Shown: positions 1-60,744 of the stretch, one piece after another
How positions within the stretch are numbered: position 1 is the first letter of the stretch
How the letters are laid out: every line of letters starts with the position of its first letter
NCBI RefSeq assembly: GCF_002093625.1
Contig: NZ_MRWD01000031.1
Location: 1 to 60,744, forward strand
Length of the DNA: 60,744 nt
Reading direction: 5' to 3'
DNA from: Rouxiella silvae
GTDB taxonomy: Bacteria; Pseudomonadota; Gammaproteobacteria; Enterobacterales; Enterobacteriaceae
Position numbers and translations under genes: made by a program
The notes under the pieces: model-generated
Databases searched by the model: none
Seen by the model: only the letters and a program-made list of their open reading frames with translations
What the model was told of the DNA's origin: nothing

Positions 1-6
1 GTAAAT

Positions 7-143
7 AAGTGAAATAAATGTTAATTATTTACATTTTACTCACTTTTCATCCCAGTAGACGGGCCTTACTGACGAATTAAGAGAGTGATTGATCTCGTAT
101 AATTAGCACATCGAAGTGAATTAAATATGAAATTTACTCACTT
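7..143. promoter_or_regulatory. Four AAGTGA-type half-sites upstream of pntA
   Basis: Four copies of AAGTGA followed by an A/T-rich A-run lie in two inverted pairs: 7-18 facing 34-45, and 114-125 facing 132-143. The right-hand members share the exact 11-mer TTTACTCACTT (35-45 and 133-143). A TATAAT hexamer lies between the pairs at 98-103 but has no convincing -35 element. This is seen directly; a regulator-binding role is inference. The left edge of the window cuts whatever lies upstream. Confidence 0.4.
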
Positions 144-193
144 GGCAGAGCGATCGCGTCTTATGCCGTCTTTAGGTGATTTAATCCTCATAA

Positions 194-247
194 ATCAGGT
201 TTCTATATGGCTTATTAACCTGATATTCAGTAGGTTATAGCCAACCT
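194..247 (+). promoter_or_regulatory. pntA leader with competing hairpins
   Basis: ATCAGGTT (194-201) can pair with AACCTGAT (217-224), an 8-bp stem. AGGTT (232-236) can pair either with AACCT at 217-221 or with AACCT at 243-247. The 217-221 strand therefore has two possible partners, the usual layout of an RNA switch or attenuator. No U-tract terminator is visible, so control of translation or of RNA stability is as likely as attenuation. Function is inference. Confidence 0.3.
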
Positions 248-350
248 GAAAAATCCGTCAGTCATTCGGCGATACAAGCCGACAGGTTTTACATTTTATC
301 TCTACATCGATGACTAACGTCATCAAATAAAAAGGGTGAAAGGAATAATT

Positions 351-1880
351 ATGCGTATTGGTATACCAAGAGAACGGTTGACCAATGAAGCCCGTGTTGC
401 AGCAACGCCAAAAACGGTGGAACAACTGCTGAAACTCGGCTTTACAGTCGCCATTGAGCAGGGCGCGGGCAAACTGGCCAGTTTTGACGATGCCGCGTAT
501 GAAGCCGTCGGAGCGACGGTAGAAGCGGGTGATGCCGTCTGGCAATCCGACATCGTCATGAAGGTGAATGCACCTTTAGACGCTGAAATCGACAAACTAC
601 GGGCAGGGTCAACCCTGGTAAGCTTTATCTGGCCAGCACAAAATCCTGAACTGATTCAAAAACTGGCCGACAGAAATGTTACCGCGCTGGCAATGGACTC
701 TGTACCGCGTATTTCCCGCGCACAGTCGATGGATGCGCTGAGTTCGATGGCCAATATCGCCGGTTATCGTGCCATTGTTGAAGCCGCGCACGAATTTGGC
801 CGCTTCTTCACCGGTCAAATCACCGCCGCAGGCAAAGTCCCCCCAGCTAAAGTGATGATCATCGGTGCCGGTGTCGCCGGTCTGGCAGCCATTGGCGCTG
901 CGGGCAGCTTGGGGGCAATAGTTCGCGCCTTTGATACCCGTCCGGAAGTTAAAGAACAAGTGCAAAGTATGGGCGCTGAATTCCTTGAGCTGGACTTTGA
1001 GGAAGAGGCCGGCAGCGGCGATGGCTACGCTAAAGTGATGTCTGAAGCCTTTATCAAGGCCGAAATGGCGCTGTTTGCGGCTCAGGCAGAAGAAGTTGAT
1101 ATTATTGTCACTACGGCACTTATTCCGGGTCGACCTGCGCCGAAGCTTATCACCCGCGAAATGGTCGCTTCCATGAAACCGGGCAGCGTCATTGTCGATC
1201 TCGCGGCGCAAACCGGCGGGAACTGCGAGCTGACGGTGGCCGACACCATTACCGTTACGCCAAACGGCGTGAAAATTATCGGCTATACCGATTTGCCGAG
1301 CCGTTTACCGACCCAGTCTTCTCAGCTTTACGGCACCAACCTGCTTAACTTGTTGAAGCTGCTGTGCAAAGAGAAAAACGGTGAAATCGAGATCGACTTC
1401 GAAGATACCGTCGTGCGCGGTGTTACGGTAGTTAAAGCCGGTGAAATAACCTGGCCAGCGCCGCCGATTCAGGTCTCTGCCCAGCCTCAGGCGGCAAAAG
1501 TTGCAGCACCGGCACCTAAGGCCGAGGCTAAACCCACCTCAAAATGGACCAAATACATCATTATGGCCATCGCCATCGTGCTGTTTGGTTGGCTGGCAAA
1601 CGTTGCGCCGAAAGAGTTTCTGTCTCACTTTACCGTTTTCGCACTGTCCTGCGTGGTGGGTTATTACGTAGTCTGGAACGTCAGTCACGCATTGCACACG
1701 CCGCTGATGGCGGTAACCAACGCGATTTCAGGGATTATCGTGGTCGGGGCATTACTGCAAATTGGTCACGGCGGATGGGTGAGTTTCCTCTCTTTTGTCG
1801 CGGTGCTGATTGCCAGTATCAATATTTTTGGCGGATTTACCGTCACTCAGCGCATGCTGAAAATGTTTCGCAAGAATTAA
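351..1880 (+). CDS. pntA: NAD(P) transhydrogenase subunit alpha
   Basis: PntA forms the membrane-bound, proton-translocating transhydrogenase with PntB, moving hydride between NADH and NADP+ at the expense of the proton gradient. The 509-residue product begins [10 protein letters not shown] and is within one residue of the E. coli length. The NAD-binding Rossmann motif GAGVAG lies near residue 171. Hydrophobic segments after about residue 400 form the membrane part, preceded by an Ala/Pro/Lys-rich linker (about 370-395). ATG 351 is chosen over the in-frame GTG 336 because AAGGA ends seven bases before it and the family starts at this Met. pntB follows after 10 bp, so the two form an operon. 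Confidence 0.98.
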
Positions 1881-1890
1881 GGGATAGCCT

Positions 1891-3282
1891 ATGTCTGGGG
1901 GTCTAGTTACAGCTGCATACATTGTTGCCGCTATTTTGTTTATTTGCAGCCTTGCGGGATTGTCGAAGCATGAGACATCCAAGCAGGGGAATATTTTTGG
2001 TATCACCGGAATGGCGATCGCATTAATCGTCACCATTCTCGGTCCCGACTCCGGCCACGTCGGCTGGATTATTGTGGCAATGGTTATCGGCGGTGCAATA
2101 GGTATCTACCTGGCGCGTAAAGTTGAAATGACCCAAATGCCTGAGCTGGTGGCTATTTTGCACAGCTTCGTGGGTCTGGCGGCGGTATTGGTCGGCTTTA
2201 ACAGCTACCTTGACCACGGCAGTGTCGCGATGGAAGGGGTGATGGAGAATATCCATCTGACCGAAGTGTTCCTCGGCATCTTTATTGGTGCGGTTACCTT
2301 CACCGGTTCTATCGTTGCATTCGGCAAGCTGCGCGGTACTTTCTCTTCTAAACCGCTGGCTTTGCCGCATCGCCATAAGCTGAACCTGGCCGCGTTGGTG
2401 GTGTCTTTCGCACTGCTGATTATTTTTGTTCGCTCAGAAAGCGTCGGCACGCAGGTGTTTGCGCTGCTGATTATGACCCTGATTGCGCTGGCTTTTGGCT
2501 GGCATCTGGTGTCGTCTATCGGCGGTGCGGATATGCCGGTAGTGGTCTCAATGCTTAACTCGTACTCAGGTTGGGCGGCGGCGGCGGCGGGCTTTATGCT
2601 CAGCAACGACCTGTTGATCGTGACCGGTGCGCTGGTCGGTTCTTCAGGTGCCATCCTCTCCTACATCATGTGTAAGGCGATGAACCGCTCGTTTATTAGC
2701 GTGATTGCCGGTGGCTTTGGCACCGACAGCTCTTCAACGGGTGACGCCGAAGAAATGGGTGAATACCGCGAAGCCAGTGCGGAAGACGTGGCTGAGATGT
2801 TGAAAAACGCCAGTTCGGTCATCATCACTCCGGGCTACGGCATGGCGGTGGCACAGGCGCAGTATCCGGTCCAGGACATCACCGCCAGACTGCGAGCCAA
2901 GGGCATCAAAGTTCGCTTTGGTATTCATCCGGTCGCGGGACGTTTGCCTGGCCACATGAACGTGCTGTTGGCCGAGGCGAAGGTACCTTACGACATCGTG
3001 CTGGAAATGGACGAAATCAATGACGATTTCAGCGACACCGACGTGGTGTTAGTGATCGGCGCCAACGATACGGTGAACCCTGCAGCTCAGGAAGATCCAC
3101 GCAGTCCTATTGCAGGAATGCCGGTATTGGAAGTGTGGAAAGCGCACAACGTCATTGTTTTTAAACGCTCGATGAGCACCGGCTATGCTGGCGTGCAAAA
3201 CCCGCTGTTCTTCAAAGAAAATACGCAGATGCTGTTTGGCGACGCCAAAGAAAGCGTTGAGGCGATTCTGCGCGCGCTCTAG
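1891..3282 (+). CDS. pntB: NAD(P) transhydrogenase subunit beta
   Basis: PntB is the second subunit of the proton-translocating transhydrogenase. The 463-residue product has the family layout: about nine membrane helices over the first 260 residues, then the soluble NADP-binding domain, whose [11 protein letters not shown] fingerprint starts near residue 312. Further C-terminal motifs ([31 protein letters not shown]) match the NADP-binding domain of the family. The gene sits 10 bp after pntA and is followed about 70 bp later by a strong intrinsic terminator, closing a two-gene operon that supplies NADPH. Confidence 0.98.
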
Positions 3283-3354
3283 GATTCGCATTGGTGCTGT
3301 TAATAAAAGGCAGGCCTCTGAATTCCGAGTGATCCCAAGGTGTCTCTTAAATAT

Positions 3355-3382
3355 AAAAAACCCCGGTTAATCGGGGTTTTTT
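3355..3382 (+). terminator. Intrinsic terminator after pntAB
   Basis: A-run, CCCCG (3361-3365), 6-nt loop, CGGGG (3372-3376) and a six-T tract form a classic hairpin-U terminator about 73 bp after the pntB stop codon. Confidence 0.9.
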
Positions 3383-3409
3383 ACTTGATTATCAAAGCGG
3401 CGTTCGAAC

Positions 3410-3706
3410 GTGGGGAATATCCAGTCGACGGGAGCTGTCACTTCTGAGAAATTCCAGGTAGACGTCATGCATGGCAAGAAAATCATTGAGCAGGCTACGC
3501 TAATACTGCCTAAAAATAAGCTGGGTCATTATGGCTGGCCTAAATTCTTGGCCGATGCTGTCAATCAGCAGATGTTTAACGTGCGGGTGAAAACCAAAAA
3601 TGCGGCAACGGGAGAAATGACCGGAGAGCCGACCAATAGCCAATATGCCAACCGTTTCATGGTGGCAAATTCGCAATACACCGTGACCTATAAAAATATA
3701 AAATAA
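3410..3706 (+). CDS. Orphan small protein, possibly a gene remnant
   Basis: I do not recognise this 98-residue product. It starts with GTG (3410) without a clear Shine-Dalgarno, and an in-frame ATG at 3467 would give a 79-residue product. The protein is basic (many Lys, several in LPKNKLGH and VRVKTKN), has no signal peptide and no hydrophobic segment, and ends in a beta-rich stretch (ANSQYTVTYKNIK). It begins only 28 bp after the pntAB terminator and has no evident promoter of its own. It could be a real small gene or the 3-prime remnant of a larger decayed gene. A bidirectional terminator separates it from uspE. Confidence 0.5.
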   Translation: MGNIQSTGAVTSEKFQVDVMHGKKIIEQATLILPKNKLGHYGWPKFLADAVNQQMFNVRVKTKNAATGEMTGEPTNSQYANRFMVANSQYTVTYKNIK

Positions 3707-3792
3707 TCTCAAAATCAAGAAGCAGTAAACGCGAAAACAGCGTGTTATCCGCGCTGCTCTGACAAAGATTCATCTGCGGTGCACCAAAAAGC

Positions 3793-3824
3793 AAAAGGAC
3801 TCACGATCTCTCATGAGTCCTTTT
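3793..3824. terminator. Bidirectional terminator before uspE
   Basis: AAAAGGACTCA (3793-3803) and TGAGTCCTTTT (3814-3824) pair over 11 bp around a 10-nt loop. T-runs on both strands suit termination of the rightward small ORF and of leftward uspE transcription. Confidence 0.85.
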
Positions 3825-3849
3825 TTTATGCCAGAGTGTCAGCTGAACG

Positions 3850-4809
3850 CTACTCGTCGTCGTGCTCTTCACTGTCTTCTGCCGTTAATGGGCAAACGAA
3901 ATCATCAGGTTTGATGGCTAGCAGGTCGCATTTCAGATGGTCGATCACCTGTTCGGTAGTATTACCGAGAAACGCGGCAGAGAGACCGGTACGGCCAATA
4001 GCCCCCAGTACCACAACGCCGGCCTGAAGGTGCTCAGCAAGGTCTGGAATAACTTCTTCCGGCAGTCCTTTTTCCACGTGAGTGTATTTTTCGTCTAGAT
4101 GAAATTTCTGTCGTAGCGCCTTCATGGCAATCAGATGCTGACCGCGAATGGCGTCGTTATAAACGCTCGGATCAAAGTCAGGCAGCTCAATGGCGATATT
4201 AATTGGCGTAACGGGGTAGGCACCGACCAGATGAACTTCCGTTTGGTTAACGTGTGAGGCCAGTTCTATGCTCTCTTTGACCAGTTTGATGTTGAGCGGA
4301 TCGTGATACGGTTCTTCACTTGAAAGATTAACCGCCACCACCGCCTTGCCGCCCTCTGGCCAAGGTTGGTCTTTAACCATCCACACTGGGCAAGGGCATT
4401 TACGCAGCAAATTCCAGTCGGTAGGGGTGAAAATAACCGATTCGAGCCGGTCATGCTGGTGAGCCATCTTTAACAGTAAATCATGTCCACCATTGAGAAC
4501 TTCATTAATGATCGCTTCAAACGGTTTGTTGTGCCAAACCACTTTGATATCAATTTCAATCCCTGCTTCAACGTAGTAATGACATTGTTCTGCAATCCAT
4601 GCGGTACGCTCGCTTATCACGCCCTGACGCATCGCTGTGCGCTCTTCAGGAGAAAGCATGGTGGTCATTTCATAGGAAAAGTCATAGATAGACAGAAAGG
4701 CTTTAATCTTCCCGCCGTTGCGTTGAACCAGATACACCGCGCGGCGAAGCGCCGGCTGATCGTCCTGGTTAGGGTCTATAGCGACCAGAAGGTTCTGATA
4801 CTTGGCCAA
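3850..4809 (-). CDS. uspE: Universal stress protein E
   Basis: UspE is a cytoplasmic tandem universal stress protein linked to stress resistance and motility in enterics. The 319-residue product has two Usp domains (about 1-150 and 160-310); the second ends with the ATP-site-like [18 protein letters not shown]. The start is TTG at 4809, supported by AGGAGG five bases upstream and by the family N-terminus ([13 protein letters not shown], compare MAMYQNMLV in E. coli). The acidic tail (EDSEEHDDE) also fits the family. It lies downstream of fnr in the same direction, 275 bp away, the usual fnr-uspE pairing. Confidence 0.96.
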
Positions 4810-5084
4810 GGAAGCCTCCTTAATTCTGTGATTGAAAGCGCGTAGGGCGCCATTTTCTCAAGGAAAGTCAAAACCCTAACAATTCATTCAGTAAACACAA
4901 ACTTAAGCCAAAACCTACTAAAAGAAAACTAAAAAGTGGTGTCGTGGAATAACGCACACGCTATAGATAGAGAATAAACCAGGATGGGGAAACAAGACAG
5001 GGCACATATTGAACCGGATCAATAAACTTAATCATTTATCGATCCAGTACAGCAGGCCGGAGAAAACCGGCAAAAAAGGGGCCG

Positions 5085-5840
5085 TCAGGAGGCTAAAGAA
5101 ACAGGGTGACCGGCAAGCACCGACAGCGCGTTATGGTCTTCAATGGTAATGTATTTACCTTTAACGCTAAGCATGCCTGATTTTTGGAAGCGCCCAAGCA
5201 GGCGGCTAATCGTCTCAACCGTCAGTCCGAGATAGTTGCCGATATCACCACGGGTCATGGTCAGGCGAAACTCACGCTGTGAGAAACCCCGCTGGGCAAA
5301 ACGACGGGCGAGATTATAAATGAAGGCCGACAAACGCTCTTCCGCATTCTTTTTCGACAGCAGCAGGATCATATCCTGATCGCCTTTGATCTCACCGCTC
5401 ATCAAACGCATCATTTGTTGACGCAGTTTAGGCATTTTACCGGAAAGGTCGTCAACGGTTTCAAAAGGGATTTCACAAACCATTGACGTTTCGAGCGCCT
5501 GAGCAAAGCTTGGATGCTGCACTGTAGCAATGGCATCAAAGCCCACTAAATCACCCGCTAGGTGGAAACCAGTAATTTGCTCATCACCTTGTTCAGTGAT
5601 GGTATAGCTTTTAATGGTACCTGAACGAATAGCATAAAGAGACTTAAGCTCGTCACCGGCTTTGAAAAGCGTTTGGCCTTTCTGAATCGGTTTCTTACGC
5701 TCAATAATGTTATCGAGTTGATCGAGTTCGTGTTCGTTTAAGGTGAAGGGAATACACAGTTGACTAATGCTGCAGTCTTGGCAGTGGATTGCACAACCAC
5801 CAGATTGGATACGACGAATAATACGCTTTTCCGTGATCAT
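5085..5840 (-). CDS. fnr: Fumarate/nitrate reduction regulator FNR
   Basis: FNR is the oxygen-sensing CRP-family regulator; a [4Fe-4S] cluster forms under anaerobiosis and allows dimeric DNA binding. The 251-residue product aligns almost residue for residue with E. coli FNR. The cluster ligands Cys20, Cys23, Cys29 and Cys122 are all present, as are the effector/dimerisation domain and the recognition helix in [21 protein letters not shown]. The start at 5840 ([14 protein letters not shown]) is chosen over an in-frame start 42 bp upstream because it matches the family N-terminus. A near-consensus FNR box lies 20 bp upstream, indicating autoregulation. Confidence 0.98.
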
Positions 5841-5859
5841 AGGTTTCGCTCTCGCAATA

Positions 5860-5873
5860 TTGATATGCGTCAA
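5860..5873. promoter_or_regulatory. FNR box at the fnr promoter
   Basis: TTGATATGCGTCAA matches the FNR consensus TTGATNNNNATCAA except for one base in the second half-site. It lies 20-33 bp upstream of the fnr ATG, where a bound dimer would overlap the promoter or transcription start, consistent with the negative autoregulation known for fnr. Confidence 0.75.
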
Positions 5874-5934
5874 TTTTAACATCTTTTACTGAAACTGATA
5901 AGCGGAAGATTTGTTTTGGCGCGGGTATTTACTT

Positions 5935-5964
5935 AAAAACCCCGATTTTCAAAGGGTTTTTTTT
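5935..5964. terminator. Terminator-like hairpin upstream of fnr
   Basis: AAAAACCC (5935-5942) pairs with GGGTTTTT (5954-5961) and continues into an eight-T run on the plus strand; on the minus strand the stem ends in five T. It would insulate fnr from leftward transcripts starting near the FNR box at 6147. No plus-strand gene needs it. Confidence 0.55.
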
Positions 5965-6146
5965 AATTATTTATTAATTTGACCGTTAATAAAACGCTGA
6001 AATGCGAATGAGAAGGGGTGAGATATATAAAACCAGTTTAATAACCTCCTTTTTTTTATCTCTGCTGAGCGAGGATTTAACCCGGCCAGATGCAAATTTA
6101 TCGTTAAAAGAAGAATAATTTCAAAACGGATGCTTTATGTTTTAAG

Positions 6147-6160
6147 TTGATTAAAATCAA
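6147..6160. promoter_or_regulatory. Perfect consensus FNR box
   Basis: TTGATTAAAATCAA is a perfect match to TTGATNNNNATCAA. It is 307 bp upstream of the fnr ATG, and no recognised gene starts close by on either strand. On the plus strand an extended -10 candidate (TG, one base, TATGTT at 6174-6179) follows. On the minus strand TATTCT (6117-6112) follows at a spacing a little longer than the usual class II arrangement. The target transcript is unknown. Confidence 0.65.
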
Positions 6161-6225
6161 TTGGTTAGCTTGTTATGTTTATTGGTTCAATATCTGTGCC
6201 AAAAGATGAGGGTTAGCTATATTTT

Positions 6226-6255
6226 TTGTGATAACAATCTTAATTGTTATCACAA
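6226..6255. promoter_or_regulatory. 30-bp near-perfect palindrome
   Basis: TTGTGATAACAAT (6226-6238) and ATTGTTATCACAA (6243-6255) are exact inverted copies separated by four bases. In DNA this is a typical large operator, and parts recall LacI-family sites. As RNA it would form a 13-bp hairpin. There is no U-tract on either side, so it is not an intrinsic terminator. The cognate regulator is unknown. Confidence 0.6.
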
Positions 6256-6464
6256 TGTTATTAATTACCGGCTAAAAATCAAGCTAAGAATTGACGTTAG
6301 GTAAATAAAGACAATGACATTCATCGGGTTGTGAGTGACTTTTTTATTCGAAAACGGTGTTTGTGACGTGTGCTTAAATTTATTTCATGAGTAAAAAACT
6401 GGACTAGAAAATAATGCCGACAAAAATGGGGGAATCGATGTGTACGAATAATCTGGAGCAATTA

Positions 6465-6494
6465 GCAGCTCACTGCCTCCCTGTGGTGAGCTGC
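6465..6494 (-). terminator. Hairpin just downstream of gpgS
   Basis: GCAGCTCAC (6465-6473) pairs with GTGAGCTGC (6486-6494), a 9-bp GC-rich stem 8 bp beyond the gpgS stop codon. No clear U-tract follows on the minus strand, so it may be a 3-prime stabilising hairpin rather than a strong terminator. Confidence 0.4.
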
Positions 6495-6501
6495 CAGGTT
6501 A

Positions 6502-7722
6502 TTAAACGTTGCCTTTATTATCTTCTTCGACTGCATCGTGCAGGCGTTCAAGCATATCAGGGAATGCAGACTGAACGCGGCTCCAGCTTGGAATAAACGG
6601 TTTTTCGCTCGGGGTATCAACAAAGGCCAGACCGGCCTCCATAATCGCGCCTGAGAACAGCTCTACCGCCGACTCTTCACTGTGGCGGTCAAATTTAAGT
6701 CCATTCATTTTGGCATCGTGCTCAAAACCATCGATCATATCCAACGCATTGCGGTAATAGGTCGCTTTCAGGACGCGGAAGGACTCGGCAGTGATCGGCA
6801 CGCCCAAAATCGCCATTTTCCGATACAGCGCCTTGGTGATATCAATACTCATGCGCTGGAGGCCGTTGCTGGCATCTTCTTCCGACATCGGCTGATGTTT
6901 GTGGTCATAGTTATCGGCAATATCCACCTGACAAATACGCTTGGTGGCCGTATTACGGTGCAGCTCGGAGAGTACGCCGATTTCCAAACCCCAGTCGCTC
7001 GGGATGCGCAGATCGTTAAGCACGTGAGTACGCATGGCGAATTCGCCGGAAAGTGGATAGCGGAAGCTGCGTAAATACTCCAAAAATTCTGACTTTCCGT
7101 AAACAATTTGCAGCGATTTCAGCAGCGGGAACACCAGTAAGCGACCTACGCGGCCGTTAAATTTGCCGTCGGCCACGCGCGCGTAATACCCTTTGCAGAA
7201 GTCATAATGGAAGTTGGGGTTGGCTACCGGATACATCAGGCGTGCCAGCATTTCACGGGTATAAGTGACAATGTCACAGTCGTGCAAACCGACGACTGTC
7301 GTGCGCCGCGATGCGAGCGTGTAGCCCACACAGAACCACACATTGCGCCCCTTGCCGGGTTCCATTGGCGACAAATTCTCTTTTTTAAGCTCTTCGTCAA
7401 GCGCCTTGAGGCGCGGTCCGTCATTCCACAAAATACGATGACGCTGGGGAAGTCGAGAGAAGAATTCACGGGCAAACAAGAACTGATCGCGGTCGGCGCG
7501 ATCCAGACCAATGACAATTTCCTCCAGATAAGGCACCTTGGTCAGCTCGTCGACAATCTTGCTCAGGGCCGGACCCTCAAGCTCAGAGAACAGCGACGGC
7601 AGTATAAGGCCCATCGAGCGGCGACCCGAGAACACTTGCAGGTCATATTCCAGTTCTTCTAATTTTCTTTTGGTCAAATTGTGAAAATTAGTGATGACGC
7701 CATCCTGATAAAAGTCGCTCAT
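6502..7722 (-). CDS. Glucosyl-3-phosphoglycerate synthase-like glycosyltransferase
   Basis: This resembles the GT81-type synthases that join a nucleotide-activated sugar to 3-phosphoglycerate, the first step of glucosylglycerate or mannosylglycerate (compatible solute) synthesis. The 406-residue product shows a GT-A fold with a nucleotide-sugar/metal motif in GLHDCDIVTYTREM (around residue 150), followed by NVWFCVGYTL- and GRVGRLLVFPLL-type segments. ATG 7722 (MSDFYQDGV) is preceded by GAGG at good spacing; a longer reading to 7803 lacks one. It lies 44 bp downstream of the HAD phosphatase gene, and the pair makes synthase plus phosphatase. Sugar specificity (glucose or mannose) cannot be told from the sequence. 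Confidence 0.8.
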   Translation of the reverse strand: MSDFYQDGVITNFHNLTKRKLEELEYDLQVFSGRRSMGLILPSLFSELEGPALSKIVDELTKVPYLEEIVIGLDRADRDQFLFAREFFSRLPQRHRILWNDGPRLKALDEELKKENLSPMEPGKGRNVWFCVGYTLASRRTTVVGLHDCDIVTYTREMLARLMYPVANPNFHYDFCKGYYARVADGKFNGRVGRLLVFPLLKSLQIVYGKSEFLEYLRSFRYPLSGEFAMRTHVLNDLRIPSDWGLEIGVLSELHRNTATKRICQVDIADNYDHKHQPMSEEDASNGLQRMSIDITKALYRKMAILGVPITAESFRVLKATYYRNALDMIDGFEHDAKMNGLKFDRHSEESAVELFSGAIMEAGLAFVDTPSEKPFIPSWSRVQSAFPDMLERLHDAVEEDNKGNV

Positions 7723-7766
7723 AGGAACCTCAATCTTGGTAATAATCAAAAAAGTTAAAAGAAAAC

Positions 7767-8576
7767 TCAAAGACGAATCAAATGGTCTAAACCCTGCTTC
7801 CAACCTTCAGGACCGCGTTGCGTGGTGCGAAAAGCGCCGTTTTCCTTTTCAAGCGGCATGGCGTGAGTGTGGTGTCCAAGAATAACCACCGCATAATCTG
7901 TAGCATTAAGCATGCCAATATCATTAGGCCCATCGCCTAGGCCGATACTGACCACCGGTTTTCCTGACGGTTGCTGGTACTGTTGGCTTAGCCACTCAAC
8001 CGCCGGACCTTTACCTGCCTCTTTACCCATCACATGCCAAAAGCGGCCGCCGCGGGTGAGTGCCAGGTTTTCCTCATGCAGATATTTTTCGAATCGTGCA
8101 AAATCGAGCTCATTACCAAACCAGATGAGCGGTTCGGATGCTTCACGCTGCATGGCCAGTTTGGCGTCTGCTAACTCGAGTCCGGTCCAGTCTACGACTT
8201 GCTGTGGGCTAACGTCACCAAAGCCTCTAAATTCAAAATCATACCTTTGACGGAGGGTAATCAGCGTGTGGCGAATCTCCTCATAAGAGGCGCCAATAAT
8301 ATGTCCGGTAGGAGACTCCTTTTTGCCGGGCCAGTCGGTCGGCAGGCTAATCATCGCGCCATTTTCTGCAATAAAAGGGTGTTGAGTGAGCATGAGTTGT
8401 TGCTGCAATTGAGCAACCTCAGCCGCCGTTTTACTGGTGGTCAAGATCACCGGAACGTGCGCCGCACTCAGACGATTGAGCCATTCCTGAGCGGGTTGCC
8501 AACTGTAGCTGTGGTGATCGAGCAGCGACCCGTCAAGGTCTGTGAATACAAGCAGATTGTCATCAAGGTACGGCAT
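7767..8576 (-). CDS. Mannosyl/glucosyl-3-phosphoglycerate phosphatase (HAD, YedP-like)
   Basis: A 269-residue HAD-superfamily phosphatase of the MpgP/YedP type, which removes phosphate from sugar-3-phosphoglycerate. Motif I is DLDGSLLD with nucleophile Asp13 and acid/base Asp15. Motif II is LTTSKT near residue 41, and the metal-binding motif IV is GLGDGPNDIGML near residue 217. It is the first gene of a two-gene leftward operon with the glycosyltransferase, which supports a role in making the final glycosylglycerate rather than a general phosphatase. In E. coli the YedP homologue lacks this synthase partner, so the context here is the informative part. Confidence 0.85.
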   Translation of the reverse strand: MPYLDDNLLVFTDLDGSLLDHHSYSWQPAQEWLNRLSAAHVPVILTTSKTAAEVAQLQQQLMLTQHPFIAENGAMISLPTDWPGKKESPTGHIIGASYEEIRHTLITLRQRYDFEFRGFGDVSPQQVVDWTGLELADAKLAMQREASEPLIWFGNELDFARFEKYLHEENLALTRGGRFWHVMGKEAGKGPAVEWLSQQYQQPSGKPVVSIGLGDGPNDIGMLNATDYAVVILGHHTHAMPLEKENGAFRTTQRGPEGWKQGLDHLIRL

Positions 8577-8881
8577 CGTTTCTCCTCAATTTGGATGGAA
8601 ACAAAGAGGATTCTGAGTCTTAATCTCTCTGCTCCAACGGTTAAGTATATACCTAATTTAATAACCCACTTTTTTGAACATATAATAACAGGCCGAGTTA
8701 CAGGGAGTTATGGTTAGCGGTTTGCCTGTGAGCACTGGAGTTGTGCCTGAAATATTGCAGCTGGCCGGTTTTTCTATACACTCAGTTTTATGACCACCGT
8801 TGCCGCGAACGCCCTTTAACGCGGGCTTAATGAATGTGGTGCTGTATTGTTTAAATAAAGCGATAAGTCGGGGAGGAAGCA
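8577..8881. other. Divergent promoter region, phosphatase/smrA
   Basis: About 305 bp between the leftward phosphatase and rightward smrA. No convincing ORF, terminator or operator was found; it should hold both promoters. A short minus-strand ORF (8658-8882) runs through it without family resemblance. Confidence 0.5.
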
Positions 8882-9457
8882 ATGAAAAATGATGACCAAA
8901 ATGAGGATCTTCTTTTTTTTCAGGAAATGGCTGACGTACAGAAACTCTCAGATAATAATCAGGTTGTTTATTTAAAAAATCAGCATAAAACGGCCAAGGC
9001 GCAGGATCCTGAACTGACGCAGCCTGAAAATATTCTCACCACCGGCTTTTTAGATATTGTCGAATGCACCACTCCTCTTGAATACAAGCAGCCCGGCGTT
9101 CAGCAGGGCGTGCTCGACAAACTGCGGCAGGGTAAATATCCCCTTGAGGCCAGCCTTAATCTGTTACGCAAACCGGTAGAGACCTGTCGCCAAGAGTTGT
9201 TTAGCTTCTTTCTACAGGCACAGGCACACAGCCTGAGGACTTTGCTGGTGGTACACGGGCGTGGAAGACATGATCAAAGCCATGCCAATATCGTACGCAG
9301 CTACCTCGCTAAATGGCTGAAACAACTGGATCAGGTTCAGGCGTTTAGCGTGGCAATGGGCAAGGACGGCGGTGCGGGAGCCTGCTATATTGCTTTGAAA
9401 AAATCCGCCGAAGCCAAGCAGGAAAACTGGGAGCGGCATGCCAAACGCAGTCGTTAA
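8882..9457 (+). CDS. smrA: Smr-domain DNA nuclease SmrA
   Basis: SmrA (YdaL) is a small MutS-related domain protein with nicking endonuclease activity on DNA. The 191-residue product is near the E. coli length (187). The Smr domain occupies about residues 85-180, with the diagnostic LLVVHGRG near residue 121 and the downstream GGAGACYIAL. The start has GGGAGG at good spacing. It stands alone, divergent from the phosphatase gene. Confidence 0.93.
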   Translation: MKNDDQNEDLLFFQEMADVQKLSDNNQVVYLKNQHKTAKAQDPELTQPENILTTGFLDIVECTTPLEYKQPGVQQGVLDKLRQGKYPLEASLNLLRKPVETCRQELFSFFLQAQAHSLRTLLVVHGRGRHDQSHANIVRSYLAKWLKQLDQVQAFSVAMGKDGGAGACYIALKKSAEAKQENWERHAKRSR

Positions 9458-9528
9458 CTGTTTATTAAACGAAAGAAAAGTTAACGCAATACTGCGCTTG
9501 TTGTTAACGCCGGGTTTAGTTTGGGTTG

Positions 9529-9534
9529 TATAAT
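9529..9534 (+). promoter_or_regulatory. Possible -10 box for apbE
   Basis: TATAAT 57-62 bp upstream of the apbE ATG. No good -35 hexamer sits 16-18 bp upstream, so this is a weak prediction. Confidence 0.35.
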
Positions 9535-9590
9535 GTGGGCCGATAAATTTTGGTATCACATTAACCCTGCGTTTTGCTAAGTGAGTTTTA

Positions 9591-10637
9591 ATGTTGTTCA
9601 CACGTCACCTTCTTTCTGCACCTGCCCTTCTAGGCTGCGCGATTTTACTCAGCGCCTGCGGTCCAGACAAAGACGCGGCAACGTCCGTGGTTATTTCAGG
9701 TAAAACCATGGGCACTTATTATCGAGTCAGCGTGGTGGGGTTGGATAAAAGTCGTGAGCCGGAGTTGCGCCAGCAGATTGAAGCCCAGCTTAAAGAAGAC
9801 GACCACGAACTCTCGACCTATAAAGACGATTCCGTACTCTCACGCTTTAATCAATACACGGGTACGGAACCGCAGCCGATTAGCTCGGGAATGGCCGATG
9901 CGATTATTACTTCGCTGAGAGTCGGGCAGAAAACGGGAGGGGCGATGGATATTACCGTCGGTCCTCTGGTCAATCTCTGGGGATTTGGCCCGAATAAGGA
10001 GCCGATTAAGATGCCGACCCAGCAGCAAATTGATGCCGCTAAGGCCGAAATTGGCCTACAGCATCTTAAAGTGATTCAGCAGTACGACGGTGATTATCTG
10101 CAAAAAGATAAACCCGACATGTATGTCGATTTATCTACTGTAGGCGAAGGCTATGCCACGGACCACCTGGCGCGGCTGGTTGAGGCCAACGGGATTAGCA
10201 ATTATCTGGTGTCAGTCGGCGGTGCAGTGGTTTCTCGCGGTAAAAACCCGGAAGGTAAAACGTGGCAGGTAGCGATTCAAAAGCCGACCGATAAAGAAGA
10301 TGCGGTGCAGGCGATTGTCGATTTGCAGGGCATGGGCATCAGCACCTCGGGCAGCTATCGCAACTATTACGAACTCGACGGAAAACGCCTTTCGCACATC
10401 ATCGATCCCGCCACTGGACGTCCTATCACGCATAAACTGGTGTCGGCCACCGTCATTGCCTCTACCGCGCTGGAAGCCGACGGTTGGGACACTGGCCTGA
10501 TGGTGTTAGGGACTAAAAAGGCGTTGGCGCTGGCAGAGAAAGAGCATTTGGCGGTCTATTTAATCACCAAGGAAGGCGATGGATTTAAAACCACCATGAC
10601 CCCTCAATTCAAGGCCTACCTGCGCAAGGCCGACTGA
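9591..10637 (+). CDS. apbE: FAD:protein FMN transferase (ApbE lipoprotein)
   Basis: ApbE transfers FMN from FAD to threonine residues of target flavoproteins such as NqrB/C and RnfG/D in the periplasm. The 348-residue product has a lipoprotein signal with lipobox LSAC (Cys23). Family motifs follow in order: GKTMGTYYRV, MDITVGPLVNLWGFG, DLSTVGEGYATD, LVSVGGAVVSRG and HIIDPATG. The last three form the FAD/Mg site. It is a single gene after smrA. A 12-bp-stem hairpin lies 35 bp downstream. Confidence 0.95.
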   Translation: MLFTRHLLSAPALLGCAILLSACGPDKDAATSVVISGKTMGTYYRVSVVGLDKSREPELRQQIEAQLKEDDHELSTYKDDSVLSRFNQYTGTEPQPISSGMADAIITSLRVGQKTGGAMDITVGPLVNLWGFGPNKEPIKMPTQQQIDAAKAEIGLQHLKVIQQYDGDYLQKDKPDMYVDLSTVGEGYATDHLARLVEANGISNYLVSVGGAVVSRGKNPEGKTWQVAIQKPTDKEDAVQAIVDLQGMGISTSGSYRNYYELDGKRLSHIIDPATGRPITHKLVSATVIASTALEADGWDTGLMVLGTKKALALAEKEHLAVYLITKEGDGFKTTMTPQFKAYLRKAD

Positions 10638-10671
10638 TCGGCAGCATGATGTTCTAAGAACACTCTTAAAA

Positions 10672-10704
10672 AATAATCCGCAGTGCCTTTATCTGCGGGT
10701 TATT
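10672..10704. terminator. Hairpin after apbE
   Basis: AATAATCCGCAG (10672-10683) pairs with CTGCGGGTTATT (10693-10704), 12 bp with one G-U pair. The T-run lies on the minus-strand side, so its efficiency on the apbE transcript is doubtful. Confidence 0.5.
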
Positions 10705-10915
10705 AGCGTAACAAACCGATTTTTTTACAATTTACCTTTTGGTGGGGTCAGACAAGTTGGGCAGTATCTGTTGTCAGGGGAGCATTTTTTTCTTGGCATA
10801 TTCGTCCGTCACTGTTGTAAATTTGCTGTGAAAAAAGAGTTATCCCTACATTGTCTTCATCGATGCGGCCGTTTCTTTGCGTTGTTGAAGTCATAAACTC
10901 ATCTTTAAACGTTTT

Positions 10916-11770
10916 ATGGTCGTCATGTCATTTTTTTCCCGCGCTTTTCATTCAGGGTTTACCCGTCTCGCAGTTTCACTGTCTTTACTGTTGATCTGTT
11001 TCATTTCACTTAATGCCTCGGCTAAAACATTGCCGCGTATGCTTTCGCGTTCGGTGCTGGTTCTCAATGCATCCAACGGGCGGGTGCTTTACCAGAAAAA
11101 TACCGCCCGAGCTTACCCTATGGCGTCACTGACTAAGCTGATGACCGCCATGGTGGTTCTCGACAGTAAACAATCGTTGAGTCAACTAATCACGGTGACT
11201 TCCGCCGATCGAGACCTGCTTAAGCACACCCACTCACGGCTGACTATAGGTTCCACTCTGTCGCGCAGAGACATGCTGCATATTGCGCTGATGTCGTCAG
11301 AGAATCGCGCCGCCGCCGCGCTGAGTCGTTATTACCCAGGCGGTCGCCGCGCGTTTGTGCGCCAGATGAACCGTAAGGCTAAAGCCTACGGCATGCGCAA
11401 TACCCATTTTTACGATCCCACAGGCTTAACGCCGCGCAACACCTCGTCGGCGCATGACTTGGCGATTATGGCTAAACACGCTTATCGCTATGCGCTTATT
11501 CGTCAACTTTCAACCGACAAGCGCTATGTGGTGCATCCAGGGCGGGGTCAGCTGGTTTACCGCAGTTCGGACGGTCTGATAAACAATAAAACCTGGAATA
11601 TTGTTTTGCAGAAGACCGGTTTCACCGATCAGGCTGGGCATTGTCTTATCGTTTATACGCGAATAAAAGGCCAGGACGTGCTGATGATTATTGCCGGTGG
11701 GCCGCGCCGCTATTCTCATTACCACGATGCGCTTGGGCTAAAGGCGTGGTTGATGCACGGCAATCTTTAA
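10916..11770 (+). CDS. pbpG: D-alanyl-D-alanine endopeptidase PBP7
   Basis: A low-molecular-weight penicillin-binding protein that cleaves peptidoglycan cross-links in the periplasm. The 284-residue product carries an N-terminal signal sequence (hydrophobic core about 17-33, cleavage plausibly after ASA near 36). All three active-site motifs are present: SLTK (Ser71/Lys74), the SxN box in SSEN near 128, and KTG at 233-235. It is somewhat shorter than E. coli PbpG (about 310), mainly at the C-terminus. The start is ATG 10916, although a second Met at codon 4 is possible. It is convergent with glgX. Confidence 0.9.
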   Translation: MVVMSFFSRAFHSGFTRLAVSLSLLLICFISLNASAKTLPRMLSRSVLVLNASNGRVLYQKNTARAYPMASLTKLMTAMVVLDSKQSLSQLITVTSADRDLLKHTHSRLTIGSTLSRRDMLHIALMSSENRAAAALSRYYPGGRRAFVRQMNRKAKAYGMRNTHFYDPTGLTPRNTSSAHDLAIMAKHAYRYALIRQLSTDKRYVVHPGRGQLVYRSSDGLINNKTWNIVLQKTGFTDQAGHCLIVYTRIKGQDVLMIIAGGPRRYSHYHDALGLKAWLMHGNL

Positions 11771-11795
11771 ACGCCCGTTTAACAAACCGGGCGTT
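11770..11795. terminator. Hairpin between convergent pbpG and glgX
   Basis: AACGCCCG (11770-11777, starting in the pbpG stop codon) pairs with CGGGCGTT (11788-11795). Only short T-runs flank it, so it is a modest bidirectional terminator candidate. Confidence 0.55.
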
Positions 11796-11815
11796 ATCTG
11801 ATGGGGGACGAGGGG

Positions 11816-14089
11816 TTACTTGGACAGACCGATCAGTTCAAATAGCACCACTGTGCGCGAGGGGCAGATGTATTCACGGCCAAAGTCAAAGTTGTGCTCG
11901 TTGATGTCGTCTGGCTGGAAGGTGTCAAGAATGTGCCGCCAACTTTCCCCATGTGCGACGCAGGGCAACGAAAAGACCACCTCCTCGTGCGCGGCATTAA
12001 ACAGCAGCAAAATAGTGCTCAGCGAACCATAGCGAATCAATCCGGTAGGCTGAGCACGACCGTCAAGCAGCATACCAATGCTTTTTGCATGTGGATCGCC
12101 CCACGCCTTGCCGGTCATTTCGTCGCCGTTGGGCTGAAACCAGCTCACATCCCTTACCTCCAGCTTTTCATGCAGTTCGCCGGTGAGAAAGCGACCACGG
12201 TGCAGAATAGGAAATCGCCTGCGCAAAGCGATGAGTCGATAGGTGAATAAAATCAGTGATTTACCTTTGTCCTGAATGTTCCAGTTAACCCAGGCAATCG
12301 GCGTGTCCTGACAGTAGACATTATTGTTACCGTTTTGCGAACGGGCGAATTCATCGCCGGCGAGCAGCATCGGCGTTCCCTGCGAGAAGAACAGCGTGGC
12401 CAGCATGTTGCGCATTTGTCGCACCCGCAGTTCGTTAATCGTCGGATCGTCAGTTGGGCCTTCAACGCCGTAGTTGGCTGAAATATTGTTATCGGTGCCG
12501 TCCTTGCTGTCCTCGCCGTTTTGCTCATTGTGCTTGTCCTGATAAGAAACCAGGTCATTGAGGGTGAAGCCGTCGTGCGCAGTGATAAAGTTTACCGAGG
12601 CGTAAGGCTTGCGGCCACGATGGTTGAAGAGATCAGCCGACCCGGAGAGGCGGGTGGTAAAGTCTGCGAGCTGGCCTTCGTCACCGCGCCAGAATTTGCG
12701 CACCGAATCGCGAAAACGATCGTTCCATTCAACCCAACCGGGTGGGAATCCACCGACCTGATAGCCGCCGGGGCCACAGTCCCAGGGCTCTGCAATCAGT
12801 TTGCACTGGCTCAACACGGGGTCTTGACGGCAGGTGTCAAGAAAACCGCAGCCCTCGTCGAAACCATAGCTTTCGCGTCCCAGAATGGTGGCCAGGTCGA
12901 AGCGGAAGCCGTCAACCTGCATTTCTGTGGCCCAGTAGCGCAGAGAATCGGTCACCATTTGCAGCACGCGCGGATGGCTCAGGTTAAGCGTGTTGCCCGT
13001 GCCGGTGTCGTTAATGTAGTAACGCTTGTTTTCCGGCATCAGGCGATAATAACTCGCGTTATCAATGCCTTTAAATGAGAGTGTTGGACCCAGCTCATTA
13101 CCTTCCGCAGTGTGGTTATACACCACATCGAGAATCACTTCGATTTCAGCCGCGTGCAGCGTGGCAATCATCTGCTTGAACTCATTCACCGTGTGAGTCG
13201 CCATATACTGCGGATGCGGCGCAAAAAAACTCAGGGTGTTGTAGCCCCAAAAGTTATGCAAACCCTTGTCTTGCAAATGACGGTCATCGGTAAAGGCGTG
13301 TATCGGCATCAGCTCTATCGACGTCACCCCCAACGACTTAATGTAATCCACTATTTGCGGCGTAGTCATTGCTGAAAAAGTGCCGCGAAGGTGTTCGGGA
13401 ACCGCAGGGTGGCGCATGGTGTAGCCGCGCACATGGGTCTCATAAATAATGGTGTGTTCCCACGGAACCGGATTTTTTCGTGAGCGGGACCATGAAAAGG
13501 CAGGGTCGATAACGCGGCATTTCGGTAAAAACGCCGCGCTGTCGCGGTCATCAATATGCAGGTCTTTCTTGTCGCTTTCCATATCGTAGGCGAAGAGGGC
13601 ATCGTCCCATTTTAAATCGCCGATGATTTGTTTCGCATATGGGTCCAACAGGAGCTTGGCGGGGTTAAAACGGTGGCCGTCGTGTGGCGCATACGGGCCG
13701 TGAACGCGGTAGCCGTAAAGCAAACCGGGTCGGGCATCGGGCAGATACCCGTGCCACACTTCATCAGTATATTCAGGAAGCTCAATACGGTCGTACTCTT
13801 CGCCCTGGTCGTTGAAAAGGCACAGCTCAACTTTAGTCGCATTGGCTGAAAACAGTGCAAAATTCACCCCCAGACCGTCCCAAGTGGCACCCAGCGGTAC
13901 CGGTAATCCTTCGCGAACGCGGGTTTTATGGTCGCTGTCGAAATCCTTGACCCTTTCTCCATCACTGTAGGGATAAATTAGACGTACGCCCTGGTCTGAA
14001 ACTTCAACGTCTACGGCTCTTTGGGGTTTACTTGCAGTCTCGACTGTTGCGGTTGGTTTAACCGATTTCTTAGGTGGGGCTTTGGCCAT
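11816..14089 (-). CDS. glgX: Glycogen debranching enzyme (GlgX/TreX-type isoamylase)
   Basis: A GH13 enzyme hydrolysing alpha-1,6 branches of glycogen or limit dextrins. The 757-residue product has an N-terminal CBM48-like domain (GATWDGLGVNFALFSANAT near 68), then the catalytic barrel: DVVYNHTAEG, DGFRFDLA (nucleophile Asp), IAEPWD (acid Glu) and ITAHDG (stabilising Asp). A lysine/threonine-rich N-terminal tail of about 55 residues makes it longer than E. coli GlgX (657). ATG 14089 (MAKAPPKK) is chosen over an upstream TTG. No glgBCAP genes lie nearby, so this is a stand-alone debranching enzyme, perhaps linked to trehalose or maltodextrin rather than the glg operon. Confidence 0.9.
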   Translation of the reverse strand: MAKAPPKKSVKPTATVETASKPQRAVDVEVSDQGVRLIYPYSDGERVKDFDSDHKTRVREGLPVPLGATWDGLGVNFALFSANATKVELCLFNDQGEEYDRIELPEYTDEVWHGYLPDARPGLLYGYRVHGPYAPHDGHRFNPAKLLLDPYAKQIIGDLKWDDALFAYDMESDKKDLHIDDRDSAAFLPKCRVIDPAFSWSRSRKNPVPWEHTIIYETHVRGYTMRHPAVPEHLRGTFSAMTTPQIVDYIKSLGVTSIELMPIHAFTDDRHLQDKGLHNFWGYNTLSFFAPHPQYMATHTVNEFKQMIATLHAAEIEVILDVVYNHTAEGNELGPTLSFKGIDNASYYRLMPENKRYYINDTGTGNTLNLSHPRVLQMVTDSLRYWATEMQVDGFRFDLATILGRESYGFDEGCGFLDTCRQDPVLSQCKLIAEPWDCGPGGYQVGGFPPGWVEWNDRFRDSVRKFWRGDEGQLADFTTRLSGSADLFNHRGRKPYASVNFITAHDGFTLNDLVSYQDKHNEQNGEDSKDGTDNNISANYGVEGPTDDPTINELRVRQMRNMLATLFFSQGTPMLLAGDEFARSQNGNNNVYCQDTPIAWVNWNIQDKGKSLILFTYRLIALRRRFPILHRGRFLTGELHEKLEVRDVSWFQPNGDEMTGKAWGDPHAKSIGMLLDGRAQPTGLIRYGSLSTILLLFNAAHEEVVFSLPCVAHGESWRHILDTFQPDDINEHNFDFGREYICPSRTVVLFELIGLSK

Positions 14090-14317
14090 CGTCAGGTGAT
14101 CTCCGAGAGAGGTTACGAACAATAATGTGCAAAGCGCATCTCTGGAGTGTAGACGATGTGGATTAAACGCACCTTGAAACAGATGTTCTCGCTGAAAAGC
14201 TGTACAAGTTGAAGTTGTTACATGATAGTAAATAGCCTGCTAGTTATCATTTTACAGGGCTGAAATCAGCCTTGTTTTGGCGCGGTTGCGTCTGTTTTTC
14301 ACCTGAGGGGAGTCGTG

Positions 14318-15265
14318 ATGAAAATAGCTTTGTTGTGCCATATTGAACCCGATACTGGCTATCCAGCACAGTTTGAGGCCGCAGGATTTACCCTTTATTA
14401 CGCCACGACCGCCGACCAGCGTGCCAGTCTCGATCCTAAAATTGCGGCTGAAATTCGCGCGGTGCTCACCGTGGGCTCAATTGGATTATCGGCGGCAGAG
14501 ATGGACAGCCTGCCGAATCTGGAGATTATCTGCGCGCAGGGGGTAGGTTTCGAGCTTATTGACACGGAGGCGGCTAAGGCGCGAAATATTCAGGTAACAC
14601 ATGGTCCAGGAACCAATAATTCGGCGGTGGCTGACCATACTTTGGCGCTAATGCTGGCCATCACCCGCAGCGTTTCCTATCTCGACCACCGCGTTCGCAC
14701 CGGTAAATGGACGCAGTCCCGCATCACTCTGCCCGGCATGTTTGGCAAAAAACTGGGCATTATCGGCATGGGCAATATTGGTCATCAAATTGCGCAGCGC
14801 TGCGCCGGGGGTTTTAATATGCCGGTTGGCTATTTTAATCGCCGTCAGATGACTGACAGCCCGTGGCAATATTTCGAGAGCCGACAGGCACTGGCAAAAT
14901 GGGCCGATTATCTGGTGGTCGCCACGCCCGGCGGTAAAGATACCTTAAAATTGGTTGATGCCGACGTGCTGCGCGAGCTGGGTCCTGACGGATATCTCAT
15001 TAATATTGCGCGCGGGACGGTGGTAGACACGACGGCACTAATAGAAAGCCTAAGGACCGACAGCATTGCCGGTGCGGCACTCGACGTCATTGACGGCGAA
15101 CCTGAAGTCCCCGTCGAAATGATTTCGATGATTAAAAACTTGGTCCTCACGCCGCATACGGCAGGGCGTTCACCGGAGGCGATGGACAATATGATGAAGC
15201 TGGTTTTAGCTAACCTTGCAGCACACTTTGGCGGTAAAGCTGTTTTAACACCGGTTAAGGCGTAG
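14318..15265 (+). CDS. D-isomer-specific 2-hydroxyacid dehydrogenase
   Basis: An NAD(P)-dependent dehydrogenase of the GhrA/GhrB/hydroxypyruvate reductase class, reducing 2-ketoacids such as glyoxylate or hydroxypyruvate. The 315-residue product has the nucleotide-binding GIIGMGNIG near 147, catalytic Arg in NIARGTVVD, catalytic Glu in DVIDGEPEVP and catalytic His in LTPHTAG. The start could be GTG 14315 or ATG 14318; GAGGGGAG fits either, and ATG is preferred. It is divergent from glgX and precedes cbl in the same direction after 133 bp, but shows no clear functional link. Substrate is unassigned. Confidence 0.85.
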   Translation: MKIALLCHIEPDTGYPAQFEAAGFTLYYATTADQRASLDPKIAAEIRAVLTVGSIGLSAAEMDSLPNLEIICAQGVGFELIDTEAAKARNIQVTHGPGTNNSAVADHTLALMLAITRSVSYLDHRVRTGKWTQSRITLPGMFGKKLGIIGMGNIGHQIAQRCAGGFNMPVGYFNRRQMTDSPWQYFESRQALAKWADYLVVATPGGKDTLKLVDADVLRELGPDGYLINIARGTVVDTTALIESLRTDSIAGAALDVIDGEPEVPVEMISMIKNLVLTPHTAGRSPEAMDNMMKLVLANLAAHFGGKAVLTPVKA

Positions 15266-15348
15266 TCCAAAATAGGCGTTTTCGCATAACAAAAGTGCCC
15301 TTATTAGGAAAAAGCATAAGTAACGGTTTTTTCGTATTTGTCCTAAAG

Positions 15349-15364
15349 GTTACGAGAACGTAAC
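15349..15364. promoter_or_regulatory. Palindrome GTTACG-N4-CGTAAC upstream of cbl
   Basis: A perfect 6-bp inverted repeat with a 4-bp spacer, 35-50 bp upstream of the cbl start codon. Another GTAACG lies at 15320-15325. This position suits an operator at the cbl promoter. Which regulator binds (CysB, Cbl itself or another) is not known. Confidence 0.45.
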
Positions 15365-15398
15365 AATAGGCATCATGGAAAACTAATAGGGGTGCACG

Positions 15399-16361
15399 GT
15401 GAATTTCCAACAGCTAAAAATTATACGGGAATCAGCGCGCTGCAATTACAACCTGACTGAAGTCTCAAACATGCTTTTTACTTCACAGTCAGGGGTCAGC
15501 CGCCATATTCGCGAGCTTGAAGACGAGCTCGGGGTTGAAATATTTATTCGTCGCGGTAAGCGGTTATTGGGACTTACCGAGCCGGGTAAAGAGCTGCTGT
15601 CCGTAGCCGAGCGAATCCTCAACGAAGCGCAAAATATCCGTCGTTTGGCCGACATTTTCTCGAAAGAGGATGCCGGTGTATTAACGATTGCTACCACTCA
15701 TACCCAGGCTCGCTACAGTTTGCCTCGGGTTATTAAAGCGTTTCGCGCGGTTTATCCGGCCGTGCGACTTGAGCTGCATCAGGGTTCGCCACAGGAAGTG
15801 CTGGCGATGCTGCTTAGCGGGCAGGCTGACGTCGCGATAGCCAGTGAGAAGCTGATTAATGACCCTTCAGTGGCGTCATTCCCTTATTACCGTTGGCATC
15901 ACGCCGTTTTGGTTCCAGACGGTCATCCGCTGCTTGAGCAGCAGCCGGTAACTTTGCAGCAGCTCAGCGAATACTCGCTGGTCACTTATCGTCAGGGCAT
16001 TACCGGCCGTTCGCGTGTTGACAGCGCCTTTGAGCAAAACGGGCTTAATCCTGACATCGTACTCAGTGCGCAGGACTCGGACGTGATTAAAACTTACGTT
16101 GAGTTAGGGTTAGGGGTGGGGATTCTGGCGGATAAAGCCTTTGATGCCGACCGGGATCGTGGCCTACAGCTTATTAATGCAGAACATCTGTTTGAGTCAA
16201 ATACCGTTTGGCTTGGCCTCAAACGCTCGCAGTTACAACGTAACTATGTTTGGCGTTTCATCGAGTTGTGTAATCAAAGCCTGTCGATTAATGAAATCAA
16301 AGAGAAGGTTTTCAAACAGCCGCAGAGTGATAGCGATGTGGTGATTGATTACCAAATCTAG
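15399..16361 (+). CDS. cbl: LysR-type regulator Cbl (CysB-like)
   Basis: Cbl activates genes for use of alternative sulfur sources (ssu, tau) during sulfate limitation, with adenosine phosphosulfate as anti-inducer in E. coli. The 320-residue product closely matches E. coli Cbl from the start (MNFQQLKIIRE) through the helix-turn-helix (LTEVSNMLFTSQSGVSRHIREL) to the shared C-terminal VIDYQI. The effector-site TTHTQARYSLP is conserved. It starts with GTG. The SsuD-like monooxygenase and rhodanese genes 1.2-3.9 kb downstream are plausible targets. Confidence 0.95.
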   Translation: MNFQQLKIIRESARCNYNLTEVSNMLFTSQSGVSRHIRELEDELGVEIFIRRGKRLLGLTEPGKELLSVAERILNEAQNIRRLADIFSKEDAGVLTIATTHTQARYSLPRVIKAFRAVYPAVRLELHQGSPQEVLAMLLSGQADVAIASEKLINDPSVASFPYYRWHHAVLVPDGHPLLEQQPVTLQQLSEYSLVTYRQGITGRSRVDSAFEQNGLNPDIVLSAQDSDVIKTYVELGLGVGILADKAFDADRDRGLQLINAEHLFESNTVWLGLKRSQLQRNYVWRFIELCNQSLSINEIKEKVFKQPQSDSDVVIDYQI

Positions 16362-16537
16362 ATTTTTGATTGGGTTTTACTGGCAAATTTGAGTTTAAGG
16401 GCATGCGCTGCGCCTACTGGGCCACCACCCAGTGCGCAAAGCGTATACCTTTGATGTTAAAATTTTCCCCGTTTGCCTCAAACCCCACTTCGCATCACCA
16501 CTCCGGTGAGGTATAGTCCGCTTTTTCTGGAGAAAAC

Positions 16538-17410
16538 ATGCTGACCAACTCATCTATTCGCCTTAACAAATATATCAGTGAGAGCGGCATCTGTTCTCGC
16601 CGTGACGCCGATCGTTACGTCGAACAGGGCAACGTTTTCATTAACGGTAAGCGTGCCGCAGTCGGTGATCAGGTTTTCCCAGGTGACGTTGTCAAAGTTA
16701 ATGGGCAGCTTATCGAACCGCGTGATGAAGAAGATCTGGTGCTTATCGCCTTGAATAAGCCGGTGGGTATTATCACCACCATGGAAGAGGGCGAACGTGA
16801 TAACATCAGTGATTATGTCAACCACAGCAAGCGCGTTTTCCCGATTGGACGTCTGGATAAAGACTCTCAAGGGCTGATTTTTCTCACCAATCACGGTGAC
16901 TTGGTCAACAAAATTCTGCGCGCCGGTAACAATCACGAAAAAGAGTACTTGGTTACGGTAAATAAGCCGATTACTGACGAGTTCATTCAGGGCTTGAGCG
17001 CCGGTGTGCCCATGCTGGGAACCGTCACCAAAAAATGTAAAGTGAAGAAAGAAGCGCCAATGGTGTTTCGCATCACGCTGGTGCAGGGGCTTAACCGTCA
17101 GATTCGCCGTATGTGTAAACATTTTGGTTTTGAAGTGACCAAGCTTGAACGCACGCGCATCATGAACGTTAATCTCAAAGGGTTGCCGCTGGGAGAATGG
17201 CGCGACCTGACCGACGACGAACTGATAGAGTTGTTTAAGCTGATTGAAAACTCATCGTCCGAAGATAAACCGGCTAAAAAAGCGCCGGCCAAAACCGCTG
17301 CCGTTAAAAAAACCAGCATCAGCAAGCCAAAAACGGCTGAAAAGCCCGATGGCAACGCCTCATCCCGCAAACGTTTTGCCCAAGCTGGTCGTAAGAAAAA
17401 AGGGCGTTAA
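16538..17410 (+). CDS. rluF: 23S rRNA pseudouridine(2604) synthase
   Basis: RluF (YjbC) makes pseudouridine at U2604, and U2605 in part, of 23S rRNA. The 290-residue product has an N-terminal S4 RNA-binding domain ([21 protein letters not shown], about 8-60) and the RsuA-family catalytic motif [10 protein letters not shown] near 104 with the catalytic Asp. NRQIRRMC follows near 188. The C-terminal 45 residues are Lys/Ala/Pro-rich and basic, as in E. coli RluF. The start has GGAG at good spacing. In E. coli the next gene is yjbD; here it is 2.9 kb further on. Confidence 0.95.
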
Positions 17411-17586
17411 TCCCCTTATCACAGGCTGTCACCTACCCTAAAAGGACAGAGGCCCCGAGCCGCTGTCCTCAGTCAGTGCAAAACAGTTATTAACGGTCCT
17501 CTTAACATCAATCGCCTACGGCGGCAGTTTTTGCTGCGCCCGTAAGACAGCTTGGCTGATTCTGGTGGAAATCCGATAACTTTCCC

Positions 17587-18699
17587 TTACCATTGTGCGT
17601 GCGATGTAGGGAGTCGATTTTTAAGCGCCACCTGCTCGCGTGCGGAAATTTTTTGACGCGTTAACGGGATCAGTTCACGTCCATATTCCGTGGCGTCGTT
17701 CAGTGGATCAAATCCGCGGATCAGGAATGTTTCGATCCCCAAATCGTAGTATTTCAGCAGTGCATCAGAGACTTGATCCGGCGTGCCGACTAACGCCGTC
17801 GAGTTGTAGCCTCCGCCCACCAGCGCGGCAATGCCGGTCCACAAATTGTCGTCGAGGCGGTCACCCTGTGCCACGGCCAGCTGTAACCGCTGAGCCCCTA
17901 CACTTTGTGGCTTGGGTTTACCTAAACTGAAGGTACTTTGCGCCAGCTGGGCTTTGGTTTGCGCGCGAATAGCTTCGGCCTTTTCCCAGGCCTCGGCCTC
18001 AGTGCGGCCAAGAATAGGGCGAAAGGAGATGCTAAAACCTACCTCTCGCTGATAGCGTGCCGCCTCGGCCTTAACGGCTTTCACCGTTTCAGCCGCGCTT
18101 GCCAGCGGTTCGCCCCACAGAGCAAATACGTCAGCGTGCTTGCCTGCGACACGCATGGCGTCGTCTGACGAACCGCCAAAATAGACTGGCAAATATGCCT
18201 GATAAGGTTTGATGGCGGTAAAAGCGTTTTCAGCCTGATAAAATTCGCCGCGATGGTCGTATCCTTCGCTGGAGTACCAACTTTTTTTCACCACCTGTAA
18301 AAACTCTTCCGTGCGCGCATAGCGGCGAGACTTTTCGAGAAAATCACCGTCGCGACGTTGTTCTGCGTCGCTGCCACCGCTGATAATATGCACCGCCAGG
18401 CGACCGTCGAGCAGGTTATCCAGCGTTGCCAACTTGCGCGCGGCCAAGGTTGGTTCAACAAAGCCGGGGCGATGCGCCAACAAAAATTTAAGGGTAGAGG
18501 TGTGGGCACCCGCATGGGCGGCGACTAAAAAACCGTCTGGCTGATCGGACCAATATCCCACCAGAATCCGGTCAAATCCGGCCTTTTCATGAGCCTTGGC
18601 GAAATCTGCAATGTACTGTTTGTCGAATACCGGTCCGGTGGCAGGAATAATTTCCGAGGATAAACGATGGCCGATCATACCAATGAACTGGACGCTCAT
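17587..18699 (-). CDS. SsuD-like FMNH2-dependent alkanesulfonate monooxygenase
   Basis: A luciferase-like two-component monooxygenase resembling SsuD, which releases sulfite from alkanesulfonates using FMNH2 supplied by a reductase. The 370-residue product shows SsuD-family features: GFDRILVGYW near the N-terminus, LAHRPGFVEPTLAARKLATLD, GRLAVHIISGGSDAEQRRDGDFL, and VYFGGSSDDAMRVAGKHADVF. The start at 18699 has AGGAG eight bases upstream; an earlier GTG at 18708 lacks one. No reductase (SsuE-like) or SsuABC transporter is in the window, so it relies on partners elsewhere. It is divergent from the rhodanese gene. The exact substrate (alkanesulfonate or another organosulfur compound) is inferred from the family only. 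Confidence 0.83.
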   Translation of the reverse strand: MSVQFIGMIGHRLSSEIIPATGPVFDKQYIADFAKAHEKAGFDRILVGYWSDQPDGFLVAAHAGAHTSTLKFLLAHRPGFVEPTLAARKLATLDNLLDGRLAVHIISGGSDAEQRRDGDFLEKSRRYARTEEFLQVVKKSWYSSEGYDHRGEFYQAENAFTAIKPYQAYLPVYFGGSSDDAMRVAGKHADVFALWGEPLASAAETVKAVKAEAARYQREVGFSISFRPILGRTEAEAWEKAEAIRAQTKAQLAQSTFSLGKPKPQSVGAQRLQLAVAQGDRLDDNLWTGIAALVGGGYNSTALVGTPDQVSDALLKYYDLGIETFLIRGFDPLNDATEYGRELIPLTRQKISAREQVALKNRLPTSHAQW

Positions 18700-18895
18700 A
18701 GTTTGCACTCCTGCGGGGTAGAAGCCATCTGAACAACAGACGGCAGGCGTGATTTACCCTAATCAGCCCATCGGACGAAGAGAAATCAATAATTAACATT
18801 TGATTAGCGATAATATGAATTTTGCATCGTTTTCACCGATGCTAGCCTGCGTGTCACTGTGTCAATCCGAGCCTTAGACTTGTGGAGCCTCTTTC

Positions 18896-20215
18896 ATGCC
18901 TGATTCTTTTAATTCTCTCCCTCTGCGCCACACGGCCGACCTTATAAAGGCGCTGCGTAATGGCCAAGAAGTCGCCCTGGTGGACCTGCGTGAAGAGGCT
19001 GATTTCGCCAGCGGGCATCCGCTATTTGCCGTGAATCTGCCGCTTTCTAAGCTTGAAATCGAGGTGTTGGACCGCATTCCGAGTCGCACAACGCCGATTA
19101 CGCTGTATGACAACGGGCAGCGGTACAATCTGCGTACCGATGCGCGCCTGACCGACGTGGCCTATCAACGTCTTAAAGCGCTGGGCTACGTAGATGTCGC
19201 GCTGTTGGCGGGAGATCTTGACGGCTGGCAGGAAGCAGGCGGAGAAGTCTTTATTGGCATTAATGTGCCGAACAAGGCTTTCAAGGCTTGGAGCCAATAC
19301 CGCGGGCAATACCCGTCGGCAGGCGAGCTGTTTGATTCGAAAAGCCTCAATCATGCCACGACTTTGGCCCAGCGCGCCGGCGTGCAAAATATCGATTTGC
19401 CACAGCTTATTCAGTGGCAGGCTGACAGTCAGCGCACGCTGTATCTGTTTGACGTTCGCACGCTTGAGGAATATCAGGCCGGTCATCTGCCGGGTGCGCG
19501 TCATGTCACTGGCGAACAACTGCTGCAACAAACTGAACACTATGCCAGCGTGCGCGGAGCAAGAATTGTGTTGCTTGACGACAACGGGCAGCGTGCAAAT
19601 ATCGTCGCCGCGTGGTTGGCGCAGCAGAACTGGCGCGTATTTGTGCTGGGCTTTGATGCTAAAAATGCTAATGCGGTGAGTGAGCTATTTACCGCAACCG
19701 GCAACGGCAGCGTCACATCAGCCCCCGTACCGGCCATTGAAAGCATTGATGGCGAACGGCTGGAGCAGTGGCTGGCGGAGGGCAACACCGGGATTATCGA
19801 TTTAACACTCAGCGCCAATTTTCGCAACCGGCGTATTCCCAGCGCGGTGTTTACCGCCCGCAGTCAGTTGCCGCAGGCGTTAGCGCAGCAGCCTGCGCAC
19901 AAACGCTGGGTTGTCACCTGCGGCAGCGGGTTTTTAGCCCGTTACGCTGTCACTGAAGTGGCGGAGTTAACCGGTGCGCCTGCCTATTTATTAGACGGCG
20001 GTACGCTGAAGTGGATTGCCGAAGACCGGCCTTTGGAGCACGGCGATTCGCCTTATCTTAATAATCCGCGCGATAAATATCTGCAACCTGAAGAAAACGC
20101 CGATGCCGGACATGAGGCGAAGCGAGGCATTACCGCGTGGGAAGACGGGCTGGTGGCACAGCTTGAGCGTGATAACACCCACGGATTTCACCAGCTAGCC
20201 GTGGATGAGGTGTAG
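18896..20215 (+). CDS. Multi-domain rhodanese-like protein with one cysteine
   Basis: A 439-residue protein with repeated rhodanese folds, related to sulfurtransferases that move sulfane sulfur via a cysteine persulfide. Domains: about 10-115 (VDLREEADFASGHP, loop YDNGQR), about 155-250 (FDVRTLEEYQAGHLPGA, loop LDDNGQR) and about 275-370 (loop TCGSGFLAR). The first two loops carry Asp-Asn in place of the catalytic Cys; the only cysteine of the whole protein is in the third loop. So at most one domain is catalytic, and the others are probably structural or binding modules. Divergent pairing with the SsuD-like gene suggests handling of the released sulfur. It has no signal peptide, so it is cytoplasmic. 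Confidence 0.82.
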   Translation: MPDSFNSLPLRHTADLIKALRNGQEVALVDLREEADFASGHPLFAVNLPLSKLEIEVLDRIPSRTTPITLYDNGQRYNLRTDARLTDVAYQRLKALGYVDVALLAGDLDGWQEAGGEVFIGINVPNKAFKAWSQYRGQYPSAGELFDSKSLNHATTLAQRAGVQNIDLPQLIQWQADSQRTLYLFDVRTLEEYQAGHLPGARHVTGEQLLQQTEHYASVRGARIVLLDDNGQRANIVAAWLAQQNWRVFVLGFDAKNANAVSELFTATGNGSVTSAPVPAIESIDGERLEQWLAEGNTGIIDLTLSANFRNRRIPSAVFTARSQLPQALAQQPAHKRWVVTCGSGFLARYAVTEVAELTGAPAYLLDGGTLKWIAEDRPLEHGDSPYLNNPRDKYLQPEENADAGHEAKRGITAWEDGLVAQLERDNTHGFHQLAVDEV

Positions 20216-20229
20216 AATACGCCATAAAA

Positions 20230-20251
20230 ATGGGCAGCCGAGGCTGCCCAT
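20230..20251 (-). terminator. Terminator after yjbD
   Basis: ATGGGCAGCC (20230-20239) pairs with GGCTGCCCAT (20242-20251). On the minus strand the stem is followed by five T. It also lies 14 bp after the rhodanese stop codon, between the convergent genes. Confidence 0.8.
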
Positions 20252-20270
20252 AAACACCTAAAGATAAATT

Positions 20271-20543
20271 TTAGCGACGACCGCGGGGATGCGTTCTGGC
20301 GGTCCAGTCATATGTTGCCGACGTGCTTGGCGTTGCGTTGGCTTTGGCTCGGCGCTTTTCAGCACGGGCTTTGCTAGCGACTTTTTCTTTCTCGGCCATC
20401 AGCGTATCAATATAATCGTCTTTGATACGGTTGTTCTCGGAGTTGGTCAGTTCACGTCCCTGAGCTTTTCTTGCCCGGTCTAACTGAGTCTTTAACTCGC
20501 GTTGTTCGCTTTCCGTCATGTCTTGCTGCGTCAATCTTTTCAT
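20271..20543 (-). CDS. yjbD: DUF3811 protein YjbD
   Basis: A 90-residue basic, helical protein matching E. coli YjbD (also 90 residues). Shared features are the TESEQRELKTQLDRAR segment, LTNSENNRIKDDYIDTLM and the C-terminal TRGRR-like end (HPRGRR). Function unknown. In E. coli yjbD lies next to yjbC (rluF); here the SsuD-like and rhodanese genes separate them. No membrane segment or signal peptide. Confidence 0.88.
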   Translation of the reverse strand: MKRLTQQDMTESEQRELKTQLDRARKAQGRELTNSENNRIKDDYIDTLMAEKEKVASKARAEKRRAKANATPSTSATYDWTARTHPRGRR

Positions 20544-20624
20544 TACTTTTGCGTCCCTCTGAGGAAAGTGTCCTCCAGTGTAGTCGTTAACGTCTAAAAA
20601 ACTCAGAGATAACGCATTATTTAA

Positions 20625-22184
20625 TTAAGTTGTCGGCGGTTTTTTCTTGGCTTTGACCGTCACGCCTGGAAATTGAATCAGCGGCAGGCGAGTTGACTGC
20701 CAGAAAGCCAGCAGGGCCAGAACCGCGCAAACGACAAGACCTACGTCAATCGCGTTCACCATGGCACTGCGAGCCAGCGGATAATATTGGGCGTACTGCG
20801 GATTGAGCGGCTGTAGCAGCACCTGCGGGTCCGAAAAATAGCGTTGCACCTCATCAGGCACGGTGACGTCATTGACCAGCAGCTTACTGCCCACGTGAAC
20901 ATGATAAAATTTAGTCACCCCAGCGCCGGTAAGCGCGGTGCCGAGCAGGCCGCCGACCAAACGCAGGGACTGGGTAAGTGCGGTTGCTATGCCGAGATAC
21001 TCACGTGGGGCGAGCGTTTGGATAAAAATAGTGACGTTCAGCAAGATAAAACCAATGCCGATACCGGCCATCATCATTAATCCCATCAGCACGCCAAAGT
21101 GGCCGTGACTGCCCACCAGCGCTAAAATCGCGCAGGCAGTTGCCGCGACCAAAAATCCCATCTGCGGTAAACGCATCGGATTTTGCATACGGGTCACGAT
21201 GCGGCCATTTATAATGGCGCTGATGGTGATACTCACACCCATAGGCGTCACCAGCCACGCGGCCTGCTTCGGTGAGTAGCCATAGCCTCCCTGGAACAGC
21301 AGTGGCATAAAATACAGCAGGGTGAACAACACCGCGCCAATCAGGACGGAAATAATAAACAACTGCTTAATCGGGCCGATGGCAAACAGCGGCGGCGGCA
21401 GAATGGGCGAATGCGCACGCCGTTGTTGAAAAATCAGCAGTGCCGCACTGAGACCGCAGGCCAGCATCAGGCCCAGTAGCGTAAAGGCTGAGCCGTTGCT
21501 CGGCAGAAACTCCGCCAAAAGCTGCATGCTGCCCAGCACGCACATAATCAGCAGCGCACCCAGCCAGTCGAGGCGAATCGCGGCCTTTTTCTCCGGTTTG
21601 AAGTAGGGCAGGTAAATCCACGACACTACCAGCGCTAACACACCCAGCGGTAAATTAAGATAGAACACTGAACGCCAGCCGTACTGCTCGGTTAAAATCC
21701 CGCCAAGCGTGGGTCCCAGGGCGTTAACAATACTGAAGGCGGTGCTGAATAAAATCTGCCAGCGCAGGCGCTGACGCGTATCGGGAAACAGTTCAGGAAT
21801 ACAGGCAAAGGCGGTGCCTACCAGCATACCGCCGCCAATACCCTGCACGGCGCGCCACAGAATTAGCATTTGCATGCTGCTGGCGAACGAGCACAGCGCC
21901 GAAGAGAGCGTGAACAGCACCGTGGCGGCGATAACAAAATATTTACGACCGTAGTAGTCGCCGAGGCGGCCAAAAATCGGCACGGTAATAATGGAGGTCA
22001 GCAGATAGCTGGTCGCTACCCAGGCATAGAGATTAAAGTCTCCCAAATCGGCAACGATATAGGGCATTGCGTTACCTATAACCGTTTGATCTAAAGCCGA
22101 TAGCATCAACACTAGCGCCAGCCCAAGAACGGCCAGCAGCGAGCGACGGAAAGTCAACGGTGAGGAAACTACTGAATCAGTCAT
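20625..22184 (-). CDS. DHA2-family MFS drug exporter
   Basis: A 519-residue, 14-helix major facilitator of the DHA2 (EmrB/QacA-like) group, expected to export hydrophobic drugs by proton antiport across the inner membrane. Motif A appears as FGRLGDYYGRK near residue 72. Motif C-type sequence appears in NALGPTLGGILTEQYGWRSVFYLNLPLG around 150, the usual DHA2 signature. The start at 22184 (MTDSVVSSPLTFRR) is preferred to a reading 13 codons longer. A LysR gene lies 143 bp upstream in the same direction and may control it. No membrane-fusion partner is adjacent, so it probably works alone. Confidence 0.88.
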   Translation of the reverse strand: MTDSVVSSPLTFRRSLLAVLGLALVLMLSALDQTVIGNAMPYIVADLGDFNLYAWVATSYLLTSIITVPIFGRLGDYYGRKYFVIAATVLFTLSSALCSFASSMQMLILWRAVQGIGGGMLVGTAFACIPELFPDTRQRLRWQILFSTAFSIVNALGPTLGGILTEQYGWRSVFYLNLPLGVLALVVSWIYLPYFKPEKKAAIRLDWLGALLIMCVLGSMQLLAEFLPSNGSAFTLLGLMLACGLSAALLIFQQRRAHSPILPPPLFAIGPIKQLFIISVLIGAVLFTLLYFMPLLFQGGYGYSPKQAAWLVTPMGVSITISAIINGRIVTRMQNPMRLPQMGFLVAATACAILALVGSHGHFGVLMGLMMMAGIGIGFILLNVTIFIQTLAPREYLGIATALTQSLRLVGGLLGTALTGAGVTKFYHVHVGSKLLVNDVTVPDEVQRYFSDPQVLLQPLNPQYAQYYPLARSAMVNAIDVGLVVCAVLALLAFWQSTRLPLIQFPGVTVKAKKKPPTT

Positions 22185-22327
22185 AAAGCATGCTCTGCGG
22201 CAAAAATAGGGAGGAAACAACATTCTGGGGCAGCATAAACCTGGTGATCCCTGGCACTAGCCTAGGGCAATATTACGTGAGGCGGCACGGCGAAATCCAA
22301 GAGGAGTTTCAAATAACATAATCACTT

Positions 22328-23242
22328 TTACTTATAGTTGTGCAAGCCTCGCACTGTCTCAAGGGCTTCTATCACTTTTTGCAGGCCTTTGTTTAGCGGC
22401 TTGTCTTGGCGTAATACCAACCCCAGCTGGCGCTGAAGCCTCGGCTCAAGAGGGCGAGACGTCAAGGTATTGGACGTCTCACCCGCCATCGCCAATTGCG
22501 GAACAATGCTGAACCCCAGACCCGCACTAACCATCTGTTTAATGGCCTCTATGCTGCCTAACTCCATGACAGGGTGCGGCTTTAAACCTTGCTGATGAAA
22601 CCAGTTGTCGATTAGAAGTCGTGTGCTGCTGCCGCGCTCAAAGAGTATTAAAGGCAGCTTGGTCCAGGCCTCGTGCGTCATGTGTTGCACCGTTTGACAC
22701 TGGTTTTTCGCGCCGATAAGCAGAAATTGTTCTTGATAAAGCGGCGTTACCGACAAATTTTTACCGCCCGCAGGCAGGGTGACCAATGCCAAATCAAGGC
22801 GATTTTCCTCTACTGCTTTCACCATTTCATCGGTATTTCCAATGCGTACAGTAACCCCCAAGCTCGGCCATTCAAGCTTGAGATGGCCAAGCAACGGCGG
22901 CAGTAGATGAATACAGGCGGTGGCACCGGTGCCTAATGTTACATTGCCGCTCACGCCCTGCGAGTGGATCGCCATAGCCTGGAGGGCGAGGTCGATGCTG
23001 TTATCAATATTCGGGATCTGTTCCAGCAGTGTGAGACCGGCAGCAGTAGGTTTCATTCTTTTGGCGATGCGCTCGAGCAGTTTTAGATTAAAAAAACGCT
23101 CCAGCTGGCGAATTTGCAGACTCACCGCCGGTTGTGTCAGTCCCAATACTTCGGCGGCGTCGGAAAAGCTGCCGTGACGTACCACCAGTTTGAAAGTGGC
23201 GAGCTGGTCCAGATTAATCGTTGGTGCAGTATTTCGAGTCAT
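22328..23242 (-). CDS. LysR-family transcriptional regulator
   Basis: A 304-residue LysR protein. The winged helix lies at about 10-70 (FSDAAEVLGLTQPAVSLQIRQLERFF), followed by a substrate-binding domain (about 95-295). Placed between the rightward acetyltransferase gene (103 bp apart, divergent) and the leftward MFS exporter (143 bp downstream), it is positioned to control either or both; divergent activation of the acetyltransferase is the classic LysR arrangement. Effector unknown. Confidence 0.9.
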   Translation of the reverse strand: MTRNTAPTINLDQLATFKLVVRHGSFSDAAEVLGLTQPAVSLQIRQLERFFNLKLLERIAKRMKPTAAGLTLLEQIPNIDNSIDLALQAMAIHSQGVSGNVTLGTGATACIHLLPPLLGHLKLEWPSLGVTVRIGNTDEMVKAVEENRLDLALVTLPAGGKNLSVTPLYQEQFLLIGAKNQCQTVQHMTHEAWTKLPLILFERGSSTRLLIDNWFHQQGLKPHPVMELGSIEAIKQMVSAGLGFSIVPQLAMAGETSNTLTSRPLEPRLQRQLGLVLRQDKPLNKGLQKVIEALETVRGLHNYK

Positions 23243-23345
23243 ACCAAAGTTTTTCTTATGCTGATGATAAGTTCACAAAGCTACATTAAGTTAACTGTTT
23301 ACTTTACTCTTTAAAACAACACAACCACCGATGTGAGAAATAGCC

Positions 23346-23906
23346 ATGTTATTGGAGAGTTACGCTGAAAACGCCGTTGAGCTGGCGGACGCCAGTGAGT
23401 CCGATATGTCGGCAGTACAGCAAATTTATGCGCACCACGTTATTCATGGTCTGTCCAGCTTTGAAACAGAAGCGCCTACGCTTGCAGAGATGCAGCTACG
23501 TCGTAAAAACGTGCTGAGCAAAGGACTGCCGTATTTAGTGGCGCGGGTGCACGGTCAGGTGGTCGGTTATTGTTACCTGTCACCCTACAGGCCGCGCTAT
23601 GCCTACCGTTTCACTGTGGAAGGTTCGGTCTATATCGCCGAAGGTCAGCAGGGTAAGGGCGTGGGTAAAAAGTTGATGGCAGAAGCGATTATGCGAGCCG
23701 AACGCGGCGGATGGCGACAAATGATGGCGGTGATTGGCAATAGTGAGAATATTGCCTCGCTGCGGTTGCATCAGGCGCTGGGTTTTCGGGTGATTGGTCA
23801 GTTGACTGGCGTAGGCTATAAACACGGCCGCTGGTTAAACACCATTATGATGCAAAGAACGCTGGGTGAGGGCGACACTGCGTCACCGCATGATTGCGAA
23901 ATATAA
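23346..23906 (+). CDS. GNAT N-acetyltransferase (phosphinothricin/methionine sulfoximine type)
   Basis: A 186-residue GNAT enzyme resembling the PAT/MddA family, which acetylates phosphinothricin, methionine sulfone or sulfoximine. The RPRYAYRFTVEGSVYI segment near 80 matches the family RPAYRxTVEDSVYV pattern. The acetyl-CoA loop QGKGVGKKLM lies near 100, and GFRVIGQLTGVGYKHGRW is the typical C-terminal substrate-region motif. It is divergent from a LysR gene. The sequence supports the family well but not a single substrate. Confidence 0.85.
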   Translation: MLLESYAENAVELADASESDMSAVQQIYAHHVIHGLSSFETEAPTLAEMQLRRKNVLSKGLPYLVARVHGQVVGYCYLSPYRPRYAYRFTVEGSVYIAEGQQGKGVGKKLMAEAIMRAERGGWRQMMAVIGNSENIASLRLHQALGFRVIGQLTGVGYKHGRWLNTIMMQRTLGEGDTASPHDCEI

Positions 23907-23920
23907 CGATAATCATTATC
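23902..23920. promoter_or_regulatory. Fur box
   Basis: TATAACGATAATCATTATC matches 17 of 19 positions of the Fur consensus GATAATGATAATCATTATC. It overlaps the last codons of the acetyltransferase gene and lies 34-52 bp upstream of the siderophore-binding protein gene, so iron repression of the latter is expected. Confidence 0.85.
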
Positions 23921-23953
23921 ATCCAAGGCTTTGAAAATGACTTTTGAGGCCTT

Positions 23954-25078
23954 ATGCGTTTTTCCAGTTGGGCAATGGCCGTCGCAATAGCGATTGGCGG
24001 CGGGACAGGGGGTTGCCAGGTACAGGCCAAAACGGTCACCGATATCTTTCAACGCCGCGTTGAGGTGCCTGATAATCCCCAGCGCATCGTGCTGGGCGAA
24101 AGCCGTATGCTTTACAGTTTGGCCTTGATTGAAAATGGCGACCCCTCAGCAAACGTGGTCGGCTGGCCGGGCGACATGGCCCATTATGACCCGCAAAGTT
24201 GGCAAATCTATCTTAAAGCCTTTCCGCATATTGCCACCATCCCACAGCTAGGAAACACCAGCTATGACCAGATGAGCGCGGAAAAAATTCTCGCGCTGCG
24301 TCCAGACCTGGTTATTCTGCCTCGCTATGCTAAAAAGCCGTCAGGCGAAGGATCGATTGAACAGCAGCTGCAAAAAGCGAATGTCCCTTTCATCTACGTC
24401 GATTTCCGCGTCGATCAGCTCAATAACACGATTCCCAGCCTCAAGTTACTGGGAGAGGTGTTAAATACCCAGCAAAAGGCGCAGCGATTTATCACCTTTT
24501 ATCAGCAACATATGAACCACATTACGCAAACACTGGCGGCCTATCACGGGCCTAAGCCGACGGTGATGTTGCAGTTGCATTTAGGCAGAAGAGAGAGTTG
24601 TTGTACCACGGTGTCAAAAGGCAATCTGGCCGACCTGCTACAGTTTGCCGGTGGCGATAATATTGCCCGAAAAGCCTTTAAAGGGGTTTACGGGGAGATG
24701 AACCCCGAGTCGGTTATTGCCGCGAATCCGGATATTTACATGACTACCGGCATGTCCGGGCCGGAAAAGCCGGACGATTTACAGCTGGGTCCGTTAGTCA
24801 GCCAGCGGCAGGCGCAGGACAGCTTCAAAAAGCTGATGTCCCAGCAGCCTATTTTGTCGAGCCTACAGGCAGTACGCGAGGGCAAAGCCTATAGTCTGTG
24901 GCACAACTTTTACTTAAGTCCTTACCATCTGATTGACGTCGAAATATTTGCGAAAGTGTTTTATCCGCAACTGTTCGCTTCACTCAATCCTGACCAAACG
25001 CTAAACGATATCTATCAGCAATTTTTACCGATTCAACTGACCGGTACGTACTGGACTCACCTTTCGACCCAGCCTTAA
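23954..25078 (+). CDS. Periplasmic siderophore/iron-complex binding protein
   Basis: A 374-residue class III (FepB/BtuF-like) substrate-binding protein. It has an N-terminal signal region (hydrophobic about 8-20; a cysteine in GGCQVQA may be a lipobox or simply near the cleavage site). The two lobes include RRVEVPDNPQRIVLGESRM, ILALRPDLVILPRYA and VIAANPDIYMTTGMSG, typical for ferric-siderophore binding. A strong Fur box precedes it. It is convergent with a TonB-dependent receptor, so the two probably handle the same siderophore, yet no permease or ATPase is in the neighbourhood. These would have to be encoded elsewhere. Confidence 0.85.
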   Translation: MRFSSWAMAVAIAIGGGTGGCQVQAKTVTDIFQRRVEVPDNPQRIVLGESRMLYSLALIENGDPSANVVGWPGDMAHYDPQSWQIYLKAFPHIATIPQLGNTSYDQMSAEKILALRPDLVILPRYAKKPSGEGSIEQQLQKANVPFIYVDFRVDQLNNTIPSLKLLGEVLNTQQKAQRFITFYQQHMNHITQTLAAYHGPKPTVMLQLHLGRRESCCTTVSKGNLADLLQFAGGDNIARKAFKGVYGEMNPESVIAANPDIYMTTGMSGPEKPDDLQLGPLVSQRQAQDSFKKLMSQQPILSSLQAVREGKAYSLWHNFYLSPYHLIDVEIFAKVFYPQLFASLNPDQTLNDIYQQFLPIQLTGTYWTHLSTQP

Positions 25079-25081
25079 AAA

Positions 25082-25111
25082 ATGCCCTGCCGGCACACAG
25101 TGGCAGGGCAT
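25082..25111 (-). terminator. Terminator between binding protein and TonB receptor
   Basis: ATGCCCTGCC (25082-25091) pairs with GGCAGGGCAT (25102-25111) around a 10-nt loop. The minus strand continues with six T, making it a good terminator for the receptor gene; it also lies just after the binding-protein stop codon. Confidence 0.85.
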
Positions 25112-25116
25112 GGCGG

Positions 25117-27291
25117 TTAGAAGTCTACGCTGGCTGAAAGTACCAGATTACGCGTCTCGCCTTCTTCTACACGCAAATTACCGGCGCTCGAGGTGTAATA
25201 CTCCTTATTGAAAATATTATTAATGTTAAGCCGCAGTTGAGTGTGTTTGCCCAGCAGCGCGTTATCCCAGGTGATGAAAGCATCTGCAACGGTATAGGCT
25301 GGCATAGTGAAGCTGTTTTCCGGATCACCCGCGCGCGACCCCACATAGCGTGCGCCACCGCCGAGGCGGAAATCGCCCTGAACTGGCACCCAACGTAGAG
25401 TGTGGCTGATATACAGGCTGCCCATATTGGTGGGCGCATTCACCAAACGGTTACCCACGTTGCTTTGCGACACGTTATCTTCAACGATCTCGGTTTTATC
25501 GTAGGCATAGTTGGCGCTGAGATCCCAATCTTTGGCAATCTCACCGTTCATCTCCAGCTCAATACCGCTTGAGCGTGCCTTTGGAATATTACGCGTGACG
25601 CCGTTAATGAATACCGACATGTCTTTTTCATCAATACGATACAGCGCCAAGGTGGCATCAAGGCGCGGCGTTATCTGCCATTTGCTGCCCACTTCATAGG
25701 TGGTGCCTAGCTCCGGCTGGGCGGTGTTGCCATCGTCATCGACGCTGGTTGACGGGGTAAACGACTTGCTGAAATTACCGTAAAACGACAGCGCTTCGTT
25801 GAGCTTATAAACCAGCCCAATCTGCGGCAGGAATTTGTTCGCGGTGTCGTTCTGCGTTTCGGTCGGTGTCACAAAGCCGTACGCGCTTTTTTGATTGTAA
25901 TGCTGATAGCGCCCGCCAATCACCCCAATCCACTGGTCGGTAAAGTGGATGCTGTCCTTGGCATAAATCGAATGATTATAGAGCGTTGAACGCAGATTGC
26001 TGCTGCTGTCGAGATAGGTCGAGCTGTTGGTGATGGGGGAGACGCCATACACCGGATCGTACATATTAAAGTTTGAGTTGACCTTACCGCGATAGGAGTA
26101 CTGTTTGTAGGTCTCAACTTTTTCATAATCGGCGCCAATCAGTAGGTCATGTTTCATGCCCAAAATCTGTGGGTCGCCTATCCAGTCCCACGACGTCAGG
26201 CTGGTTTGATGGTTAAATCCGCGGTTGGCGTCTGCACGGCGCGACACTGCACCGGTGGTGGTATTAATGGCGGTCGCGCGAACTTCGTTACTGTCGTAGC
26301 GGCGCTGCATCCAAGCATAGGTGAAACGCGTTTTCCACTCTGGCGTCAGCTCATATTCCCAGGTGGTGTTGAGGCGTTTGTTCTTGCCCCACGCATGATT
26401 GGCCAGTTCGTCCAGTCGGCGCTCGTAAGGAATGTTAAGTGGTTTGCCATTGATGAAAGCCGTGCCGCGATCGTAGGGAATATCGTATTTATATTCCTGA
26501 TAGCTAATATTGAAACTGGCTTTTTCACCGAACCAGCTTAAGGAAGGGGCGATGAGGGTATGCTGGTCTTTGCCAAAGTTGCGCCAGTAGTCTTCAGACT
26601 GCCGTTCTGCTATCAGTCTGAAGGCGAAACCTTTGCCCAGCGGGCCGGTGATATCAATCGCACCTGAACCGCCGCCGGAGCCGCCAGTACGGCCGCTGAC
26701 GCGTGTATTCCATTGATACTGCGGTTTTTTACTGATGATATTAATGACGCCGCCAGGGTTCTGGATGCCGTACAGCAGAGAGGCTGAACCTTTAAGCACT
26801 TCAACATGGTCGGTGGTGGCACCGAAACCCAGCCCCTGATTACTGCGCACGCCATCAAGCAGAATTGATCCGTCGCTGTTGGCACCAAATCCGCGTTTAA
26901 CAAAGCCGTCCTCCGTGCCGCCGAGGGTGTTGCCCTGCGTAACGCCGCTGACAAACTTCATCGCCTCATCGAGCGAGGTGACTTGATAATCTTCAATCAT
27001 CGACTGGGTTACGACGCTGACTGACTGCGGCGTTTCGTTAAGCGGGGTTGCGGTTTTGGTGGCCGTAGTGGCTTGGCCGGCACTGTATTCAATCGGATAA
27101 GCATCGGCTGCATCGGCGGTAATCGTCATTACCGATGCGTTATTGTCAGTCTCAGTAGAGGTAGCAGCCAGCGAAGGCGCGGCGTGCAGAATGGCCAGTG
27201 CCAGTACGCTTGGCTTGAAATAGCCCATTGATGGCAGGGCATTTTTACGCCCATAGGTTTTTTTACTTATGGTTTTTATAGAAATCGACAA
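25117..27291 (-). CDS. TonB-dependent siderophore receptor
   Basis: An outer-membrane receptor of the ferric-hydroxamate type (FhuA/FoxA/FcuA-like). After a signal peptide (hydrophobic VLALAILHAAPSLAA) come a TonB-box-like SVMTITADAA, the plug domain (NETPQSVSVVTQSMIEDYQ; DHVEVLKGSASLLYG; NPGGVINIISKKP) and a 22-strand barrel ending in ...SASVDF with terminal Phe. The start is uncertain: TTG 27291 has AGGGA upstream and keeps the Fur-like sites outside the coding region; ATG 27342 and ATG 27228 are alternatives. About 724 residues with the TTG start. Ligand not determined; it is convergent with the Fur-controlled binding protein. Confidence 0.9.
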   Translation of the reverse strand: MSISIKTISKKTYGRKNALPSMGYFKPSVLALAILHAAPSLAATSTETDNNASVMTITADAADAYPIEYSAGQATTATKTATPLNETPQSVSVVTQSMIEDYQVTSLDEAMKFVSGVTQGNTLGGTEDGFVKRGFGANSDGSILLDGVRSNQGLGFGATTDHVEVLKGSASLLYGIQNPGGVINIISKKPQYQWNTRVSGRTGGSGGGSGAIDITGPLGKGFAFRLIAERQSEDYWRNFGKDQHTLIAPSLSWFGEKASFNISYQEYKYDIPYDRGTAFINGKPLNIPYERRLDELANHAWGKNKRLNTTWEYELTPEWKTRFTYAWMQRRYDSNEVRATAINTTTGAVSRRADANRGFNHQTSLTSWDWIGDPQILGMKHDLLIGADYEKVETYKQYSYRGKVNSNFNMYDPVYGVSPITNSSTYLDSSSNLRSTLYNHSIYAKDSIHFTDQWIGVIGGRYQHYNQKSAYGFVTPTETQNDTANKFLPQIGLVYKLNEALSFYGNFSKSFTPSTSVDDDGNTAQPELGTTYEVGSKWQITPRLDATLALYRIDEKDMSVFINGVTRNIPKARSSGIELEMNGEIAKDWDLSANYAYDKTEIVEDNVSQSNVGNRLVNAPTNMGSLYISHTLRWVPVQGDFRLGGGARYVGSRAGDPENSFTMPAYTVADAFITWDNALLGKHTQLRLNINNIFNKEYYTSSAGNLRVEEGETRNLVLSASVDF

Positions 27292-27309
27292 AATAATAAT
27301 CCCTGAAAT

Positions 27310-27343
27310 GCAAATGATAACGCGTTGCATTCTAATTATCATT
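27310..27343. promoter_or_regulatory. Fur-like sites upstream of the TonB receptor
   Basis: Two overlapping stretches (27310-27328 and 27325-27343) each match 11 of 19 Fur-consensus positions by eye, with clear ATGATAA and ATTATCAT cores. Iron control of a siderophore receptor is expected from the family; the individual matches are weak. Confidence 0.4.
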
Positions 27344-27400
27344 TTTGTCGATTTACACTATTTTTTACAAATGATTTAAATCAGTATTTCGCGTTAACGT

Positions 27401-28066
27401 TTAACGACTGAGTTGATAGATATCCTTTGACTCCAGCACCCTGTCTCCCTCACCGCGCCTTGCTGCATTGAGCATGGCCAAGCCGACGTTAACGGTAGTC
27501 AAAATCACACCCGGCATTAACGGTCTGGCGATAACGATAAAGGGCCAAAGGATCGGGTAGAGCAGGCGATAGGCTTTCGTTTTAGACTTCACGCCGTGTA
27601 GGGGTTGTATTATTCCAGGTCGGAAAAGATAAACGGCCTTAAAGGGCAGAGCCAGCAGGGCATTTTCAGTTTTTCCTTTGACACGTGCCCACATACTTTT
27701 GCCACGTTCAGTGCTGTCGGTGCCTGCACCACTGACATAGACAAATGTCATCATCGGATTAAGGCGCAGCAGCGTTTTCGCCACTGACAGCGTTAAGTCA
27801 TAGCTAATGCGCGCATAATCAGCCTCACTCATGCCGTAAGAAGACACGCCGAGGCAGAAGAAGCACGCATCGAGGTTTTCAAGCTGCGATTCAATATCGG
27901 TGAGGTCAAAAAGATTGCCGTGAATAATTTCTTTCAGCTTATCATCGCTTTTCTCAATCGGCGTACGGCCCAGTACCACAGCTTCGCTAACGTCTTTCGC
28001 CAGCAAGGTCTCACGCAGCACACCTTGACCGACCATACCCGTTGCACCCAGAATTAAAATTCGCAT
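27401..28066 (-). CDS. Atypical SDR / NAD(P)-binding protein
   Basis: A 221-residue NAD(P)-binding protein of the NmrA/atypical short-chain dehydrogenase type. The N-terminus has the dinucleotide motif GATGMVGQG (residues 8-16). FVYVSGAGTD and RPGIIQP are typical of this family. The catalytic YxxxK of classical SDRs is not present in usual form. GAGG precedes the ATG. The last gene of its leftward group, it follows a small membrane protein gene from which a terminator hairpin separates it. Function unknown. Confidence 0.8.
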   Translation of the reverse strand: MRILILGATGMVGQGVLRETLLAKDVSEAVVLGRTPIEKSDDKLKEIIHGNLFDLTDIESQLENLDACFFCLGVSSYGMSEADYARISYDLTLSVAKTLLRLNPMMTFVYVSGAGTDSTERGKSMWARVKGKTENALLALPFKAVYLFRPGIIQPLHGVKSKTKAYRLLYPILWPFIVIARPLMPGVILTTVNVGLAMLNAARRGEGDRVLESKDIYQLSR

Positions 28067-28100
28067 GATGACACCTCAAAAGCCTGAAAAAGTGAAATGA

Positions 28101-28122
28101 CACGCCACCGTATGATGGCGTG
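28101..28122 (-). terminator. Hairpin after the small membrane protein gene
   Basis: CACGCCACC (28101-28109) pairs with GATGGCGTG (28114-28122), a 9-bp stem with one wobble and a 4-nt loop. On the minus strand it is followed by a T/C-rich stretch (TCATTTCACTTTTTC). Confidence 0.55.
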
Positions 28123-28134
28123 CAGACGCGCTAA

Positions 28135-28518
28135 TTATTCAACGGGGTTATACTTTATATATTTATTCGTGCAGTTAAACAGGGCCATATATTTCAGCGT
28201 GCCGCCAGGGCCTTTAGCCTCAAACGGGACGTGATAAGTGCCTTTATCTTCTTTCACATTGTCGGAGATAAATGACAGGCTTGGGACCTGAGTACCGAGG
28301 TTATCTTTGTCATTCCCCCAGTTTGGCAGTTTATTTTCCATAAAATCACGGGTGACCAAATCCATAGCATTTTGCGGCGTTACGGTCGCGCAGGCCTCTG
28401 GAGAAGTGCGCTGCATCCACATTGGATAGACATACGTCATACCAATAGTCAGCACCACCATGGCGAACACGACACAAATCATGGCACCTAAAACCATTTT
28501 ACCCGTCTTTCCAATCAC
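28135..28518 (-). CDS. Small membrane-anchored protein of unknown function
   Basis: A 127-residue protein with a GTG start preceded by AGGAG at good spacing. One N-terminal transmembrane segment or uncleaved signal (about 7-30, MVLGAMICVVFAMVVLTIGM) is followed by a soluble domain with two cysteines (EACATV and LFNCTN) that could form a disulfide in the periplasm. I do not recognise the family. It is expressed leftward, flanked by a 305-bp gap upstream and a terminator-like hairpin downstream. Confidence 0.7.
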   Translation of the reverse strand: MIGKTGKMVLGAMICVVFAMVVLTIGMTYVYPMWMQRTSPEACATVTPQNAMDLVTRDFMENKLPNWGNDKDNLGTQVPSLSFISDNVKEDKGTYHVPFEAKGPGGTLKYMALFNCTNKYIKYNPVE

Positions 28519-28823
28519 AATAACTCCTGAGTCTTACTGACTGATATTAAAAATTTCACCCGCCAAGAGTACGATATAAGAGAGGTTTCTTAAATGGCAA
28601 TGGGTGTTTTTATATTTATCCTTTCACCCATTTAGCGGACAGAGCGTGAGGCGGACAAACATCTTGCCTGTTGACGCAATGAAATTAAAAAGTTGGGGCA
28701 GAGGATTAGGATCATATCCCCTTACAGATGGCAGCTAAAATCCCCGCTCGTAAGTGCTAGCCTTTTTGGTAGATTAATAACATCTGAATTCAAAGCATAA
28801 TTTCCGTAAACAAGGAGTAGGAC
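28519..28823. other. Divergent promoter region
   Basis: About 305 bp between the leftward membrane-protein gene and the rightward dehydrogenase. No ORF, operator or terminator could be supported. Confidence 0.45.
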
Positions 28824-29708
28824 ATGAGTCAGCAACCCACCGTTGCAGTATTGGGATTAGGTGCCATGGGGCATGCATTTGCCGCTAATCTGGTCAAGAA
28901 AGGGTTTACTACTCGCGTATGGAACCGCACGACAGCGCGTGCTGAAGACCTGGTCAAGGCGGGCGCTGTGGCCGGTAAAACCCCTCGTGAAACTGTTGAA
29001 GGCGTAGATGTCGTGATCGCCATGCTTTCTGACGGTGAAACCACACTCTCCGTGTTCAACGGTGTAGATGGCCTGCTTGCCGGGCTTAAAGAAGGCGGAA
29101 TTGTGGTGCAGATGGGTACCATCGGCGTGGATGCTACCGAAACGCTGATTGCGCTGCTGAAAAATCAGCGTCCCGACGCAGTATACATCGATGCACCCGT
29201 GTCAGGGACTAAGGGGCCGGCCGAGCAGGCGCAGATTGTGGTATTGGCCAGTGGTGACCGAGAAGCTGGTGCAGCAGTCGAACCGGTGTTTGCTGCTATT
29301 TCCAAAGGCGTTAAATGGTTGGGGGAGGCCGGACGTGCGTCAAAAATGAAGCTGGTTGTCAACGCCTGGCTTATCTCGATGGTTGAAGGGATTGCCGAAA
29401 GCTCACAGCTGGCCGAAGAACTTGGTTTTACCACCGACGAACTTTGGGGCGTGCTGGACGGCGGTCCACTGGCGGTGCCTTACATTAAAGGCAAAATGGA
29501 TATGTTCAAGAACGATGACTACACCCCACAAATGCAGCTAACTTGGGCGTTGAAAGACATTAATCTAGCGATCAAAGCGGGCGGTTCACGCACGCTACCG
29601 TTGATGAACAATATCAGCCAGACCTGGCAAAAAGCCGTTGAGGCAGGATACGGCGACAGTGATCTATCAGTCGTTTATCGCTACCTTGGCGCTCAAAAAA
29701 AGAAGTAA
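28824..29708 (+). CDS. 3-hydroxyisobutyrate dehydrogenase-family oxidoreductase
   Basis: A 294-residue beta-hydroxyacid dehydrogenase (GarR/GlxR/YihU-like). It has the Rossmann motif GLGAMGHAFAANL (12-24), the substrate-binding DAPVSGTKGPAEQAQ (near 128), and the catalytic-lysine helix GRASKMKLVVNAWL near 170 (Lys in KLVVN). NAD(P)H-dependent reduction of semialdehydes or glyoxylate-type acids is the general family reaction; the exact substrate cannot be read. GGAG precedes the ATG. It is monocistronic, with a weak hairpin after it. Confidence 0.87.
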   Translation: MSQQPTVAVLGLGAMGHAFAANLVKKGFTTRVWNRTTARAEDLVKAGAVAGKTPRETVEGVDVVIAMLSDGETTLSVFNGVDGLLAGLKEGGIVVQMGTIGVDATETLIALLKNQRPDAVYIDAPVSGTKGPAEQAQIVVLASGDREAGAAVEPVFAAISKGVKWLGEAGRASKMKLVVNAWLISMVEGIAESSQLAEELGFTTDELWGVLDGGPLAVPYIKGKMDMFKNDDYTPQMQLTWALKDINLAIKAGGSRTLPLMNNISQTWQKAVEAGYGDSDLSVVYRYLGAQKKK

Positions 29709-29718
29709 TAAGCATCCC

Positions 29719-29744
29719 GCTGCCATGACCTAGCGCATGGCAGC
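29719..29744 (+). terminator. Hairpin after the dehydrogenase gene
   Basis: GCTGCCATG (29719-29727) pairs with CATGGCAGC (29736-29744), 10 bp after the stop codon. The T-content afterwards is poor, so it is only a moderate terminator candidate. Confidence 0.5.
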
Positions 29745-29936
29745 GCTCGTTCTCACATCTTCATCACACATTCCTCCTTTCATACTCAGTAATTACTCTG
29801 ATTTTACTCATGCCGCCCCCCTTTACAGCACAGCAGAATCGTCATCCAGATTTAATAAAAACGTCATTTAACATCGTTAGCTTAAACCCTGCTTGATTTA
29901 GAAATTGTGAATTTTCATTCTCAACTGCGGGATGCA

Positions 29937-31019
29937 ATGTGGATGTCTGCTATTGAAATTTCCCAACTCAATAAATCTTTTGGATCTCAAACTGTTCTTA
30001 ATGACGTGTCGCTGCATATTCGGCACGGCGAGTTTGTGGCGGTATTAGGGCCATCCGGCTGCGGTAAAACCACACTGCTGCGCACTATCGCCGGATTTGA
30101 GCAGATCGATCGCGGAACCATCAGCATTGGCGGGCGCAAAGTTTCCTCCGATGAGGGGCATATTCCGCCTGAACAGCGCCAGTTAGCTATCGTGTTTCAA
30201 AACTACGCTCTCTGGCCGCATATGTCGGTTGAAGAAAACGTGGCCTATAGCCTTAAGGTTAACGGCGTGGGAACGGCAGAGCGTCGTCAGCGCACGGCTA
30301 ATGCGTTGCAGATGGTCGGACTTGAGGCATTTGGGACGCGGCGTCCTGCCGATCTCTCCGGTGGCCAACGCCAACGAGTCGCCCTTGCGCGTTGCCTGGT
30401 TGCTCAGCCCTCCGTGGTGTTACTTGACGAACCGCTGGCCAATCTCGACGTGCATCTGCGTGCGGCAATGGAAGAGGAGTTTACTCAGTTTCATCGCCAC
30501 ACAGGTGCAACGCTTCTTTATATCACTCACGACCAGCAGGAGGCGATGGCGATTGCCGACCGCGTGGTGGTGATGGATGCCGGTAGAGTGATGCAGTTTG
30601 CCACCCCGGAAACCCTGTATCTCGAACCGGCCAATGAAATGGTCGCCCGGTTTATTGATGACGGCAGGGTGATAGACGTTGAAAATATTTGCCCGTGCGG
30701 ACCAGGTTTGGCAGACGTCAGCCTGCTGGGCGTGGCGTATCGTTTGCGTGCCAGCCAGCAGCAGCGTCCTCAATCTAAAGGGAAAATTTGCCTGCACGCG
30801 GCCTCACTGCGCGAATCCGAAAACGATGAACCCGGTTTTGTCGTCACCCTCAAACGTATCACCTACCGCGGCGGCTACAGCCAACTGGACGTAGAACCAG
30901 ACGGCGCTGAATCACAGCATCTGACTTATCACCTGAGCTATATTGGTGAGAGGCGCATTGGCGATAGAATTCGCCTCACGCTGGTCGATGGCTGGGTTAT
31001 TCCTGAATGCAATGAATGA
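29937..31019 (+). CDS. Fbp/Afu-type ABC transporter ATPase
   Basis: A 360-residue ABC ATPase of the ferric-iron/spermidine/sulfate subgroup (FbpC/AfuC/PotA-like). Walker A is GPSGCGKTT (near 38), signature LSGGQRQR, Walker B VVLLDEP, followed by the C-terminal TOBE-type domain. ATG 29937 is preceded by GGG; an ATG two codons on is equally possible, and an upstream GTG (29907) seems too early. First gene of a three-gene operon (ATPase, binding protein, permease), an order different from the usual fbpABC. No Fur box was seen upstream. Confidence 0.88.
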   Translation: MWMSAIEISQLNKSFGSQTVLNDVSLHIRHGEFVAVLGPSGCGKTTLLRTIAGFEQIDRGTISIGGRKVSSDEGHIPPEQRQLAIVFQNYALWPHMSVEENVAYSLKVNGVGTAERRQRTANALQMVGLEAFGTRRPADLSGGQRQRVALARCLVAQPSVVLLDEPLANLDVHLRAAMEEEFTQFHRHTGATLLYITHDQQEAMAIADRVVVMDAGRVMQFATPETLYLEPANEMVARFIDDGRVIDVENICPCGPGLADVSLLGVAYRLRASQQQRPQSKGKICLHAASLRESENDEPGFVVTLKRITYRGGYSQLDVEPDGAESQHLTYHLSYIGERRIGDRIRLTLVDGWVIPECNE

Positions 31020-31054
31020 GTTAACAATATCTCTTTTACTTAAAGGACCAGGTT

Positions 31055-32083
31055 ATGCACATCACATTTGCTACTACAGCCAAAAAAATGATCGCAAAAA
31101 GTTCAACTATCGCACTGTTGGTGACCAGCGCATTGGCGTTACCGCAGTGGGCGCACGCTGAAGACGCGCCAACCGGAAAGCTGGTTATCTATACTTCACA
31201 GGCGCCGGAAATAGCCCAACAGACGATCGACGCGTTTAAAGCGGCTTATCCTTCTTTGCAAGTAGAGTGGACGCGCAACGGCACCACTCAATTGATGAAC
31301 GTGCTGCATACCGAGATGATGGCCGGAGAGGTTAAAGCCGATGTGCTGCTGGTGGCTGATTCAATCAACCTCGGTACCCTGAAGAAAGAGGGCAAGCTGA
31401 TGTCTTATCCGCAGGCTCCGGTCGGAAATATTAGCCCAGGATTTTATGATAAAGATAAAACGTGGTTCGGGACCAAAATTATCGCCACGGTGATTGGCTA
31501 CAATACTAAAAATGCCAAACCGGTTGACTCATGGATGGCGCTGACCACGGCCGATAACAAAGGTCAGGTGGCAGTGCCTAGCCCGCTGTATTCAGGTGCA
31601 GCGCTTTACAATCTGCATACTGCGATTAATACCCCGACAATTGGCTGGACGTTTTATCAAAAATTGGCGGAGAACGGCGTAACGCCTGAAGGAGGCAATG
31701 GACCGGCGCTTAAAGCTGTCGCCAGCGGGTTGGATAAATACGGCGTAATTACCGATGCCGATATCATTTTAGCCAAGCAAAAAGGGTCACCTATTGACCT
31801 GATTTATCCGAAAGAGGGGGTTTCGTTTGTGACTGAACCGGTGGCGATTTTGTCCTCTGCGCACAACGTGCCTGCCGCGAAAGCGTTTGTAGACTTCCTG
31901 CTCTCTAAAAAGGGTCAGGAGCTGGTGGTAAAACAGGGCAATCGCCCGATTGATGAGAGCGTCCCTGCACCTGCCGGTTTTACACCGATCGATAAAATTA
32001 AGCTGCTCACCCTCGACTCTGATAAAGCCGTTGAAGATGACAAGCAGGTGCGCGCTAAATTTACCCAGATTTTTGGCGGATAA
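31055..32083 (+). CDS. ABC transporter periplasmic binding protein (Fbp/Afu family)
   Basis: A 342-residue type II binding protein with a signal peptide cleaved plausibly after AHA (near 35). It has the family pattern KLVIYTSQAPEIAQQTIDAFKAAYP, then ADVLLVADSIN and a C-terminal AKAFVDFLLSKKGQELV. The tandem tyrosines that bind iron in classical FbpA are not visible near the expected position (the sequence there reads KEGVSFVTEPVAIL), so phosphonate, sugar phosphate or another ligand is as possible as iron. It sits between its ATPase and permease (35 and 4 bp), clearly one operon. Confidence 0.85.
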   Translation: MHITFATTAKKMIAKSSTIALLVTSALALPQWAHAEDAPTGKLVIYTSQAPEIAQQTIDAFKAAYPSLQVEWTRNGTTQLMNVLHTEMMAGEVKADVLLVADSINLGTLKKEGKLMSYPQAPVGNISPGFYDKDKTWFGTKIIATVIGYNTKNAKPVDSWMALTTADNKGQVAVPSPLYSGAALYNLHTAINTPTIGWTFYQKLAENGVTPEGGNGPALKAVASGLDKYGVITDADIILAKQKGSPIDLIYPKEGVSFVTEPVAILSSAHNVPAAKAFVDFLLSKKGQELVVKQGNRPIDESVPAPAGFTPIDKIKLLTLDSDKAVEDDKQVRAKFTQIFGG

Positions 32084-32087
32084 GGCC

Positions 32088-33839
32088 ATGAGTGTAATCG
32101 GTGAGATGACGCGAGCGGGGGCTTTTAGAAAACTTTCGGCGTGGCGCAGTGAGAGGGCCGCGCTGTGGTTTTTGGCCCTGATGATTGGCACCCTGTCTGT
32201 TGCTCCGTTGACTCGTCTCGTCTGGGCCGCCATTGCGCCGGAAGGAGTACCCGATGTGGCTCGCCTATTACACCTTATTGGCACGCAAAAAGTATTGCAG
32301 GCCACCTTCAACACGGTAGGCATTGCGCTGTCCGCCACGCTGCTGGCCATGCTGACCGGCACGCTGGCAGCGCTGCTGGTTGCGTTGACTAATCTACGCG
32401 GCAAGCAGCTTTGGGTGTTCACGTTTATTCTGCCGCTGATGATACCGCCGCAGGTAATCGCGCTGGCGTGGATCCAGGCATTGTCACCTTCCAGCCCGTT
32501 GTTGACAGGGATAGCCGGTATGTTTAATGGGTTGGGATTAACGCTACATTTGGGTAATCAGCAGCCTCTCTATTCGGCCACCGGCATTATCATACTGCTG
32601 GGTTTACACAATGCGCCGCTGGTTTTTCTGACCGTGCGTGCGGGGCTAAGACGTTTACCGGCTGATTTAGTTGAGGCCGCACGCATTACCGGCGCGTCGC
32701 CGCTGCGCGTGTTATTTACCGTGATTCTCCCTCTGGCGCGCCCGGCAATTTTTGCCGGTGCCGCGCTTTCGTTTGTCGCTGCCGCCGGTAATTTTGGTAT
32801 TCAAGCGATGCTGGGCATTCCTGGGCGCGTTCCCACGCTGATCACTTTGGTGTATCAGCGTCTTAATAGCTATGGACCGTCTGCATTGCCCGATATGGCC
32901 GTGCTGTCTCTGTTAATTGCGCTCATAACCTTCGCTGGGTTAGCGTTAAGCCGCTATTTGGGCGGACGTCGCGACGTCCGCGTCTCTGGCGCTGCGCGTA
33001 ATATCAGGCAGTCACTCGGCGGCTGGCGGCTGCCGGTCGAGGGTATGGCTTGGCTATGGATCCTGATAACGCTGCTGCTGCCCCTTTCTGCGCTGGTCAC
33101 CACATCGTTAACTCGGGGCTTTGGGCAAGCGTTAAATTGGCAAACGCTGACCTTTGAAAATTATCTCAATGCCCTATGGCAATATCCGGCAATTCATCAG
33201 GCGTTCTTTACCAGTCTCGGATTAACGTTGCTGGCGGTGATTATCCTCACCGTTGCCTCACTGTTTTTGGCCTATTTTCTCAGTTGGCAGCGTAATCGTT
33301 TAGTCAGCGTGTTGCAGATGTCAACCGAGTTGGCCTATGCGCTACCCGGCATTGTGACCGGCATAGCCGCTATTCTGTTTTTCCTCAAGCCTTTACCGCT
33401 GATAAACGTCAGTATTTACGGCACGGTGTGGATTATCCTTGCGGCCTATCTGTCTAACTTTTTGGCGCTGGTACTGCGCCCGACGTTGGCCGGTTTTGCA
33501 CAGATTGAACGTTCACTCGACGAAGCGGCGCAGATATCCGGTGCGAGTTTCATGCGCCGCATGCGGGACATTTTGATGCCGTTAGCGGCACCTTCGGCGA
33601 TGGCGGGAGCCATTTTGGTGTTCCTCACCGCGTTGAATGAAATTCAGGTTTCAATTCTGTTGGTCACGTCCAGCACACAAACGCTGGGGCCGATGGTTAT
33701 CTTCCTTGATGAAGGGGGATCTTCAACCTTGGCGGCAGCCGTGGGGTGTCTGATGATCCTGATTATCCTGCTGTTTATGCTGTTGGCATCACTGTTTGCC
33801 AAACGTCTGCCGGAAGGCGTATTGCCCTGGCGTGCCTAA
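32088..33839 (+). CDS. ABC transporter permease, fused two-domain (FbpB-like)
   Basis: A 583-residue permease with two homologous six-helix halves, the FbpB/AfuB architecture. Each half has an EAA loop: DLVEAARITGASPLRVLFTV near 205 and RSLDEAAQISGASFMRRMRD near 480. ATG 32088 lies 4 bp after the binding-protein stop and is preferred over a reading 46 codons longer that would overlap it. It completes a three-gene importer with the ATPase and binding protein. Confidence 0.9.
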   Translation: MSVIGEMTRAGAFRKLSAWRSERAALWFLALMIGTLSVAPLTRLVWAAIAPEGVPDVARLLHLIGTQKVLQATFNTVGIALSATLLAMLTGTLAALLVALTNLRGKQLWVFTFILPLMIPPQVIALAWIQALSPSSPLLTGIAGMFNGLGLTLHLGNQQPLYSATGIIILLGLHNAPLVFLTVRAGLRRLPADLVEAARITGASPLRVLFTVILPLARPAIFAGAALSFVAAAGNFGIQAMLGIPGRVPTLITLVYQRLNSYGPSALPDMAVLSLLIALITFAGLALSRYLGGRRDVRVSGAARNIRQSLGGWRLPVEGMAWLWILITLLLPLSALVTTSLTRGFGQALNWQTLTFENYLNALWQYPAIHQAFFTSLGLTLLAVIILTVASLFLAYFLSWQRNRLVSVLQMSTELAYALPGIVTGIAAILFFLKPLPLINVSIYGTVWIILAAYLSNFLALVLRPTLAGFAQIERSLDEAAQISGASFMRRMRDILMPLAAPSAMAGAILVFLTALNEIQVSILLVTSSTQTLGPMVIFLDEGGSSTLAAAVGCLMILIILLFMLLASLFAKRLPEGVLPWRA

Positions 33840-33946
33840 GATCTTTCTGTCTTTTTCGACCCCAATTGCCGCTGTGCTACAGTTGTTATTAGCGGTGAGT
33901 CAGCAAGGATTACCCCATAACCGTTATAAAGGTGAAAGGAGAAAAT

Positions 33947-34597
33947 ATGACTAAGGTCGCAATCGTGGGTGCACACGGGCAAATTGGACAGTTTATTATC
34001 AAGCACTTACGTGCGCAGGGGCATGAAGCTCTTGGCATTGTGCGTAAAGAAGAGCAGGTGTCTACGTTGAGAAAACTGGGTGCCGAATGCCTGTTGCTTG
34101 ACATCGAATCTGCCACCGTCGATCAGTTGGCCGCTGGACTCAAGGGCGTTGATGCCGTGATATTTGCCGCCGGAGCCGGCCCAGGTTCCTCGGCGGAGAG
34201 AAAACGCACTGTCGACTATGCCGGCTCTGTACTGCTGGCCGACGCCGCCAAGAAGGCAGGCATTGCGCGTTATGTGCAAATTTCTGCCATCGGCGTCGAC
34301 AATCCGGTCAAACCTGAAACCGACCCTACCTGGAAAGCCTATGTCGAAGCCAAGCGCGATGCCGACATTTCTCTGCGTAAAAGCGGACTAGATTGGACGA
34401 TTATACGTCCGGGTCCTCTGACCGATGACAAAGCCACTGGGCTTGTCACGCTGGAAGAACATGCGGGTAGAGGTGAAGTTTCCCGCGAAGACGTAGCACT
34501 GGTGGCCGTTGCCACGGTGGTAGAAGACGCCTCGATTGGCAAACAGTGGGAATTACGCAACGGCAACACGCCCATTCGTGATGCAGTCAGCCAGTAG
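33947..34597 (+). CDS. NAD(P)-binding SDR-like protein (YwnB type)
   Basis: A 216-residue NmrA-like/atypical SDR. It has the N-terminal GAHGQIGQFIIKHL dinucleotide motif, DAVIFAAGAGPG, ARYVQISAIGVDNP, and WTIIRPGPLTDD. ATG 33947 has AAGGAG at good spacing. It is preceded by 107 bp without a terminator after the ABC permease and convergent with a membrane-protein gene. Specific role unknown. Confidence 0.83.
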   Translation: MTKVAIVGAHGQIGQFIIKHLRAQGHEALGIVRKEEQVSTLRKLGAECLLLDIESATVDQLAAGLKGVDAVIFAAGAGPGSSAERKRTVDYAGSVLLADAAKKAGIARYVQISAIGVDNPVKPETDPTWKAYVEAKRDADISLRKSGLDWTIIRPGPLTDDKATGLVTLEEHAGRGEVSREDVALVAVATVVEDASIGKQWELRNGNTPIRDAVSQ

Positions 34598-34812
34598 GCG
34601 TTGATAAGGACGTTCAATAGAGGACGTCCTGTCCGAAAATTTGCCAGTTTTGTTATATTAGTTAATGTATAAACCCAGTAAGCCCCGAAGGCTTTGTGAT
34701 TGAAAGTGATATTGTTATCAGCGTGGTTGACGTGCGTCGCTATTTTGAATCTACCCAACCCCGATAAAGAATAGTGCGATGGAGTCGGGTAGATATTTGA
34801 CCTGCTCTACAA

Positions 34813-35448
34813 TTACGCGAGTGCCAATTTACTGCAACTCATGCGCACGGCGGCCAGAAGGCAAAGCGAATAGCCAAACAGCTCGATGCCTTCTTCGACC
34901 AGATTTTTGACCAGACGAACGTTATCACCCGCGACTGCTGCCTGCCAGATGAAGTGAATACCCATCACGCGTGATAAAACCAGAATGATCACCAAGCCAA
35001 ACATTAGGATGGGGAATGACTCGTTCGCAACCAGCGCATTAAGCCCGTTAAGGGTGGTTTTAGGTGTAAATGCTGCCCAGCAAAGGCTATAAATCGCCAA
35101 CATGCTGGCAAAATAGACCCATGCACCCTGGTGAATCATATCAAACAGCGCATCCAGTTCGCGGAACAACATGCAGCAGAAAAATCCTGCCGCCAGAATA
35201 AAGCCACCGCGCTGGGATTTTTGCCGTCGTGATTGAATGAAAAAAAGTACCGCGGTAATGACTAGGAACGCCTCCTGAACAATCTCGGTGGTAGAGATTT
35301 CATTAACTTGATCTTTCAGTATTACAACGTCGAAAAACAGTATTCCGGCAGAAAAAGCAGCACAGGCCGCTAAAAGTACAAACAAGATGACTTGCTTTAG
35401 GAGTGAATTTTTCACAGTCGCTACCCGTAAACATACATTTGTGGGCAT
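34813..35448 (-). CDS. Multi-spanning membrane protein of unknown function
   Basis: Up to 211 residues with about five or six hydrophobic segments: about 18-42, 57-68, 81-98, 112-127, 146-163 and 190-205. There are short basic loops (SRRQKSQRGG). No family recognised. The ATG at 35448 lacks a Shine-Dalgarno; a GTG at 35415 (VKNSLLKQ) is a plausible alternative start placing Lys residues just before the first helix. It is divergent from the GntR gene, which lies 142 bp away, and may or may not belong to that regulator's targets; the ATTGCTAGCAAT motif is absent from this promoter. Confidence 0.65.
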   Translation of the reverse strand: MPTNVCLRVATVKNSLLKQVILFVLLAACAAFSAGILFFDVVILKDQVNEISTTEIVQEAFLVITAVLFFIQSRRQKSQRGGFILAAGFFCCMLFRELDALFDMIHQGAWVYFASMLAIYSLCWAAFTPKTTLNGLNALVANESFPILMFGLVIILVLSRVMGIHFIWQAAVAGDNVRLVKNLVEEGIELFGYSLCLLAAVRMSCSKLALA

Positions 35449-35589
35449 ACTACGGGGCTGGAAAATTTAATACTGCGCAAAGTGTGCGACCCGCCACAGC
35501 GGCAATTGAAAGCAACATAGCCTCTTGCATCTGGCGCTCTGCTGCACATAGAATCGGTGACTGTAGGTGGTTTCGACATTGAGGAAACA

Positions 35590-36285
35590 ATGAGCAATAA
35601 CACTACTACGGCCAAACAACTGGAAGTAAAGCGCATTGTCGATGTACTCTCCAAGGCAATTGCTCAACATCGGCTGCGTCCGGGTTCACGCCTGATTGAG
35701 GCACAAATAGTTGAGGCGTTAAACGCCAACCGTAATCATGTACAGGTTGCTTTGCAGCGCTTGGCGATGCAGCGAATTGTGGATATAGAACCCAATCGCG
35801 GCGCGATGGTGTCGCAACCAACGGCGAAAGAGGCGAGGGAGGTGTTCGTGGCCCGCCGCGCCATTGAACGTGCGATTGTAGAAACGATAACGCCCGAGCT
35901 GATTCGCCGTCATCGTCACCGTATCGCAACCCATCTTCGCAATGAGCGTGAAGCCACTAATGACACCGATCGTCGTGCAATAGTGCGTGAGCTGAGCGAG
36001 TTTCACCTGATGCTGGGTGAAATCTGCGGCAATGAAGTTCTGAGCGAAGTGCTGGCAAACCTGATGGTGCGCAGCTCGCTCATCGTCGCGCTTTATCAGC
36101 GTAACGATGTGCCGTCATGCCAGTCTGACGAACACCAGGCTATTATTACCGCGCTTGAAGCCGGTGATAATGAGCAGGCTGTGGCGGTAATGATTGAGCA
36201 TCTCGAAGAGCTGGAGTCACAGCTTGAGCTTGAAGAGCAGTCAACCAGCGAGGTGAACCTGCGTCAGGCGCTGGCCGATCTCTAA
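35590..36285 (+). CDS. GntR/FCD-family regulator of the amidohydrolase cluster
   Basis: A 231-residue FadR-subfamily (FCD) GntR regulator. The N-terminal winged helix is about 15-80 (RLRPGSRLIEAQIVEALNANRNHVQVALQRL). The all-helical FCD effector domain (about 90-215) carries His residues that usually bind a metal (FHLMLGEICGN; DEHQAIITAL). GAGG precedes ATG 35590. It is convergent with the first amidohydrolase gene, 17 bp apart. The palindrome ATTGCTAGCAAT, repeated at the promoters of the adjacent catabolic genes, is its probable operator (inference); its own promoter lacks the motif. Confidence 0.88.
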   Translation: MSNNTTTAKQLEVKRIVDVLSKAIAQHRLRPGSRLIEAQIVEALNANRNHVQVALQRLAMQRIVDIEPNRGAMVSQPTAKEAREVFVARRAIERAIVETITPELIRRHRHRIATHLRNEREATNDTDRRAIVRELSEFHLMLGEICGNEVLSEVLANLMVRSSLIVALYQRNDVPSCQSDEHQAIITALEAGDNEQAVAVMIEHLEELESQLELEEQSTSEVNLRQALADL

Positions 36286-36302
36286 GCCTCTGTCCGCTGT
36301 GG

Positions 36303-37565
36303 TTAGGCGGCATCATGACCCGATTCTGGGGTGAATATTGTCGCCTCGGGTCGTTCAAAGGTTTTCTTCCCGGCTTTAAATCCCATCAGCGGCGGCGCTA
36401 TTTCAGCCACTACAGCCGCGGCATTCACTGCGTTAAATACCACAAAATCTGCACGGCATCCCGGCGTCAGGCCGTAGTTTTTCAAACGCAACAGGAGAGC
36501 CGACTCGGTTGAAATCCACGCCAGACAACGCAGTAACTCAGCCTCGGTCGCCAACTGACTCACGTTGGCAAAAAGATTGGCCTGCCGCACCAGCGAAGCA
36601 TCGCCGTAGGGAGTGAAAGGATTGGCAATATTGTTGCTCGACAGTGAACAGATCACGCCGCAATTATCGAGACAGGCCAAGGGAGCCAGTCCTCGCGGGC
36701 GATGATGAAAATGATCTCTCCCGGTGAGAAACAGATCCGTTGCAGGCAGTGAAGTGATGCTGACACCCGCCAACGCCATTTGTTTACCGAGCGCCACTAC
36801 TTGCTCGCGCGGCAACGCCGAAAGTTTGGTCACGTGACCGACGGTAACGCGCCCCTGACGCCCAAATTTTTCTGTATATTCAATAACCTTGGGTAGCATC
36901 ATGTTATCGGGGGAGAGGTCAAAATCGAGATGGAAATCAAGATTGCAGTCGTATTCCACCGCCATGTCGAACAGCCGCTCTATTTGCCCCAGCGGCGAGC
37001 TGTCAGTGTAAGGGCAGCCGCCTAACACCTCGGCGCCTTGATCAAGCGCCTGGCGTAACAACGCCTCGGTACCCGGATTATTCAACATACCCTCCTGGGG
37101 GAATACGCAAATCTCCAGCGTTATTGCCCACGCATAGTCTTTCTGCAGTCGCCGCACTGCGTTAAATCCTTGCAGGCCTATTTGCGGGTCCAGCTCGACG
37201 TGCGTGCGCATATGCGTGGTGCCCTGAACAATCGCTTTATCCAACACGCTGGCGCCGCGCTGATAAATATCCTGCTCGGTAAACGCCAACTTTGCCCGGC
37301 GGGTTTGCTCCACCGCCTCATGCACCGTACCTGCGTGCAACTCACAGCGCGACAGAATGCAGGCTTTATCGAGATGGATGTGCGTTTCAACCAGTCCGGG
37401 CAGCAGCAGTTTGCCCTGTAAATCGAGCGTAGCGGCATTTTTTTCTGCCTCAGCAGACAGTTCATCCACAAAGAAACCATTTTCAACCCGCAGGCTGAGT
37501 GGCTTAAGCGGCGAAGTCGGCAGACGGGCATTCACAATTTTCAGTGCTTGGGTGAAATTACGCAT
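36303..37565 (-). CDS. Amidohydrolase, cytosine deaminase-like (first of three)
   Basis: A 420-residue amidohydrolase-superfamily enzyme near CodA/AtzC. The first metal site is THIHLDK (His62, His64). Later barrel histidines are in LDFHLDFD and TVGHVTKL. At the strand-8 position, where CodA has a catalytic Asp (GHDD), this protein reads SSNN followed by NPFTPYGD, a subgroup variation. It is likely cytoplasmic and hydrolyses a C-N bond in a cyclic or amidine substrate; the substrate is unknown. GGAG precedes the ATG and lies at the edge of the double ATTGCTAGCAAT operator, so repression would be direct. Confidence 0.85.
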   Translation of the reverse strand: MRNFTQALKIVNARLPTSPLKPLSLRVENGFFVDELSAEAEKNAATLDLQGKLLLPGLVETHIHLDKACILSRCELHAGTVHEAVEQTRRAKLAFTEQDIYQRGASVLDKAIVQGTTHMRTHVELDPQIGLQGFNAVRRLQKDYAWAITLEICVFPQEGMLNNPGTEALLRQALDQGAEVLGGCPYTDSSPLGQIERLFDMAVEYDCNLDFHLDFDLSPDNMMLPKVIEYTEKFGRQGRVTVGHVTKLSALPREQVVALGKQMALAGVSITSLPATDLFLTGRDHFHHRPRGLAPLACLDNCGVICSLSSNNIANPFTPYGDASLVRQANLFANVSQLATEAELLRCLAWISTESALLLRLKNYGLTPGCRADFVVFNAVNAAAVVAEIAPPLMGFKAGKKTFERPEATIFTPESGHDAA

Positions 37566-37573
37566 TTATTTCT

Positions 37574-37614
37574 CCATATTGCTAGCATTAGCATGTATTT
37601 TGCTAGCAATATGG
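37574..37614. promoter_or_regulatory. Double operator between amidohydrolase 1 and SnoaL genes
   Basis: CCATATTGCTAGCA (37574-37587) and TGCTAGCAATATGG (37601-37614) are exact inverted copies separated by 13 bp. Each contains a near-copy of the 12-bp palindrome ATTGCTAGCAAT (37578-37589 and 37599-37610). The same palindrome recurs at 46569 and 46748. It begins 9 bp upstream of the amidohydrolase ATG and is about 135 bp from the SnoaL gene, so it can serve both divergent promoters. The GntR protein encoded nearby is the likely binder. Confidence 0.8.
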
Positions 37615-37747
37615 ATGCCATCTTGATCAGCGCCGTCGCGACAGGCCCGATGCTGAAAAAGGGCAATTTAATTGCACACTAAGCGTGCGCCCTTGCACCG
37701 CATGGAATCATTGACACGATAGTGGAAACCTCACTGGGAGAAAAAAG

Positions 37748-38146
37748 ATGAAACAGGAAAATAGTGCCGTAGAAATTGTTAGCAATTTTTTGGCGGCGTC
37801 GATGGCGCCGGACCCAGTCAAGGCAGCGACCTACATGGCGGCAGACGTTGTCATTACTTTTACCGGAAAACGCGTGATGCCCGACGCACATCACATCACC
37901 GCGTTTAACAAGGCACGTTATGCCTGGGTGAAGAAGTCTATTGGCCAGTATGACTGGATGGACAAAGGTGATCACACGGTCGTGTATTCGAACGGCACGC
38001 TTTACGGGGAATGGCCGGACGGTCGGAAATTTGCCGGTAATCGTTATCTAGACCGCTATGAAATTCGCGACGGTAAAATCACGCATATGGACGTATGGAA
38101 CGACAGCGCCGAGTGGATATTAGTGCCTGAGATTTCGCAGCGCTAA
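37748..38146 (+). CDS. SnoaL-like (NTF2-fold) protein
   Basis: A 132-residue protein of the SnoaL/NTF2-like fold: VSNFLAASMAPDPVKAATYMAADVVITFTGKRV at the N-terminus, then YGEWPDGRKFAGNRYLDRYEIRDGKITHMDVWND with the typical sheet and conserved Asp/His pocket residues. Such proteins are isomerases, hydrolases or simple binding proteins; the reaction here is unknown. GGGAG precedes the ATG. It is enclosed by genes of the amidohydrolase cluster and shares their divergent operator region, so it probably acts in the same pathway. Confidence 0.78.
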   Translation: MKQENSAVEIVSNFLAASMAPDPVKAATYMAADVVITFTGKRVMPDAHHITAFNKARYAWVKKSIGQYDWMDKGDHTVVYSNGTLYGEWPDGRKFAGNRYLDRYEIRDGKITHMDVWNDSAEWILVPEISQR

Positions 38147-38156
38147 CAGGTATTTT

Positions 38157-38188
38157 GCCGCCTTCACAGAGTAAAAGTCGAAGGCGGC
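38157..38188. terminator. Hairpin between SnoaL and amidohydrolase 3 genes
   Basis: GCCGCCTTC (38157-38165) pairs with GAAGGCGGC (38180-38188), a 9-bp GC-rich stem between convergent genes. No good U-tract on either strand, so termination strength is uncertain. Confidence 0.45.
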
Positions 38189-38198
38189 GGGGGATGAG

Positions 38199-39680
38199 TT
38201 AAGTGCGTGGATTCAGTGGAAACGACGGCGTGAAAAGGCGGCTGCACGGCGGGTGCTGGAAGCTTCTTTCAGGATAAGTGCGCATCAGCTTTTCAAACTG
38301 CCGCTGGGCCTGATAATGAAGCTGGTCAAGGTCAACCCGATGCTTGACTAATTGCCGGTCCCATACCACTTTTTCACCGGCAATAATCACTCCGCGCACG
38401 TCACGACCATTACCGTTGATCACCACCGCCGTAATGGGGTCAAAAATCTGCCCCATCGCCGGTTCGTCTAGCGAAATAATCGTGATATCAGCCTGCGCGC
38501 CCGGGCATAGTCGGCCAATATCCTCACGGCCTAGGGCTTTTGCTCCGCCTAGCGTGGCCATGCGGTAATAGTCGGCGGCGCTGGCAGCCTGCACATTTTG
38601 CGTCACCACCCGGCTTAACACGGTGCCAAGATGCATGTTGGTCAGCATATCCGGTGGGAAAGTGTCGGTGCCTAATCCCATATTCACACCGGCTTCACGC
38701 AGGGGGAGGTACTGCTCAAGATACTTGGCGTGACGACCTGATACCAGCGGACAGAGCACCAGATTGGCGGCTGAGTCGGCCAGCAGCCTGATATCACGCG
38801 TAATACTTGCCTGCGTCGGCGACTTTCCGCCGAGGAATTGACCGTGCGGAAGCAGCATTTTCTTATGCAACAGCCCTGCGTCAGCCAGCACCTGAAGCGA
38901 TGAGCGCCCTTGAAACCGGCGATCAACTTCATTGACTTCAAGCTCACTCTGACAGCAGTGCAGCCGAACGCTGCATTCCTGACGCTGCACCGCTTCGCTC
39001 AGCGCGGCAAGCAGAGCGGGCGTACAGCCTTCGATGCGATCGGGTGCCAAAAAGCCGCGCAGGATTGGAGAATCACGCATCCTGATTTCTTCGATAAAAC
39101 GCTCAGCGTCCTCCAGACCCGCCAGTCCGCGCGCCTCATCAAAACGCATGCCAATTTGGCCGTCGGCTTCAACCACGTTGTGACCCGCCATGAACGCCGG
39201 ACCCAGCCACGCGCGCAGTCCGAGAGACTCCGCCACGTCAGCCGCGTGGCGATATTCGTCGATATCCTCAGCCCATTGTCGATACAAAATGGAGGTGATA
39301 GGGACTGCACTGGTTACCCCATTGAGCAACAGATGGGTATAGGCATACAGCTTGTTAAAATTGAGTTCCTCGCGGGAATAAAGGTCGCGCCGTTGCCAGT
39401 CTGCCGCCACCACGCGGCCCTTTTGCCAGCCGGGCTGATTGTCAAAACCGAGCACGGTGGTATCGAGGTCACCCAGTGCGTCCAAGTCAATAAATCCGGG
39501 GCCAACCAGCGCATTCCCGGCGTTTATCTCCTCATCTACCGCGCCGGTATAACGCTCACCGACAAACAACACTCGCTCGCCCTGATAAACCACTTCTCCC
39601 GGCGAATAGAGCCGATGGTCGTTGTCTTTATATCCCACTACCCAGGTGGCACTGAGGCGGATAATTTTTTGCGCCGCCAT
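38199..39680 (-). CDS. Amidohydrolase with DLD in place of the HxH metal motif (third of three)
   Basis: A 493-residue protein of the chlorohydrolase/SsnA-like amidohydrolase group. Where the family has HxH, it reads GFIDLDALGDLDT, so Asp65 and Asp67 replace the first two histidines. The later sites remain: His in VRLHCCQSE, His in LLPHGQFLGG, and Asp in GLGTDTFPPD. It may use one metal bound by the remaining residues or have a changed reaction. ATG 39680 overlaps the stop of the preceding gene by one base (TGATG), indicating translational coupling. It is the last gene of the ABC-transporter operon. Substrate unknown. Confidence 0.8.
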   Translation of the reverse strand: MAAQKIIRLSATWVVGYKDNDHRLYSPGEVVYQGERVLFVGERYTGAVDEEINAGNALVGPGFIDLDALGDLDTTVLGFDNQPGWQKGRVVAADWQRRDLYSREELNFNKLYAYTHLLLNGVTSAVPITSILYRQWAEDIDEYRHAADVAESLGLRAWLGPAFMAGHNVVEADGQIGMRFDEARGLAGLEDAERFIEEIRMRDSPILRGFLAPDRIEGCTPALLAALSEAVQRQECSVRLHCCQSELEVNEVDRRFQGRSSLQVLADAGLLHKKMLLPHGQFLGGKSPTQASITRDIRLLADSAANLVLCPLVSGRHAKYLEQYLPLREAGVNMGLGTDTFPPDMLTNMHLGTVLSRVVTQNVQAASAADYYRMATLGGAKALGREDIGRLCPGAQADITIISLDEPAMGQIFDPITAVVINGNGRDVRGVIIAGEKVVWDRQLVKHRVDLDQLHYQAQRQFEKLMRTYPERSFQHPPCSRLFTPSFPLNPRT

Positions 39681-40876
39681 CAAAACAGGCACTCACCGTT
39701 GGCCGCTACCACTTTACCGTGCTTGATAACCGTGCGCGGCATCGGTTGGGCGACGATAGCTTCGGCCACCACGCGGGCGGGTAAAAGCACTAAATCGGCG
39801 CGACATCCTACTTCAATGCCATAGTTTTCACGCTTCATCACTCGTGCGCCGCCATAGGTAATAGCGTCTAACGCATTTAGCATTTCGCTGTCTTTACGCC
39901 AGCGGTAACGCAGCCCTACCATCATGGCGCGATGCAGCATGTCACCGTTGCCATAAGGACTCCAGGTGTCGCGTATTCCGTCGTTACCGGCACAAACGTC
40001 AACGCCATGTTCTCGCAGCAACAGGTAAGGCGGCACTGCCACGTCAACCGGCGCGGTGGTGGCGATGGAAATACCCAGCTCTGCAAGCTGTTCGGCAAAC
40101 CATTTTTGCCGGTCTGCTTCGACCATCCCCAAGCAAAATGCGTGACTGATGGTGACCTTACCGCTCAGACCGAATTCGCGGGTTTTATCCAAAATGCGTT
40201 CCACGCTAAACGCACCGACTTCACCACGTTCATGCAAATGAATATCCACGCCTTTATCGTATTTCGCCGCCAGGCGGAAAATAATATTTAAATGTGCGAT
40301 CGGATCTTTCTCATAGGTGCAAGGGTCCAGCCCGCCAATGTAATCAGCTCCTAGGATCAGCGCCTGTTCAAGGTGTTTCTCCGCACCTGGATTTTCCAAA
40401 ATCCCGCTTTGCGGAAATGCCACCGTTTCAATATCAATGGCGTGCGCCAGCTTCTCTTTGGTGGCCAGCACGCCTTCTATATGACTGACGCCGATTTCAT
40501 TATCCACATCAATATGTGTGCGGATAAACGAGGTACCTCGGCTGATGCAGTGTCGCGCAATGCGTTCAGACTGGAGCTGAGAGTCGGGATGATGTTCCCG
40601 ACGATAGGCGCGTTCATTGGCAATAATGGCAGGCAGGTTGCGCGGCACGTCGTTTTCATACCACTCTCGGCCCCACAGGCTTTTATCGATGTGTGCATGG
40701 CCGTCAATAAAACCGGGCAACAGCAGCTGATTATTGCCCTCAATAACCTCGGATTGAGCCACCGCCGCAGAGAGATCGGGTGCAATCTCGACAATTACGC
40801 CGTCGTGAATTAATACGTCCAACGTATTTACGCCAGTAAAAGGACGGACCTGTTTTAAAAGTAATGACGAGCTCAT
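39680..40876 (-). CDS. Amidohydrolase, cytosine deaminase-like (second of three)
   Basis: A 398-residue CodA-like deaminase/amidohydrolase. It has GFIDGHAHIDK (His60, His62), DIHLHERGEVG with metal His and neighbouring Glu, TISHAFCLG, and CAGNDGIRDTWSPYGNGD with the strand-8 Asp, so the full catalytic set is kept. It starts at 40876 with AGGAG seven bases upstream; its ATG overlaps the stop of the ATPase gene (ATGA). Such tight coupling to an importer implies that the imported compound is the substrate, probably an amino- or oxo-substituted heterocycle (inference from family). Confidence 0.87.
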   Translation of the reverse strand: MSSSLLLKQVRPFTGVNTLDVLIHDGVIVEIAPDLSAAVAQSEVIEGNNQLLLPGFIDGHAHIDKSLWGREWYENDVPRNLPAIIANERAYRREHHPDSQLQSERIARHCISRGTSFIRTHIDVDNEIGVSHIEGVLATKEKLAHAIDIETVAFPQSGILENPGAEKHLEQALILGADYIGGLDPCTYEKDPIAHLNIIFRLAAKYDKGVDIHLHERGEVGAFSVERILDKTREFGLSGKVTISHAFCLGMVEADRQKWFAEQLAELGISIATTAPVDVAVPPYLLLREHGVDVCAGNDGIRDTWSPYGNGDMLHRAMMVGLRYRWRKDSEMLNALDAITYGGARVMKRENYGIEVGCRADLVLLPARVVAEAIVAQPMPRTVIKHGKVVAANGECLF

Positions 40877-41958
40877 CGTATTTCTCCTGTGATCGCTTGC
40901 AAAGAAGGGCGCGCCGCGGCGACCGGATGGTGGCATTCGATTTGGTGAAGCGCAGACATGGCGTGGACCGGCGGTGCCGTTAGACGGCAAATGTCAGTCG
41001 CCAGCGGGCAGCGCGGATGAAACGCACAACCGGCGGGCGGCGACAGCGCGCTGGGCATCTCGCCGGAAATTGCGGCCCGCGCCTGATTAGGTTGGTCAAT
41101 TTTGGGAATGGCGTCGAGCAGCATCCGGGTATAAGGATGGCCAGGCTGACGGAAAATTTCATCCACCGGACCCAGCTCGACAATACGGCCGAGATACATC
41201 ACGCCGACGCGGTCAGAAATATGCGCAATGACCGACATATTATGACTGATAAAGAAGTAAGTCAGGCCCAGCGTTTCCTGCAAATCGCTCATCAGATTCA
41301 GAACCTGCGCCTGCACCGATACGTCCAGCGCTGAGGTCGGTTCGTCGCAAATCAAAAAGTCTGGCTGGGTCGCGAGTGCGCGTGCAATCGAAATACGTTG
41401 GCGCTGGCCGCCGGAGAACTCGTGCGGGAATTTAAACATGTCACCCTCCGCCAGTCCGACCTGACGCAGCAGCGTCGCCACCTGACTCCGTGCTTGACGC
41501 GTCGTGCCGACCCGATTTTGCAGGCGCAGCGGTTCAGCAATAATGCGCTCTACGCGCCAGCGTGGATTAAGGCTGGCGTAAGGGTCTTGAAAAATCATCT
41601 GAATCCCACGGCCGGGTGAGGTATCGCCCGGCGTCAGTGTTCGGCCCGCGTGAGAAATTTTTCCCTTGGTGGGTGTGTAAAGTCCTGCCAGCGCACGGGC
41701 AACGGTGGATTTTCCGCAGCCAGATTCGCCGACCAAGCTAAAGGTTTCACCCTGTTGCACACTAAAGCTTATTCCTCTCACCGCTTGGAGTTGTTGTTTC
41801 GGCTGGCGTTTAAACAGGCTGCCCATGCCGCCGCTGCCGACTTCAAAGCTGATATGCAAGTCCTCAACCTGCATAATAGTATGCGCCTGCGGGTTCCGTG
41901 CGCCGGCCTCTTCATTGTCTACAGGGGTCAGTGGAACTGTCTGTTTCATCGTATTCAT
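40873..41958 (-). CDS. Opp/Dpp-type ABC transporter ATPase (DppF/OppF-like)
   Basis: A 361-residue peptide/nickel-family ATPase. Walker A GESGCGKST, the Opp-type FQDPYASLNPR, signature FSGGQRQR, Walker B FLICDEP, and a C-terminal four-cysteine-type oligopeptide motif (GCAFHPRCP ... CRLTAPP ... IECHHP) that probably binds an Fe-S cluster as in DppF/OppF relatives. It starts with AAGGAG upstream. It is fifth gene of the operon, 9 bp after the partner ATPase, and overlaps the next amidohydrolase by 4 bp. Confidence 0.93.
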   Translation of the reverse strand: MNTMKQTVPLTPVDNEEAGARNPQAHTIMQVEDLHISFEVGSGGMGSLFKRQPKQQLQAVRGISFSVQQGETFSLVGESGCGKSTVARALAGLYTPTKGKISHAGRTLTPGDTSPGRGIQMIFQDPYASLNPRWRVERIIAEPLRLQNRVGTTRQARSQVATLLRQVGLAEGDMFKFPHEFSGGQRQRISIARALATQPDFLICDEPTSALDVSVQAQVLNLMSDLQETLGLTYFFISHNMSVIAHISDRVGVMYLGRIVELGPVDEIFRQPGHPYTRMLLDAIPKIDQPNQARAAISGEMPSALSPPAGCAFHPRCPLATDICRLTAPPVHAMSALHQIECHHPVAAARPSLQAITGEIR

Positions 41959-41967
41959 GGTGTCTCC

Positions 41968-42954
41968 TTAAAGATTCAGACAGGCGACGCGCGTCTCGCC
42001 CCGTGTTTGCAGCGTGGGCGAATGCAGACTGCACTGTTCAAGACGCTGCGTGCAGCGCGGATGAAAAGAACAGCCGCTGGGAAGTTGATTAAGCCGCGGC
42101 ATTGAGCCGTCGATTTGCGCCAGACGTGGGCGGCGCTCGGTCAGGCTGGGGATCGAGGCCATCAGCCCGCGCGTGTAGGGATGCCGTGGCTGCTGCAGTA
42201 CCTGTTGTACTGGCCCGGTTTCAATCAGCTGTCCGGCATACATTACCGCCACACGGTCGCAAATTTCGGCGATCACTCCCATATCGTGAGTGATAATCAT
42301 CACCGCCGTGCCGTGCTGTTTGCACAGGCGTTTTATCAATCCGAGCACCTGCGCCTGCACCGAAACGTCCAGGGCAGTAGTCGGTTCGTCGGCGATCACC
42401 AGTTCCGGTTCCACGCACAGCGCCAGTGCGATAATAATGCGTTGGCGCATGCCGCCGGAAAATTGATGAGGATACTGTTCAAGCCGCTGTTCGGCACTGC
42501 TGATACCGACTTCTCCCATTAGTTCAATGGCGCGACTGCGGCTCTGTTCGGCATTCAGCGGCAGGTGAGTGCGAATGGTTTCAATCAGCTGTTCGCCGAT
42601 GGTCAGCACGGGGTTAAGGCTGGTCAACGGGTCTTGGAAAATACAGCTAATTTTTCTGCCCCGCAGCAGGCGTCTTTCCGCTTCGTTAAGATTGTCGATG
42701 CGCTGGCCGTTAAATAATATTTTGCCGCCACTGATGCGGCCGGGGGACTCAAGCAGGCCCGAGATAGCGGAACCGGTAAGTGATTTACCCGCCCCTGACT
42801 CGCCAACGACGCCAAGAATTTCACCGGCGTTGAGTGAAAAAGAGACATCGCGGATCGCCAGCAGAGCGCCTTTACGGTGCATAAACTCAACGCTGAGTCC
42901 TTCGACCTCCAGTAACGGAGCCTGAGGAGGGCAAGAAAGCGGGCTGCTGTTCAT
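41968..42954 (-). CDS. Opp/Dpp-type ABC transporter ATPase (DppD/OppD-like)
   Basis: A 328-residue partner ATPase. Walker A GESGAGKSLT, FQDPLTSLNPVLTIGEQ, signature FSGGMRQR, Walker B LVIADEP, and a C-terminal CSFHPRCTQRLEQC Fe-S-like motif typical of the D/F ATPase pair. AGGAG precedes the ATG. It lies 9 bp downstream of the OppC-like permease gene. With the F-type ATPase it powers import through the two permeases. Confidence 0.93.
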   Translation of the reverse strand: MNSSPLSCPPQAPLLEVEGLSVEFMHRKGALLAIRDVSFSLNAGEILGVVGESGAGKSLTGSAISGLLESPGRISGGKILFNGQRIDNLNEAERRLLRGRKISCIFQDPLTSLNPVLTIGEQLIETIRTHLPLNAEQSRSRAIELMGEVGISSAEQRLEQYPHQFSGGMRQRIIIALALCVEPELVIADEPTTALDVSVQAQVLGLIKRLCKQHGTAVMIITHDMGVIAEICDRVAVMYAGQLIETGPVQQVLQQPRHPYTRGLMASIPSLTERRPRLAQIDGSMPRLNQLPSGCSFHPRCTQRLEQCSLHSPTLQTRGETRVACLNL

Positions 42955-42963
42955 GGTCTTCTC

Positions 42964-43947
42964 CTAACGTAATTTAGGGTTGAGAATATCCCGCAGCCAG
43001 TCGCCGAGGATGTTAAATGCCAGTGACAATGTCACTAATACCAAGGCGGGAAACAGCACCACCCACCACTGGCCGGAAAACAGATACTGATTGCCTTCAT
43101 TGATAAGCGTGCCCAGCGACGGCTGGTCTGGCGGCATGCCTACGCCAAGAAACGACAGGGTCGCTTCGGTGAGGATAGCCAGGCCAAGATGCAGCGTCGC
43201 CAACACGGAAACCGGACTCAGCACGTTAGGCAGAATATGGGCAAACATAATGTGCAGGCTACGGCCCCCGCTAACTTTGGAGGCCAGCACATACTCTTTA
43301 TGCTTTTCGAGGATCGTTAGGCTGCGGATTGTGCGGGCGTACTGCATCCAGCCGGTCAAGGCAATAGAGGCGACGATAATCGGCATCGCCATTTCCCCCT
43401 GTAGCGCCTTGGGCAAAATACCGCGCGCCACGCCGCTTATCAGCAGCGAAAACATAATCGTTGGAATGCTCAGCATGGCGTCAGCGAAGCGCATAATCAC
43501 CGTATCGACCAGCCCGCCGAGATAGCCACTCAACACCCCAAGCAGCACGCCGATCAGCAGAGAAAGCCCCACGCTGATTAAGCCGACAATCAGTGAAATA
43601 TGCAGTCCATAAAGCATCAGCGACAGCAGGTCACGCCCCTGAACGTCGGTGCCGAGCCAGAAGTGCGCATCACCCCCGGTTAACCAAGAAGGCGGAAGCT
43701 CCGAGTTCATCAGGTCAAAGCTTGAGGCGTCGAAAATTGAATAGGGCGCTAGCCAGCCGCTGAAAATACCGGAAATTAACAGCGCTACGGTCCAAAAGAA
43801 GGCCATAACGGTGATTTTTGATTTCCAAAAGTAGTAGAGGAAATCGCTGTCTATAAAAGCGGTCAGGTTTTGTTTAATTAACTGCAACCGGGTGGGCGCA
43901 GCGACTGCGTTAAATTCAGCGGGTTGCCGGGAGTCTTGATTCATCAT
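42964..43947 (-). CDS. Opp/Dpp-type ABC transporter permease (DppC/OppC-like)
   Basis: A 327-residue inner-membrane permease with about six helices and the longer N-terminal cytoplasmic extension of the C-type subunit. LGTDVQGRDLLSLMLYG near 98 and the EAA loop YVLASKVSGGRSLHIMFAHILPNV near 220 are family marks. Starts with tandem Met codons (MMNQD). It lies between the B-type permease (11 bp) and the D-type ATPase (9 bp). Confidence 0.93.
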   Translation of the reverse strand: MMNQDSRQPAEFNAVAAPTRLQLIKQNLTAFIDSDFLYYFWKSKITVMAFFWTVALLISGIFSGWLAPYSIFDASSFDLMNSELPPSWLTGGDAHFWLGTDVQGRDLLSLMLYGLHISLIVGLISVGLSLLIGVLLGVLSGYLGGLVDTVIMRFADAMLSIPTIMFSLLISGVARGILPKALQGEMAMPIIVASIALTGWMQYARTIRSLTILEKHKEYVLASKVSGGRSLHIMFAHILPNVLSPVSVLATLHLGLAILTEATLSFLGVGMPPDQPSLGTLINEGNQYLFSGQWWVVLFPALVLVTLSLAFNILGDWLRDILNPKLR

Positions 43948-43958
43948 AGTTGTCTCAC

Positions 43959-44924
43959 TCAGGACTTTTTCATACGCGGGTCAATCAGGTAATAAAGCAG
44001 ATCGACCAAGGTATTAATGACAATGAAAATTAATGCGATAAATATCAGGTAAGCCGAAATAACCGGAATATCGACATTATTAATCGCCTGAATAAAAAGC
44101 AGTCCCATGCCCGGCCATTGGAATACAGTCTCAGTGACAATCGCAAAAGCAATTAGACCACCAATTTGTAATCCCACAATCGTTACCACCGGTAATAACG
44201 CGTTACGCAGAGCATGGCGATAATAGATGCTCGCCTTATGCAGGCCGCGCGCTTTGGCGAACTTAATATAGTCTGTGCGCATAACCTCCAGCATTTCCGA
44301 GCGCACCAAACGCATAATCAGCGTTATCATAAACAGCGAAAGAGAGAGCGCAGGCAGCACAATGGATTTCCATCCGCTCACGCTGAGCAGTCCGGTGCTC
44401 CACAGGCCAAAATGGGTCGTTACGCCACGTCCGCTAGAGGGGAAAATTCCTAGATAAACCGAGAAGACAATAATCAGCAAAATACCAATCAGGAAGCTGG
44501 GCAGCGAGACGCCTATCAATGATAAAAATTGCACTAATCCCAGCAGCAATCGGTTTTTACTTATCGCCGACCACACTCCGAGCGGGAATCCCACCAGCAA
44601 TGAGATAACCACAGCCACCAACACCAGCTCCAGCGTGGCGGGAAGACGCTCCATAATTAAATGAAAAACGTCTACCTGGTTGTAATAGGAAATACCAAAG
44701 TCGCCGTGGCAAATGCGCACCACAAAGCGCGCAAACTGGGTCAGCATAGGGTCGCTGAGGCCTAATTTGATGCGCAAATCGGTGCGCTCCTGCTGCGTTG
44801 CGCTTTCCGGTAGCATGTTATTGACTGGGTCACCCAAATACTGAAACATGCTGAATGAAATAAACGCCACCGCCAGCATCAGGCCAATCATTTGCAACAG
44901 CCGTTTAATGATATAACTCACCAT
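43959..44924 (-). CDS. Opp/Dpp-type ABC transporter permease (DppB/OppB-like)
   Basis: A 321-residue B-type permease: MVSYIIKRLLQMIGLMLAVAFISF at the start, ISYYNQVDVFHLIMERLPATLELVLVAV, and the EAA loop YIKFAKARGLHKASIYYRHALRNALLPV near 215, ending in the typical LIDPRMKKS. It follows the binding-protein gene after 18 bp. Together with the C-type subunit it forms the membrane channel of the importer. Confidence 0.93.
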   Translation of the reverse strand: MVSYIIKRLLQMIGLMLAVAFISFSMFQYLGDPVNNMLPESATQQERTDLRIKLGLSDPMLTQFARFVVRICHGDFGISYYNQVDVFHLIMERLPATLELVLVAVVISLLVGFPLGVWSAISKNRLLLGLVQFLSLIGVSLPSFLIGILLIIVFSVYLGIFPSSGRGVTTHFGLWSTGLLSVSGWKSIVLPALSLSLFMITLIMRLVRSEMLEVMRTDYIKFAKARGLHKASIYYRHALRNALLPVVTIVGLQIGGLIAFAIVTETVFQWPGMGLLFIQAINNVDIPVISAYLIFIALIFIVINTLVDLLYYLIDPRMKKS

Positions 44925-44942
44925 TGTGCGCTCTCTCTGTTG

Positions 44943-46523
44943 TTAATTAGCATTGACCCGGGCATACCACAGGCGCACGACGTTATCGGGACTCTGCTTG
45001 AGGGTCAGGTTTTTATTTTCAACCCAGACAACCGGTTCATAGTGCATCGGCATATAAGGCAAGTCGGCTTGGGCGAGGTTTATTTCCTGGCGCAGCATGT
45101 CGGTGCGTTTTTTGTCGTCAAGTTCTGGAATAGAGGCCTCAATGAGCTGGTCAACCTGCTGGTTGGAATAACGCGGAATATTAAACATCCCAAAGCCGCT
45201 ATTATCATTTGTGTGCAGCAACTGCACAGAGATACTGTAGGCATCCATAATAGGCAGGTTAGCCCAGCCTAAAACCGCAATATCCGTTTTTCCATTGTCG
45301 GTTATCTGGTTATAAACACTGTTGGTGTGCATCGTCAGAGTGGCCGTTACGCCTATTTTGGCCCAATAACTTTGGACTGCCTGACACCACTGAGGGGCGT
45401 TCATATAGGAGCCTTCCACGCAGTCAAAAGCCAGCTTGAAGCCTTTTTCATAACCCGCCTCCGCCAGCAGCGCTTTGGCTTTTACGGGGTCGTATCCCAA
45501 CTTTATTGCATTGGCCGTGTCATAACCCGGGATTTGCGGGGCGAGGTAGGTGTTGGCCACCTGCGTCATGCCGCGCATGATTTTTTGCGTGATAGCTTCA
45601 CGGTTCACCGCCATCATCAACGCTTGCCGCACGCGTAAATCTTTGAGGGGATTCTTACCCTCTACGTTGCCGGCGTTGAGGGTGTCGCGTAGGTTAAAGG
45701 TAAGGAAATCAACGCGAAGCGAGGGGCTTACTAACGTTTGAATCGTAGTGTCTTTGCGCAATCTGTCGATATCTTGCAGCGGCACACTGGTCACCAAGTC
45801 GTATTCTTTCGCCAAAATACCCGACAGGCGCGTTGCATCAGAGGTGATAGGTTTGAAGATTATTTGGTCCACGTTGCCAACCGAGTTGTCTTTATTCCAC
45901 CAGGTCGGATTCTTCTTTAATACCATTTGCGATTCCCGCTGGCGGCTCACCAACATAAACGGCCCGGTGCCGTTGGTATTATTGGTGGCATAGCCTTCGG
46001 TGCCCTGGCTCATGCTGGTCGGTTTGAGGGCGTTATGCTGCTCCATCCACTCTTTGTCCATCATCATCACGCCGCTGAGTTCGTTAAGCGCAATGCCGCT
46101 TTTTTGCTTGAGATGAATATCCACAGTGTATTGATCCACCGCCACCGCATCTTTAATCGTGGATGCGTTAGCGCGTATTCCTGAGTCCGGGTCGGTGACG
46201 CGCGCAATGGAAGCCACCACGTCGGCGGAGTCAAAAACGTCGCCGTTTTGGAATTTCACTCCCTGACGCAGATAAAAACGCAGCGTGGTGTCATTGATAA
46301 ATTCCCAACGCGTAGCCAGCGTGGGCTGAAGCTTCAAATCGTTATCGCGTTGAAGCAGGGCCTCATAAATGTGATTTTGAAAGGTCAGCGCGGTGGTGGA
46401 GGCAAAGGCATCAGGGTCAAGCGTAGGAATATCGGCGGCAACCGCCCAGCGAACTATATTCTCGGCTTCAGCGGCCTGAGTCGCCATGCAGGTCAGTAAA
46501 AGCGGCAGCACGTACTTTTTCAT
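44943..46523 (-). CDS. Opp/Dpp-family periplasmic binding protein (SBP_bac_5)
   Basis: A 526-residue cluster-C substrate-binding protein. Signal peptide MKKYVLPLLLTCMATQAAEA, then VRWAVAADIPTLDPDAFASTTALTFQNHIYEALL and the family motif RFYLRQGVKFQNGDVFDSADVVASI. ATG 46523 has AAGGA upstream and is preferred to a reading 27 codons longer. Relatives bind peptides, nickel, glutathione, opines or heme; the ligand here is unknown. First gene of a seven-gene operon ending in two amidohydrolases. A perfect ATTGCTAGCAAT lies 46-57 bp upstream of the ATG, just above a TAAAAT -10 candidate (46560-46555). Confidence 0.93.
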   Translation of the reverse strand: MKKYVLPLLLTCMATQAAEAENIVRWAVAADIPTLDPDAFASTTALTFQNHIYEALLQRDNDLKLQPTLATRWEFINDTTLRFYLRQGVKFQNGDVFDSADVVASIARVTDPDSGIRANASTIKDAVAVDQYTVDIHLKQKSGIALNELSGVMMMDKEWMEQHNALKPTSMSQGTEGYATNNTNGTGPFMLVSRQRESQMVLKKNPTWWNKDNSVGNVDQIIFKPITSDATRLSGILAKEYDLVTSVPLQDIDRLRKDTTIQTLVSPSLRVDFLTFNLRDTLNAGNVEGKNPLKDLRVRQALMMAVNREAITQKIMRGMTQVANTYLAPQIPGYDTANAIKLGYDPVKAKALLAEAGYEKGFKLAFDCVEGSYMNAPQWCQAVQSYWAKIGVTATLTMHTNSVYNQITDNGKTDIAVLGWANLPIMDAYSISVQLLHTNDNSGFGMFNIPRYSNQQVDQLIEASIPELDDKKRTDMLRQEINLAQADLPYMPMHYEPVVWVENKNLTLKQSPDNVVRLWYARVNAN

Positions 46524-46568
46524 CCGATCTTCCTTCACACAATGGTAGGGGGTGATTTTACTAGCCAC

Positions 46569-46580
46569 ATTGCTAGCAAT
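46569..46580. promoter_or_regulatory. Operator ATTGCTAGCAAT, promoter-proximal
   Basis: A perfect 12-bp palindrome 46-57 bp upstream of the binding-protein ATG. With TAAAAT (46560-46555) as -10, it would cover the spacer/-35 region of the minus-strand promoter, fitting repression. A degenerate third copy (CATTGCTAGATG) lies at 46668-46679. Confidence 0.78.
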
Positions 46581-46747
46581 TATTAAAAGCAACCATCGTG
46601 CCAAGCAAGTTGTAAAATGAAAATAATCTTCTTTTCGAGTTATTTCAAAGAGTAATCAGAGGTGAGCCATTGCTAGATGACCAGCGGTGGTGGGGGGGAA
46701 GTGGTGTTTGCGCACGTAATGGGCAACTCTGCATTGCCGTGGTGCAG

Positions 46748-46759
46748 ATTGCTAGCAAT
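46748..46759. promoter_or_regulatory. Operator ATTGCTAGCAAT, distal
   Basis: A second perfect copy of the palindrome, 179 bp from the first and about 225 bp upstream of the binding-protein gene. Distance and repetition would allow DNA looping by a GntR dimer pair (inference). It lies 4 bp from the emrE-like terminator. Confidence 0.72.
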
Positions 46760-46762
46760 GAA

Positions 46763-46802
46763 AAGCCGCCCTAAATCTTAACTTGATTTAGCCTGGCGGC
46801 TT
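46763..46802 (-). terminator. Terminator after the SMR transporter gene
   Basis: AAGCCGCC (46763-46770) pairs with GGCGGCTT (46795-46802), with an inner CTAAATC/GATTTAG stem (46771-46777/46785-46791). The minus strand then continues with T-rich TTTTCATT. Confidence 0.82.
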
Positions 46803-46838
46803 AGTTTCATTATGTTTCAACGTTATGAAGGGGAAGGG

Positions 46839-47168
46839 TTAATGTCCCGCGGTTTTCGACAGCAGATTAATCATTAATACGCCGGCGATAATCAGCACCA
46901 TACCGCCGATGGCATAGGCATCGAGCTTTTGCCCGAAGAATATAAAACCGGCGCAGGCAACCAACACAATGCCCATTCCAGCCCAAATGGCGTAGGCGAT
47001 ACCTACCGGCATTGATTTCAAAACCAACGATAACAGAATGAAAGAGATGATGTAGCCCACAACCACCGCCACGGAAGGATAGAAACGGGTAAAGCCTTCA
47101 GAAGCTTTTAAAGAGCTGGTGGCAATAACTTCAGAGATAATGGCAATAAAAAGATAAATGTAGGTCAT
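46839..47168 (-). CDS. SMR-family multidrug efflux transporter (EmrE-like)
   Basis: A 109-residue, four-helix small multidrug resistance protein close to EmrE. The membrane-embedded carboxylate is in IISEVIATSSLKASEGFTR (Glu in position 13, equivalent to Glu14 of EmrE); GIAYAIWAGMGIVLVACAGFIFFGQKLD and AGVLMINLLSKTAGH match EmrE closely. It exports cationic drugs or quaternary amines by proton antiport. It has its own terminator and an extended -10 candidate upstream, so it appears monocistronic and separate from the amidohydrolase system. Confidence 0.93.
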   Translation of the reverse strand: MTYIYLFIAIISEVIATSSLKASEGFTRFYPSVAVVVGYIISFILLSLVLKSMPVGIAYAIWAGMGIVLVACAGFIFFGQKLDAYAIGGMVLIIAGVLMINLLSKTAGH

Positions 47169-47594
47169 AGGGTCAGGCCGTAGCGGCGTTCAATCGCCTG
47201 CTCGGTGAGGTCTCCGGTTGAGTTTCAAGAAAAATCGTTATTAGAAAAGGCGAGTAGCATACCATTTCTACGCACGAAAATATTGACCCTGTACCGGTTT
47301 GTTATTTTAAAACCCACGGGGGGCATTATCAATTAATGTCTTATTAAGCCATTATCCCTAAGTGAATCGTTATATATTTAAAAATAAAATCACTTCAAGT
47401 GTCCTTATAAAAGAGGGACGGCAGCCTATTTTTAAAAACGTTAACAAAATGATGATTTTCACTGTGGCGTAGTGGATGCGTTTCCATAAGCTTTCCATTG
47501 TTTCTATTTTAATGCGTAGACGGGCATAACTGATTGATGCAAAGAGAGAGGAAACGGCACGAGTGTGACATCTGCGTGCCGTAGAGAAGGGGAG
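47169..47594. other. Non-coding region upstream of the SMR gene
   Basis: About 425 bp. An extended -10 (TGG then TATGCT, 47264-47256 on the minus strand) is a plausible SMR-gene promoter about 90 bp upstream. The remaining left part is AT-rich without ORF support. A terminator for the SDR gene occupies 47555-47581. The GC-rich segment 47170-47220 folds partially but I could not match it to a guanidine riboswitch. Confidence 0.5.
47555..47581 (-). terminator. Hairpin after the SDR gene
   Basis: CGGCACG (47555-47561) pairs with CGTGCCG (47575-47581); the minus strand then reads TTTCCTCTC. Moderate terminator, 13 bp beyond the SDR stop codon. Confidence 0.5.
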
Positions 47595-48356
47595 TTAGCG
47601 AACCGTATAACCCCCATCAACAGGCAAAGCGTGGCCAATAACAAAGCTCGATGCAGGGCTGCATAGCCACATAACGGCATCGGCAACTTCTTCTGCGCGG
47701 CCCAGACGACGCATGGGCACTTCTTTCATCAATTCGGCCATCGCTTCAGGTTGGCTTTCAAGCATGCCAGAAACCATTGGAGTCTCAATAATTCCAGGGC
47801 AGACGGCGTTAATACGGATACCTTTGTGTGCATACTCCAGACCCGCGCTTTTGGTCAGACCTACAACGCCGTGTTTAGATGCGTGATAAATACCGCGCTC
47901 GGCGATACCCACCAGCCCTCCAAGCGATGAGTTGTTGACGATGGCACCACTGCCCTGTTTGCGCATCTGGATAAGCTCAAACTTCATGCAGTTCCAGATA
48001 CCGCGCAGATTAACGTCCATCACAAAGTCGTAATCCTTGGGATCGGCGTCGGCAGTTTCAGCAACCGGGCTTTGTACACCGGCATTGTTAAAGGCGAAAT
48101 CTAGCCGGCCAAAGGTGGAAACGGTTTGTTCGATCATTGATTCAACCTGACCGATATCCGCCACGTTACACTCAATGCCGATGGCTTCATAACCTGCGGC
48201 CACCAGCTTTTCAGCCGCTTTCTTAACGGCCTCGCCATTAACGTCTGCCAACGATACACTGGCGCCCGCCTCGGCAAAGGCTTTTGCTGCGGCAAAGCCC
48301 ATTCCGGAAGCAGCACCGGTTACCAAAGCAACCTGATTTTCAAAATTTAAAGTCAT
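47595..48356 (-). CDS. Short-chain dehydrogenase (glucose-1-dehydrogenase-like SDR)
   Basis: A 253-residue classical SDR. Cofactor motif TGAASGMGFAAA (TGxxxGxG) near 14, NNAG near 90, catalytic Ser in NNSSLGG, catalytic YHASK, and the C-terminal GHALPVDGGYTV typical of the FabG-like/glucose dehydrogenase subgroup. Asp in SLADVNGEA at the end of strand 2 suggests NAD preference. AGGA precedes the ATG. A LysR gene lies upstream in the same direction. Substrate unknown. Confidence 0.88.
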   Translation of the reverse strand: MTLNFENQVALVTGAASGMGFAAAKAFAEAGASVSLADVNGEAVKKAAEKLVAAGYEAIGIECNVADIGQVESMIEQTVSTFGRLDFAFNNAGVQSPVAETADADPKDYDFVMDVNLRGIWNCMKFELIQMRKQGSGAIVNNSSLGGLVGIAERGIYHASKHGVVGLTKSAGLEYAHKGIRINAVCPGIIETPMVSGMLESQPEAMAELMKEVPMRRLGRAEEVADAVMWLCSPASSFVIGHALPVDGGYTVR

Positions 48357-48570
48357 ACTTTATTCCTGGAAATAGTTTTCACATCTTTTAAGTTTAATAA
48401 AAAATGCGTTTTAGTTTGTGATGTCATTAAGCATGTCAAAAATAACCGGCGTGAATAAAAATATTACCTTCACACCGCCAGCTTAAAGGGTCGGTATTCA
48501 TGAGTGGAATTATAAGCCCACCTCGTGAATGCCTATGGGCATATTTTTACCGCGATTTTAATAAACATAT

Positions 48571-49467
48571 TTAACGTTGATAACGCAACGCATCAATGAC
48601 AATTTTCATTGCTTTAGAGGATTGGCGACGGCTTGAATAAAAAATGTGTAAACCTTCACAATAAGGTGTCCATTCATCAAGAACCTGTGACAACTGGCCT
48701 TTTTGAATATAATCACTCACCAGATCTTCAGGTACCTGCGCTATACCAAAGCCGTCTATTGCCGCCTCTATCACCTGCATAACCGTGTTAAAGACTACCT
48801 GACCATCGACACGGGCTTTGACCTCTTTCCCGTCGTATTGGAATTCCCAGACGTAAAATCCTCCATGGCTCGGCAGGCGAAGATTTATGCAGCGATGTTT
48901 AGCCAGTTGATAAGGCGTTTCAGGGATACCCTTCGCCTTCAAATACTCAGGGGAGGCGACCGCGACAAATCTAATATCGGGACCAATACGCATGGATATC
49001 ATGCCGTTAGTCACTTGTTCTCCCAATCTGACACCTGCGTCATATCGATGAGCAACAATGTCGGTTAACCCATAGTCGTTGATCATCTCGACATTGATTT
49101 CGGGATACTCTTTGAGGATTTTAGACAGTTTTGGCCACAGAACAGTCTGAATTGAGTAGTCCGTTGCTGAAATCCTAATCGTTCCGGCGGGCTTATCCAA
49201 TGCATCGCCTATAGACGCAATTTCACTGCTTATTTCTTCAAAACGGGGTGCCAGGTTATCCAGCAGTCGCTGACCCACTTCTGTCGGTGAAACGCTGCGG
49301 GTGGTTCGGGTAAGAAGTCGTACGCCCAGACTCGCTTCAAGACCACGGATAGTATGACTCAACGCAGATTGAGAGACGCCAAGCTGCGCGGCGGCGCGAG
49401 TGAAGCTTTTTTCCCGAGCGACCGTGACGAAAGCGACATAATCATTCAGGTTATCGCGTGATTTCAT
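48571..49467 (-). CDS. LysR-family transcriptional regulator
   Basis: A 298-residue LysR protein with an N-terminal winged helix (KSFTRAAAQLGVSQSALSHTIRGLEASLGVRLLTRTTRSV) and an effector domain of the group often controlling adjacent oxidoreductases (DYSIQTVLWPKLSKI; HRYDAGVRLGEQV). ATG 49467 with GAGG at good spacing is preferred over a TTG four codons earlier. It lies between the CMD-domain gene and the SDR gene, all leftward, possibly one functional group. Confidence 0.9.
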   Translation of the reverse strand: MKSRDNLNDYVAFVTVAREKSFTRAAAQLGVSQSALSHTIRGLEASLGVRLLTRTTRSVSPTEVGQRLLDNLAPRFEEISSEIASIGDALDKPAGTIRISATDYSIQTVLWPKLSKILKEYPEINVEMINDYGLTDIVAHRYDAGVRLGEQVTNGMISMRIGPDIRFVAVASPEYLKAKGIPETPYQLAKHRCINLRLPSHGGFYVWEFQYDGKEVKARVDGQVVFNTVMQVIEAAIDGFGIAQVPEDLVSDYIQKGQLSQVLDEWTPYCEGLHIFYSSRRQSSKAMKIVIDALRYQR

Positions 49468-49540
49468 CTGTATCCTCAATCTTTCGTATAGCGTGGTAGT
49501 AAACTCTTATTATTGAAGCATAGATTAGCTTCCTAAAGGT

Positions 49541-50251
49541 TTAGGCGTTTCGCGACTCAAAGACCTGCTTGAATATTGGCAACGCTGAAAACACATTTGG
49601 CCAGCCAGCATAGAAGGCTAACTGGGTCAGCGCTTCCCCCGCCTGAGATTGAGTCAGGCCATTGTCCATGGCTTTGTTCAAATGAAACGTCACCTGGGCG
49701 ACCTGTCCGTTGGAGACCAGTGCGCTAACCGTGACCAGGCTGCGGTCGCGAGGTGCCAGGTCAGGACGCAGCCACAGGTCGTTAAATACCGCGTCGGTTG
49801 TGAACTGCACAACGCCCGGTGAGACATCGGCGAAATGGCTGCTCACGTGCTGGGCGCGCTGGTCTTCGGCTTGCTGATTAATCGGCAGGGGAACGATATT
49901 ACTTCCCGGTAACTCACTGATATTAATGCTTCTGGCATTAAATACCTGCTGAGCAGCGCGCGCAGCAGAGGTCGCATTACCCCAGCCAGAATAAAAAGCC
50001 AGATGAGTAATGATTTCTGCAATCTCGTCCGGTTTTACCCCGTTATCTAACGCCTGATTTAAGGTGTTAAGCTGTTCTTCGACCTGATGACGGGAAACTA
50101 TCGTCGCCAGTGTGATGATGCTTCTGTCGCGTGGTGACAGCGCTGTTCTGTTCCACAGATCGTTTAATAAAGTATTTTCGGTGTACATTACCAAAGAAGG
50201 CAACGTTAGCGGAGTAACCGCTGAATCGTTGTTTGCCACTGTATTATCCAC
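49541..50251 (-). CDS. Tandem carboxymuconolactone decarboxylase (CMD)-domain protein
   Basis: A 236-residue protein with two CMD/AhpD-like repeats, each built on LWxRxxLSPRDRSxxTxxxLVS-type segments: NDLWNRTALSPRDRSIITLATIVSRHQ near 30 and NDLWLRPDLAPRDRSLVTVSALVSNGQ near 158. Each is followed by EIITHLAFYSGWGNATSA / EALTQLAFYAGWPNVFSA. The CxxC of AhpD peroxidase-type members is absent, so a lactone decarboxylase-like or uncharacterised role is more likely. It starts with GTG (GAGG eight bases upstream). It lies upstream of the LysR gene. Confidence 0.85.
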   Translation of the reverse strand: MDNTVANNDSAVTPLTLPSLVMYTENTLLNDLWNRTALSPRDRSIITLATIVSRHQVEEQLNTLNQALDNGVKPDEIAEIITHLAFYSGWGNATSAARAAQQVFNARSINISELPGSNIVPLPINQQAEDQRAQHVSSHFADVSPGVVQFTTDAVFNDLWLRPDLAPRDRSLVTVSALVSNGQVAQVTFHLNKAMDNGLTQSQAGEALTQLAFYAGWPNVFSALPIFKQVFESRNA

Positions 50252-50563
50252 GATATGCGCCTCATTGATTAAGTCAGAGCTTAATTCTACCTGTCCGATT
50301 TAATAACTTTAATGCATGAATATTGAATACACTTATGTGTAAATTTCATCAATCACTAAATTTGGATTTATTGGTCTATAAATCAGCTTGTTAGCTGTAA
50401 TTGATGAATATTTCTCATCTCTTTAATCGCGATGCGCTATTAATCAATTAATCCCTGAATGCCACTATTTAAGCGTTAAATATATTAGCCAGCGAGGTTT
50501 TGATACTGATCTTTCGTGTAATCAGTTGGCTGATTTTTTCATTGAAACGTGAGAGGAATGACG
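50252..50563. other. AT-rich intergenic region
   Basis: About 310 bp between the leftward CMD gene and the rightward aldo/keto reductase fragment. It holds promoters by position; no specific operator, RNA or ORF could be supported. Confidence 0.45.
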
Positions 50564-50764
50564 ATGAATTATAAAAATCTAGGCCGCAGCGGGCTTAAGG
50601 TTTCACCTTTGTGCTTGGGTGCAATGATGTTTGGTGGTGAAACCGACCTTGAAACGTCTAGGCGTATCATAATTAAAGCGGGTGAGCAGGGAATTAACTT
50701 TATTGATACCGCTGACGTTTACCATGGCGGTAAATCTGAACATGCAGGCTGGCATAGCCGCTAG
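50564..50764 (+). pseudogene. Aldo/keto reductase, truncated
   Basis: The first 66 residues match the N-terminus of a roughly 330-residue aldo/keto reductase: MNYKNLGRSGLKVSPLCLGAMMFGG, then INFIDTADVYHGGKSE with catalytic Asp and Tyr. Directly after GGKSE the frame runs into unrelated residues and a stop; the catalytic Lys and His and about 260 residues are missing. About 180 bp of non-matching sequence follow before the HxlR gene, so this looks like a deletion rather than a simple frameshift. A good Shine-Dalgarno (GAGG) remains. Confidence 0.82.
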
Positions 50765-50945
50765 AGGTAACATTTTGATTGCCGTACTGCGGGTGAATCA
50801 GTCTGAGATTGGATGCCACGCCGTATTGATATGCCGAAGCGTTGGTTTTGGCGCACTGTCCAGACGTCGTTAAATAAGGCCGTAGCGTTTTCCATTTCCA
50901 TCGGGATAATATTTTAAAAAATAGCAGTATTTAGCAGTGCGGCCT

Positions 50946-51371
50946 TTACTCGCGCTGGTCAAATGTCGTTCTTGCCTGTTCCACCGCCTGCAAATTTTCA
51001 CTGGCCCACACCCACACGCCGCAAAAAGCAGCTCCCAAGGTCATCCCTAAGCTCGTTAATTGGTATTCAACTTTCGGTGGCACGACCGGATACACCGTTC
51101 GACTCACCAGTCCGCTGCGCTCCATCGCCCGCAGGGTCTGGGTCAGCATCTTCTGACTGATGCCGCCAACGGCTTCGGCCAAGCGACTAAATCGCAGTGT
51201 GCCGTGTTCGGCCAACGCCTCGAGGATAAGCATTGTCCACTTGTCAGCGACTCGGCCTATTAACTCGGTGACCAAATCTTTTATTCGCGGATCGATTTCG
51301 ATAGGTGGCGTTGTGTTCGCGTAGCGCTTTGCATCGGCTATCTGTTGATCGGTGAAATTAGCAATGCCCAT
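50946..51371 (-). CDS. HxlR-family transcriptional regulator
   Basis: A 141-residue winged-helix regulator of the HxlR/MarR-like type: DKWTMLILEALAEHGTLRFSRLAEAVGGISQKMLTQTLRAMERSGLVSRTVYPVVPPKVEYQLT is the whole-domain signature (described here by its start and end; recognition around GISQKMLTQTLR). ATG 51371 follows AGAGAG; a GTG three codons upstream lacks spacing. It is divergent from an SDR gene (107 bp), its likely target, as is typical for HxlR regulators. Confidence 0.88.
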   Translation of the reverse strand: MGIANFTDQQIADAKRYANTTPPIEIDPRIKDLVTELIGRVADKWTMLILEALAEHGTLRFSRLAEAVGGISQKMLTQTLRAMERSGLVSRTVYPVVPPKVEYQLTSLGMTLGAAFCGVWVWASENLQAVEQARTTFDQRE

Positions 51372-51478
51372 AATCGACACTCTCTTTTAGGTGTGTATGG
51401 CACATTTAGGTGCCTTATTTCTATTAGAGAGAATAGGCGTTACGCTGTATTTCCACAACATCCTTTGAAGGCAGCGCG

Positions 51479-52231
51479 ATGAAATTATGCACACGAACGA
51501 TTTTGATTACCGGCGGCAGCAGCGGGATCGGTTTGGAATTAGCCGGGCAGTTGATTGCAGCTGGCAATACTGTACTTATCACAGGGCGAAGTGAACAGGC
51601 ACTGCAACGCGCAAAAGGGCGCTTTCCTGAACTGCACATATTCCAAAGCGATGTCAGCAAAGCCGAGGATATTCGCAGCCTCCACGAGCAGGTAGCCGCG
51701 CATTATCCCAAGCTCGATACGTTGATTAACAATGCGGGGGTGATGAAAATTGTGCCGCTACAGGATCCGAGAACTCTAGAAGCGCTAACCCAAGAGGTCG
51801 ATATCAATTTGAAGGGGGCGATGCGTATGGTGCAGCAGTTCTTGCCTCTGCTTAAATCGCAGTCCGATGCTCTAATAGTTAACGTTTCATCCGGATTAGC
51901 GTTCGTGCCGTTTGCAGTATCGCCTGTTTACTCTGCCGCCAAAGCGGGTATGCATGCCTACACGCGCTGCCTTCGTGCTCAGCTGCTGGGTACGAAAATC
52001 AGGGTGGCAGAATTGGCCCCTCCGTTGACGGAAACGCCGCTTTTTTCTGCAGAATTTAAAGGCAAGATGAAAGGCGAGAAAGGCATGCCGGTAGACGTGC
52101 TGGTTCGCAAAGCGCTGGCCGCCATTGAGGCCGGAAAGTGCGAAATTTGTCCTGGGCAGAGTAACATTCTTAGAATCGCGAGCCGGCTTGCTCCGGGATT
52201 TATTTTCCGCCAGTTGAGCAAAGTAGTATAA
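51479..52231 (+). CDS. Short-chain dehydrogenase (DltE-like SDR)
   Basis: A 250-residue classical SDR. TGGSSGIGLELA near 11, NNAGVM near 88, catalytic Ser in VNVSSGLAFVP, catalytic YSAAK. The Arg in ITGRSE after strand 2 suggests NADP preference. The C-terminal extension resembles DltE-group oxidoreductases. It is divergent from the HxlR gene and convergent with the EmrB-like exporter. Substrate unknown; regulation by the neighbouring HxlR is inferred. Confidence 0.87.
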   Translation: MKLCTRTILITGGSSGIGLELAGQLIAAGNTVLITGRSEQALQRAKGRFPELHIFQSDVSKAEDIRSLHEQVAAHYPKLDTLINNAGVMKIVPLQDPRTLEALTQEVDINLKGAMRMVQQFLPLLKSQSDALIVNVSSGLAFVPFAVSPVYSAAKAGMHAYTRCLRAQLLGTKIRVAELAPPLTETPLFSAEFKGKMKGEKGMPVDVLVRKALAAIEAGKCEICPGQSNILRIASRLAPGFIFRQLSKVV

Positions 52232-52248
52232 ACCCCGGCCGCGAAAAA

Positions 52249-53814
52249 TTAGCGTTGAACTGCGGGTTTCTTCATCAGCGGAACCAAAATAACCGTCAGT
52301 AGAAAACAGACCATCAGCAGATAAAAGGTGTCGGAGAATGCCATTGTCGTTGCTTCATTCATTACCATCGAAGATAAGGAGTGCAGCGAAATAGACTGCG
52401 CATGCTCAGAAGAGTAACCCAGCCCAATATTGTGCTGTGCGCTGCTATTGACAAGCGCGTTTACCGCGGGGTCTGTCGGTGAAAGATGGTCGGCAAGGCG
52501 GCTATAGTGCATGTTGGTGCGGTTATTGATCATTGTGCCACAGAGCGCAATGCCGATAGCGCCGCCCAAGTTTCGCATCAGATTAAAAAGGCCTGAGGCC
52601 AATTTCATACGCTGAGGGAGAATGCTGCCCAGCGTTAACGTTACCGCCGGTGCTACCGCAAACTGTTGCGCAATGCCCCGCAGCGCCTGAGGCAACAGCA
52701 GCTGATCTACGCCCCAGTCGTGGGTGATCGGGGTGAAAAAATACATTGAAAAAGCAAATCCAGCCAGGCCAACCATGAGCAACCAGCGTAAATCTACCCG
52801 ATTAGCCAACCAAGAATAGAAAGGAATCGAGAGGATTTGGAAAATGCCGGTCGAGAAGATAGCCAGACCGATATCCAGGGCGCTGAAACCACGGACCGTG
52901 CCGAGGAACAGTGGGGTCATATAGATAGTTGAAAAGATCCCCAATCCGGCCATAAAAGAGAAGAAGCAGCCTAGCGCAAAAGTGCGATCTTTTAGGGCAT
53001 ACAGGTCCATCACTGGCTGTGGGTGATAAAGGGTGCGCAGAATAAAAAACAGGCCGCAGAAAAACGCAGTACAGCCGGTCAGCATAATGGTGGCATCGTC
53101 AAACCAGCCCCAGCGCGGTCCTTCTTCGAGCGTATATTCCAGGCACCCCAACGAGAGAGCCAGCAGTGCAATGCTGAGATAGTCGGCACCTTTTAACAGA
53201 CTAAGATCGGGTTTATCAATTCTGACCAATGCGGGGACGGCAATGGTGATGTAAAGCCCCGGCAGCAGGTTGATAAAAAACAGCCAGTGCCAGCTAAAGT
53301 TGTCTGTTATCCAACCGCCCACCGTCGGGCCAAGCGTCGGGGCCAGTGACGCAATACCGCCGATGGTAGCGGCTGCAATTACCCGCTGTTTGCCCTGATA
53401 AAAGGCAAACGCGGTGGTGAATACCAGGGGGATCATCGAACCGCCGAAAAAACCCTGCAACGCGCGAAACGCGATCATGCTCTGAATGTCCCACGCCCAT
53501 CCGCACAGCAAACTCATCACGGTGAAGCCTGCCGCCGACACGCAAAATAGCCAGTGCGTGGACAACACCCGCGCCAGCCAGCCGGAGAGGGGAATGATAA
53601 TAATTTCGGCAATCAGATAGCTGGTCTGCACCCAGACCGTTTCATCCTGACCGGCTGAAAGTCCGCCGCCGATGTCCTTTAGCGAAGCGGAAACTATCTG
53701 AATATCAATCAGGGCGATAAACATACCCAGACACAGGGTGGCAAAGGCGATGATCTTTTGGCGCGATGGCATGGTGTCCGGAGAACGTGAAATCGTCGTC
53801 ATCGTGGCACTCAT
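52249..53814 (-). CDS. EmrB-like DHA2 MFS exporter
   Basis: A 521-residue, 14-helix DHA2 exporter of the EmrB group: IQIVSASLKDIGGGLSAGQDETVWVQTSYLIAE near 40, LSGWLARVLSTHWLF, and the motif-C region LAPTLGPTVGGWITDNFSWHWLFFINLLPG near 155. ATG 53814 overlaps the stop of the HlyD-type gene (ATGA), so the two are translationally coupled. With that adaptor and an outer-membrane TolC-type channel it would form a tripartite pump. Confidence 0.92.
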   Translation of the reverse strand: MSATMTTISRSPDTMPSRQKIIAFATLCLGMFIALIDIQIVSASLKDIGGGLSAGQDETVWVQTSYLIAEIIIIPLSGWLARVLSTHWLFCVSAAGFTVMSLLCGWAWDIQSMIAFRALQGFFGGSMIPLVFTTAFAFYQGKQRVIAAATIGGIASLAPTLGPTVGGWITDNFSWHWLFFINLLPGLYITIAVPALVRIDKPDLSLLKGADYLSIALLALSLGCLEYTLEEGPRWGWFDDATIMLTGCTAFFCGLFFILRTLYHPQPVMDLYALKDRTFALGCFFSFMAGLGIFSTIYMTPLFLGTVRGFSALDIGLAIFSTGIFQILSIPFYSWLANRVDLRWLLMVGLAGFAFSMYFFTPITHDWGVDQLLLPQALRGIAQQFAVAPAVTLTLGSILPQRMKLASGLFNLMRNLGGAIGIALCGTMINNRTNMHYSRLADHLSPTDPAVNALVNSSAQHNIGLGYSSEHAQSISLHSLSSMVMNEATTMAFSDTFYLLMVCFLLTVILVPLMKKPAVQR

Positions 53815-54887
53815 GGTTTGCCGCTCTCATCGACGGTGGCTTCAACCGACAGGCCGGGGCGCAACAGTCCTAATTCGGCATCTTGATTGTCAAGTTCAAT
53901 GCGAACGGGCACGCGCTGAACGATTTTAGTGAAGTTTCCGGTGGCATTTTCCGCAGGAAGAATACTGAACTGTGAGCCGGTAGCAGGAGAAAGACTGCTC
54001 ACTCGGCCGTGGAAAGTGCGACCAGAAAGGACGTCGGCGATGATTTTCACCGGCTGACCTGGTTGCATGCGCGCCAATTGATTCTCTTTAAAATTGGCGT
54101 CAACCCACAGACCTGAGGAAGAGACCAGCGATAGAAGCTGTGTGCCGCTTCCCACATAAGAACCCATCCAGATATGGCGATTGCCGACCACACCGTCAAA
54201 GGGCGCTTTGATCTGGGTATAAGAAAGATTGAGTTTATCCTGATTGGCGCTGGCGTGTGCCTGGGCCAAAGACGCCTGAGTTTGTTTCTCTTGTGCATCG
54301 AGCACCGCCAATTGCCGCTGTGCCGCCATATAATCTGCACGAGCCTGGGCTTCATCGGCCTGAGCCTTGTGATAATCAGCGCGCGCATTGTCTTTAATCT
54401 GCTGAGAGATTGCCGCCGAGTTGGCAAGAGAATCATAGCGGCGGCTGTCGCCAGCTGCCTTTGAGGTCACGGCCAGTGCGGCATCAACTGCCGCTTTTGC
54501 TCCACTAATAGTGGCAAGTTGCAGTTGTCGAGAGGCCGCGATGTTCTCCAACGCGGCTTCCTGAGCGGCTATTTCTGCCTGCGATTTATCAAGTGCGGCG
54601 CGATAATCACGGTCATCGATGCGAATAAGCAAATCGCCTTTCTTGACTCTGGCGTTGTCGTTTACCGCAATTTCACTGATGTAGCCTGCTACCTTGGTTG
54701 AAACAACACTCATATTTCCGCCGACGTAGGCATCGTCGGTGGTTTGCATAAACCGGCCGCTTTGCCACCAGTAAAAGCCATATCCGCCGATCGCCAGTAC
54801 TGAGGCGCAGAGCGCCAGCACAATAACCGGGCGCTGCAAAAATTTACCCGAGCTTCGGACGTGAGGGGCAACATTCGTCACACTCAT
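53811..54887 (-). CDS. EmrA-like membrane fusion (HlyD family) protein
   Basis: A 358-residue periplasmic adaptor. One N-terminal membrane anchor (VIVLALCASVLAIGGYGFYWW, about 21-41) is followed by a lipoyl-like half (TDDAYVGGNMSVVSTKVAGYISEIAVNDNARVKKGDLLIRIDDRDY), a long Ala/Gln-rich coiled coil (about 95-205) and the second lipoyl half (LSYTQIKAPFDGVVGNR). It is coupled by ATGA overlaps to both the regulator upstream and the EmrB-like exporter downstream. Confidence 0.93.
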   Translation of the reverse strand: MSVTNVAPHVRSSGKFLQRPVIVLALCASVLAIGGYGFYWWQSGRFMQTTDDAYVGGNMSVVSTKVAGYISEIAVNDNARVKKGDLLIRIDDRDYRAALDKSQAEIAAQEAALENIAASRQLQLATISGAKAAVDAALAVTSKAAGDSRRYDSLANSAAISQQIKDNARADYHKAQADEAQARADYMAAQRQLAVLDAQEKQTQASLAQAHASANQDKLNLSYTQIKAPFDGVVGNRHIWMGSYVGSGTQLLSLVSSSGLWVDANFKENQLARMQPGQPVKIIADVLSGRTFHGRVSSLSPATGSQFSILPAENATGNFTKIVQRVPVRIELDNQDAELGLLRPGLSVEATVDESGKP

Positions 54888-55429
54888 TGCGCTTGAACCT
54901 GTTTTTCTGGCGGGGTGAATTTCAGGGCGTCAACGCCGGCCTTTTTTTGTTTCAGGTAGTCGTGACGGTAGCGAATAATCGGGTCAGCGGCCGGGCCGGG
55001 CATCATCGAGTAAGCCTCGGAGGTTATGAGATTGCCGGTTTCACTGTCAACCAACACAGCCTGCACCGCACGACGGGTGTCCGTTTCGACCAGTTGCAGC
55101 TGTGTTCCTTCCGGAGAGAAATGCTGGGTTCCCCATGCCGCCAGCGCGAGCAGTACCGGACGGAAATCGCGGCCTTTTTGCGTAAGCTGATACTCATAGC
55201 GAGGTGGGGAGGTGGTGTACTTAACTTTTTCAACCAACCCGTCGTCAATCAAGTCTTTTAGCCTGCGCGACAGGATATTTGGCGCAATGCCACAACTTTT
55301 TTGAAATTCATCAAAGCGGGTAAAACCGGCAGTAATATCACGCAGGATCATCACCGACCAACTGTCCCCAATGCGCCCGAGACTGCGGGCTATGGGGCAG
55401 GAAGTTTCATAAAGCGGAGTGTTTTTCAT
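54884..55429 (-). CDS. HxlR-family regulator of the efflux operon
   Basis: A 181-residue HxlR regulator: CPIARSLGRIGDSWSVMILRDITAGFTRFDEFQKS at the N-terminus, the recognition region GIAPNILSRRLKDLIDDGLVEKV, and a wing TTSPPRYEYQLT. A C-terminal extension of about 80 residues beyond the minimal domain could sense a ligand. It is the first gene of a coupled three-gene efflux operon, and two 17-bp dyads sit 47-86 bp upstream of its ATG, so autorepression released by a pump substrate is likely (inference). Confidence 0.9.
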   Translation of the reverse strand: MKNTPLYETSCPIARSLGRIGDSWSVMILRDITAGFTRFDEFQKSCGIAPNILSRRLKDLIDDGLVEKVKYTTSPPRYEYQLTQKGRDFRPVLLALAAWGTQHFSPEGTQLQLVETDTRRAVQAVLVDSETGNLITSEAYSMMPGPAADPIIRYRHDYLKQKKAGVDALKFTPPEKQVQAQ

Positions 55430-55475
55430 CTTGATGTCTCACCAAAGGAGTTCATTGATCCATCTTTCCACTGTA

Positions 55476-55515
55476 ACTTGCATTTTGCAAGTAATAAGAC
55501 TTTCAAAATGAAAGT
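55476..55515. promoter_or_regulatory. Double dyad operator upstream of hxlR-emrA-emrB
   Basis: ACTTGCATTTTGCAAGT (55476-55492) and ACTTTCAAAATGAAAGT (55499-55515) are each perfect 7-bp-arm dyads; their centres are 23 bp apart. Together, from 55471 to 55520, they form a larger inverted repeat of 22-bp arms (20 of 22 matching) bounded by CTGTAACTT and AAGTTACAG. Position and symmetry fit two adjacent HxlR dimer sites. Confidence 0.75.
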
Positions 55516-55630
55516 TACAGCACGAAGGGTACAGTTACCGCAATTGCACAGCGAAACTAATACTGAGCTTATGAATGATGACTACAATGCCCTGTAAATT
55601 AACTTATGTTCGTTGTGGACTAACACCGGG

Positions 55631-56035
55631 AGTCAGTCAGTGCAGATTCGGCAATGAGAAAAAGAGATCGGTACCGCTCTTTTCATCCGTTCAAAAAGAA
55701 GTGTGGAATTAAGTGAAGCTGGGAAGTTTTTCTTGGTCGAAGCTCAAGCAACAATCGATCAGGCGCAGCGGGCAATTGAGGTGGCAAAACGCGCTGGGCG
55801 GGGTGAGTTAGGTGAAATACGTATTGGCTATGTCAGTTCCGCGCTGTATTCAGGTGTGCTTAGCGAGGGCGTCTCAATTGTGCCTAATATATTGACCCGT
55901 AAAGTATTTTTACATGAGGTAACCTATCCCTCTATTTCTGCGCCTGAAATAACATCAGAGATAAATTTAATCTATCGTAAGTGGGAGAAGTCCCCTTTAA
56001 TAAAGAAATTTATTGGGGACGTGAAAGAGCGGTGA
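55631..56035 (+). pseudogene. LysR-family regulator, decayed
   Basis: Pieces of a LysR gene remain: SQSVQIRQ, then an in-frame TGA (55655-55657) where Leu is expected, EKEIGTALFIRSKRSVELSEAGKFFLVEA and the following RGELGEIRIGYVSSALYSG, then a jump to a C-terminal tail (SEINLIYRKWEKSPLIKKFI). The first about 35 residues of the helix-turn-helix and most of the effector domain are missing. Nonsense mutation, N-terminal loss and internal deletion together mean it is not functional. Confidence 0.82.
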
Positions 56036-56071
56036 TCTGTTTAAAAATAATGGTCAGGGTAACGTCGGCGT

Positions 56072-57205
56072 TTATTTCAGCTCACTGGCCAGCGCTTTTA
56101 TAAATGCAGAGACCAAAGGTAACCCTTTAGCTAACACCTCTTTGTTGTTGGCAAAACCGATACGCAAATAGCCCTCCATTCTCATCACTTCGCCGGGGGT
56201 AAACATTACGCCGTAACGTTTGATTAATTGAATACAAAAATCGCGTGAACCTATCGGCAAGTCGTATTTGAGCAGGGCGGTTGTTCCCGCCAGCGGTTTG
56301 GTGTAACTAATGAGTGGCTCATTGTCGACCCACTGATCCAACGTTTGCAGGTTGTCTCGCAGCATTGCCTGATTGCGTTGCAAAATTTTATCGCGGTTTT
56401 CCAACGCTAAACAGGCGAAGTAGTCGTCCAGCACGCCGACGCTGATGGTGTTGTAATCGCGATGTACTTCAATGGCTTTGAGTAAATCATGGGGTGCCGC
56501 AATCCATCCCAGACGCAGTCCGGCCAGAGAATATGCCTTGGACATGCTGGCGGTACTGATGCCTTTTTCATACAGATCAGCCATCGCGACACTATAACCG
56601 TCCCCCTGCTGATTGGTTCCACGGTAGACCTCGTCACAAAGAACCCAAGCGTCAACGCTGCGGGCAATCTCGATGATTTGATGCAATAATTTTTCATCCA
56701 TCAGCGCGCCGGTGGGATTATTTGGGTTATTCAGGGCAATGACTTTGGTCTTGTTATCCACCAACGTTTTCAGCTCTTCCGGGTCAGGCAGGAAGGCATT
56801 TTCTTCGCGCAGCGGCAGAATTTTCACCTCTGCACCGTAGCTGGCCGGAATGGAATAGTGCTGCTGATAGGTCGGTAAAACAGAAATTACCCTGTCACCG
56901 GCCTCAACCAGTGTCTGATAAATCAGAGCGTTAGCCCCAATGGCACCGTGGGCAATCATAATATTGTCTGCCGTTTGGCTGGCATACTGCGTAGCGATCA
57001 GCTGGCGCAGTCGCCGTGAGCCGGTTATCTCCCCGTAGGTCATCTTGATATTGAGCATATCGTCAAGAACTGACTCGGTTTGACCCGTCATTTCGAGCAG
57101 CTGGCGCATGGTCAGTGACTCAACGCAGGTTTCAGCAAGGTTGTACTCGCAGCGGTTTTCCCACTCATTCATCCACTGCTCAACGCCGAAGGGTTCAATT
57201 TTCAT
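56072..57205 (-). CDS. PLP-dependent class I/II aminotransferase
   Basis: A 377-residue fold-type I enzyme. The PLP-lysine lies in STASMSKAYSLAGLRLGWIA (near 218); NNPNNPTGA near 150 and the aspartate of VLCDEVYRG near 185 contact the cofactor, and the C-terminal Arg is in YLRIGFANN. The N-terminus (MKIEPFGVEQWMNEWE) recalls a small subgroup that includes capreomycidine synthase-like enzymes acting on arginine-type amino acids, but that link is only a resemblance. ATG 57205 is preferred to a reading 16 codons longer. It is divergent from a YheO/DauR-like regulator. Substrate unknown. Confidence 0.85.
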   Translation of the reverse strand: MKIEPFGVEQWMNEWENRCEYNLAETCVESLTMRQLLEMTGQTESVLDDMLNIKMTYGEITGSRRLRQLIATQYASQTADNIMIAHGAIGANALIYQTLVEAGDRVISVLPTYQQHYSIPASYGAEVKILPLREENAFLPDPEELKTLVDNKTKVIALNNPNNPTGALMDEKLLHQIIEIARSVDAWVLCDEVYRGTNQQGDGYSVAMADLYEKGISTASMSKAYSLAGLRLGWIAAPHDLLKAIEVHRDYNTISVGVLDDYFACLALENRDKILQRNQAMLRDNLQTLDQWVDNEPLISYTKPLAGTTALLKYDLPIGSRDFCIQLIKRYGVMFTPGEVMRMEGYLRIGFANNKEVLAKGLPLVSAFIKALASELK

Positions 57206-57418
57206 TTCACATATCTCGATTAGGGGAGGAGAAGCAGGTCTTCGCAAACACAAGGACGGCGGAATGACAGAGGGCTGCTTATGGGTGAACTAAAAAGTAC
57301 ATCATGCACTTTTTGTTTGCAATGGGCCTTTAGCACATGGTTAACTTCCACCCTGCAAAGGCTGGAGCTGACAACAACTCGGGCTGACGGACGATTCAAC
57401 AAAATAGTGGAGAGACAG

Positions 57419-58054
57419 GTGCTTAAGATTGCCGATAATCATGATTCGCAGTTTGCGTTGCTCAAATCAATCGCCGACGGGTTGGCAGCGCTTTTTTTTC
57501 CCAGTGTGGAAGTGGTTATCCATAATGTCACCACCGGTAAAGTTGCCTATATCGCCAATAATCTGTCTAAAAGAAATCTCGGTGATGACGCCGGTTTAGA
57601 TGAAATGGAATTCAATGAATTTGAGCGGCTCAGCGGCCCCTATGAAAAACTTAACTGGGATGGCAAAAAGATGCGCTCCATCAGCATTGCCAGCGCCGGC
57701 GAGGGTAAGGCGGGTTACATTTTATGCGTTAACTTGAGCACGGGTATTTTTGAAGATGCCAAGAACGCACTTGAGCTTTTCTTGTCAGTCACACGCCTAC
57801 AGCCTCAGCCCGCAGAACTGTTTAAAGATGACTGGCAGGAGAAGATTAACACCTTCCTGCATGAGTGGATCCGCAAACAAAACACCTCGTTGGCGTCTTT
57901 AAATCGCGAGCAAAAAAAAAGGCTGGTGGTGGATTTACAGCAAGAGGGTGCATTCAGGGCAAAGAACTCGGCAGACTATATTGCCAGCGTACTTTCGCTA
58001 GGAAGAACAACTGTTTATAAATATTTACGTGAAATAAAAGATAACGACGTGTGA
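57419..58054 (+). CDS. YheO/DauR-like PAS-HTH regulator
   Basis: A 211-residue protein with an N-terminal YheO-type PAS-like domain (LLKSIADGLAALFFPSVEVVIHNVTTGKVAYIAN, about 10-120; YILCVNLS near 103) and a C-terminal helix-turn-helix ending in ADYIASVLSLGRTTVYKYLREIK. Relatives include DauR, which controls D-arginine catabolism. Start GTG 57419 has GGAG six bases upstream; a longer reading from ATG 57281 adds 46 residues unlike the family. Being divergent from the aminotransferase, it probably regulates that gene and responds to an amino acid (inference). Confidence 0.83.
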   Translation: MLKIADNHDSQFALLKSIADGLAALFFPSVEVVIHNVTTGKVAYIANNLSKRNLGDDAGLDEMEFNEFERLSGPYEKLNWDGKKMRSISIASAGEGKAGYILCVNLSTGIFEDAKNALELFLSVTRLQPQPAELFKDDWQEKINTFLHEWIRKQNTSLASLNREQKKRLVVDLQQEGAFRAKNSADYIASVLSLGRTTVYKYLREIKDNDV

Positions 58055-58103
58055 TAACTAATCCGTTGCCACGTCATATTATGGCGTTGCTGTCGCCCTA
58101 ATA

Positions 58104-58133
58104 AAAAGCCAGTACATTGCTGTACTGGCTTTT
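58104..58133. terminator. Bidirectional terminator, regulator/porin
   Basis: AAAAGCCAGTACA (58104-58116) pairs with TGTACTGGCTTTT (58121-58133), a perfect 13-bp stem with a 4-nt loop and T-runs on both strands, between convergent genes. Confidence 0.92.
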
Positions 58134-58154
58134 ATACATGAAATAATAGGGCAA

Positions 58155-59300
58155 TTAGAAGTTGTAGTAGAAAGTCGCGATGGTTTCGTCAGACTGGCCC
58201 GGTGCATTGGCCAGAGTGCGTTCCAGATAAAGCGAAATGCCGTGGTTGAAGTCTAAAGCCGTACCCAGATAAACGTGGTTGGCCGAGTAGTCTTCTCCGC
58301 CTTTCAGCTTGAGGGAATCTGCTGCAACGTAAGGCTGGATCGATTTAAAGAACGGCTTGTTGAAGGTAAATGTGTAACCCGCAAAGCCTTCGACGCCATA
58401 GCCACTGCCGGCAAAGAAGTTGTTTTGATTCACATCTTCACGCTTGCTTGGCACGTAGTCGTCATAGTAGTTGGCTGTGGCAACCAAATACCAGCTTCCC
58501 GGCTGCCAGGTCAGAGCTGTAGCCGTGGTTTGCTGGTGGTAGAATTTCTGGTCGCTGCCGTTGTTGCTGTCTTTCACACGGGCGTCGGTTACGGTGTAAA
58601 CGCCACTCCACGTCAAGGTGGGGGTTACGGCATAGTCAACGCCGATACCTTCACCGCCTACGCGACGGTAGTGCAGCGTGCTGTTGGCCGCGTACTCGGT
58701 TTCAGGCAACAGGTAGTGGGCCTCAACCGTAAATGCGCCAAAGGTGTTTTTGTATTTGAAGCTTTTTGCCGGACGGTTTCCGCCATCCTGATCGCCATTG
58801 ATGCCAACGCCTTCACCTGCGGCCTGGCCATCGTTATCCCACACATCGCTCTTACTGCCGACAATGTCGTAATACACGCCGTACTGTTTACCAAAGGTGA
58901 AAGTACCGTAGCGATCGTCTTTGAAGCCGTAATACAACTTACGTTTTTTAAGCAGATCAGTGCCGTCGGTATACCCAGACTTGATATCGAGCAGGTGATA
59001 CATATTCACACCCAGCTCATACATACCAATGACCGAGGTGTGATCGGTCAACGCATAGTCACCGCTGAAACGGAAACGTGTACCGCCGTCGTGACCACTT
59101 GAGGCACCGTGTGTTTTGTTTTTAGTATTTTCGAAAGTGAACTCTGGTCGAATGCTGCCACCAACTTTTAAGCTCAGCGGCGCCAGCAACGAATCACTTT
59201 GAGTATTTTTGTCTAAAATAGTGATTTCAGCCTGAGCGCTAGCTGAAAGCACCGATAACATCACGCCACCCACGATCATTGGCCCTTTAAAATTACGCAT
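58155..59300 (-). CDS. General-type outer-membrane porin
   Basis: A 381-residue beta-barrel porin. Signal peptide MRNFKGPMIVGGVMLSVLSASAQA with cleavage after AQA (24), alternating strands such as GTRFRFSGDYALTDHTSVIGMYELG and GTFTFGKQYGVYYDIVGSKSDVWDN (a porin loop-3 region), and a C-terminal strand ending TIATFYYNF with the terminal Phe required for BAM assembly. It resembles the Gram-negative porin superfamily but is not clearly OmpC/OmpF; sugar or acid specificity is possible. A CRP-like site lies about 100 bp upstream, suggesting carbon-source control. Confidence 0.87.
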   Translation of the reverse strand: MRNFKGPMIVGGVMLSVLSASAQAEITILDKNTQSDSLLAPLSLKVGGSIRPEFTFENTKNKTHGASSGHDGGTRFRFSGDYALTDHTSVIGMYELGVNMYHLLDIKSGYTDGTDLLKKRKLYYGFKDDRYGTFTFGKQYGVYYDIVGSKSDVWDNDGQAAGEGVGINGDQDGGNRPAKSFKYKNTFGAFTVEAHYLLPETEYAANSTLHYRRVGGEGIGVDYAVTPTLTWSGVYTVTDARVKDSNNGSDQKFYHQQTTATALTWQPGSWYLVATANYYDDYVPSKREDVNQNNFFAGSGYGVEGFAGYTFTFNKPFFKSIQPYVAADSLKLKGGEDYSANHVYLGTALDFNHGISLYLERTLANAPGQSDETIATFYYNF

Positions 59301-59745
59301 TTACCCTGTCTCCAATCATTTTATTTTTGTTATTTCAGAAATATTACGTTGCACTGCGAATAAATATTTAACATGGCTGTCATAGAGGTGAAAGGATTAA
59401 GTGTGACGCAGGTCACGACTAGGGATGGCTAAAACAGGGTGTTTTTCTTAATTAGTATGAATAATTGTAATTTAGTGAAACGACTAAATTCATTTCGAGC
59501 ACATTAAGCTAATAATGCTTAATTAAGAATCAAAGTGGGCATGCAAATAAGTTCGATTTCGAAACGTTTAATTACATTTTTGCCTGATTACGGTCTGTAG
59601 CTGTAATAGGTTTTAGCAGTTAAAGCCGCGTTGAATGTAAAAGTGATAAGGTTCAAGGTTGATAATAAACCGGCGAAACTTTTACACCTGAAGATATAAC
59701 GGGCGTCATGAAAGGATTAAGCGATGGCATTAAGACCAGGTTCGG
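59301..59745. other. Upstream region of the porin gene
   Basis: About 445 bp of AT-rich non-coding sequence between porin and AraC-type gene. It contains a CRP-like site (59402-59417) and several TAAT-rich stretches. No ORF or RNA gene could be supported. Confidence 0.5.
59402..59417. promoter_or_regulatory. CRP-like site upstream of the porin
   Basis: TGTGACGCAGGTCACG matches the TGTGA-N6-TCACA core at nine of ten positions. It lies 102-117 bp upstream of the porin start codon, a workable activator distance. Confidence 0.6.
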
Positions 59746-60618
59746 TTATTCGATCGGCACTAAATACTGACAGTTAAAATAGTCGAGATCTATGTCGTTA
59801 AATATTGGCGTGTGGATCTCAACGTCGACGCCACGGCGGCGGATAAGATGTTCTTTAGGAAGTGCGATAAGATATATTTTGGAGACAAACGCTTTAAAGC
59901 CGGTGACATCGCCGGTATAGGTAAATCGCGCATACTTGCCTTGCTCAATAACGACTTTCTCACAGTTTTTAGTGAAAAATGGCAGCAGATCTCTCTCAAA
60001 AGCAACCCTGTAGCCCACTTTATAATGGGGTTCAGATTCATTATAGTGAGAGTAGTCAACCAGTCCGTAGAATCGCGGCGGCGTCACGCCGACTAATGAT
60101 AGCGTGCTGGCGATAAGCTGGGTACGAAACTCATGTGAAAAACATTCACCATTTTCAACGGCGCACTTTACCAAGTTTTGCTCACCAAACAGCGACGTAG
60201 GCTCAAGAGTGACAATGGTCGGTTTGGCGAGGGTTTGTGCCTCAAAATAGTAGGGGGGTAACAGGCCCTGCATATCAAAATATTCAGCACGCCTGTAGGC
60301 GTAAGGCGTTATTTTGAAATTTTGTCGGAAAGCACGGGTGAACGTTTGTTGAGAGTCGAAGCCGTACTGCATCGCTATTTCATAAATGTCTTTTTTAGTC
60401 AGACGTAAAAGTAATGCCGTTTTGGATAACCGACGGCGACGGCAATATTCACCCAGTGATGTACCGGTCATACTTTTAAACACTCGCTGTAAATGCCATT
60501 TAGAGTATCCGACTTTTTTTGAAATATTGTCGAGGCTTAGATTACTTTCAAGGTTTTCCTCAATCCAAAATAAAAGTTCATTAATAATATTTTCCCGCAA
60601 ACTGTGAATTTCTTTCAT
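59746..60618 (-). CDS. AraC-family regulator, Rob-like with GyrI-type domain
   Basis: A 290-residue regulator with an N-terminal double helix-turn-helix (about 10-108: LSLDNISKKVGYSKWHLQRVFKSMTGTSLGEYCRRRRL; IYEIAMQYGFDSQQTFTRAFRQNFKITPYAYRR), the order seen in Rob/SoxS/MarA. A C-terminal GyrI-like ligand-binding domain follows (about 125-285). This is the Rob architecture, but identity to Rob itself appears limited. ATG 60618 has AGGG seven bases upstream; a GTG two codons earlier lacks spacing. Likely controls stress or efflux genes; targets not visible here. Confidence 0.87.
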   Translation of the reverse strand: MKEIHSLRENIINELLFWIEENLESNLSLDNISKKVGYSKWHLQRVFKSMTGTSLGEYCRRRRLSKTALLLRLTKKDIYEIAMQYGFDSQQTFTRAFRQNFKITPYAYRRAEYFDMQGLLPPYYFEAQTLAKPTIVTLEPTSLFGEQNLVKCAVENGECFSHEFRTQLIASTLSLVGVTPPRFYGLVDYSHYNESEPHYKVGYRVAFERDLLPFFTKNCEKVVIEQGKYARFTYTGDVTGFKAFVSKIYLIALPKEHLIRRRGVDVEIHTPIFNDIDLDYFNCQYLVPIE

Positions 60619-60744
60619 GCTCACCCTTGAATTTGCATTAATGAGAAGATAGCGAGGTTAAAATTCTTCTCATGCAGAATGCTATGTTTATCGTGCTTTT
60701 TAAAGACAGCGTTAGTTAAGGATTGTATGGGGATTATGTTAACG
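60619..60744. other. Right edge of the window
   Basis: 126 bp upstream of the AraC-type gene. It should contain its promoter; nothing else can be assigned before the sequence ends. Confidence 0.4.

Follow-up and report, generated by a model that had tools for sequence, protein, structure and literature searches.

A predicted GntR/FCD regulon linking an Opp-type importer to amidohydrolases with altered metal sites in Rouxiella silvae

Does a bacterial locus that joins a complete Opp/Dpp-type importer to three amidohydrolases form a functional unit, and for what kind of compound? The question arose from an initial annotation of a stretch of 60,744 nucleotides of Rouxiella silvae, hereafter called the window, which had proposed an undescribed catabolic system (table 1). 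All frames of the ten-gene set at 35590-46523 are open and lie where that annotation had placed them, while its family assignments are upheld by Pfam and NCBIfam, the SnoaL_2 score falling slightly below the Pfam cut-off (25.2 bits vs. 27). The stop/start overlaps that it had claimed are also present, the AtzC-like gene sharing 4 bp with the upstream ATPase gene and 1 bp with the AtzB-like gene. Surface-level literature searches produced no description of the cluster, either under Raoultella terrigena with melamine and ammelide, or for its SnoaL/tautomerase and transportome links, the family names PRK06151/PRK05985/PRK06846 and the combined features of the regulon. The gene set, its linkages, the operator pattern and the altered metal ligands considered here can be read in the sequence itself; from them we regard it as probable, with modest confidence, that a GntR-controlled regulon for the uptake and hydrolysis of a cyclic nitrogen-rich compound has its main locus in this cluster.

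Table 1. Genes and putative operator sites of the locus, with positions in the window
Feature	Position	Strand	Basis or location
GntR/FCD regulator	35590..36285	+	Pfam GntR + FCD
AH1, cytosine-deaminase-like amidohydrolase	36303..37565	-	phmmer alignment to CodA
Operator copy, 1 mismatch (ATTGCTAGCATT)	37578..37589	.	13 bp upstream of AH1
Operator copy (TTTGCTAGCAAT)	37599..37610	.	between divergent AH1 and SnoaL genes
SnoaL-fold (NTF2-like) protein	37748..38146	+	Pfam SnoaL_2; 9mua match
AtzB-like protein	38199..39680	-	NCBIfam PRK06151
AtzC-like amidohydrolase	39680..40876	-	NCBIfam PRK05985
Opp/Dpp-type ATPase	40873..41958	-	Pfam ABC_tran + oligo_HPY
Opp/Dpp-type ATPase	41968..42954	-	Pfam ABC_tran + oligo_HPY
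Opp/Dpp-type permease (C)	42964..43947	-	Pfam BPD_transp_1
Opp/Dpp-type permease (B)	43959..44924	-	Pfam BPD_transp_1 + N-terminal domain
Family 5 solute-binding protein	44943..46523	-	SBP_bac_5 E 1e-83
Operator ATTGCTAGCAAT	46569..46580	.	46 bp upstream of binding-protein gene
Second operator ATTGCTAGCAAT	46748..46759	.	225 bp upstream of binding-protein gene

The importer has the composition of the Opp/Dpp type (family 5), with an SBP_bac_5 binding protein, two permeases and two ATPases carrying the oligo_HPY tail; the ATG start of the binding-protein gene lies at 46523 and a TTG-started reading frame extends to 46604. The binding protein matches 11 NCBIfam models, none at its own cut-off. 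An ordinary peptide or nickel importer that happens to lie beside unrelated hydrolases would fit the best matches of its permeases and ATPases, which are to models for oligopeptides, dipeptides and nickel, none of them at its cut-off; yet this reading appears most improbable in view of the stop/start overlaps, the shared operators and the recurrence of the set in Alpha- and Gammaproteobacteria. Importer, AtzC-like, AtzB-like and GntR genes occur together in Raoultella terrigena, Klebsiella spallanzanii and Pantoea, in other Enterobacterales and in several Alphaproteobacteria, and because of this recurrence the set is not a chance grouping. The expected co-occurrence of importer and hydrolases holds in other genomes, where the operator is shared as well. 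AH1, however, shares a cluster with the AtzB-like gene only in the genus of the window among the loci examined. In 25 of 44 AtzB-like loci, no homologue of the window's binding protein was found within the stretch examined. A role as guanidinium exporter of the set was weighed for the SMR efflux gene at 46839-47168 and then dropped: its nearest models are of the Qac/EmrE kind, with SugE lower and all below cut-off, and at the same place locus L008 carries two genes that by eye resemble a UbiX/UbiD pair.

The evidence that ties these genes together is the palindrome ATTGCTAGCAAT, of which 20 exact 12-mer sites are present in eight cluster carriers (genomes G000, G003, G004, G005, G420, G421 and G267, plus record W01). 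Every one of the 20 belongs to the cluster locus, apart from those that precede a single distant amidase gene in the window's genus; about 0.3 exact sites would be expected by chance in the window's genome, and a reversed-pattern control gave one site across the same eight carriers. The site before the binding-protein gene recurs in L050, L008, L051, L005, L006, L032 and L052, and the first three of these also retain the identical 179 bp spacing between the two operators and the one-mismatch copy upstream of AH1. In a further comparison of 52 loci, L053-L059 had been taken as operator-free controls, but L053, L056 and L058 proved to have sites; L054, L055 and L057 have none at up to one mismatch, and L059 has one exact word, not counted as an operator since it lies within the binding-protein gene. 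The remaining 45 loci of that comparison have no site. The exact word in G002 was likewise not counted, being inside an open frame, and an occurrence at G000:C42 was attributed to chance, for it lacks A/T flanks and falls within a transporter gene (judged by eye). The shorter word TTGCTAGCAA is uninformative alone, with 5 occurrences in the genome vs. 4 for the reversed control; allowing one mismatch, it occurs 6 times in the window vs. 3.0 expected, a number reached by 8 of 100 shuffles. Near the start of the importer there are two promoter-like sites vs. 0.5 expected, none was found near AH1, and no operator site is present upstream of gntR.

The regulator itself can be correlated with this pattern. 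The helix motif ANRNHVQxALQRxA of the window's regulator is common to nine operator-bearing loci, and operator-bearing L053, L056 and L058 have the variant ANRNHxRxAL, with sites (exact or with one mismatch) before binding-protein or AtzC-like genes, as well as exact operators before an AstE/AspA-family gene in L053 and before a second AtzB-like copy in L056. Among the operator-free regulators compared the helix differs, except in L055 and L057, which have the ANRNHxRxAL variant, and in L007, which has the full motif though operator-free on a contig that is cut there. AtzC/AtzB genes are present in L054, L055 and L057 without any site at up to one mismatch. In G688 and G115, whose regulators are 75% and 56% identical, respectively, operator-like sites (0-1 mismatch) lie in the regulator's neighbourhood, upstream of SnoaL/importer genes as well as of a gene of the gamma-glutamyltransferase (GGT) family. 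The palindrome is conserved at putative target promoters across genera, as would be predicted for a GntR/FCD operator. The GntR/FCD protein is a candidate repressor binding ATTGCTAGCAAT.

The operator also exposes a predicted member of the same regulon that the initial annotation missed, namely the distant amidase. Its ortholog (at least 88% identity) is present in exactly four of six genomes of the genus, which are those with the cluster; of the two genomes without it, G001 has no amidase match at E 1e-60 and G002 just a 33% one. The window genome's protein has an Amidase domain only, the C-terminal domain of allophanate hydrolase being absent, and remains distant from AtzE/HpxY (30% identity; 248 bits vs. 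a cut-off of 461).

Turning to the hydrolases, AtzB and AtzC catalyse lower steps of the atrazine pathway, and the window has one member of each of their two amidohydrolase groups, side by side. The AtzC-like protein passes NCBIfam PRK05985 (503 bits, cut-off 408) and matches AtzC itself (2qt3, E 2e-60, 209 bits), but is nearer to 6nbo (E 3e-110, 372 bits), a structure named after AtzC. Its residues H60, H62, Q156, H213, H215, H245 and D299 are at least 97% conserved in 43 rows (alignment without L057). The metal ligands and active-site His/Trp positions, picked according to the residues that matter in AtzC, are present with respect to 2qt3. This is the sole one of the three amidohydrolases that retains all canonical metal ligands.

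The AtzB-like protein passes PRK06151 (662 bits, curated cut-off 416). Enzymes of the chlorohydrolase-deaminase group have an HxH metal motif on strand 1, where the AtzB-like segment PGFIDLDALGDLD reads DLDALGDLD. The pattern DxDA..DxD is found in every AtzB-like row listed, as well as in 24/24 rows of alignment A1 (without the duplicates L002-L004), and HxH in no member listed; D65, D67, D71 and D73 are invariant in all 24 rows, as are the retained His of strands 5 and 6 and Asp of strand 8 (H241, H279 and D339), together with R239, Q244 and E248. The predicted model adopts the amidohydrolase fold (mean pLDDT 87.9, residues 75-83 below 50) and matches adenosine deaminases and AtzA. It is doubtful that the protein is a non-enzyme partner subunit, keeping its fold to form a complex with the AtzC-like enzyme. 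Such a role would agree with the uniform loss of HxH and with the presence of the AtzC-like gene before the AtzB-like one in 43 of 45 places (excluding the window and L001-L004, and counting the short 137-residue match of L057), but one L056 copy stands without an AtzC-like gene behind its own exact operator, and the invariance of H241, H279, D339, R239, Q244 and E248 along with D67, D71 and D73 looks like a retained, rebuilt site.

The third amidohydrolase, AH1, aligns with cytosine deaminase CodA over almost its whole length (TM ~0.82) but differs in critical positions: in the phmmer alignment Asn311 and Asn312 replace Asp313, the strand-8 Asp, and Asp314, and Phe215 replaces Glu217. Both Asn residues are invariant in 21/21 rows (alignment A6, without the duplicates L001, L003 and L004) and F215 is nearly so. 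AH1 misses the NCBIfam cut-offs for cytosine deaminase (174 vs. 403, 172 vs. 438 and 153 vs. 483 bits), and in its model the strand-8 loop 311-324 and residues 276-284 are below pLDDT 50. A different, canonical amidohydrolase occupies the place of AH1 in the enterobacterial L005, L006, L007, L032 and L052, its family being named for L032 only. The earlier idea of stepwise deamination by three amidohydrolases is not supported in the form given: the HxH motif is missing from the AtzB-like protein and the last Asp from AH1, and with all canonical ligands present solely in the AtzC-like enzyme, simple stepwise deamination is not established. The AtzB-like protein and AH1, judging by their non-canonical ligands, could be catalytically different or dead.

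AH1 matches number 54 at E 1e-40; of the 20 genomes with matches above 350 bits, the window's genome included, 16 have a SnoaL homologue no more than 10 kb from AH1. The SnoaL-fold protein (P0004, 132 aa) matches the solved chain 9mua ('Tautomerase') at E 3e-22, aligning to residues 67-179 of its 186 and lacking the N-terminal part that precedes the SnoaL part in 9mua. The homologue of Sulfitobacter pontiacus, annotated as a tautomerase family protein, has this N-terminal extension. A search on 9mua/9mup found a sole paper, unrelated judging by its title. In Salmonella records SnoaL lies beside yiiM, without amidohydrolases.

The regulon would resemble in its workings either s-triazine/biuret or allantoin/oxalurate catabolism, yet by the tests made it belongs to neither. 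In the former case, AtzB-like and AtzC-like proteins would remove the amines of a triazine and the ring would be processed via biuret and allophanate. Raoultella terrigena, a melamine degrader, carries the cluster, and the AtzC-like protein matches AtzC (E 2e-60); in Polaromonas, moreover, a SnoaL homologue is close to an amidohydrolase annotated as ring-opening. A single run in G522 combines AH1 and AtzC-like genes with two isochorismatase-family proteins, an allophanate hydrolase (above cut-off) and a GGT-family protein, which ties AH1 and the AtzC-like protein to urea-condensate chemistry. This run resembles triuret/biuret degradation (trtA, biuH, trtB, atzF), a pathway described in PMC12625717. 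The G522 BiuH-like proteins remain below cut-off (267 and 101 vs. 370), however, and genes for isochorismatase and for allophanate hydrolase are both missing from the window's locus; further differences from the atrazine proteins are the missing HxH and the inclusion of an Opp importer and a GntR gene. The cyanuric acid hydrolase/barbiturase family PF09663 is found in 0/7 genomes, that of the window included, with 14 control genomes equally silent. The window genome's amidase is devoid of the allophanate hydrolase C-terminal domain. On balance, an s-triazine-like pathway is distinctly unlikely.

Catabolism of an oxidised purine or hydantoin-type ureide, as a second pathway parallel to hpx, is possible, if on the unlikely side. 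A cyclic guanidine or amino-hydantoin would lose its amines, a PuuE-like protein or AH1 would open the ring and an amidase or GGT-like protein would trim the ureide. The same genome has an hpx (allantoin/oxalurate) cluster (G000:C128, locus L141), in which PuuE and the small HpxZ protein stand together with an enzyme of the amidase signature and a member of the GGT family; PMC12625717 assigns oxamate amidohydrolase to hpxW and oxalurate amidohydrolase to hpxY. Proteins of these kinds recur in the regulon, where they are PuuE-like, of the small NTF2/SnoaL type, of the amidase signature and of the GGT family. SnoaL homologues also lie near annotated hydantoinase/dihydropyrimidinase genes in Polaromonas, Aureimonas and Sulfitobacter SK012, the latter with a carbamoylase and a racemase as well, and an annotated allantoinase AllB is adjacent in a Sinorhizobium meliloti relative. 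Against this, SnoaL, the amidase and the PuuE-like protein of the regulon fail hpx-type models, whereas the genome's own HpxX, AtzE-family, HpxZ and PuuE proteins reach their cut-offs. SnoaL is distinct from HpxZ (hhalign probability 0.5%), as is the amidase from AtzE/HpxY by the values given above, and the PuuE-like protein of Raoultella scores 91 bits vs. 425 with the PuuE model. The L141 stretch, inspected by eye, is without AtzB/AtzC-like genes or an Opp importer.

The preferred reading, an uptake and hydrolysis regulon of its own, can be outlined as follows. The GntR/FCD protein, probably a repressor freed by an inducer, would act on ATTGCTAGCAAT operators that lie ahead of the importer operon, in the gap separating AH1 from SnoaL, and ahead of the distant amidase gene; binding and repression at these sites are, like the chemistry below, what we infer. 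The Opp-type importer would take up a small nitrogen-rich, probably cyclic compound, and the AtzC-like enzyme may strip from it an exocyclic amine or a C-N group of that kind, with a neighbouring step perhaps performed by the AtzB-like protein and its rebuilt metal site. The ring or its opened product would be cut further by AH1 and SnoaL in the window's genus and by a PuuE-like protein and SnoaL in Raoultella, Klebsiella and Pantoea, with the amidase cutting further and releasing ammonia; hydrolysis, the order of steps, ring opening and use as nitrogen source are all presumptive. In the latter three genera the PuuE-like protein lies behind the same operator and is a candidate ring opener that had been overlooked. 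The original view of a non-standard pathway stands insofar as no standard route is recognised. A bolder extension, unlikely enough to be called speculative, is that the AtzB-like and AtzC-like proteins form a two-protein enzyme (DxDA..DxD for HxH) which, with AH1 (Asn for the catalytic Asp), performs C-N chemistry novel to the amidohydrolase superfamily, the natural substrate being an ancestral counterpart of s-triazines or an oxidised nucleobase.

What is new here is a predicted regulon with an operator recurring across genera and a distant amidase member, so that a vague 'catabolic cluster' becomes a predicted regulon with a defined operator and a hidden distant member. Two recurring amidohydrolase families emerge with rebuilt metal sites, for which their sequence does not justify the labels chlorohydrolase or cytosine deaminase-like and for which a surface-level search found no literature description. 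The substrate, if found, could reveal the origin of enzymes of pollutant-degrading pathways.

The ten genes and the stop/start overlaps that the initial annotation had described are all present in the source contig (C53 of a 5.28 Mb genome). Their Pfam domains comprise GntR plus FCD, three amidohydrolases, SBP_bac_5, two permeases and two ATPases with an oligopeptide tail, together with a weak match to SnoaL_2. NCBIfam models assign the AtzB-like protein to PRK06151 (662 bits vs a cut-off of 416) and the AtzC-like protein to PRK05985 (503 vs 408 bits); the remaining, cytosine-deaminase-like amidohydrolase, hereafter abbreviated as AH1, falls below the cut-off of all 16 models matched.

The importer and hydrolases had been proposed to form one system, and they do occur together in other genomes: the block recurs in genera of Enterobacterales and in Alphaproteobacteria. 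At E 1e-60 the AtzB-like protein is found in 9 genomes each of the 394 surveyed for the order and the 398 surveyed for the phylum. Used as query, it retrieved 27 loci from genome contigs and 357 plasmid records with any match, 176 of which cover at least 80% of its length. Genes for the binding protein, the permeases and ATPases, the AtzC-like and AtzB-like proteins and the GntR regulator make up this block in Raoultella terrigena, Klebsiella spallanzanii and Pantoea. Several Alphaproteobacteria, among them Qingshengfaniella, have it too; their stretches contain no SnoaL gene and, for L040 and L042, no GntR match. The AtzC-like gene lies directly upstream of the AtzB-like gene in 43 of 45 places, the exceptions being a second AtzB-like copy in L056 and L007, where the record ends. 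Within the stretch, a homologue of the binding protein accompanies 19 of 44 AtzB-like loci; none is present in the stretches of the 22 Pseudomonas loci, one of which (L016) was read and carries a different ABC importer, polyamine-type by eye. No importer homologue was found beside the AtzB-like gene within the stretch of L057. We found no description of the cluster in searches of the open-access literature.

Coordinates of the features discussed, by sequence record
Feature	Record	Positions	Remarks
Exact copies of TTGCTAGCAA	window	37600, 46570, 46749	
One-mismatch copies of TTGCTAGCAA	window	37579, 37776, 20371	37776 within SnoaL frame
Small multidrug resistance (SMR) gene, Qac/EmrE-type	window	46839-47168	~80 bp from distal operator
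Amidase P0008	G000:C21 (window's genome)		Pfam: Amidase domain only
hpx-type cluster	G000:C128 (L141)	4725-15447	GGT-family, HpxX, AtzE-family amidase, HpxZ, PuuE, probable racemase (by eye)
Single gene run	G522:C127 (L140)	1247-12836	importer, two BiuH-like, allophanate hydrolase, AtzC-like, GGT-family, AH1
UbiX/UbiD-like pair (by eye)	L008 (Serratia sp. M24T3)	762-2886	just past operators
AstE/AspA hydrolase family gene	L053	11609-12736	behind exact operator
Second AtzB-like copy (41%)	L056	17700-19229	no AtzC-like; own exact operator ahead
AtzC-like match beside AtzB-like	L057	10267-10677	short piece only
SnoaL with N-terminal extension	L036 (Sulfitobacter pontiacus)	11803-12369	annotated as tautomerase family
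SnoaL homologue, 63-64% identical	L033; L047 (Salmonella plasmid records)	15001-15396; 9001-9396	between yiiM (MOSC-domain gene) and cpx genes, beside sodA

The short word TTGCTAGCAA is by itself a weak indication of an operator: genome-wide it has five copies vs four for its reversed control, and its six copies in the window at one mismatch were matched or exceeded by 8 of 100 shuffles. The 12-mer ATTGCTAGCAAT is telling and points to a regulon. It has three copies each in the window's genome, G003, G004 and G005 (the last a member of the same genus), and two each in Raoultella (G420), Klebsiella (G421), a further carrier (G267) and a Pantoea plasmid record (W01), with about 0.3 expected in the window's genome. 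All 20 copies in these eight cluster carriers lie at the locus or ahead of one amidase gene, and the reversed control has one copy in the same set; the two cluster-free members of the genus have 0 and 1 copies, the latter within an open frame. Of the two sites in each of Raoultella, Klebsiella and Pantoea, one precedes the PuuE-like/SnoaL genes and the other the binding-protein gene; L053, L056 and L058 likewise have sites, in part with one mismatch, ahead of genes for AtzC-like or binding proteins. No operator was found ahead of the window's own gntR. The helix motif of the window's regulator, ANRNHVQxALQRxA, is common to nine operator-bearing loci, with a variant in L053, L056 and L058 and also in the operator-poor L055 and L057; it differs in the remaining regulators compared, from loci without operator, except L007 (a cut contig). 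The regulator would bind these sites and probably act as a repressor. The AstE/AspA-family gene of L053 is a candidate for a further regulon member. The SMR gene of the window, which scores under each curated cut-off shown, occupies the place taken by the UbiX/UbiD-like pair in L008.

The distant amidase P0008 lies under all 25 NCBIfam cut-offs shown, its closest solved relatives being aryl acylamidase and GatA chains. Its orthologs (at least 88% identity) occur in exactly the four cluster-bearing members of the genus; of the cluster-free members, G002 has a single match of 33% and G001 none at E 1e-60. The operator-preceded amidase gene adjoins pncC and recA in the two loci read by eye.

Two of the amidohydrolases have altered active sites. 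The AtzB-like family, predicted to fold like the adenosine/guanine deaminases and chlorohydrolases, lacks HxH and has D65, D67, D71 and D73 invariant in 24 of 24 rows, while retaining H241, H279 and D339. AH1 retains H62, H64, Q157, H212 and H244 and carries N311 and N312, invariant in 21 of 21 rows, at the positions of Asp313 and Asp314 of cytosine deaminase (CodA), which we take to be functionally important. The predicted models have low confidence around both altered sites, so that the chemistry of these proteins cannot be read from them. In Raoultella, Klebsiella, an Erwinia MAG and Pantoea the third amidohydrolase differs from AH1 and has canonical ligands (five rows), that of Pantoea exceeding the PRK06846 cut-off (536 vs 447 bits).

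Among the 398 phylum genomes, AH1 has matches above 350 bits in 20 and SnoaL matches at E 1e-15 in 27; SnoaL lies within 10 kb of AH1 in 16 of the 20 (hypergeometric probability ~4e-18, with relatedness ignored). Two genomes, G688 and G115, combine the pair with an importer, operator-like sites, a regulator 75% and 56% identical, respectively, to that of the window, and a gene of the gamma-glutamyltransferase (GGT) family under the GGT cut-off. The binding protein of the G688 importer is urea/branched-chain-like, below cut-off. Within the window's genome, the protein most similar to the GGT-family protein of G688 is the hpx GGT (38%). Hydantoin-type genes lie near some SnoaL homologues. The gene run of the Sulfitobacter homologue includes hydantoinase A/B, isochorismatase and isocitrate lyase-family genes; no amidohydrolase is annotated near the Salmonella homologues.

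The protein kinds of the regulon resemble those of allantoin/oxalurate catabolism, the hpx cluster of which is also present in the window's genome, but its SnoaL, amidase and PuuE-like proteins are not the hpx proteins. A search for PF09663 (cyanuric acid hydrolase/barbiturase) gave no match in seven genomes, and 14 control genomes were silent too. We therefore read the regulon as one that would take up a cyclic nitrogen-rich compound and break it down by hydrolysis. The sequences show which genes are present, how the operators are distributed, the linkage and the altered ligands; the presumed order of steps is that the importer would take up such a substrate and the hydrolases would then dismantle it. 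The best lead towards the substrate class is the gene run of G522, which has no SnoaL and in which the allophanate hydrolase scores above its cut-off and the two BiuH-like proteins, of the isochorismatase family, below theirs.
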